From Actinomycetota bacterium (GTDB lineage: Bacteria; Actinomycetota; Actinomycetes; Actinomycetales; Microbacteriaceae), in the NCBI GenBank assembly GCA_009702455.1, contig WLIA01000010.1, positions 1 through 32,931 of the forward strand: a stretch of DNA of 32,931 nucleotides, in the 5' to 3' direction. The position numbers and the translations under genes were made by a program. Below, piece by piece: positions 1-32,931 of the stretch (the stretch's first letter is position 1; each line of letters opens with the position of its first letter). The notes beneath the pieces are model-generated. The model was not told the DNA's origin. It made no database searches and saw nothing but the letters and a program-made list of their open reading frames with translations.

Positions 1-558
1 CTCAACTGGATGAACCCACCCTGCACGCTGACCGTTGAGCCAGCCGCGGGTGACGCCCTCGAAGCCGGTGCTCTCGAGATCTGGAAGGTTTCGCAGGCCA
101 AGACCGAAGACCAGTTGCGCATCACGATCTATGGCGTGCACGCCGATGTGTCGCACGACCTCGGTGTTGACCCTGGCCTCATCAAGGATGGCGTCGAGTT
201 TCACCTTCAAGAACTCTTGGCCGAACAGGTGCATCGCGTGCACGAAGGTGCCACGTTGGTTCGCCGTGAATATTTCACGGCAATTGGTCCGGTTGATTTG
301 CTGTTGGCTCACCCGGATGGTGGGCATATCGCGGTCGAGCTCAAACGCCGCGGAGACATCGACGGGGTTGAGCAACTCACTCGTTACCTTGAGCTATTGA
401 ATCGCGACACCGTGCTCGCGCCGGTGCGCGGAGTATTTGCGGCGCAAGAAATCAAACCGCAGGCTCGCACGCTTGCAGAAGATCGCGGAATCGTTTGTTT
501 GGTTCTCGACTACGACGACATGCGTGGCATCGAGCCGACTAATCCGCAGTTGTTTTAG
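1..558 (+). CDS. nucS: Endonuclease NucS, 5'-truncated by window edge
   Basis: NucS is the mismatch-specific DNA endonuclease that takes the place of MutS/MutL repair in Archaea and many Actinobacteria. The reading frame is open from base 1 and starts with LNWMNPPC, a stretch that lies about 40 residues into mycobacterial NucS, so the N-terminal part is outside the window. The remaining 185 residues hold the RecB-like nuclease core: [26 protein letters not shown] with the metal-binding Asp, and [19 protein letters not shown] with the ExK pair. The tail ends in PQLF, resembling the C-terminal beta-clamp-binding motif known for actinobacterial NucS (the clamp role here is inferred). An ATG at 10 is internal, not the start. 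The gene converges on a minus-strand gene 10 bases away, with no clear terminator between them. Confidence 0.93.
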
Positions 559-568
559 TTTCGCGTTT

Positions 569-2320
569 CTAAATTGTCTTATTGCTGATTGGCAACTGCG
601 CAACCAAACATGTTTTGCCTTTGTGTCGTTCTGCTGTTAGCTGCCAACTCAAACTGAGGTCGTCAATCATCGATAGCCCAAGGCCTTTGGGCTGTTCGCG
701 CAAGAGGGTGTGGCCATCGTTGCAAACTTCTAGTTCAATCACGTCGTCTTGTTCGCGGCTTAGGGTTATCCAAGCGTTTTTAGAATTGCCGTGACGAACA
801 GCGTTGCTGATTGCCTCTTTGCAAATCTCGTTGATGCAATTTCTAATATCGCGGTTGGTTTCGATTGCACGGCTTGCTCGCGCACTCGTCTCAACCTTGA
901 TATCGCAGATGCCAGCCCAGGTGCGAACCAATTCGTCGATGCCTTGGCTGAAGTCAACGTCTGTTGATGGCGGTTTGGTGAGTGCGGCCATAGCTCTGTT
1001 GATGTCTTGCTTCACCATCTCTAGTTCATAGGGCTCAAGCTTTTCGCTGCGCTGCAGGCGGGTTACGGCGGCACTCAAGGCTCCCTGAACGTCGCCGTGC
1101 AACACATAAGACCATGCCCGACGCTCAAGCCATAGGCGCTGCTCAAACAGCGATACCTCTTTAGTCAGCTGGTCGTTGAAGCGGCGCAGATCAACCTCAT
1201 AGCGGTCTCTGGCGGTGTCAATCGCTCGAGTGTATGAGGTGAAGAAGAATGAGCCAACTGAAAGCGAGACCATCCAAATGGTCATATTGACGACCTCTGG
1301 GGTGAAGCCGTAGCGCCAGAGCAAAATCAGAACGGCAGGCACAACAGCAACTGTTGCGAGAATTGCCTGCAACGAAAGGCCAAGCCAAACTTTGAACTCT
1401 CGCGTCTTTGGCAGCAGCAATCTGAAAAGCGCCATGCTGAGAGCAACACCCAGCGCACCGAGCAGGCCGCGAAACATCGAACCGCGGTCGACAACCAAGA
1501 ACCCAACCAGCGGGTAACTTGTGATCAGCAAACCACTTGCCTGCAGAATTCGAATGTTTCTGCGCAGATTGAAGCTCGAATTCCATTCTGCTTTGGCAAC
1601 CGGCTGTCGAAATCTCTTTTGAACAACAGTGCTCAGGTTTTCGGCATCTTGGTGAAGGGTTCTGCTCAGAGGGCGCACCTGGGTGTGAATCACTTCACGC
1701 AACTGGTCGATAAGTAGCAGGCGAGAGCCACTATCGACTTTCTCAGACAGCAGGTGGTTAATTTTTTCAATCGATGGCGAAACGGTATCGATGGTTTTTG
1801 CGCGCATGCTTTCGAGAGCGTCTTGAAGAATTTGTTTTGCGCTGTCGCGGTAGCCGAGCAACTGATCTTCAACTTCGCTCAACTCGCGAATTCTTTCGTT
1901 TCGCTCAATCACCGCGCCACGCAAATTGTTGAAAAATATGAACATCGCTGTGTGACCGATAAAGCCGCCAACCGCGCGAATGTTCCAGAGACCTTCAGCG
2001 TCTAGCCCCCACAGGTTTGCCGCCACGCCTACGAATACGTTGGCAGCCGCTCCAGCGATGCCAATGGTCAAGAGGTTCAGCCAGACAGCGCTCTTTTTGC
2101 GAAGTCGCCTGCGCAAACCGAGGGCAAGAACCAAAAAGACGACGGCGAGCATGATTGCCGAGCTGATCAGCCAGAGCACAGCCCATAGCGGGCTGAAGTT
2201 GCCGGTGCGGTTAGGGTCAGAGACCAAAGCGGTAATTAGGCGAATGCCAATAATCCAAGAGAGCACCCAGGCGTTCCAACTAGAGAGCGAGCCTAGGCGG
2301 GTCTTGGTATTCAACTTCAC
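569..2320 (-). CDS. Membrane sensor histidine-kinase-like protein, orphan
   Basis: The 583-residue protein has an N-terminal block of about four membrane segments (residues ~15-135), a charged helical stretch (~140-250), a second block of about four membrane segments (~255-375), another helical stretch, and a C-terminal HATPase_c domain. The ATPase N box is EAISNAVRHGN and the G box is KGLGLSMIDD. The presumed dimerisation region carries YVLHGDVQGAL, which looks like a variant of the HisKA_3 LHD phospho-acceptor box, so whether it autophosphorylates is uncertain. No response regulator lies next to it. The start is GTG at 2320; a TAATCT element ends 7 bases upstream, which favours a leaderless transcript. 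It diverges from the nonulosonate operon, so a regulatory link is possible but unproven. Confidence 0.75.
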   Translation of the reverse strand: MKLNTKTRLGSLSSWNAWVLSWIIGIRLITALVSDPNRTGNFSPLWAVLWLISSAIMLAVVFLVLALGLRRRLRKKSAVWLNLLTIGIAGAAANVFVGVAANLWGLDAEGLWNIRAVGGFIGHTAMFIFFNNLRGAVIERNERIRELSEVEDQLLGYRDSAKQILQDALESMRAKTIDTVSPSIEKINHLLSEKVDSGSRLLLIDQLREVIHTQVRPLSRTLHQDAENLSTVVQKRFRQPVAKAEWNSSFNLRRNIRILQASGLLITSYPLVGFLVVDRGSMFRGLLGALGVALSMALFRLLLPKTREFKVWLGLSLQAILATVAVVPAVLILLWRYGFTPEVVNMTIWMVSLSVGSFFFTSYTRAIDTARDRYEVDLRRFNDQLTKEVSLFEQRLWLERRAWSYVLHGDVQGALSAAVTRLQRSEKLEPYELEMVKQDINRAMAALTKPPSTDVDFSQGIDELVRTWAGICDIKVETSARASRAIETNRDIRNCINEICKEAISNAVRHGNSKNAWITLSREQDDVIELEVCNDGHTLLREQPKGLGLSMIDDLSLSWQLTAERHKGKTCLVAQLPISNKTI

Positions 2321-2326
2321 CTTGCC

Positions 2327-2332
2327 AGATTA
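2327..2332 (-). promoter_or_regulatory. -10 element of the histidine-kinase gene (leaderless)
   Basis: On the minus strand TAATCT is followed by six bases (GGCAAG) and then the GTG start. The hexamer fits TANNNT and its distance puts the transcription start at or next to the start codon. No convincing -35 box is seen. Confidence 0.5.
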
Positions 2333-2362
2333 GGGCTCGCTCGAGGCCTGGCGACGGGTATC

Positions 2363-2376
2363 TTCGCAAAAGCGAA
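2363..2376. promoter_or_regulatory. Short inverted repeat between divergent promoters
   Basis: TTCGC-AAAA-GCGAA is a perfect 5-bp dyad in the 106-base gap between the kinase gene and legB, lying between the two proposed -10 elements. It could be an operator acting on both genes, or chance. Confidence 0.25.
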
Positions 2377-2412
2377 TAGGTCTCGGGCTAGGGCGCTTTG
2401 GGGCTCAAAGGC

Positions 2413-2418
2413 TAGAAT
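2413..2418 (+). promoter_or_regulatory. -10 element of the nonulosonate operon (leaderless)
   Basis: TAGAAT lies eight bases before the ATG at 2427, so transcription probably begins at or just before the A of the start codon. There is no Shine-Dalgarno sequence upstream of this ATG, which agrees with a leaderless mRNA. This is the only clear promoter seen before the packed genes that follow. Confidence 0.55.
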
Positions 2419-2426
2419 TGGGCCTT

Positions 2427-3422
2427 ATGAAGGTCTTTTTGACAGGCGCAGACGGTTTCATCGGTTCTCACCTAGCCGAGCACCTGGTTCGCAGCGGACA
2501 CGAGGTTCAAGCCCTCGCCATCTATAACTCGCAGGGTTCATGGGGTTGGCTCGACACCCTTCCAGCTGACATCAAAAAAGAGCTCAACGTGGTTCTCGGC
2601 GACATTCGCGACCCATATCACATGAACCAGCTGGTGGCCGGGCAAGACGCCGTTATGCACCTGGCGGCCCTGATCGCCATCCCGTTCAGTTATGTGGCGC
2701 CAGACATGTATGTTCAGACCAACGTTCAGGGCACCCTGAACCTCTTGAATGCGGCCAGAACCCACGGGGTTAGCCGGTTCATTCACACTTCGACCTCAGA
2801 GGTCTATGGCACCGCCCAGTATGTGCCCATGGATGAAGGCCACGTGCTTCAGGGTCAATCGCCATACTCGGCCTCGAAAATCGGTGCAGACCAGATGGTT
2901 CGCTCGTTCTATTCGTCGTTTGAGCTGCCAACCCTGACCATTCGCCCTTTCAACACCTACGGCCCGCGTCAATCGGCCCGTGCGGTGATTCCGACCATCA
3001 TTTCGCAGCTGGCCGCCGGCAAGAAGTCGATCAACCTGGGTGCTTTGACCCCGACCCGCGACTTTACATATGTCACGGATACGGCCCGTGGCTTCGAGAA
3101 GGCTCTGCATGCGAACTCGGGATTCGGCGAGGTAACCAACCTAGGCGTTGGCTTCGAGGTCTCGATTGGCCAGACCTTCGACATCATCAACGAGCTCATG
3201 GGTGCCGGGGCAGTGGCCACCGAAGACGCCAACCGCATTCGCCCGAAGAACTCAGAGGTCGAGCGCTTGTTCAGCGATAACACAAAGGCCAAGACGGTTT
3301 TGGGCTGGCAGCCAGAGATCGTTGGCATCGAAGGGTTCCGCGTTGGTCTCGAGAAGACCATCGAATGGTTCTCGAAGCCAGAGAACCTCGCACATTACCG
3401 ACCAGACGAATACACCGTCTAA
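2427..3422 (+). CDS. legB: LegB-type NAD-dependent nucleotide-sugar 4,6-dehydratase
   Basis: This is a short-chain dehydrogenase/epimerase-fold enzyme of 331 residues. It starts with the Rossmann motif GADGFIGSH (residues ~7-15), followed by the LegB-like YNSQGSWGWLD, HLAALIAIPFSY, HTSTSEVYGTAQ and the catalytic PYSASKIGADQ (YxxxK). In the known legionaminic acid route LegB converts GDP-GlcNAc to a 4-keto-6-deoxy sugar. ATG 2427 is preferred over an in-frame TTG at 2418, because the latter is inside the -10 element and the family normally begins MK-hydrophobic-TG. It is the first gene of the operon; legC follows after 12 bases. The whole downstream gene set supports the legionaminate reading over other 4,6-dehydratase roles. 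Confidence 0.88.
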   Translation: MKVFLTGADGFIGSHLAEHLVRSGHEVQALAIYNSQGSWGWLDTLPADIKKELNVVLGDIRDPYHMNQLVAGQDAVMHLAALIAIPFSYVAPDMYVQTNVQGTLNLLNAARTHGVSRFIHTSTSEVYGTAQYVPMDEGHVLQGQSPYSASKIGADQMVRSFYSSFELPTLTIRPFNTYGPRQSARAVIPTIISQLAAGKKSINLGALTPTRDFTYVTDTARGFEKALHANSGFGEVTNLGVGFEVSIGQTFDIINELMGAGAVATEDANRIRPKNSEVERLFSDNTKAKTVLGWQPEIVGIEGFRVGLEKTIEWFSKPENLAHYRPDEYTV

Positions 3423-3434
3423 GCGGGGGTTCTG

Positions 3435-4607
3435 TTGACTAACTCGCTAGCGTCAGTTTTCGTAGACCGCATTCGTGCGGTGGTCGGGCACCAATCAGAA
3501 CCGATTGGTTTGCACGTGCCCGAGATTGGCGAGCTCGAGAAGAAATACATCAACGAATGTCTCGATAGCACATTCGTTTCATCGGTCGGTGCGTTCATTC
3601 CGAAACTCGAAGAGCGAATGCAAGAGATCACCGGCGCACGTCACGCCGTGGCAGTGTCAAACGGAACCGTCGGTTTGCAAGTTGCAATGTTTCTTGCCGG
3701 TGTTGAACCGGGTGACGAAGTAATCATTCCAACGCTTTCATTCATTGCAACGGCAAACGCGGTGTCACACTGCGGTGCGCATGTCTTCTTTGTTGATTCA
3801 GAAGAATCAACTCTCGGAATGTCTGCCGAATCTTTGCGGGTCGCGCTCGCGGGTTTCACGCGCTCGGGTTCTTCGCTAGTGAATCCTTCTACCGGTCGCC
3901 GCATCGCTGCGATCGCGCCGATGCACACGCTCGGTCACCCGGTAGACATCCGTGCGATTGTGGCCGTGGCAAATGAATACGGCGTGCCGGTTGTTGAAGA
4001 TGCCGCTGAGTCGCTCGGTTCGTTTGTCGGTTCGCAGCACACCGGCACTTTTGGTCTCACCGCCATGATCTCTTTCAACGGAAACAAGATTGTCACCACG
4101 GGTGGCGGTGGCGTGATCTTGACTAACGACGAGGCCATTGGCAAGCGCGCCAAGCACATCACAACGACCGCCAAGCTCGCTCACAAGTGGGAGTTTGAGC
4201 ACGACGAGATTGCCTGGAACTACCGCATGCCCAACCTGAACGCCGCTCTGGGCATGGCGCAGCTCGACAAGTATCCGCGCTTTCTTGAGCAGAAGCGTCG
4301 CCTGGCTGGCAAGTATGCAGAGGCTTTTGCCGGGGTAGAGGGCCTATCTTTCGTGGTCGAACCGGCCGGCACCACCTCTAACTACTGGCTCTGCTCGATT
4401 CGCCTCGACGAGCCATCGCTGGCTCTTCGCGACGAACTGATGACCGCCGCACACGAGGCCGGCCTTTTGGTTCGCCCAATGTGGAACCTCTTGCACCAGC
4501 AGCGCATGTATTCGTCTGCCAGCCGAGGCGATGTTTCGGTTGCCACCGACTTGCACGCTTCGCTCATCTGTCTACCGTCGACTCCGGCTTTGGCCGAAGC
4601 GGTCTAG
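3435..4607 (+). CDS. legC: LegC-type PLP-dependent aminotransferase
   Basis: The 390-residue protein belongs to the DegT/DnrJ/EryC1 sugar aminotransferase family. Visible are the fold signature GARHAVAVSNGTVGLQ, PTLSFIATANAV, VVEDAAESLGS and the PLP-lysine region SFNGNKIVTTGGGG. In the legionaminic pathway LegC adds an amino group at C4 of the LegB product. The start is TTG at 3435, set by a GGGGG Shine-Dalgarno-like run at 3425-3429; no ATG lies near. The C-terminal half (WNYRMPNLNAALGMAQL and following) is complete. The stop is three bases before the next gene's GTG. Homologous aminotransferases (PseC, PglE) act in related pathways; the pairing with LegB and the epimerase below decides for LegC. 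Confidence 0.88.
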   Translation: MTNSLASVFVDRIRAVVGHQSEPIGLHVPEIGELEKKYINECLDSTFVSSVGAFIPKLEERMQEITGARHAVAVSNGTVGLQVAMFLAGVEPGDEVIIPTLSFIATANAVSHCGAHVFFVDSEESTLGMSAESLRVALAGFTRSGSSLVNPSTGRRIAAIAPMHTLGHPVDIRAIVAVANEYGVPVVEDAAESLGSFVGSQHTGTFGLTAMISFNGNKIVTTGGGGVILTNDEAIGKRAKHITTTAKLAHKWEFEHDEIAWNYRMPNLNAALGMAQLDKYPRFLEQKRRLAGKYAEAFAGVEGLSFVVEPAGTTSNYWLCSIRLDEPSLALRDELMTAAHEAGLLVRPMWNLLHQQRMYSSASRGDVSVATDLHASLICLPSTPALAEAV

Positions 4608-4610
4608 TCG

Positions 4611-5795
4611 GTGACCGCACGCATGTCTCGCAAAGTTGCAGTTATGACCGGCACCCGTGCCGACTTCGGATTGCTGCGACCACTTCTTCTTGAACTTGAC
4701 TCTCGCAGCGATGTGACTTTGCAGTTGATTGCAACCGGCACGCACCTGTCTGAAGCACACGGTCGCACTGTTGGCGAAATTACAGCGGCCGGTTTTTCTG
4801 TTGCCGCCGAGGTTTCGATTTGGAGTGAAGTCGCCTCAACACGCGACTCATCACTAAGCGCAGCACTCGACACCGGCAACGCGGTTGCAGAATTCTCGAA
4901 GACTCTTGCTGCGCTTCAACCAGATGTAGTTGTTGTGCTCGGCGATCGCCTAGAAGCTTTTGCGATGGCAACCGCTGCTGTGGTTTTGCAGATTCCGGTT
5001 GCTCACATTCACGGCGGCGAACTAACTCTCGGTGCCATGGATGACTCGCTGCGTCACGCAATCACCAAGCTCTCATATCTGCACTTCGCAACCACCGATG
5101 AGCACGCGGCTCGAATCGTGCGAATGGGCGAAGAACCATCGCGCGTCTTCAACTTTGGTGCACCGGTGCTCGACACTCTTTCGGGCATGCACTTCATGAC
5201 CCGCGAAGAAATCGAAGCCAAGTTTGGCGTTGTCTTCGGTGCTCGCACTGCGCTGATGACTTTTCATCCGGCGGCTTTTGACGAAGCGCCAGCGCTCGAG
5301 ATGTTCGAAGAGCTCTTGGCGGCAATCGATGAGATGCACGAGTGCCACTTCATTTTCACCGGCACCAACAACGACATCGGCAGCGACGAGGTGCGCGAGC
5401 GCATGGCTGCCTTCGTGGCTGCCCGGCCAGAGCGGGTTACCTATGTCGAATCGTTTGGCCAGCAGGGTTATCTGAGCGCAATGCACCGCGTTGACCTGGT
5501 GGTTGGCAACTCGTCTTCGACCGTGCTCGAAGCGCCGCTGCTTGGCACCCCTTCGGTCTTGGTTGGCAATCGCCAAGAGGGTCGCCCGCTGGCAGCAAGT
5601 GTTATCAAGGCTCACGCCGACCGCTCAGAGCTGCTGCAGAGCATGCGCAAGGCCATCGGGCCCGATTTTGTCGAAGAGATCGCCGGCCAGGGCGCACCTT
5701 TTGGCCAGCCAGGTTTCGCCAAGAAGGCAGCAGATGCTTTGGCATCGGCCAAGTTTGCGACACCATTGAAGAAGAAGTTCTGGGAGGGCCAGTGA
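4611..5795 (+). CDS. legG: Hydrolysing UDP/GDP-sugar 2-epimerase (NeuC/LegG)
   Basis: The 394-residue protein is of the UDP-GlcNAc 2-epimerase family, hydrolysing branch: it epimerises C2 and releases the nucleotide, giving a free 6-deoxy-diamino-mannose in the legionaminic route. Motifs include TGTRADFGLLRPLL at the N terminus, VVLGDRLEAFAMATAA, HIHGGELTLGAMDDSLRH, and the nucleotide-binding part NSSSTVLEAPLLGTPSVLVG. The start is GTG 4611 or ATG 4623; neither has a clear ribosome binding site, and both leave the GTRAD motif intact. The stop overlaps the next start as GTGA, a sign of translational coupling. Family members act on sialic acid precursors (NeuC) or Leg precursors (LegG); the neighbours favour LegG. 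Confidence 0.86.
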   Translation: MTARMSRKVAVMTGTRADFGLLRPLLLELDSRSDVTLQLIATGTHLSEAHGRTVGEITAAGFSVAAEVSIWSEVASTRDSSLSAALDTGNAVAEFSKTLAALQPDVVVVLGDRLEAFAMATAAVVLQIPVAHIHGGELTLGAMDDSLRHAITKLSYLHFATTDEHAARIVRMGEEPSRVFNFGAPVLDTLSGMHFMTREEIEAKFGVVFGARTALMTFHPAAFDEAPALEMFEELLAAIDEMHECHFIFTGTNNDIGSDEVRERMAAFVAARPERVTYVESFGQQGYLSAMHRVDLVVGNSSSTVLEAPLLGTPSVLVGNRQEGRPLAASVIKAHADRSELLQSMRKAIGPDFVEEIAGQGAPFGQPGFAKKAADALASAKFATPLKKKFWEGQ

Positions 5796-6886
5796 GCCAG
5801 AGAGTTTTGATCATCGCCGAGGCCGGGGTTAACCACAACGGCTCGCTCGAGCGTGCTCTCGAAATGGTTGAGGTGGCCAAAGACGCCGGTGCCGACATCA
5901 TCAAGTTTCAGACCTTCTCTGCCGACAAGCTAGCTCGCAAAGACGCGCAACTTGCCGAATATCAAAAGCTTGGCGACGGCGACACTCGTTCGCAGTGGGA
6001 TCTCTTGAAGGGCCTCGAGCTTTCGCACGCCGAGTTTGCGGCTATAAGAGATCACGCAAAAAAGCGCGGCATCGGTTTCTTGTCGACCGGTTTCGACCTC
6101 GACGAGCTTCAGTTTTTGATTGATGAGCTGCACATTCCGATGGTCAAGGTTGCTTCTGGCGATCTAACTTTTGCACCGATGCTTTTTGAGGCTGGGCTTT
6201 CTGGCCTGCCGGTGATTTTGTCAACCGGAATGGCGAACCTCGAAGAAATCGAGAAGTCAGTAAAGTTCATTGCCGTTGGCCTAGCGGTTTCGAGCGGAGT
6301 TTTTGAAGTGCAAACCCTGCCGACCGCTGAGAATCGTGAGCGCGCTTGGCAAGATGCGCGCGTTCAGCAAATCTTGCGCGACAAAGTGACGATTCTGCAC
6401 TGCACAACCCAATACCCGGCTGAGCTCGACATTTTGAACCTCAAGGCAATCAACGTCATTGCCGAGCGTTTCGGTTTGCCTGTCGGCTATAGCGATCACT
6501 CGAGCGGCACGCTCGCATCGGTGGTCGCAGTATCGCTCGGTGCAACCGTGATCGAAAAGCACTTCACACTTGATAAGACCATGGATGGCCCCGACCACAT
6601 GGCGTCACTCGACCCGCAAGAGTTGAAGTCACTCGTCTCGCAGATTCGCGACACCACGGTTGCTCTCGGTGAAGCGGTGAAGGAGTGCCAGCCAATCGAG
6701 GTGTCTAACCGTGCCGCGGTTCGTCGCTCGCTGGTTGCCAAGAACCCGATTGCGGCGGGTGCCGTTATTCGCGAGGCCGACCTCGAGTGCCGCCGCCCAG
6801 GTGCCGGCCGCACCAGCTTTGACTTCTATGAGGTCGTTGGCACGACCGCCGACAAAGACTATGAAGTTGGCGACTACGTTGGCTAA
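5792..6886 (+). CDS. legI: Nonulosonic acid synthase (NeuB/LegI family)
   Basis: This enzyme condenses phosphoenolpyruvate with the six-carbon amino sugar to make the nine-carbon acid. The 364 residues show the TIM-barrel NeuB signatures EAGVNHNGSLERA, DIIKFQTFSADKLA, KVASGDLTF, ILSTGMANLEEIE, LHCTTQYPAE, GLPVGYSDHSSGT and EKHFTLDKTMDGPDH, followed from about residue 305 by the C-terminal SAF (antifreeze-like) domain with RRSLVAKNPIAAGAVI and the GVGRTS-like GAGRTSFDFYEVVG. The start is GTG 5792, overlapping the previous stop by four bases, with GGGAGGG at 5782-5788 as ribosome binding site. Length and domains are complete. NeuB, LegI and PseI cannot be separated with certainty by eye; context favours LegI. 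Confidence 0.9.
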   Translation: MSQRVLIIAEAGVNHNGSLERALEMVEVAKDAGADIIKFQTFSADKLARKDAQLAEYQKLGDGDTRSQWDLLKGLELSHAEFAAIRDHAKKRGIGFLSTGFDLDELQFLIDELHIPMVKVASGDLTFAPMLFEAGLSGLPVILSTGMANLEEIEKSVKFIAVGLAVSSGVFEVQTLPTAENRERAWQDARVQQILRDKVTILHCTTQYPAELDILNLKAINVIAERFGLPVGYSDHSSGTLASVVAVSLGATVIEKHFTLDKTMDGPDHMASLDPQELKSLVSQIRDTTVALGEAVKECQPIEVSNRAAVRRSLVAKNPIAAGAVIREADLECRRPGAGRTSFDFYEVVGTTADKDYEVGDYVG

Positions 6887-6905
6887 AAACACCGCTGAGA
6901 CACCC

Positions 6906-7547
6906 ATGCTGCTGATGATCGGCGGCGGCGGTCATGCACGCGTTCTGCAAGAGGTTTTGCGTGAGGCCGGGCACGAGCTCGGCGGCTATGTTGCTCCTAG
7001 CGAAGCCGGGCTGGCGCTGGCTTCGTCTGAAGAAGTCGGTCAGCTAGAACGCATAACCGACGAACAGGCTTTAGCGCTCGACCCTGAGTCGGTGCTGCTG
7101 ATCAACGGACTTGGCTCGACAGGCGACCTATCATTGCGCGCATCGGTGTTTGAAAAATTCAAAGCCGCTGGCTTCAACTTTTTGCAGACCTCAGCGCAGA
7201 CCGCATACGTGAGTGAGAGTGCGAGTTTGCTCGAGGGTGTGCAAGTTATGCACAAGGCGGTTGTAAACCCGACTGCGCTGCTTTACGAAAACGTGATTGT
7301 TAACACCGGTGCAATTGTTGAACACAACAACGTGATCGGTGCACACAGTCACGTTTCAATTGGCGCGGTGTTAGCCGGAAACGTAACCGTTGGCGAGCGC
7401 ACTCACATTGGTGCAAACGCAACAATTTTGCAGGGCGTAAAAATCGGCTCGAACTGTATCATTGGCGCAGGCGCGGTAGTTCTCAACGACGTGTCAGACG
7501 GTCATGTTGCCATCGGTGTTCCGGCAGTTGCAAAGAAGAGAGGCTAA
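6906..7547 (+). CDS. NeuD/PglD-family hexapeptide acetyltransferase (LegH role)
   Basis: From ATG 6906 the protein is 213 residues, the usual size for NeuD/PglD sugar acetyltransferases. It opens with MLLMIGGGGHARVLQEVL, matching the family's N-terminal IIGxGGHA motif, and ends in a left-handed beta-helix domain of hexapeptide repeats (NTGAIVEHNNVIGAHSHVSI, NVTVGERTHIGANATIL, IIGAGAVVLNDV). In the legionaminic pathway the LegH acetyltransferase N-acetylates the amino group made by LegC; this is the only candidate in the cluster. Start choice is open: a TTG at 6879 would overlap the synthase stop, and an ATG at 6861 lies further up, but the family start fits 6906 best. Alternatively it may O-acetylate the finished sugar as NeuD does. 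Confidence 0.85.
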   Translation: MLLMIGGGGHARVLQEVLREAGHELGGYVAPSEAGLALASSEEVGQLERITDEQALALDPESVLLINGLGSTGDLSLRASVFEKFKAAGFNFLQTSAQTAYVSESASLLEGVQVMHKAVVNPTALLYENVIVNTGAIVEHNNVIGAHSHVSIGAVLAGNVTVGERTHIGANATILQGVKIGSNCIIGAGAVVLNDVSDGHVAIGVPAVAKKRG

Positions 7548-7549
7548 TC

Positions 7550-8605
7550 GTGATTACCGATTTGAAGTCACTCACAGTTTCTAAAGACGCAACACTTTTG
7601 CAAACCATCGAGGCCATCAACGTTGGTGCAAAGCAGATTGCACTCGTTGTCGACGAAAACTCAAAACTACTCGGCACTGTTACCGACGGCGACGTTCGCC
7701 GCGGCTTGCTTCGCGGTCTTGCGCTCGACGCATCTGTTTCAGAAGTGATGAACAAAACTCCTCACGTTGCCTCGCCTGAAGAAGACCCGCAAGAAGTTAT
7801 GGCGCGCGAATTCTCGAAGTCGATTCACCAGCTGCCGGTAATTGACGCCAGTGGCAAGCTCATCGGCCTGCTGACCGATCAAGACATGTTGGTTGCCGCC
7901 GAAATCTCGACCCCGGTTGTGCTCATGGCTGGTGGCAAGGGCGTTCGTCTGTTTCCGCTAACCAAAGATGTGCCAAAGCCGATGCTCAAGATTGGCGACC
8001 AGCCAATTATCGAAATCATTCTGCGCAAACTGCACGCACAGGGCTTCAGAAACATCTACATCTCGGTGAACTATCTGGCCGAGGTTATCCGTGATCACGT
8101 CAACGATGGAGATTGGCTCGGCCTCAAGGTCACCTACCTCGAAGAGGCTCAGCCGCTTGGCACCGCGGGTGCTCTGGCCCAGCTGGCAGGCAAAATCGGC
8201 GAACCGTTTGTGGTCATGAACAGCGACCTGCTCACCAACTGCGACCTGCGCCAGGTGGTCAAGTTTCACAAAAAGCAGTCGGCCAAGGCCACCCTCGGAG
8301 TGCGCGAATACAGCTTTCAGGTGCCTTATGGCGTTGTGAACATCGACGGCAACGAGGTCGAGTCGATCAGCGAAAAGCCGGTGCACCGCTCGATGGTATC
8401 TGCCGGCATCTATGTTCTCGACCCGTCTGCGCTAGGGCTGATTCCCACGGATGAGTTCTGCGACATGCCAACACTTCTCGACAGCATCAAGTCGCAGGGG
8501 CAGAAAGTCGTGGCGTTTCCGATTCACGAATCTTGGCTCGACATCGGTCGTCACGACGACCTCGCCGAAGCTCGCAACAACCTCGACCACTGGCTCGACT
8601 ACTAG
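7550..8605 (+). CDS. ptmE: CBS-domain sugar-1-phosphate nucleotidyltransferase (PtmE-like)
   Basis: The 351-residue protein fuses two N-terminal CBS repeats (about residues 1-120, with LGTVTDGDVRRGLLRG and IGLLTDQDMLV) to a nucleotidyltransferase domain starting at about 124 with VLMAGGKGVRLFPLT and KPMLKIGDQPIIE. The architecture matches Campylobacter PtmE, the glucosamine-1-phosphate guanylyltransferase that feeds GDP-sugars into legionaminic acid synthesis. The substrate here is inferred from that match and the linkage to legB. The CBS pair, which usually binds adenine nucleotides, suggests allosteric control. The start is GTG 7550 with AAGAGAGG at 7536-7543 as ribosome binding site, two bases after the previous stop. 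Confidence 0.85.
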   Translation: MITDLKSLTVSKDATLLQTIEAINVGAKQIALVVDENSKLLGTVTDGDVRRGLLRGLALDASVSEVMNKTPHVASPEEDPQEVMAREFSKSIHQLPVIDASGKLIGLLTDQDMLVAAEISTPVVLMAGGKGVRLFPLTKDVPKPMLKIGDQPIIEIILRKLHAQGFRNIYISVNYLAEVIRDHVNDGDWLGLKVTYLEEAQPLGTAGALAQLAGKIGEPFVVMNSDLLTNCDLRQVVKFHKKQSAKATLGVREYSFQVPYGVVNIDGNEVESISEKPVHRSMVSAGIYVLDPSALGLIPTDEFCDMPTLLDSIKSQGQKVVAFPIHESWLDIGRHDDLAEARNNLDHWLDY

Positions 8606-8612
8606 GAGAAAC

Positions 8613-9314
8613 ATGTTTCTTCGCGATCACGTATACGCAATCGTTCCGGCACGCGGCGGCTCGAAGGGTCTGCCCGGCAAGAACCTGCTCAAAATCGGTG
8701 GCAAGACTCTCATCGAGCGCGCAATCGAAAGCGCACGCGACTGCTTGTATGTCGATGCACCACTTGTTTCGAGCGACGACGACGCGATTCTCGATGAAGC
8801 GCTGCGCCTCGGAGTTATCAACCACCGCCGCGACGAGTTTGCATCGCAAGACGATTCGACTGCCGGCGATGTCATCCGTGATTTCTTGCACGCAACCGAC
8901 GTCGAAATCGACCCGAGCGTTGACCCGTGGATTGTCTATCTGCAGCCAACTTCGCCAGCGCGCACTGCCGACATGGTTGAGGCCGCGTTTGATGTTTTGT
9001 CTGAGCACCAGCCGCACGCAAAGTCTTTGGTTTCTGTCACCCACCCGCCGAAGTCGCCATACTGGACACTCACGGTTGGTGTTGATGGGCGACTGCACCC
9101 GTTGTTTCCTGAGGTTTATGGATTGAATCGTCAGCAAAACGACGAAGCGTTTATGCCTAACGGCGCGATCTACATTTTCAAGCTCTCGGAGTTTTTGAAG
9201 ACCGGCAAGTTTCCGATTGATGGTGCGGTGCCGTTCTTCATGTCGGCAGAAGACAGCATCGACATCGACACTCTCGAAGATTTTGAACGAGCGAAAGCCT
9301 CGCTCGAGCGATAA
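8613..9314 (+). CDS. legF: CMP-nonulosonic acid synthetase (LegF/NeuA)
   Basis: A cytidylyltransferase of 233 residues that activates the nine-carbon acid with CTP to give the CMP-sugar donor. The N-terminal nucleotide-binding motif is AIVPARGGSKGLPGKN, followed by TLIERAIESA, VSSDDDAILDEA, IVYLQPTSPART and AFMPNGAIYIF, all typical of NeuA/LegF/PseF. The ATG at 8613 follows AGGAG at 8604-8608, part of which overlaps the upstream stop codon; a longer in-frame extension upstream is not needed and would overlap ptmE. LegF, NeuA and KdsB-like enzymes share this fold; the cluster suggests CMP-legionaminic acid as product. Confidence 0.9.
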   Translation: MFLRDHVYAIVPARGGSKGLPGKNLLKIGGKTLIERAIESARDCLYVDAPLVSSDDDAILDEALRLGVINHRRDEFASQDDSTAGDVIRDFLHATDVEIDPSVDPWIVYLQPTSPARTADMVEAAFDVLSEHQPHAKSLVSVTHPPKSPYWTLTVGVDGRLHPLFPEVYGLNRQQNDEAFMPNGAIYIFKLSEFLKTGKFPIDGAVPFFMSAEDSIDIDTLEDFERAKASLER

Positions 9315-9316
9315 CG

Positions 9317-10666
9317 ATGAATTTAGAACAGATTTGGTCTGCGCTTCGAAAAGTTGAGAAAGCCGAAGACCTGGCAACCTGGCGGGTTGGCGATGTTTAT
9401 CTCTGGCAGGTAATTCGTGAGCGCATGTTCACCCACATTGCCGAGCAAACAGGTCTCTATCTGGCTGTGCCAGAGAAGCCAGAGATCAAGCCGGCAAAGC
9501 AGGCCTCGCTTCAAGCCGCCGAGATTGCGGTTATGCCCTTCGTGCGCCGCGATGCCCAGGGCCGTGACCCCTTCACCGAACCGTTCGTTAGGGCCGCCGA
9601 CAGCGTGCTGGTCTTCGGCATTGGCAGCGAAGATGAGGGCACTGGCAAGCCGCAGTATGAGCAGCTCGATGCCATGCTGCTCGCCCAATATCGCACCAGG
9701 GCCAAGCTCAAGGTGGTCTTCTGGCAGGCCAAGAAGCACAAGCAAAAGTGGGCCAGGGTCATTGCCTCACTCGAGAGCGATCTTTCGGTAAACCTCGACA
9801 AATACCGCAAGTTTCCGCGTTGGCTGCTGGTCGATTTCGTTGCTCGCCGCATCGGCTGGACCAAACTCTTCAAGCTCGCCGAAACCGAACTTCTTCTTAT
9901 TGCCAACGCGTGGCAACTCTGGATGGTGGCCGGCGCTAAAGCTGCCGGTGTTCGCGTTGTTGAAATTCAGCACGGATTAATCTCGGCTTATCACTCACGC
10001 TTGAGCTGGTCAGACTTCAAGGGTGACAGTGCTGCATCTGGCGCATATCTCGCGCACGAGTTTTGGCAGTGGGGCGACTTCTGGGGTTTTGCAAGTGACA
10101 TTCCGGCTTCGGTTGAACTGCACACAATCGGTGCACCAGAAGCAATCACTGCGGCAATCGCGCGCGACACAAAAAAGAAGCAGCAGCTTCTTGTAATTGG
10201 TCAGCCGCAGGTTTCGCAAAGTTTGATTGAGTTCGCGCGTTTCATCGCGGCGAAGTATTCGAAGTTGCCGGTTGTGCTCAAGCCGCACCCGCAAGAAAAC
10301 CTTGAGCAAATCGAAGCCGCAATCGATGCGCTCGGCGCAAGACCGGCAAACCTAACCGTTTCTGCCGTTGACGCAAACACCATCGAGCTAATCGAAGAAT
10401 CTGAATATGTGATCGGCGTTTATTCGACCGCCATGTTTGAAGCAGTTGCGCTCGGCTGCAAAGTTGGCGTGCTCAAACTCGCGGGCTACAACCACATCGA
10501 GCCGCTGATTCACTCAGGCGCTATCCAAGAGATCAATCGCGTTGCAGACATAGAGAAGTTCTTTGTGACCGCGAAACAGAATCGCAACTCGGCCAGCTAT
10601 TTTGCAAAGCAGGTGCCTGCGCGAATTCTGCTCGACGGCGCTCTTGCGAGAATCGAAGACCAGTGA
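9317..10666 (+). CDS. Putative nonulosonic acid transferase, paralog 1 (unrecognised family)
   Basis: I do not recognise the 449-residue family with certainty. The N-terminal ~60 residues carry a W-x-V-G-D-V-Y-L-W-x-V-I-R-x-R-M-F motif; a middle signature reads KFPRWLLVDFVARRIG. The C-terminal half looks like a GT-B glycosyltransferase or capsule-synthesis fold: EIQHG (Q218-H219-G220), LKPHPQEN (H324-P325), and GVYSTAMFEAVALG (S370-T371, E375). HP and Ser/Thr motifs of this kind are known from bacterial sialyl- and polysialyltransferases, which use CMP-sugars. No signal peptide or membrane segment is seen, so it is probably cytoplasmic. It follows legF by two bases and overlaps its own paralog as GTGA. 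Transfer of CMP-legionaminic acid is inference from motifs plus position. Confidence 0.7.
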   Translation: MNLEQIWSALRKVEKAEDLATWRVGDVYLWQVIRERMFTHIAEQTGLYLAVPEKPEIKPAKQASLQAAEIAVMPFVRRDAQGRDPFTEPFVRAADSVLVFGIGSEDEGTGKPQYEQLDAMLLAQYRTRAKLKVVFWQAKKHKQKWARVIASLESDLSVNLDKYRKFPRWLLVDFVARRIGWTKLFKLAETELLLIANAWQLWMVAGAKAAGVRVVEIQHGLISAYHSRLSWSDFKGDSAASGAYLAHEFWQWGDFWGFASDIPASVELHTIGAPEAITAAIARDTKKKQQLLVIGQPQVSQSLIEFARFIAAKYSKLPVVLKPHPQENLEQIEAAIDALGARPANLTVSAVDANTIELIEESEYVIGVYSTAMFEAVALGCKVGVLKLAGYNHIEPLIHSGAIQEINRVADIEKFFVTAKQNRNSASYFAKQVPARILLDGALARIEDQ

Positions 10667-12090
10667 CCGCCAGCAGCCTAGAAGAGATTGGCGAGGCATT
10701 CTTCGAGATCGAGCGTCGCGAGAACCTTTATGACTGGAAGGTCGGTGGCATAAGCGTTTGGGTTTTGCTGCGATCGCGCCTGTTTCGCACCATCACCCAG
10801 AGTGCCAACCTCTACGATTGGGGCACCGCCAAGAAGTTCGAGTTGCCGGCCGATTCGGTGCACTACGCCGGTGCCAACGCTGCCGAGCTGCTCTGGGCGG
10901 CTGCCAATGGCCGGGCCAAAGCGCCCAAAAGCGCTGCCGAGCCAGACTTTCGCAACCTAAAGGGCGTGAAAGCGCTCGTGGTTCCTTTTGCTACCCGCAG
11001 CGCCGAAAACCCGCTAATCGAAAAATTTAGTCAGCCGGTTATCGATGCCCTTGGCGCTGACGCCTTGGTCTTCGGGGTTGGCCAATGGGACAAACTCTCT
11101 AACCGCCCCCGCCTCGAAGATCTCAACGAGATTTTCATCAAGAAATACGGCACCTATGCCAGCATCTTTGTTCGCTTGGCGCTGAGCAAGCGCGACTATG
11201 CGAAGTACCAGCGCGTGGTCAAATACATCGAGCGCGAGGTTGGCATTTCGATGGCTCCTTACGATGTGTTTCCGCGTTGGCTGCTGCGCACCTTCGTTGC
11301 CGAACGCCGCGGCTACCGCAAAGTTCTAGCCGCGACTTCTGCCAAGACTGTTTATATGGTCAACGCCGCTCGCATGCCATTTCAGGCGGCTGCCCAAAGC
11401 TTGGGCATGAAGATCGTTGAGATTCAAAGCGGAGTCTTCTCGAAGTACTCGCTGCAGTTGAGCTGGCCAGGCTCACCTTCGGTCGACTACCTGCCGAATG
11501 AGATTCTCACCTGGGGTGAATACTTCACCGACGGCATCGAGCATGCCGCGAATCAGAAGATAAGTGTGATTGGTTCAACCGACGAGTTCAACGTGGTTCG
11601 CGATGCAAACCTGAAGCGCGATTCAAAGCAGGTTGTCTTTCTAACGCAGCCGCTAGTTGGCAACGACATCTTGGCTGCAGCAATCGAGTTCGCTCGCATC
11701 AAGCCCAATTTGAACGTGATTGTCAAAATGCATCCGCGCAATGATCTCGAAGAGTTCACTCGAATCATCGAGGCCGCAGGTGGTTCGCCAAAGAACCTGT
11801 CGCTAATGCAAAGCCAGCGCAGCTCTCTCGAAGTCATCGCCGAAAGCGAAGTTGCGGTTGGTGCATTCTCAACCGCGCTTATTGAGGCCGCTGGGCTTGG
11901 CACCAAGGTAGCCATTCTGCGCTTGCCCGGCTGGCAGCACTTGGCACCGCTGGTTGAAGGTGGCTATGCAAGCGCGTTCGATAACGCTCAAGATTTAGCG
12001 ACAAACTTCGAAAACCTTCGCGTTGCAGGCGATAAGTACTTCTTCTACGGGCCTAAGGCCGACATCGCTTCGCTTGTTCGCCTAGGGTAG
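10663..12090 (+). CDS. Putative nonulosonic acid transferase, paralog 2 (unrecognised family)
   Basis: This 475-residue protein is a diverged tandem copy of the preceding one. It shares the N-terminal motif (NLYDWKVGGISVWVLLRSRLF begins near residue 21), VFPRWLLRTFVAERRG in the middle, EIQSG (S256 where paralog 1 has His219), VKMHPRND (H357-P358), and GAFSTALIEAAGLG (S403-T404, E408), followed by LPGWQHLAPLVEGG against LAGYNHIEPLIHSG in paralog 1. The loss of the His in the QHG motif suggests the two copies differ in acceptor, linkage or activity. The start is GTG 10663, inside the previous stop. Function is inferred only from motifs and operon position. Confidence 0.68.
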   Translation: MTASSLEEIGEAFFEIERRENLYDWKVGGISVWVLLRSRLFRTITQSANLYDWGTAKKFELPADSVHYAGANAAELLWAAANGRAKAPKSAAEPDFRNLKGVKALVVPFATRSAENPLIEKFSQPVIDALGADALVFGVGQWDKLSNRPRLEDLNEIFIKKYGTYASIFVRLALSKRDYAKYQRVVKYIEREVGISMAPYDVFPRWLLRTFVAERRGYRKVLAATSAKTVYMVNAARMPFQAAAQSLGMKIVEIQSGVFSKYSLQLSWPGSPSVDYLPNEILTWGEYFTDGIEHAANQKISVIGSTDEFNVVRDANLKRDSKQVVFLTQPLVGNDILAAAIEFARIKPNLNVIVKMHPRNDLEEFTRIIEAAGGSPKNLSLMQSQRSSLEVIAESEVAVGAFSTALIEAAGLGTKVAILRLPGWQHLAPLVEGGYASAFDNAQDLATNFENLRVAGDKYFFYGPKADIASLVRLG

Positions 12091-12095
12091 AAGGC

Positions 12096-12962
12096 GTGTC
12101 GCGCAAAGGTCTAATTCTCTTCATCGCATGCGGAATCGCATGGGGAATGCCTTATGCATTCATCAGCATTGCGGTTGAGCAGTTCGATGTAGCGACTATT
12201 GTTTTGGCGCGTTGCCTAATTGGTGCCGCCGTGCTCATCCCGTTTGCCATCTATCGCAAAGCCATCATGCCTGCGCTCAAGCACTGGCGTTGGGTTCTGG
12301 TTTTCGCGCTGTTAGAGATGGTTGGCCCGTGGTTTCTCATCACCAACGCTGAACGCACGATCTCGAGCGGTCTCACCGGGCTGCTCATTGCCATCGTGCC
12401 GTTCTGGGGCGTATTCATCGCCTACTACTTTCTCGGCGACAAGTCGGTCAAGCACCCGAAAACTATTTTCGGATTGATAATCGGCTTCGCCGGCGTTCTT
12501 CTGCTGGTCGGTGTCGATGCCTTCAGCGCGAATCTCGATCTGCTCGGTGTTGGTGCGGTCATTCTTGCTTCACTCGGATACGCCATCGCGCCGGCGGTTA
12601 GCTCGCGAACCATCGGGCACCTCGACAGTGTTGGCGTCATCGCGCTTTCGATGGGTTTTGTCTCGGTCATCTATGCGATTCCCGGATTCATCGCGTTGCC
12701 AGCGTCGATTCCAACCGCCAAGTTTGATGGCTGGATGGCGCTGATTGTTTTGGGTGTCGTCTGCAGCGCCATCGCGTTCATTCTGTTCTTCGATCTGATC
12801 AAAGAAATCGGCTCGGCTCGAGCTACGCTGATCACCTACCCGAACACCGCCGTGGCCTTCTTGCTCGGCATTGTCTTTCTCTCAGAACCGATTACTCTGG
12901 GAATGATTCTTGGGTTCCCGCTGGTTCTAATAGGGTCATACTTCGCCTCAAAGAGGCACTAA
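12096..12962 (+). CDS. EamA/DMT-family membrane transporter
   Basis: A 288-residue protein with about ten hydrophobic helices in two similar halves, as in the drug/metabolite transporter superfamily. Typical features are the N-terminal CGIAWGMPYAFISIA, the first-half end SSGLTGLLIAIVPFWGVFIAYYFLG and its second-half echo ARATLITYPNTAVAFLLGIVFLSEPIT. The start is GTG 12096, five bases after the upstream stop, with AGGG at 12084-12087 as possible ribosome binding site. Such proteins export small metabolites or move lipid-linked sugars. Its place at the end of the nonulosonate operon makes a role in moving a sugar, lipid or precursor possible, but DMT genes are common and the link may be accidental. 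Confidence 0.85.
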   Translation: MSRKGLILFIACGIAWGMPYAFISIAVEQFDVATIVLARCLIGAAVLIPFAIYRKAIMPALKHWRWVLVFALLEMVGPWFLITNAERTISSGLTGLLIAIVPFWGVFIAYYFLGDKSVKHPKTIFGLIIGFAGVLLLVGVDAFSANLDLLGVGAVILASLGYAIAPAVSSRTIGHLDSVGVIALSMGFVSVIYAIPGFIALPASIPTAKFDGWMALIVLGVVCSAIAFILFFDLIKEIGSARATLITYPNTAVAFLLGIVFLSEPITLGMILGFPLVLIGSYFASKRH

Positions 12963-12974
12963 AGAAAGCACAAA

Positions 12975-13550
12975 ATGCAGAAAACCGCCATCACTTCAGC
13001 CGAAATTGCACCAGTTCTAGCCAACCGCTGGAGCCCACGCGCATACGACGTGAACCACACCGCGAGTCAGCACGAACTGCTCTCAATTCTCGAAGCTGGC
13101 CGCTGGGCTCCTTCGGCCAACAACGCGCAACCATGGCGTTTCTCGATTGCCACTCGCGGCAGCGAACTCTTCGACCAGATTGTCGGTGCGTTCACAGGTT
13201 TCAACCAGTCTTGGGCACCTAACGCTTCTGCACTGTTGGTTATTTCGGTGCTCAACCAGAAGGCAGATGGAACACCTTATCCGGGTGCACTTCTCGACGC
13301 CGGCCTCGCCGCACAGAACATGATGATTCAAACCGAAGAACTCGGATTAGCCGCGCACCCAATCGGTGGCATGGTGCACGACGAGATGCGCAAGGTGCTC
13401 GACTTAGCAGACAACCTTGACCCAATCATGGCGATGACAATCGGCAAGCGTGCCGATGCATCTGTTCTCGAGGGTCCGGCCTACGAGCGCGAGGTTGCAC
13501 CGCGCGTTCGCCTCGAACTCGATGAAATTGTTTTGCACGGCAAGCCATAA
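12975..13550 (+). CDS. Nitroreductase-family flavoprotein
   Basis: The 191-residue protein matches the FMN-dependent nitroreductase family: NRWSPRAYD near the N terminus, SILEAGRWAPSANNAQPWRFSIATRG (FMN-binding arginine and SxNxQPW), a central LLDAGLAAQNMMIQTEELGLAAHPIGG, and MAMTIGKRAD near the end. Members reduce nitro compounds, quinones or unsaturated carbonyls with NAD(P)H; the substrate here cannot be told. The ATG at 12975 has only a weak AGAAAG upstream. It lies 12 bases after the transporter and 6 bases before the DedA gene, so it may still be cotranscribed with the operon before it. Confidence 0.88.
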   Translation: MQKTAITSAEIAPVLANRWSPRAYDVNHTASQHELLSILEAGRWAPSANNAQPWRFSIATRGSELFDQIVGAFTGFNQSWAPNASALLVISVLNQKADGTPYPGALLDAGLAAQNMMIQTEELGLAAHPIGGMVHDEMRKVLDLADNLDPIMAMTIGKRADASVLEGPAYEREVAPRVRLELDEIVLHGKP

Positions 13551-13556
13551 AAATTT

Positions 13557-14225
13557 ATGTTCAACACCGCAGTCGTAATTCACGCCGCCTCGCTCTCTGA
13601 CCAGATCACCGGTTGGCACGAGCAACTCGGGCCTTGGCTTTTCTATGGCGTGGTGTGGGCTTTGGTTTTTGCGGGCACCGGTTTATTTGTCGGAGCGTTT
13701 ATCCCGTTCATTACCGGTGACTCCCTTGTCTTCGCAGCCGGTCTCGTTGCCGCTGCAGCAGCTGCCGAAGGAACCGGCGCTTGGCAAGATGTGAACATCT
13801 GGGTGATGGCAACCGGTGTTGGTGCGGCCGCTTGGTTCGGCGATCAGGTGGGTTATGCCATTGGGCTTCGCGTTGGTAGACCATACCTCGACAGACGTCA
13901 GGGCAACTGGATGCGCAAGGCAATCGAAAAGTCTGAGAAGTTCTATAAGGCTTGGGGTTGGTGGGCCGTTGTAATCGCACGCTTCATGCCTTGGGCTCGC
14001 GTTTTGGTTCCGGCGATTGCGGGCATCTCAAAAATGAACTACTACAAGTTCTCAACCGCCAACCTGGTTGGTGCGCTTGCTTGGGGAGTCGGCCTAACCA
14101 CAGCGGGTTACTTCGCCTATTCGATTCCGTTCGTCAAGAACGCCTCTTATGGCATTGCCGCGTTTTTCATCACGGCCTCGCTAATCGCGGGGCTGCGCAC
14201 CTGGCTCAAGAACCGTAAGGGCTAG
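13557..14225 (+). CDS. DedA-family inner-membrane protein
   Basis: The 222-residue membrane protein carries DedA (VTT/SNARE-associated) signatures: FIPFITGDSLVFAAGLVAA in the first re-entrant region, WFGDQVGYAIGLRVGR, and RFMPWARVLVPAIAGISKMNYYKF, where the Arg-x-x-Pro-x-x-Arg and Ala-Gly pattern is diagnostic. Known DedA members act in lipid carrier recycling (undecaprenyl phosphate or phosphatidylethanolamine translocation) and membrane homeostasis. The ATG at 13557 has no clear ribosome binding site. The last 45 bases overlap, tail to tail, the minus-strand gene ending at 14181. Confidence 0.9.
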   Translation: MFNTAVVIHAASLSDQITGWHEQLGPWLFYGVVWALVFAGTGLFVGAFIPFITGDSLVFAAGLVAAAAAAEGTGAWQDVNIWVMATGVGAAAWFGDQVGYAIGLRVGRPYLDRRQGNWMRKAIEKSEKFYKAWGWWAVVIARFMPWARVLVPAIAGISKMNYYKFSTANLVGALAWGVGLTTAGYFAYSIPFVKNASYGIAAFFITASLIAGLRTWLKNRKG

Positions 14226-14768
14226 TTCGGCACTGCGCTCGCGCGCATAGAAATCAAGCTCTTGGGCCGCCCATTCGGACCAGTGTTCGTCGCTGCCCTC
14301 GCGGCCAATCCAGCGCTGTTTGCGGGTTTCTTCTGACTCTTCGAGCCAAATGCTGAGGTCGGCGAACTCGATCGAGTTGCGGTTGATAGCGCCGCATCCC
14401 TCGATAATCAGGGGAGTGCCACCGCTGAACTCGCGCCACTCTTTGCGCTCGCCGCTCGTCCAATCGAAGATTTGATAATGGGCCACTTCTCGTTTTGAAA
14501 GCGGAGTGAGAATTGTTCGCTGCAAATACTCGACGCCGAGTTGCAGGCCATCCCAGCCTGGATACAGGTCGTCGAGATGCACAACCCTTGGCGCAGATTC
14601 GCCGAGCTTGAAGAACTCATTCTGAACCTCATCGGCCAGCGTGCTCTTGCCGCTGCCGGCGCGACCATCAATCAGCAGAATCGGCATGGCCTTGCCGTCG
14701 TCAACAAGCGCAACTAGTTGCTCGGCGATTTCGCGGGCAATGGTTTTTGCTTTCGATTGATTCGGCAC
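14181..14768 (-). CDS. P-loop kinase-like ATP-binding protein (uridine kinase-like)
   Basis: The 195-residue protein has a Walker A motif DGRAGSGKST (about residues 34-43), HLDDLYPGWDGL as seen in uridine-kinase-like proteins, and a Walker B-like PLIIEGCGAI. It ends with a helical charged region. The family is common in Actinobacteria and is loosely annotated as uridine kinase or AAA ATPase; the true substrate is unknown. The start is GTG 14768, nine bases after the stop of the winged-helix gene. TAACCT six bases before the GTG also allows a leaderless internal start. The 3' end overlaps the convergent dedA gene by 45 bases. Confidence 0.8.
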   Translation of the reverse strand: MPNQSKAKTIAREIAEQLVALVDDGKAMPILLIDGRAGSGKSTLADEVQNEFFKLGESAPRVVHLDDLYPGWDGLQLGVEYLQRTILTPLSKREVAHYQIFDWTSGERKEWREFSGGTPLIIEGCGAINRNSIEFADLSIWLEESEETRKQRWIGREGSDEHWSEWAAQELDFYARERSAELALTVLEPGAQPRD

Positions 14769-14774
14769 CCGTCT

Positions 14775-14780
14775 AGGTTA
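14775..14780 (-). promoter_or_regulatory. Candidate -10 element of the P-loop kinase gene
   Basis: On the minus strand TAACCT is followed by AGACGG and the GTG at 14768. The hexamer overlaps the TAA stop of the winged-helix gene. The same hexamer at the same spacing precedes the gene at 18153, and one base further away it precedes the tRNA-Ser. Confidence 0.45.
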
Positions 14781-15482
14781 TAGCTCGACGAGAACGTCTG
14801 GGTGCTGCTCAAAGGTGTAGCCGCGGCCGCGCACCGCACGGATGACATCCTCGTAGCCCTCGATCTTCGCACGCAGGCGTCGCACGTGCACATCGATGGT
14901 TCGCTCGGTTACTGCTTCTTTGTTCGAGTCGCTACCTTCGCTGTCGAAGCCGCCGTTAGTCACCGTGACCAGTTGTGCTCGCGTTACTACTTGCCCCTCG
15001 TTTTCAATCAGGTAGGCAAACAAGAGAAACTCTTTGTTGGTTACTTCGGCGTTGATTCCGTTTTTGTAAACGCGCTTGCGCTTGAGGTCTACCGTGATTG
15101 CCGGCAGGTCGTTCTCGGGTTCGCGCAATTGGTCTGCAGCTCTCGGGTCACGAAGTGCTGTGCGAACCACGTCGACGTTTCTGCCGCCGATGCCCTTTGG
15201 TGCGAGTGCTACCGCAGAGTAGGTTTCGTTGGCTGCGCTTGGCACCAGTTCGGCGAAAGTTCGCTTCAGTGCGCTGGCAATCTCGGTTAGCGATGTGCCG
15301 TTCGCCCGGGCGGTTGCCTCATCGATTCCGAGGTAGAGGGCGAATCCGCGGGCTTCGGTTTCTGTCGGAACCGCCGCAATCGGGTTGGCTGATTCGGTTT
15401 TGGCGGCCTGCGCTCTGCCGGTTGCCTCATCGAGTTTGCGGGCGGTATTGGTGCGAAAATCCTGGATATTTGCGATTGTCAT
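14778..15482 (-). CDS. Orphan winged-helix (OmpR/PhoB-type) DNA-binding regulator
   Basis: From ATG 15482 the protein has 234 residues. The C-terminal third is a winged-helix Trans_reg_C domain: AEVTNKEFLLFAYLIENEGQ, VVTRAQLV, and RTIDVHVRRLRAKIEGYEDVIRAVRGRGY, the recognition helix and wing typical of OmpR/PhoB regulators. There is no receiver domain with a phospho-accepting Asp; the first ~135 residues are alanine-rich and not recognised. The ATG follows AAAGGATC, a good ribosome binding site; an in-frame GTG-type extension to 15524 lacks one. A perfect inverted repeat (15520-15536) lies just upstream and could be an autoregulatory site. The targets are unknown. Confidence 0.82.
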   Translation of the reverse strand: MTIANIQDFRTNTARKLDEATGRAQAAKTESANPIAAVPTETEARGFALYLGIDEATARANGTSLTEIASALKRTFAELVPSAANETYSAVALAPKGIGGRNVDVVRTALRDPRAADQLREPENDLPAITVDLKRKRVYKNGINAEVTNKEFLLFAYLIENEGQVVTRAQLVTVTNGGFDSEGSDSNKEAVTERTIDVHVRRLRAKIEGYEDVIRAVRGRGYTFEQHPDVLVEL

Positions 15483-15519
15483 TTGATTGATCCTTTGGCT
15501 ATGTGTGAGCTGCTCGAGG

Positions 15520-15536
15520 TGCACGAATCACGTGCA
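15520..15536. promoter_or_regulatory. Inverted repeat TGCACG-N5-CGTGCA, candidate operator
   Basis: A perfect 6-bp dyad with a 5-base spacer lies 38-54 bases upstream of the winged-helix gene's ATG, in the shared upstream region with upp. The geometry (11 bases centre to centre) suits a dimeric DNA-binding protein such as the winged-helix product itself. The rest of the 15483-15770 gap shows only the upp -10 element and a short ACACATA repeat. Confidence 0.4.
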
Positions 15537-15758
15537 TTTGTCGGGGTGTTGGTGTCTTTGCTAACGGCTAGGCGCTCGGGCCTTCAACCTTTGGTTGGTA
15601 TGCGGTTAGCGACACATATGCATACACATAGCAGCACACATCATCATTGGGGCCGGTGCCACCAATGAAGTCTGGGTCAAAGTGCTGTTAGTCATTAGAT
15701 AAAACCTTAAGCACCAATGGCTTGCCTGTCAAACCGATTCTCAGAAAACTATCAGCGG

Positions 15759-15764
15759 TAGATT
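15759..15764 (+). promoter_or_regulatory. -10 element of upp (leaderless)
   Basis: TAGATT is followed by six bases (TGGCAT) and the ATG at 15771; no Shine-Dalgarno sequence is present before this ATG. A good -35 box is not seen. Confidence 0.55.
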
Positions 15765-15770
15765 TGGCAT

Positions 15771-16406
15771 ATGCGCGTTCACATTGCCGACCACCCTCTA
15801 ATCACTCACAAGCTCACCGTCTTGCGTGACAAGAACACCCCTTCGCCGGTGTTTCGCCAGTTGGTTGAAGAGCTCGTTACCCTGCTTGCCTATGAGGCAA
15901 CCCGCGATGTTCGCGTCGAGAAGATTGTCGTTGAGACTCCCGTGACGTCGGCCGACGGCGTTAGGCTCAGCCGCCCGCGCCCGATCATCATCCCGATTCT
16001 TCGTGCCGGTCTCGGAATGCTCGATGGCATCGTGAAGCTTTTGCCGACTGCCGAAGTTGGTTTCTTGGGCATCAAGCGCAACGAAGAAACCCTTCAGCCA
16101 TTCACCTATGCCAACCGTTTGCCAGATGATCTAACCAACCGCCAGGTTTTCATAATCGATCCGATGCTGGCTACCGGCGGCACACTGATTGATTCAATCA
16201 ACTACGTTTTCGAACGCGGCGCAACCGACGTCACGGCAATTTGTTTGCTTGGTGCACCCGAAGGGCTCGCCGCTGTTGAAGCGCACGTGCACGGCAAAGA
16301 CGTAAAAGTTGTGCTCGGTGCACTCGACGAAAAACTAAACGAGCACGGATACATCGTGCCCGGACTCGGCGACGCTGGCGATCGACTTTACGGTCTCGCC
16401 GAATAG
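15771..16406 (+). CDS. upp: Uracil phosphoribosyltransferase
   Basis: Upp salvages uracil by joining it to PRPP to make UMP. The 211-residue protein has the family's full length and motifs: [24 protein letters not shown] at the N terminus (from residue ~8), [16 protein letters not shown], the PRPP-binding [16 protein letters not shown], and the C-terminal uracil-binding [16 protein letters not shown]. The start is ATG 15771, with a TAGATT -10 element six bases upstream, so the mRNA is probably leaderless. tadA follows after two bases, suggesting a small operon with the tRNA-Ser downstream of it. Confidence 0.97.
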
Positions 16407-16408
16407 CA

Positions 16409-16855
16409 ATGAACTACGAAGAGTTAATGCGCTCGGCAATTGCAGAGGCCGCAAATTCTGGCGACGATGTTCCGGTTGGCGCGCTGATCGTTTCACCCAC
16501 CGGTGAAGTTATTGCGCTCGGGCACAACGAACGCGAAGCCGACAGCGACCCAACAGCTCACGCCGAGATTGTCGCCATTCGCCGCGCGGCAAAAATTCGC
16601 CAAGACTGGCGCCTCGAAGATTGCACGCTGGTAGTCACGCTAGAGCCATGTGTTATGTGTGCCGGTGCCATCGTGGCTGCGAGAATCGGTCGAGTTGTGT
16701 TTGGCGCTTGGGATGAGCGCGTGGGCGCATCCGGCTCACTTTATGACTTGATTCGAGATGCGCGGTTGGGCGCACCGGCCGAAGTTATCTCGGGCATTCT
16801 TGGCGACGAATGTTCTGCGCAACTGCGCGCGTTCTTCGAAGCGCGTCGCGGCTAG
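16409..16855 (+). CDS. tadA: tRNA-specific adenosine deaminase
   Basis: TadA deaminates A34 to inosine in tRNA-Arg(ACG). The 148-residue protein has the zinc-deaminase signature: TAHAEIVAIRRAA with the His and catalytic Glu, and TLEPCVMCAGAI with the two zinc-binding cysteines (PCxxC). Length is normal. The ATG at 16409 is two bases after the upp stop, and no ribosome binding site stands out, so translation is probably coupled. The -35 region of the tRNA-Ser promoter begins eight bases after the stop codon. Confidence 0.95.
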   Translation: MNYEELMRSAIAEAANSGDDVPVGALIVSPTGEVIALGHNEREADSDPTAHAEIVAIRRAAKIRQDWRLEDCTLVVTLEPCVMCAGAIVAARIGRVVFGAWDERVGASGSLYDLIRDARLGAPAEVISGILGDECSAQLRAFFEARRG

Positions 16856-16862
16856 CTCGCAA

Positions 16863-16891
16863 TTTACCGAACCCGCGCGTTCTGCTAACCT
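16863..16891 (+). promoter_or_regulatory. Promoter of tRNA-Ser
   Basis: TTTACC (16863-16868), a 17-base spacer, then TAACCT (16886-16891). The mature tRNA begins seven bases after the -10 hexamer, so transcription would start at or very near the mature 5' end. Confidence 0.6.
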
Positions 16892-16898
16892 ATCCAAC

Positions 16899-16988
16899 GG
16901 TGACGTGTCCGAGCGGCCGAAGGTACTTGTCTCGAAAACAAGTGTGCGTGAAAGCGCACCGAGGGTTCAAATCCCTCCGTCACCGCCA
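16899..16988 (+). tRNA. tRNA-Ser, anticodon CGA
   Basis: A 90-base class II tRNA. The acceptor stem is GGTGACG (16899-16905) pairing with CGTCACC (16978-16984), followed by discriminator G and an encoded CCA. The anticodon arm is CTTGT-CTCGAAA-ACAAG, giving anticodon CGA, which reads UCG. A long variable arm with stem GTGCG/CGCAC follows, and the T arm is GAGGG-TTCAAAT-CCCTC. The long variable arm and the G discriminator fit serine. It has its own promoter and an intrinsic terminator six bases downstream. The last 26 bases are repeated at 17133-17158. Confidence 0.96.
16963..16988 (+). repeat. Direct repeat copy 1: 3' end of tRNA-Ser
   Basis: These 26 bases cover the T loop region, the 3' acceptor strand and CCA of tRNA-Ser. 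They recur exactly at 17133-17158, 170 bases downstream. Duplication of a tRNA 3' end is the usual footprint of site-specific integration. Confidence 0.9.
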
Positions 16989-16993
16989 CAAAC

Positions 16994-17022
16994 AAAAATG
17001 ACCCCGAGATGGGGTCATTTTT
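16994..17022 (+). terminator. Intrinsic terminator of tRNA-Ser
   Basis: A 12-bp perfect stem AAAAATGACCCC / GGGGTCATTTTT around loop GAGAT, followed by CTTT. It directly follows the CCA end of the tRNA. The A- and T-rich flanks would let it work in both directions. Confidence 0.85.
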
Positions 17023-17132
17023 CTTTGCGGTAGACGTCGGGGTTTCCAGCTCCCGATTGGTAAATCCAAAGCACAAGTTTCTGGCGGTCTCGCACCGCAG
17101 CGGCGATAACTTCGCCGCTAAACGCGGTGTTC

Positions 17133-17158
17133 GGGTTCAAATCCCTCCGTCACCGCCA
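17133..17158 (+). repeat. Direct repeat copy 2 of tRNA-Ser 3' end (att-like)
   Basis: An exact 26-base copy of the tRNA-Ser end including GGGTTCAAATCCC and the terminal GCCA. The sequence before it (an unrelated 14-bp hairpin) does not continue the tRNA, so it is a fragment rather than a second gene. No integrase gene lies between the copies. Confidence 0.85.
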
Positions 17159-17229
17159 GGCCCGAGCGAGGCGACAAGTTATGTCGACTCGGTGGCCGCA
17201 GCTTGTGCGAACAACTGTGTCGGGCGATG

Positions 17230-17265
17230 AACCGCTTTCGGGAGGCCGGAGACGGTTTTTCTTTT
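17230..17265 (+). terminator. Intrinsic terminator, plus strand
   Basis: AACCGCTTTCGG pairs with CCGGAGACGGTT (one C-A mismatch and two G-T pairs) around loop GAGG, followed by TTTCTTTT. It ends one base before the GNAT gene's stop on the other strand. The poly-T side faces the plus strand, so it serves a plus-strand transcript from the 17093-17229 region or read-through from the tRNA. Confidence 0.65.
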
Positions 17266-17266
17266 G

Positions 17267-17710
17267 CTACTTATCGATCTGGTAGTGAATGAACCCAGTC
17301 TTCGTCGCCATGCGGTCATAAAGCTGTTGCGCGGTTTTGTTCGAGTCAGCCGTTAGCCAATAAACCTTGGTTGCCCCGGCAGCCTCGGCCCAAGCCTGCA
17401 CGTGCGCAATTAGCGCGCGACCTGCTCCTGAACCGCGAGCATCTGCTGAAACAAAAAGATCCTCTAGATAGACGTAGTCGCCGCGAGACCAAGTGCCCGG
17501 ATGTGTCAACCAGTTGACCATGCCAATCGCTTTGCCCTCATCGTTCAAAGCCAAAGCTCCAAACATGTTCACGGATTCGTCAAGCAAGCGCTCAAAAGTG
17601 TGGCGAGTTATGTCGGCGTCAAGCTGCGTTTCATAAAACTCTAGGTAGCCGGTCCAAAGCGGAAGCCAGCCGTCAAAGTCATCAGGGTTGAGAGGTCGAA
17701 CTACGAGCAT
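17267..17710 (-). CDS. GNAT-family N-acetyltransferase
   Basis: The 147-residue protein is a single GNAT domain: N-terminal VVRPLNPDDFDGWLPLWTGY, central YLEDLFVSADARGSGAGRALI with the acetyl-CoA-binding R/QxxGxG/A loop (RGSGAG), and C-terminal YWLTADSNKTAQQLYDRMATKTGFIHYQ. Such proteins acetylate small molecules, peptides or proteins; the substrate is unknown. The start is ATG 17710. TAAACT six bases upstream implies a leaderless mRNA, although the gene also lies 23 bases after a same-strand gene and may be cotranscribed. Confidence 0.88.
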   Translation of the reverse strand: MLVVRPLNPDDFDGWLPLWTGYLEFYETQLDADITRHTFERLLDESVNMFGALALNDEGKAIGMVNWLTHPGTWSRGDYVYLEDLFVSADARGSGAGRALIAHVQAWAEAAGATKVYWLTADSNKTAQQLYDRMATKTGFIHYQIDK

Positions 17711-17716
17711 GTCCCG

Positions 17717-17722
17717 AGTTTA
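17717..17722 (-). promoter_or_regulatory. Candidate -10 element of the GNAT gene
   Basis: On the minus strand TAAACT is followed by CGGGAC and the ATG at 17710, the same six-base spacing seen before several other genes in this window. Confidence 0.45.
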
Positions 17723-17733
17723 GTTGCCGGAAA

Positions 17734-18045
17734 CTATGCGGCTTCGAGCTGCCCAGCTGAAATCGAATCAATTTCTGCAGAAACCCAAGGCACTTGCTTG
17801 GCTGCCGCGCTGATTGCGGCTTTTACTGCCTGAACGCCAATGGCGAAGGCCTCTTCAACTGAGTTGGTGCTAACCCACATGTCCATGTCGATCTTCATAA
17901 TCCCGTAGTCGGCAGCCATGTCTTGTTCGGTTACTGATTCATCATCAAAAAATACTTCAGCCAGTGCGTCAAAGATGTCGACTGGGTCTGTGTTCAGCAA
18001 CTGACGGTCAGAAGTCAGCTTCACGTCGATTTTTACTTCAATCAT
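17734..18045 (-). CDS. Small hypothetical protein
   Basis: From ATG 18045 the protein has 103 residues and no recognised family. It begins with a beta-like MIEVKIDVKL, is acidic in the middle (VFFDDESVTEQDMAADYG), and has an alternating MKIDMDMWV strand followed by an alanine-rich helix (EEAFAIGVQAVKAAISAAAK). It has no signal peptide or membrane segment. The start is fixed by AAGGGGA just before CATC-ATG; the longer frame to 18105 has no ribosome binding site. It sits divergent from another small unknown gene and upstream of the GNAT gene. Confidence 0.65.
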   Translation of the reverse strand: MIEVKIDVKLTSDRQLLNTDPVDIFDALAEVFFDDESVTEQDMAADYGIMKIDMDMWVSTNSVEEAFAIGVQAVKAAISAAAKQVPWVSAEIDSISAGQLEAA

Positions 18046-18117
18046 GATGTCCCCTTTCCCAACAATCCAATCTTTGCAAGAATCTTCGGCATTCGCGAGA
18101 ACCACTTAACCTGAGGG

Positions 18118-18146
18118 TTGTCGCCCAATTTGTGCACAGGTAACCT
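18118..18146 (+). promoter_or_regulatory. Promoter of the gene at 18153 (leaderless)
   Basis: TTGTCG (18118-18123), a 17-base spacer and TAACCT (18141-18146), then six bases to the ATG. This is one of the best-formed promoters in the window. Confidence 0.65.
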
Positions 18147-18152
18147 ATTCAG

Positions 18153-18512
18153 ATGCCAACTATCGAGTTAAAAGATGACGAGCTTGTGATCAGGCTCAGT
18201 TTCTGGCCGCGACTGGCCTGTGTTCACGGCGATGTGCACATTCCTGCCACCAGCCTTCGCGGGGCGCTGGTTGCAGACCCGAACTGGGTCAAAACCCTCG
18301 GTTTTCGCATTCCGGGCACGGCTTTGCCATGGGTGATCATCGCCGGCACCTACATCAAGCCCAAAGACTCGGCTTTCGTCTACTGGACCCGCCGCAACAA
18401 GACAGTTTTGCAGCTAAATCTGAGCGGTCGGCCCTACAACCGCGTATTTCTGGGGGTAGACGATGCTGCCGCGCTCGCGGACCAGATCAACGACGCCCTA
18501 ACCGCTTGCTAG
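18153..18512 (+). CDS. Small hypothetical protein, possibly PH-like fold
   Basis: A 119-residue protein of no family I can name. It is rich in predicted beta strands (MPTIELKDDELVIRLSFWPR, HGDVHIPATSLRGALV, VIIAGTYIKPKDSAFVYWTRR, TVLQLNLSGRPYNRVFLGVDD) and ends in a helix DAAALADQINDALTAC, a layout reminiscent of bacterial PH-like domains. The ATG at 18153 is preceded by a well-formed promoter with no room for a ribosome binding site, so the mRNA is probably leaderless. It lies before the rpoB promoter region. Confidence 0.7.
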   Translation: MPTIELKDDELVIRLSFWPRLACVHGDVHIPATSLRGALVADPNWVKTLGFRIPGTALPWVIIAGTYIKPKDSAFVYWTRRNKTVLQLNLSGRPYNRVFLGVDDAAALADQINDALTAC

Positions 18513-18605
18513 GCCAGTAAACATAAGGGCTTCAGCCCTGCCAATTGGCCAAATCGACCTCAATAGCACTTTTGAACGAATTTTGGGGCGAATTCGAGAA
18601 AATTG

Positions 18606-18635
18606 TTGGCAGTTTTAGCCCAATCGTTATAGGGT
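18606..18635 (+). promoter_or_regulatory. Candidate rpoB promoter P1
   Basis: TTGGCA (18606-18611), an 18-base spacer and TAGGGT (18630-18635), which overlaps TATAGG as an alternative hexamer. It would give a leader of roughly 120 bases before the rpoB start. Confidence 0.45.
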
Positions 18636-18662
18636 AGAGGTTTGCTCCCCAACAAACCGCAT

Positions 18663-18698
18663 GCATATTTTGGCTGCGCCTTTGACGCATATTTTGGC
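18663..18698 (+). repeat. 12-base direct repeat in the rpoB leader
   Basis: GCATATTTTGGC occurs at 18663-18674 and again at 18687-18698, exactly 24 bases apart. The second copy is also the loop and 3' arm of a TGACGC / GCGTCA hairpin (18683-18702) followed by a T run at 18707-18711. The 247-base gap before rpoB otherwise holds only the promoters. Confidence 0.5.
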
Positions 18699-18709
18699 GT
18701 CAGTAGTTT
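18682..18709 (+). promoter_or_regulatory. Candidate rpoB promoter P2
   Basis: TTGACG (18682-18687), a 16-base spacer and TAGTTT (18704-18709). It would start transcripts about 45 bases before the TTG start of rpoB. It overlaps the direct repeat and hairpin, so only one of these readings may be real. Confidence 0.4.
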
Positions 18710-18759
18710 TTGGGTCGCGATTCCAACCACTCAGATCTAGTTCCTTGGAGGGACATCTC

Positions 18760-21700
18760 TTGGCATCGGCGAAGAAGACTAAAAACACACGTTCAACAAA
18801 GCGCCTCTCATTTGCAAAGGTCACGGAAGCTCTCGATGTTCCAGACCTACTCATGCTGCAGACCGAAAGCTTCGACTGGCTAATCGGTAACCCTGCATGG
18901 AAGGCAAAGAACCCAGGCGCAAAGAATGGCCTCGAAGAAATCTTTGCTGAGATTTCTCCGATCGTTGACTCGGCAAACCCAGCTCAGGCTCCGAAGATGG
19001 GAATCAGCTTCGACAAGCCAGAGCTATACGACCCTGAATACACTCCTGACGAGTGCAAGGTTAAGGGCCGCAGCTACACCCAGCCTCTTTACATCAAGGC
19101 AGAGTTCACCAACTACGAAACCGGTGAGATCAAGTCTCAGACCGTTTTCATGGGCGACTTTCCTGTGATGACCGAGAAGGGCACCTTCGTAATTAACGGA
19201 ACCGAGCGCGTTGTTGTTTCGCAGCTTGTTCGTTCACCTGGTGTCTACTTCTCACAGACAACCAACACAACCGGAAACCTTGACGTGCGCAACATCCGTG
19301 CACAGATCATTCCAAGCCGTGGTTCATACCTTGAGTTCTTGACCGAGTGGGTCAAAGAAGAGCGCAAGCCAATGGCACGTTACGGAAAGCCGATTGTTCA
19401 GGTTCAGGTTGACCGCAAGACCAAAGTGTCTGCAACCATTTTCTTGAAGGCTCTCGGTCTTAGCGAAGATGAAATTCGCGCAGAGTTCGCAGACATCAAG
19501 GATGCAGTTGCGAAGAACGCGAAGGCATGGACCATCGACGTTGACCTAATCGAGAACACTCTCGAGTATGACAAGTCGAAGGCATACGCAACCAACAACA
19601 TCATCAGCAAAGAAGACGCACTTCGCGAGCTATACCGCAAGGTTCGCAGCGAAGCGGCCGGACCGGAAGTTGCAGAAGCATGGTTGAAGTCAACCTACTT
19701 CGACACCAAGCGTTACAACCTCGCGAAGGTTGGCCGTCACAAGCTAAACCGCAAGCTAGGCCTAGACGTTGCTGGCGACAAGAACACCCTGATGATCGAA
19801 GACATCGTTGCGACCATCAAGTACCTATTGGTCTTCGACCTCAGCCAGGCACCACAGAACGGCAACCTTGCTACCCCAATTGACCTAGTCATGGGCGGCA
19901 AGAAGTCGGCTGTAACCATCTCGTCTGACGACATCGATGACTTCTCAAACCGTCGAATTCGCTCGGTTGGCGAACTAATTCAGAACCAGGTTCGCATCGG
20001 TCTAAGCCGCATGGAGCGCGTTGTTCGTGAGCGCATGTCGACTCAAGACATCGAAGCAATTACTCCGATGACTTTGATCAACTTGCGTCCGGTTGTTTCG
20101 GCAATCAAGGAGTTCTTCGGAGCTTCGCAGTTGTCACAGTTCATGGATCAGAACAACCCACTGGCAGGATTGGCTCACAAGCGTCGCTTGTCAGCCCTTG
20201 GCCCAGGCGGTATCGCTCGTGAGCGTGCACAGATGGAAGTTCGTGACGTTCACCCTTCTCACTACGGACGCATGTGTCCTGTTGAAACTCCTGAAGGTCC
20301 GAACATTGGTCTAATCGGTTCGTTGACTGCGTTCGCACGCATCAACGCATTCGGTTTCATCGAGACTCCTTACTTCAAGGTCACCAATTCAAAAGTTGCA
20401 AAGGGTGCACCTGACTACCTAGACGCAGCATCAGAAGCCGGCAAGATTATTGCTCCTGCTGATGTTCCGCTAAACGCAGACCGCACTTTTGCAAATGCAA
20501 AGGTATTCGCGCGCTTCAAGGGTGAGGTTGTTGAAGTAGACGCAGCCGATGTTGACTACGTTGACATTTCACCTCGTCAGCTCGCTTCTGTTTCAACGTC
20601 GTTGATTCCGTTCCTCGAGCACGACGACTCAACCCGTGCGCTAATGGGTGCAAACATGCAGCGTCAGGCAGTTCCACTGCTACGCAGCGTTGCACCTCTA
20701 GTTGGCACAGGCATGGAGCGCGTTGCAGCGATCGACTCTGGCGCAGCAGTTATCAACGAGACCTCTGGTGTTGTTGAAGAAGTTGCAGCAGACAAGATTG
20801 TCATCAAGCAGGATGCCGGCGGCACGAAGTCATACGTTCTTCGCAAGTTCGACCGCTCAAACCAGGGCACCGCAATCAACCAGCGCGCAATCGTCTCGGT
20901 TGGCCAGAAGGTTGATGCCGGAGAAGTTCTTGCAGACGGTCCAGCTACCGAAAACGGCGAGCTCGCACTCGGAAAAGACCTGCTCGTGGCATTCATGCCA
21001 TGGGAAGGCCACAACTTCGAAGACGCGATCATCATCAGCCAGAACCTGGTGAAAGACGACACCCTCAGCTCGATTCACATCGAGGAGTACGAGGTTGAAG
21101 CTCGCGACACCAAGCTAGGTAAAGAAGAGATCACCGCCGACCTACCGAACATCTCGGCAGAGGCTTTGGCTCAGCTTGACGAGCGCGGCATCATTCGCAT
21201 CGGTGCAGAGGTTCGCCCAGGCGACATCCTTGTTGGAAAAGTAACCCCTAAGGGTGAAACCGAGCTAACCCCAGAAGAGCGCCTACTTCGCGCAATCTTC
21301 AACGAGAAGAGCCGCGAAGTTCGCGACACCTCTTTGAAGGTGCCGCACGGCGAGCAGGGAACCATCATCGGCGTCAAGGTATTTGACATCGACGAGGGCG
21401 ACGACGAGCTAGGTGCCGGTGTAAACCAGCGCGTAGTGATTCACATCGCTCAGAAGCGCAAGATTACCGAGGGTGACAAGCTTGCTGGTCGCCACGGTAA
21501 CAAGGGTGTTATCTCGAAGATTCTTCCGGTTGAAGACATGCCATTCCTCGAGGATGGAACTCCGGTTGACATCGTGTTGAACCCGCTAGGTATCCCTGGC
21601 CGTATGAACTTCGGTCAGATTCTCGAGCTACACCTCGGATGGATCGCCAAGCAGGGTTGGGATGTTAAAGACGGTGCAAAGTGGGCCGCCAACCTCGTTG

Positions 21701-22365
21701 ACGAAATGCGTCACGGCGAGCCAGGTACCCCTGTTGCAACTCCAGTCTTCGACGGCGCATCGAAAGATGAGATCGCCGGTCTTCTCGAGTCGACCCGTCC
21801 GAACAAGGATGGCCAGCACCTCGTGAAGAAGTCGGGTAAGGCGCGTCTATTCGACGGTCGCTCAGGCGAGCCATACCCAGAAGATATCTCGGTCGGTTAC
21901 ATGTACATCTTGAAGTTGCACCACTTGGTCGACGACAAGATTCACGCACGTTCAACCGGTCCTTACTCAATGATCACTCAGCAGCCACTCGGTGGTAAGG
22001 CGCAGTTCGGTGGACAGCGCTTTGGTGAGATGGAAGTTTGGGCTCTTCAGGCTTACGGTGCAGCACACACTCTTCAAGAGTTGCTCACCATTAAGTCAGA
22101 CGACATCAACGGTCGTATCAAGACCTACGATGCAATCGTCAAGGGTCAGAACATCCAGGCTCCTGGTATTCCAGAGTCGTTCCGAGTTCTTACAAAAGAA
22201 ATGCAGTCTCTCGCACTAAACGTTGAGGTTCTCAACGCGAAGGGTGAAGCAGTCAACTTGATGGAGGAAGACTTCGAAGCAGATCGCACTGCAGAAGACC
22301 TCGGCATCAACTTGTCTCGCAACGAGGCACTTTCGGCTGACAACGACTCACCTACTTACTACTAA
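18760..22365 (+). CDS. rpoB: RNA polymerase subunit beta
   Basis: The 1201-residue protein is the beta subunit of RNA polymerase. Diagnostic stretches are [15 protein letters not shown] near the N terminus, [19 protein letters not shown], the rifampicin region [13 protein letters not shown]...[32 protein letters not shown], and the C-terminal [19 protein letters not shown]. The start is TTG 18760, chosen because GGAGGGA (18747-18753) lies six bases upstream; the frame is open to 18661 without another signal. The rifampicin pocket keeps the key Asp, His and Ser (516, 526, 531 in E. coli numbering) but has Ala at positions 522 and 525. It is slightly longer than usual in Actinobacteria, mainly through additions in the N-terminal lobes. 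rpoC follows after 26 bases. Confidence 0.97.
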
Positions 22366-22391
22366 AGAGAATCTGGACTTAAGGAAAAATC

Positions 22392-25300
22392 ATGGATGTT
22401 GAACTATTCGACTCACTCCGCGTTGGTCTAGCTACCGACACTGAGATTCGCGCATGGTCAAAGGGTGAAGTAAAGAAGCCTGAGACCATCAACTACCGCA
22501 CCCTGAAGCCAGAAAAGGATGGCCTTTTCTGCGAGAAGATCTTTGGCCCGACCAAAGACTGGGAGTGTGCCTGTGGAAAGTACAAGCGCGTTCGCTTCAA
22601 GGGAATCGTTTGTGAGCGTTGCCAGGTTGAGGTAACCAAGTCATCAGTTCGTCGTGAGCGCATGGGTCACATCGAACTAGCTGCACCGGTTACTCACATC
22701 TGGTACTTCAAGGGTGTTCCTTCACGCTTGGGCTACCTGCTCGACGTTGCACCAAAAGACCTAGAGAAGATCATCTACTTCGCTGCTTACCGCGTTATGT
22801 CACTCGAGAGTGCTGACCCCAAGGGCAACGTAATTGTTGACTCACTTCACAAGGGCGAATACATCGACCGCATCACCACCTTGTTGCGCGAGCGCGAGGC
22901 AGAGATGCTCGAGGTTGCTCAAGAAGAGCACGACGCTCTTGAGGCCTTTGGTCTAAAGCTCTACCCGGCTACCAACCTATGGGAGCAGCCAACCTGGCTA
23001 GACCCTCAGTTCAGCCGCACCTTCGAGAAGATTCTTGCTTGGGAAATCAACGAGGCTAAGAAAGAAAACCCATTCGGCAAAAAGGGTTCAGAAGAGATCA
23101 ACTCTGACGAGGCTCCTGTCGTTCGCGATGCAGCCGACGAGAAGAAGATCAAGCAGCTCATCTCAGAGTTCAAGAAGAAGACCGACAAGATCGTGCGCGA
23201 GTATGCACGCATCGAGCGTTCATCGAACTTGCATAAAGAGCAGCTCGCGTGGCGTCTATACATCACCGCTAAGAAGAGCAAGCCAATTCAGAACGATGCA
23301 ATCTTCGATTACTTCGACTACTGGTATGGAGATGCAGTTGAGACCGCAATCGGTGCAGAAGCAGTTCTTCGTGAACTTGCAGCATTCGATTTGCAACTTG
23401 CAGCTGACAAGTTGAAGTATCAAATTACATTTGGCAACACTCCTAACAATTTTTCGAACTTTACTAGAGAAGAGTTCGAAGAATTTGTAAAGAAACAATC
23501 TAAGAGAACCCAAGAGGAAATTGCCTCGGACCGCTCAAAAGGTGGTGCAAAGCAGACTCAGGCAATCAAGCGCCTGAAGGTTGTCAACTCTTTCATCGCT
23601 TCAGGAACCAACCCAACTTCTATGGTCCTCAACGTTCTTCCGGTTCTTCCGCCAGAAATTCGTCCGATGGTTCAGCTAGACGGTGGCCGCTTTGCGACCT
23701 CTGACCTAAACGACCTTTACCGTCGCGTGATTAACCGCAACAACCGTTTGAAGCGTTTCGTTGATCTAGGTGCTGTTCCAAAGACCATCTTGAACAATGA
23801 GAAGCGCATGCTTCAAGAAGCGGTTGACGCACTATTCGACAACGGTCGCCGTGGTCGCCCAGTTACCGGAACCGGTAACCGCCCACTGAAGTCACTGTCT
23901 GACCTACTTAAGGGCAAGCAGGGTCGTTTCCGTCAGAACCTTCTCGGTAAGCGCGTTGACTACTCGGGTCGTTCGGTTATCGTCGTTGGTCCGCAGTTGA
24001 AGCTGCACCAGTGTGGTCTGCCAAAGCAGATGGCACTCGAGCTCTTCAAGCCTTTCGTAATGAAGCGTCTTGTCGACCTGGGCCTTGCTCAGAACATCAA
24101 GAGCGCAAAGCGCAAGGTCGAGCGTTCACACGCAGAGGTCTGGGATGTTCTAGAAGAAGTTATTCGCGAGCGTCCGGTTCTGCTAAACCGTGCACCTACC
24201 CTTCACCGTCTAGGCATCCAGGCTTTCGAGCCGCTGCTAGTTGAAGGCAAGGCAATCCAGCTACACCCGCTCGTATGTACAGCTTTCAACGCTGACTTCG
24301 ATGGTGACCAGATGGCTGTTCACCTACCGCTATCGGTTGAGGCTCAGGCCGAGGCACGTGTTTTGATGCTTGCTTCGAACAACATCTTGAAGCCGTCTGA
24401 CGGTCGTCCGGTTGCTGTTCCTACCCAGGACATGATCATTGGTCTTTACCACCTAACCGGTGAAAAAGACGGTGCAATTGGTGAGGGCATGGCGTTCGGT
24501 TCAATCGCTGAGGCCATATTGGCTTACGACATGCTGAACAAGACCACCAAGACCGGTCTTGACCTTCAGGCCAAGATTCGCATTCGCATCGCTGGCGAGC
24601 TAAAGACCACGACTCTCGGTAGAGCCCTATTCAGCGAAGCCATGCCAGATGGTTTTGAATACAAAAAGTATCTTCAGAAAGGCTCAACGAAAAAGAACAA
24701 TATTGAACAAATCGGCAAGAAAGAACTTGAGTCGATTATCACCGGACTCGTTGGTTCTCAGCCGAAAACTGAAGTTGCGCAAACTTTGGATCGACTGAAA
24801 GACCTAGGTTTCTACTGGGCCACTCGTTCGGGTGTCTCGATGGCAATCTCAGATGTGAACTTCGACGCTAACGGCCAGTTCGACAAAGAGCGTGAAGCGC
24901 TAATTGTTAAGGGCGAGAAGGAGCACACCAAGATTCAAGAGAAGTTCGACCTCGGTGGAATTTCAGAATCAGAGCGTGTTGACAAGCTCGGTGAACTTTG
25001 GAACGACTACACCAAGCAGATTGCAACTCTTCTAGAGAGCTCGCTACCTAAAGACAACGCAATCTACAAGATGGTTACCTCGAAGGCTCGTGGAAACTGG
25101 ATTCAGATTCGTTCGATCATGGGTATGCGTGGCCCGGTGACTAAGTCATCAGGTGAGTTTGCTGCTATGCCTGTCAAGGGAAACTACCTAATCGGTCTCA
25201 CCGCTAACGAGTACTTCGTTAACGCGACCGGTGCACGTAAGGGTAACGCTGACACCGCGATGAAGACTGCGGCTGCCGGTTACCTAACCCGTCGTCTAGT

Positions 25301-26831
25301 TGATGTTGCGCAGGATGTAATCATTCGAGACCAGGACTGCAAGACATCTAAGGGGCTCTACTTAGACCTAGAGCTCATGAAAACCGAGGATGGTAAGTCA
25401 AGGAAGTCAAAGTCATACGAGTCACTTACAGATGAGTATGAGGGAGATTGGGAAATTGACGATGTCGACCTAATTGTCTTGCACCGCACACTTGCTAGCG
25501 ACGTAAAGGTCGGAAAAGTAGTGGTGGCAAAAGTTGGAGACGTCATCACGGATGAATTATTGGAAAAGTTCAAGGACGAGAAAGTTGGATGGATCAAGTT
25601 CCGCTCGGTTCTCACTTGCGATTCAGACTACGGTATTTGTGCCACTTGCTACGGCACTTCTCTAGCCACGAAGAACCCAGTTGAACTTGGTGAAGCAGTC
25701 GGAATCATCGCTGCACAGTCAATCGGTGAGCCAGGAACGCAGCTAACCATGCGTACCTTCCACACCGGTGGAGCTTCGGACAAGACCAAGAAAGAAGTCA
25801 TCAAGACTCGTTCAGGTGGAAAAGAAACTCGTGCAGAGCGAACAATCAACTACGACATCACCCAGGGTCTGACCGGTGTTACCGACTTGCTAGAAGCTCG
25901 CATCGGTATGAGCCAGAAAGACAAGGTTGCGGTTATTGCATTCTGGCCTGGCAAGGTTGATGTTCGTGAAGTTGAATCGAAGACGGGCGCAAAGCGATTC
26001 GAAGTTCGAGTCGTGCCACAGGGTGACAAAGCGCTTGCCGATGCAAAAGAGTACGCAAAGAGCTATACCTTCTCGCGAACAGCTTCGAAGACCTTCAAAA
26101 AGCTAGATCCCGAACTACCAATCACAATCGTAGATAGCCTCGATCAGCTTTTGGTTCTGCACGGTGACGAAGTTGAACGTGGGGACTACATCAAGGATGG
26201 AACACCAATTCCGCAAGAGGTTTTGGCGACGCAAAGCGTGAACGCTGCGGCTATTGAAATAATCAACGGCGTTCAGGCGATTTACAAGGCCCAGGACGTT
26301 GCCTTGCATTGGAAGCACCTCGAAGTTATCGTTCGCCAGATGTTGAGCAAGGTGACGATTGTGGACTCTGGAGAGACAGCGCTAATGCCTGGCGCTCAGA
26401 TGGACCGTCGTACCTTCATGCGCATTAACCGCGAAGCGCGTGACGAGGGCAAGAAGACCGCCTCGGCTCGTGACGAAGTATTGGGTATGACCCGTGCATC
26501 GCTCGCAGCAGAGTCATGGCTATCTGCCGCATCATTCCAGGAGACCACCCGAGTCTTGACCCAGGCCGCGCTAGACCGCAGCACTGACAAGCTCAAGGGT
26601 CTAAAGGAGAACGTAATCATCGGTAAGTTGATCCCGGCCGGAACCGGTTTGGCTGCTTACCGTCAGATCGACGCTGTGCCTACCGAAGAGGCTAAGGCAG
26701 AGCGTTACCCGAACATCCCGTGGGCTACCACTTCTGACGAGTCAATTGACTTCAAGGATGACAGCTTCTCGGGTGCTGGTCTGAGCTTCACTTCGCTCGA
26801 GGATTACTCGAACGAAGAGCCTGCTCAGTAG
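22392..26831 (+). CDS. rpoC: RNA polymerase subunit beta', unusually long
   Basis: The 1479-residue beta' subunit carries the N-terminal zinc finger ([19 protein letters not shown]), the catalytic [11 protein letters not shown] (residues 633-643, three Mg-binding Asp), the second zinc site (DC...[11 protein letters not shown]) and the switch/C-terminal [15 protein letters not shown]. Actinobacterial RpoC is normally about 1290-1320 residues. The excess is mostly about 100 residues between ~137 and 391, ahead of the active site, plus an insertion in the trigger loop (residues 1128-1154). Part of the first insertion is AT-rich (about 34% GC by hand count over 23401-23520). After the trigger loop, residues ~1155-1290 are strongly diverged. 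The start is ATG 22392 with AAGGA upstream. Confidence 0.97.
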
Positions 26832-26842
26832 CCAAAAATCCA

Positions 26843-26937
26843 TTTGACCCACCGGAGCAAATCAGGGTAGTCTTGGCAAAGTCTGCGTCATAGCAGGCGT
26901 TGCCTAGGATTGCAGATTTTGCTCCGGCGGGCTCAAA
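26843..26937. repeat. Imperfect long inverted repeat between rpoC and rpsL
   Basis: The arm at 26843-26863 (core CCGGAGCAAA, 26852-26861) pairs with the arm at 26915-26937 (core TTTGCTCCGG, 26918-26927); matching extends outward as TTTGA...TCAAA. The roughly 50-base loop contains TTGGCA and TAGGAT, possible promoter elements but with poor spacing. It could be a leader or operator structure for rpsL-rpsG, or a terminator/antiterminator for the rpoBC transcript; there is no T run after it. Confidence 0.5.
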
Positions 26938-27010
26938 GAAACCTTTAGGTTCGATCAATCTGGTCTGCCTAAAACACCCCGATATCCATCGGAATTAACA
27001 AGGAGAAGTA

Positions 27011-27382
27011 GTGCCAACAATTAACCAGTTGGTCCGCAAGGGTCGCAGCGAAAAGATTTCGAAGACCAAGTCGCCAGCGCTGAAGAGTTCACCTCAGCGT
27101 CGTGGCGTATGCACACGCGTCTACACCACCACCCCAAAGAAGCCGAACTCGGCTCTTCGCAAGGTGGCTCGTGTGAAGCTGAGCAACGGCATCGAAGTAA
27201 CCGCCTACATCCCGGGTGAAGGTCACAACCTTCAGGAGCACTCAATGGTTCTAGTGCGCGGCGGCCGTGTAAAAGACCTACCAGGTGTTCGCTACAAGAT
27301 CGTTCGCGGAGCGCTTGACACTCAAGCAGTTAAGAACCGCAAGCAGGCACGCAGCCAATACGGCGCAAAGAAGGGTAAGTAA
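27011..27382 (+). CDS. rpsL: 30S ribosomal protein S12
   Basis: The 123-residue S12 protein is essential for decoding in the small subunit. It matches the family over its whole length: [48 protein letters not shown] and [12 protein letters not shown]. The lysines where streptomycin-resistance changes arise (TPKKPNS and GRVKDLPG) are the sensitive type. The start is GTG 27011 behind AAGGAG at 27000-27005. rpsG follows after five bases. Confidence 0.98.
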
Positions 27383-27387
27383 TCTAA

Positions 27388-27858
27388 ATGCCTCGTAAAG
27401 GCCCAATCACAAAGCGTCCAGTTGTCGCTGACCCGGTTTACGGTTCACCAGTTGTTTCGCAGCTAGTAAACAAGATTCTTCTAGACGGCAAGAAGTCGAT
27501 CGCAGAGTCGATCGTCTACGGTGCCCTCGAAGGTGCAAAAGACAAGTCAGGCACTGACGCAGTTGTTCTTCTAAAGAAGGCACTCGACAACGTGCGACCA
27601 ACCGTTGAGGTTCGTTCACGTCGTGTTGGTGGCTCGACCTACCAGGTTCCAATCGAAGTGAAGGCACACCGTGCAAACACTTTGGCTATGCGCTGGTTGG
27701 TTAGCTACGCCAAGTTGCGCCGCGAGAAGACCATGACCGACCGCTTGATGAACGAGATTCTCGACGCATCAAACGGCCTCGGCGCAGCAGTGAAGCGTCG
27801 CGAAGACACTCACAAGATGGCTGAGTCGAACAAGGCATTCGCACACTACCGCTGGTAA
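27388..27858 (+). CDS. rpsG: 30S ribosomal protein S7
   Basis: The 156-residue S7 is an early-binding protein of the 30S head. Visible family signatures are [57 protein letters not shown] and, near the end, [21 protein letters not shown]. Length is normal. It is in the classic rpsL-rpsG-fusA-tuf order. The ATG 27388 has GGGTAAG before it, overlapping the end of rpsL. Confidence 0.98.
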
Positions 27859-27955
27859 ACCACTTAGTTTCGCCTTCTAGCCCACGCGGTTAGGGGGCGT
27901 AACTTTTGACCGAAGCAACACCCGAGCATCACCCCTAAACATCCAGGAGATCACC

Positions 27956-30058
27956 GTGGCACAAGACGTGCTTACCGACCTAAACAAGGTTCGCAACATC
28001 GGCATCATGGCGCACATCGACGCCGGTAAGACCACCACCACCGAGCGCATCCTGTTCTACACAGGCATCACCCACAAGATTGGTGAGGTGCACGATGGTG
28101 CAGCGACTATGGACTGGATGGAGCAGGAGCAGGAGCGTGGAATCACTATCACCTCAGCTGCAACCACTTGCTTCTGGGACAAGAACCAGATCAACATCAT
28201 CGACACCCCTGGACACGTTGACTTCACCGTAGAGGTAGAGCGCTCACTTCGCGTTCTCGACGGCGCTGTTGCTGTGTTCGACGGTAAAGAAGGTGTTGAG
28301 CCTCAGTCAGAGACCGTATGGCGTCAGGCCGACAAGTATGACGTGCCTCGCATCTGTTTCGTAAACAAGATGGACAAGCTAGGCGCTGACTTCTACTTCA
28401 CCGTAGACACCATCATCAAGCGTCTTGGCGCAAAGCCACTTGTTATTCAGATTCCTATCGGCGCAGAGTCAACATTCGAGGGCATGGTTGACATCGTAAA
28501 GATGAAGGCTCTTACCTACCGCGGCGACACCGAAATGGGTGCAAAGTACGAGATCGAAGAGATTCCTGCTGACCTTGTAGAAAAGGCAAACCACTACCGC
28601 ACGATTCTTCTTGAGACGGTTGCCGAATCTGACGAAGTTCTCATGGAGAAGTACTTCGGTGGGGAAGAGCTAACCGAAGCCGAAATCAAGGGTGCGATTC
28701 GCAAGATGACCATCAACTCTGAGCTTTACCCAATTCTTTGTGGCTCTGCCTTCAAGAACAAGGGTGTTCAGCCGATGCTCGACGCGGTTATCGACTACCT
28801 ACCTTCACCGCTTGACGTTGCCGCTATCGTCGGCTCAAACCCTCGCGACGAAGAGCAGAAGATCACCCGCGAGCCAAAGGCAGACGGCCCATTCGCTGCC
28901 CTTGCCTTCAAGGTAATGACCCACCCATTCTTCGGTCGCTTGACTTACATCCGTGTTTACTCGGGTAAGGCAGATGCCGGTGCACAGGTTATCAACTCAA
29001 CCAAAGACCGCAAAGAGCGCATCGGCAAGATGTTCCAGATGCACGCCAACAAAGAGAACCCTGTTGACTACGCAACTGCCGGACACATCTATGCGGTTAT
29101 CGGTCTAAAAGACACCACCACTGGTGACACTCTTTGCGACCCAGACAACCAGGTTGTTCTTGAGTCGATGACTTTCCCGAAGCCAGTTATCTCTGTTGCA
29201 ATTGAGCCAAAGACCAAGGGTGACCAAGAGAAGCTAGGTCTCGCAATTCAGAAGCTTGCTGAAGAAGACCCAACCTTCCGCGTTGAGCACGACCACGAGA
29301 CCGGCCAGACCGTTATCTCGGGTATGGGTGAGTTGCACCTCGACATTCTCGTTGACCGCATGCGTCGCGAGTTCAAGGTTGAGGCCAACGTTGGTAAGCC
29401 ACAGGTTGCTTACCGCGAGACCCTAAAGCGCGCAGTCGACAAGTATGACTACACCCACAAGAAGCAGACCGGTGGTTCAGGTCAGTTTGCGAAGATTCAG
29501 ATCAAGCTCGAGCCTATGGAGGTCGAGGGAGACAAGACTTACGAGTTCGTCAACGCCGTTACCGGTGGTCGCGTTCCTCGTGAATACATTCCGTCTGTAG
29601 ACGCCGGCATCCAGGATGCCATGCTCGTGGGAACCCTTGCCGGTTACCCGGTAGTAGGCGTAAAGGCAACTCTTCTTGATGGCGCATATCACGACGTTGA
29701 CTCGTCTGAAATGGCTTTCAAGATCGCTGGATCGATTGCTTATAAAGAAGCAGCTCGTCTAGCAAACCCAACTCTGCTCGAGCCGTTGATGTCGGTCGAA
29801 GTTCGTACCCCTGAGGAATACATGGGTGACGTAATCGGTGACTTGAACTCACGACGCGGTCAGATTCAGTCAATGGATGATGCCTCAGGCGTCAAGGTCG
29901 TTACCGCCCTAGTTCCACTGTCTGAAATGTTCGGTTATGTCGGTGACCTGCGCTCGAAGACTTCGGGCCGCGCGGTCTACTCGATGACCTTCGAGACCTA
30001 CGCTGAGGTTCCAAAGGCTGTCGCCGACGAAATCGTTCAGAAATCAAAGGGCGAGTAG
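27956..30058 (+). CDS. fusA: Elongation factor G
   Basis: The 700-residue GTPase drives translocation and, with the recycling factor, ribosome splitting. The G domain has [15 protein letters not shown] (P loop), [10 protein letters not shown] (switch I), [17 protein letters not shown] (switch II) and [10 protein letters not shown]. Domain II follows at about 300, domain IV holds [15 protein letters not shown] and [17 protein letters not shown], and the C terminus is domain V ([16 protein letters not shown]). The start is GTG 27956, preceded by AGGAG at 27945-27949. The 97-base gap before it and the 105-base gap after it carry no other gene. Confidence 0.98.
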
Positions 30059-30163
30059 TAGTTTCTGCTGCTCATCTCTAATAAGATAGAAATTCTGTAA
30101 ATCCCAAATTCTGTCGGGTGCCAAAACGCCCGAGTGAACAACGAGTCCTGAGGAGGACCCATA

Positions 30164-31354
30164 ATGGCAAAGGCGAAATTCGAGCGCACCAAGCCGCACG
30201 TCAACATCGGTACTATCGGTCACGTTGACCACGGTAAGACCACTTTGACTGCAGCTATCACCCGTGTGCTTCATGACAAGTACCCAACTCTTAACACCGC
30301 ATCTGCGTTCGACCAGATCGACAACTCTCCTGAAGAGAAGCAGCGCGGTATTACCATCAACATCTCACACGTTGAGTACCAGACCGAGAAGCGTCACTAC
30401 GCACACGTAGACGCTCCGGGCCACGCTGACTACATCAAGAACATGATCACTGGTGCAGCTCAGATGGATGGTGCGATTCTTGTAGTTGCAGCAACCGACG
30501 GCCCAATGCCTCAGACCAAGGAGCACGTGCTTCTTGCTCGTCAGGTTGGCGTTCCTTACATCGTTGTGGCTCTAAACAAGTCAGACATGGTTGACGACGC
30601 AGAAATCCTAGACCTCGTTGAGATGGAAGTTCGCGAACTTCTAAGCAAGTACGAGTTCCCTGGCGACGACGCACCAGTTGTGAAGGTTTCAGCTCTAAAG
30701 GCACTTGAGGGTGACGCAGAGTGGGGAGCAAAGGTTCTCGAGCTCATGGATGCTTGCGACACCCACATCCCAGAGCCAACACGCGAACTAGACAAGCCTT
30801 TCTTGATGCCTGTTGAAGACGTTTTCACCATCACTGGTCGTGGAACCGTAATCACCGGCAAGATCGAGCGTGGACAGATCAAGGTAAACGACGAAGTTGA
30901 AATCGTTGGAATCCGCGACAAGCAGAAGACCACCGTTACCGGTATCGAAATGTTCCGCAAGCTACTCGACTATGCAGAGGCTGGCGAGAACGTAGGTCTA
31001 TTGCTACGTGGAACCAAGCGTGAAGATGTAGAGCGTGGCCAGGTTGTTTGCAAGCCTGCTTCGATCACACCTCACACCGGCTTTGACGCAAACGTCTACA
31101 TCCTTTCAAAGGATGAGGGTGGCCGTCACAACCCGTTCTACGCAAACTACCGCCCACAGTTCTACTTCCGTACCACTGACGTGACTGGTGTTATCACCCT
31201 TCCTGCAGGTACTGAAATGGTCATGCCTGGCGACACCACCGAAATGGCAGTCGAGCTGATTCAGCCGATCGCTATGGAAGAGGGTCTTCGCTTCGCTATC
31301 CGTGAGGGTGGCCGCACTGTAGGTGCAGGTACCGTTACAAAGATCACCAAGTAA
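30164..31354 (+). CDS. tuf: Elongation factor Tu
   Basis: EF-Tu delivers aminoacyl-tRNA to the ribosome. The 396-residue protein has [14 protein letters not shown] (P loop), [15 protein letters not shown] (switch I), [13 protein letters not shown] (switch II) and an NKSD version of the usual NKxD guanine motif, then domains 2 and 3 ending [11 protein letters not shown]. The ATG at 30164 follows GAGGAGG. The 105-base gap upstream has a possible TAAGAT -10 element at 30082-30087 and a CGGGTG / CGCCCG hairpin, so tuf may have its own start. A strong terminator lies 16 bases downstream. Confidence 0.98.
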
Positions 31355-31369
31355 TTCATTTACTTACAA

Positions 31370-31403
31370 GAAATCCCCCGGCTTCGGTCGGGGGATTTCT
31401 TTT
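31370..31403 (+). terminator. Intrinsic terminator after tuf
   Basis: GAAATCCCCCG / CGGGGGATTTC, an 11-bp perfect stem around GCTTCGGT, followed by TTTT. A 36-base stretch covering it (31368-31403) is repeated exactly at 32075-32110. Confidence 0.92.
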
Positions 31404-31619
31404 GCCTTCGGCGGTTAGCTCAGGTGGTGACCGAACCTGAAGGGATTTCTGTCCGGGTCGCAACCTACTTGACCGCGGCAAAACGGAGTTTGCACGTGCC
31501 TCAGACCCTTTGTTCTACTGACAAATCATCGACCGCAGCTCACAAGATAGGTCTGGTCTCCTATCCTTTGCCTGATACTCTTGGAAGACGTGAAATCTCA
31601 TTTACTACTAGGGGGAAAA

Positions 31620-32066
31620 TTGAAGAAGATTCTCGCAATTTTTGCTGCAACGTCCTTGTTGATCGGATTAAGCATGCCTGCATCCGCAGCATCGACTAAA
31701 TCATTGAAGGTCGGCAACTTAATCACAGTGACATATCCATCTTCTGTAAAGCTCAAAAAATCAGGCTGCCAGCTAATTCCATTCTCTTACAGGGTAGGAA
31801 ACATGGGCGGATTGGATTTTGGCTTCGTATACATTTTGGATGATGAGGACACTCCAATAGGTGGTGACATTCTCTATAGAACTCCAGAGTTTGCTAAGTA
31901 CGAGGGAGAAAAGACGTCGAAGAAGAGTGGCAAAGTGAACATTAAGATTTGTCGCTCTGCCTGGGTAGACGGGGATGAAGAGAAGGTTGGCGCAACCAAA
32001 GGTGAATTCCAAGTCTACGTAACTACTTCTAAGCAAGATAATGTGGGTTATGTTAAATTCAATTAG
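31620..32066 (+). CDS. Small secreted protein of unknown function
   Basis: From TTG 31620 the protein has 148 residues and opens with a clear Sec signal peptide: MKKILAIFAATSLLIGLSMP then ASAAS, with cleavage expected after ASA. The mature part (~122 residues) is rich in beta-strand-like segments (LITVTYPSSV, FGFVYILDDED, GEFQVYVTTS, VGYVKF) and has two cysteines (GCQLIPF and KICRSAW) that could form a disulphide. I do not recognise the family. The start is set by AGGGGG at 31610-31615. Codon use is less biased than in the neighbouring tuf and ribosomal genes. It lies between two identical terminators, which suggests a later insertion. The 31404-31619 stretch before it has no other gene. Confidence 0.75.
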   Translation: MKKILAIFAATSLLIGLSMPASAASTKSLKVGNLITVTYPSSVKLKKSGCQLIPFSYRVGNMGGLDFGFVYILDDEDTPIGGDILYRTPEFAKYEGEKTSKKSGKVNIKICRSAWVDGDEEKVGATKGEFQVYVTTSKQDNVGYVKFN

Positions 32067-32076
32067 TCTTTGAAAA

Positions 32077-32111
32077 GAAATCCCCCGGCTTCGGTCGGGG
32101 GATTTCTTTTT
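32077..32111 (+). terminator. Intrinsic terminator, second copy of the tuf terminator
   Basis: The same GAAATCCCCCG / CGGGGGATTTC stem and loop as after tuf, followed by TTTTT. It ends the secreted-protein gene ten bases after its stop codon. Identity to the first copy runs 36 bases. Confidence 0.92.
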
Positions 32112-32123
32112 GCCCTGGCAAAA

Positions 32124-32160
32124 GTTCACTTGCTAACAGAATTGTTCACTTTTCTAACAG
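32124..32160 (+). promoter_or_regulatory. Tandem direct repeats upstream of the histone-like gene
   Basis: GTTCACTTGCTAACAG (32124-32139) and GTTCACTTTTCTAACAG (32144-32160) repeat 20 bases apart, about two helical turns, between the terminator and the gene at 32186. The arrangement suggests a site for a regulator bound side by side on one face of the helix; TTGTTC within it could also serve as a -35 box. Confidence 0.45.
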
Positions 32161-32185
32161 CAGGTGTATTCGAAAAGATGGAACT

Positions 32186-32614
32186 ATGACTAACACAACT
32201 CCAGCCGTGGCCCCTGCAAAGCCAGCCACGCCAAAAAAGCCAACTAAGGCTAAGAAGCCAGCCACCCCGAAGAAGGCAGCAGCGCCTAAGAAGCCGGTTG
32301 ATCCGGCCAAGGCAGCAGCCAAGAAGGCAAAGAAGGCAACCGTGAAGGTTGCTAAGAAAGCTGCCGTAAAGAGCACCAAGAAGGTTGCCACCAAGGTAGC
32401 CAAGAAGGTTGCCAGCAAGGCAGCCCCTAAGAAGCCAGCAGCCAAGAAGGCTGTTGCCAAGGTCGTCAAGAAGGTTGTTAAGTCAGCCGTCAAGAAGGCT
32501 GCTCCTAAGAAGCCAGCAGCCAAAAAGGCTGTTGCCAAGGTTGTCAAGAAGGCTGTCAAGTCAGCCGTCAAGAAGGCAGCCCCAAAGAAGTCTTCTAAGG
32601 GCAAGAAGAAATAA
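32186..32614 (+). CDS. Lysine/alanine-rich histone H1-like protein
   Basis: The 142-residue protein is made almost wholly of Lys, Ala, Pro, Val, Ser and Thr, like the C-terminal tails of bacterial H1-like proteins and of actinobacterial HupB, but without a folded HU domain. The first ~48 residues are PKK/PAKK-rich; later come KKVATKVAKKVASK-type segments and a 26-residue unit starting AAPKKPAAKKAVAKVV that occurs twice in tandem (coded at 32420-32497 and 32498-32575), with a third copy started as AAPKK. It would bind DNA or RNA without specificity and compact the nucleoid. ATG 32186 is used; AAAGATGG upstream is a weak ribosome binding site. Confidence 0.85.
   Translation: MTNTTPAVAPAKPATPKKPTKAKKPATPKKAAAPKKPVDPAKAAAKKAKKATVKVAKKAAVKSTKKVATKVAKKVASKAAPKKPAAKKAVAKVVKKVVKSAVKKAAPKKPAAKKAVAKVVKKAVKSAVKKAAPKKSSKGKKK
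32420..32575 (+). repeat. Two 78-base tandem repeats inside the histone-like gene
   Basis: Units 32420-32497 and 32498-32575 each code 26 residues (AAPKKPAAKKAVAKVVKK... ending KSAVKK). They differ at a handful of bases, nearly all silent, the exceptions being within the VVKKVV / VVKKAV part. A third unit begins at 32576 and stops after five codons, so copy number probably varies by slippage or recombination. Confidence 0.85.
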
Positions 32615-32692
32615 CCTGAATTGGGTAGGCCCTGGGTCGCGAGATAAGTCTCGAGATCTGGGGCTTTACTCATATGGCCCCCGAGCGCATCC

Positions 32693-32727
32693 GTGCCTAA
32701 ATGCCGAAAAAGAGGCACTTTCTTCTT
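32693..32727 (+). terminator. Probable terminator after the histone-like gene
   Basis: GTGCCT (32693-32698) pairs with AGGCAC (32713-32718) around a 14-base loop, followed by TTTCTTCTT. Upstream of it, CGAGA-TAAG-TCTCG (inside a GCCC...GGGGC frame) and GGGGC...GCCCC are mutually exclusive hairpins. Confidence 0.5.
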
Positions 32728-32764
32728 GATTTAATTTGCATTGCCCGCCTTCGGTGTGGCAAGA

Positions 32765-32795
32765 TTGGAAAGTTCTTGAGTCGTCGCGCTATCTT
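32765..32795 (+). promoter_or_regulatory. Candidate promoter of the downstream (probably rpsJ) operon
   Basis: TTGGAA (32765-32770), a 19-base spacer and TATCTT (32790-32795). The spacer is long, so the match is tentative, but it is the best promoter-like pair in the last 300 bases. Confidence 0.35.
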
Positions 32796-32861
32796 GCGTG
32801 AACCACTGCAGGCATTAGTGAACAGATTCGTCTGGGCCGGCCGCAGCTGAACAGAAATGTA

Positions 32862-32931
32862 TTCGACCTTTCGTTCGATGTTTTCGCCCTGAACCAGGGC
32901 GACACACCCGAGCGCGTGGGTCGGAGGAGCA
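32862..32931 (+). promoter_or_regulatory. Structured leader with ribosome binding site, probably for rpsJ
   Basis: A perfect TCGCCCTG-AAC-CAGGGCGA hairpin (32884-32902) is followed by a CCGA...TCGG element and GGAGGAG at 32923-32929, two bases before the window ends. The start codon must lie just outside. The tuf-then-S10-operon order in Actinobacteria and the look of this leader suggest rpsJ. The leader could mediate ribosomal-protein feedback; that is inference. The 32615-32931 gap has no ORF I can support. Confidence 0.5.

Follow-up and report, generated by a model that had tools for sequence, protein, structure and literature searches.

How does a bacterium with the genes to make CMP-legionaminic acid attach that sugar to its surface? 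Legionaminic acid is a bacterial cousin of sialic acid, and the question is raised by 32,931 nucleotides of DNA, here called the window, from a member of the Microbacteriaceae (assembly GCA_009702455.1, contig WLIA01000010.1). The genome amounts to 1.29 Mb in 77 contigs, and the window is its contig C2. Seven leg genes (legB, legC, legG, legI, legH, legE and legF) fill positions 2418–9314, a complete CMP-legionaminic acid gene set. Directly behind them come two genes, P1 and P2, whose products probably carry out this attachment of legionaminic acid. The explanation we favour, and consider reasonably probable, is that together they are the transfer step of the cassette, P1 being the putative transferase and P2 its altered partner. 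Table 1 collects the features.

Table 1. Genes of the leg cassette, the two paralogs and their motifs, in window coordinates.
Feature	Position	Strand	Evidence or remark
legB, 4,6-dehydratase	2418..3422	+	TIGR04180, 462.7 bits, slightly below cut-off of 475
legC, aminotransferase	3435..4607	+	TIGR04181, above cut-off
legG, NeuC-type 2-epimerase	4611..5795	+	TIGR03568, above cut-off
legI, NeuB-type synthase	5792..6886	+	TIGR03569, 401.7 bits, above cut-off; PF03102
legH, NeuD-type acetyltransferase	6711..7547	+	TIGR03570
legE/ptmE-like, nucleotidyltransferase with two CBS domains	7550..8605	+	PF00571, PF00483
legF, CMP-sugar synthetase	8613..9314	+	PF02348; nearest NCBIfam PseF, 100 bits, under cut-off
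P1, putative CMP-legionaminic acid transferase of GT-B type bearing E-x-Q-H-G, 449 aa	9317..10666	+	
P1 EIQHG, residues 216-220	9962..9976	+	His219, proposed general base
P1 KPHP, residues 322-325	10280..10291	+	Proposed CMP-binding motif; motif role from PMC12887879
P1 STAMFE, residues 370-375	10424..10441	+	Ser/Thr motif
P2, paralog with E-x-Q-S-G, 475 aa	10663..12090	+	GTG start
P2 EIQSG, residues 253-257	11419..11433	+	His replaced
P2 KMHP, residues 355-358	11725..11736	+	Proposed CMP-binding motif
P2 STALIE, residues 403-408	11869..11886	+	Ser/Thr motif

The original prediction, made from the DNA letters and their translations, had the pair directly following legF, and so it does: legF ends two bases ahead of P1. 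Its start we infer to be the ATG at 8613, within an ORF of 8451–9314. In the legH ORF the domain begins at residue 67, and the true start of the gene probably lies downstream of the one listed. The cassette is flanked by nucS (10–558) and an EamA–nitroreductase pair (12096–13550). The nucS–EamA gap is only ~2.4 kb in the NulO-negative genome G014, as it is in G001 and G015, and in G030 a different, single-copy nonulosonate cassette lies immediately upstream of the same EamA gene (loci compared: L093, L095, L096 and L051). The interval has the appearance of a hot spot at which cassettes can be swapped. Elsewhere in the window, a 583-aa ORF on the reverse strand (569–2320) has no Pfam match at E 1e-5, and its C-terminal end is weakly similar to histidine kinases. 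RpoB (1234 aa) and RpoC (1479 aa), at 18661–26831, both seem long; their domain matches leave space for insertions, the match to RpoC domain 1 spanning 512 residues against a 312-position profile.

P1 and P2 had been described as tandem paralogs with a set of common motifs, a description that stands in full. They are 30% identical over 458 columns, near full length (212 bits, E 8e-68), and both carry W-x-V-G...W-x-x-x-R-x-R, FPRWLL, EIQxG, HP and STAxxEA. Among 23 P1 and P2 sequences, KxHP is found in 22, the remaining one reading RxHP, and position 370 is Ser or Thr in every one. The two ORFs overlap by four bases; this overlap is near-constant across loci and suggests that P2 is co-translated with P1.

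What kind of proteins are these? AlphaFold2 gave models with pLDDT 90.7 and pTM 0.89 for P1, and 92.0 and 0.90 for P2, and we predict with high confidence that both are GT-B glycosyltransferases with two Rossmann-like domains. The original prediction had staked itself beforehand on a fold of this type. Over about 300 residues the models fit MurG, NeuC-type epimerases, TarL and WaaA with Z ~14 to 17, and P2 superposes on the polysialyltransferase 5wcn (Z 14.4, rmsd 4.2, 284 residues) in a tie with other GT-B folds; the Z values lie so near one another that the fold indicates GT-B and not a particular family. The matches listed for the P1 structure include no GT38, GT52 or GT80 entry, which does not imply that these families are excluded.

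One of the structural neighbours invites another reading. TarL (8va1) superposes on P1 with Z 16.1 and rmsd 4.4 over 300 residues, and the TagB/TagF/TarL family has a similar layout of HG and HP motifs, so P1 and P2 might be CDP-glycerol or CDP-ribitol (polyol-phosphate) transferases that merely adjoin the leg genes. We regard this as very improbable: none of 30 family members matches the CDP-glycerol transferase Pfam family at E 0.01, and the strict linkage to nonulosonate genes described below speaks against it as well. Less remote, and still distinctly unlikely, is that P1 and P2 work with some other nucleotide sugar, their task being to make the acceptor and not to add legionaminic acid to it. 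The top Foldseek and VIA matches listed are, after all, mostly UDP- or TDP-using enzymes that share the GT-B fold, UDP-sugar users prevailing. There is also a precedent in SpsB, a putative transferase adjoining the legionaminic acid pathway of Bacillus subtilis, which is dispensable for legionaminic acid transfer there (PMC7439481); unlike P1 and P2, SpsB carries a TagB domain. Weighing against acceptor building, the leg cassette holds no transferase besides P1 and P2, no Maf-type transferase (PF01973) was found in the eight leg-type genomes and the isolate MWH-Ta3 that were searched, and it is mainly in their CMP-binding half that the proteins resemble GT38.

The resemblance to GT38 is distant. 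The pair had been called an unrecognised family, which is nearly right: P1 falls under every Pfam and NCBIfam cut-off (15.5 bits for the polysialyltransferase family PF07388), and P2 barely clears that of PF07388 (23.6 bits against 23.3). Of 30 family members, six reach E 0.01 or better against PF07388. When a 30-member profile was compared with solved structures, the best match was the GT38 polysialyltransferase SiaD (5wcn/5wc6, E 1.5e-4), running through the stretch that bears KxHP and the Ser-Thr motif. Profile–profile comparison of actinobacterial PF07388 proteins with the C-terminal halves gave E 1.3e-6 for the P1-type profile and 8.6e-5 for P2. With the Mannheimia SiaD (5wcn), P1 and P2 thus have in common the GT-B fold, KxHP-x-E, the Ser-Thr motifs and a significant C-terminal-half profile match. 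They differ in their N-terminal region, in being two paralogs where GT38 is one enzyme, and in having QHG (P1) or QSG (P2) instead of the D/E-D/E-G motif described for GT38 (PMC6388019). Global profile alignment with GT38 is unreliable in the N-terminal half, and the replacement of the acidic motif by QHG is only an analogy. The sialyltransferase likeness in the original prediction stands for the HP and Ser/Thr motifs, which GT38 has too, and fails for GT52: neither protein matches PF07922 at E 1 or better. A GT52 search of the genomes left even its controls unrecovered and is hence uninformative.

Other known systems are no closer. Tannerella forsythia GtfS (Tanf_01245) and TFUB4_00887 are transferases of pseudaminic acid (Pse) and legionaminic acid (Leg), assigned by knock-out (PMC6388019, PMC6120980). 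Compared by description, they resemble P1 and P2 as ~440-aa GT-B-type proteins with an HP motif encoded beside CMP-Pse or CMP-Leg genes; what sets them apart, again by description only, is that each is a single gene with a reported D/E-D/E-G. Two NCBIfam families give weak C-terminal-half matches far under their cut-offs, namely NF046086, the BFO_1060 glycosyltransferase (18 of 30 members; 24 against 200 bits), and TIGR04396, a surface carbohydrate protein (12 of 30; 27.9 against 125 bits). The retaining Kdo and Pse transferases GT99, GT107, GT140 and GT118 are GT-B-related and use a CMP donor, as P1 and P2 would. (K/R)xHP is present in GT99/107 and is a CMP-binding motif common to sialyltransferases and retaining Kdo transferases, the retaining group having in addition a QXXXD nucleophile motif (PMC12887879). 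QXXXD is a feature of GT99/107/140 that P1 and P2 lack: Q296 is conserved, and the residue four positions on is Ser, Thr or Ala in P1 and Gly or Ala in P2. The presence of (K/R)xHP and the absence of QXXXD make inversion, as in sialyltransferases, the likelier mechanism. P1 and P2 are probably a barely recognised branch of sialyltransferase-like enzymes.

A mechanism can be sketched on this footing. The C-terminal domain would use (K/R)xHP and the Ser/Thr motif to hold the CMP part of the donor, CMP-legionaminic acid, while His219 of P1, in a loop after an N-domain strand, would activate the acceptor hydroxyl; the acceptor itself would be made outside the leg cassette. His219 is likely the best candidate for the base of P1, by analogy, since the N-terminal halves cannot be aligned reliably with GT38; the invariant Glu216 is the alternative.

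It is at this histidine that the two paralogs part company. The original prediction had noticed EIQHG in one and EIQSG in the other and suspected a split in function. The split in sequence is real, and it is old. E-x-x-H-G, with its His, is found in 11 of 11 P1 sequences, in all five of the single-copy (type-B) homologs and in all four distant members, whereas of the 12 P2 sequences nine have Ser in place of the His, two Cys and one Asn, so the split is not peculiar to this genome. Two further residues behave in the same way: His226 is missing from 12 of 12 P2 and Glu327 is replaced by Asn or Asp. All three are kept in most His-type homologs and replaced in every P2. In a 39-row tree P1 forms one clade (support 98/96), P2 another (100/100) and the single-copy type a third; the separate clades of P1 and P2 point to an old tandem duplication inherited as a pair.

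We considered whether P2 might be a decaying copy and rejected the idea, the altered loop being its most conserved part. The 20-residue window from EIQSG ranks first of 456 for conservation in P2 (its equivalent in P1 ranks 32 of 430), and over its full length P2 is no less conserved than P1. The loop must be strongly constrained, and P2 is best seen as a functional, specialised partner. With its donor-side motifs kept, P2 would be a second transferase whose catalysis or acceptor differs, or else a non-catalytic binding subunit; each is a version of the explanation we favour. That both proteins are active legionaminic acid transferases working in sequence, for example as initiator and elongase, as the original prediction had it when it suggested two residues or two linkages added in order, is a possibility we take seriously while rating it below even: KxHP, Ser403 and Glu408 are each retained in 12 of 12 P2, the Glu at 216 in P1 and 253 in P2 is kept in both, and the conservation of P2 and of its loop counts in favour. 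It has to contend with the replacement of His219, His226 and Glu327 in all P2, and P2 would then need a different base, for which the invariant Glu253 is a candidate. The case for P2 as a donor- or acceptor-binding subunit in complex with P1 consists of the loss of the putative base from every P2, the near-constant four-base overlap, the constant company of P1 in readable loci and the extra, incomplete N-terminal domain that P2 carries in two genomes; full retention of the donor-side motif argues the other way, and we think this version somewhat unlikely. The fused orthologs, in G008 and G020, are 731 aa long (L043:7741-9933, reverse strand, and L045:8395-10587, forward strand). In them ~258 extra N-terminal residues of the family N domain precede a full P2, and the extra copy stops near the strand preceding the E-x-Q-x-G motif. 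A stronger proposal would make P1 and P2 the two components of an obligate legionaminic acid transferase and assign them to a new CAZy family; P2 would be the subunit without the catalytic His and with a remodelled, strongly constrained active-site loop. We put this forward tentatively, as rather doubtful.

The linkage of the family to nonulosonate genes also speaks for P1 and P2 as the transfer step. A genus-level sample of 36 genomes comprised 12 with the family, three with NeuB and no family member, and 21 without NeuB. NeuB is in 12 of 12 family-positive genomes and the family in 0 of 21 NeuB-negative ones (hypergeometric p 3.6e-7, which ignores relatedness and, the genomes being related, is optimistic). 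As for the three with NeuB alone, the contig of G028 ends inside legF, and G003 and G013 have other NeuB types with other neighbours. In G002 and G032, NeuB is on a separate contig and the neighbour read was a CMP-synthetase. Homologs are rare beyond the genus (6 of 296 other genomes in an order sample, 3 of 395 in a phylum sample), and in each readable locus from these samples nonulosonate genes lie no more than about 10 kb from the homolog. Overall, the neighbourhood survey that the original prediction called for found nonulosonate genes beside homologs in 23 of 23 readable loci, the named loci L077-L079 included; G704, L069 and L076, on contigs too short to read, are not among the 23. The close homologs at the named loci belong to freshwater Microbacteriaceae MAGs and isolate MWH-Ta3, which makes a planktonic member of the family Microbacteriaceae the most likely source of the window. 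Searches with P1 alone in the genome contigs collection and with a P1+P2 alignment in viral contigs returned no relatives; a P2-only alignment search did recover some.

Is the family specific for legionaminic acid? Leg-type loci bear the P1+P2 pair. In other genomes of the genus a lone family gene adjoins a divergent NeuB and a protein fused from cytidylyltransferase and PseG-like parts; at L046, L050 and L051 this CMP-sugar synthetase/PseG-like hydrolase is 540-557 aa long and the arrangement resembles Bacillus spsEFG. Single-copy homologs also occur in pseudaminate-type clusters. In family f12, proteins of about 1150-1300 aa join a GT4-type domain to the domain of the P1/P2 family at their C-terminal end; a NeuB-family gene lies next to them and in G290 scores as PseI above cut-off. 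These fusions (L052-L056), sometimes two in tandem, have Tyr-Ala at the His-Gly site and lack the Lys of KxHP; they are possibly bifunctional cell-wall polymer synthases. Given the single-copy and f12 settings, the family is linked to nonulosonates generally. Of the original call of legionaminic acid transferases, then, the nonulosonate linkage survives and strict specificity goes unsupported. Nor is the pair generally required, since single-copy homologs of other taxa are found in leg-like clusters too (L057, L067).

We are left with a well-supported candidate for a CMP-nonulosonate transferase family, distantly akin to GT38, whose two paralogs are set apart in an unusual and conserved way. 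Beyond the Tannerella enzymes and the Maf proteins of flagella, few legionaminic acid transferases are known. If a family accompanies nonulosonate clusters throughout Actinobacteria, it would supply concrete, assayable candidates and aid the annotation of genes now labelled hypothetical, and the pair would allow division of labour in a duplicated glycosyltransferase to be tested.
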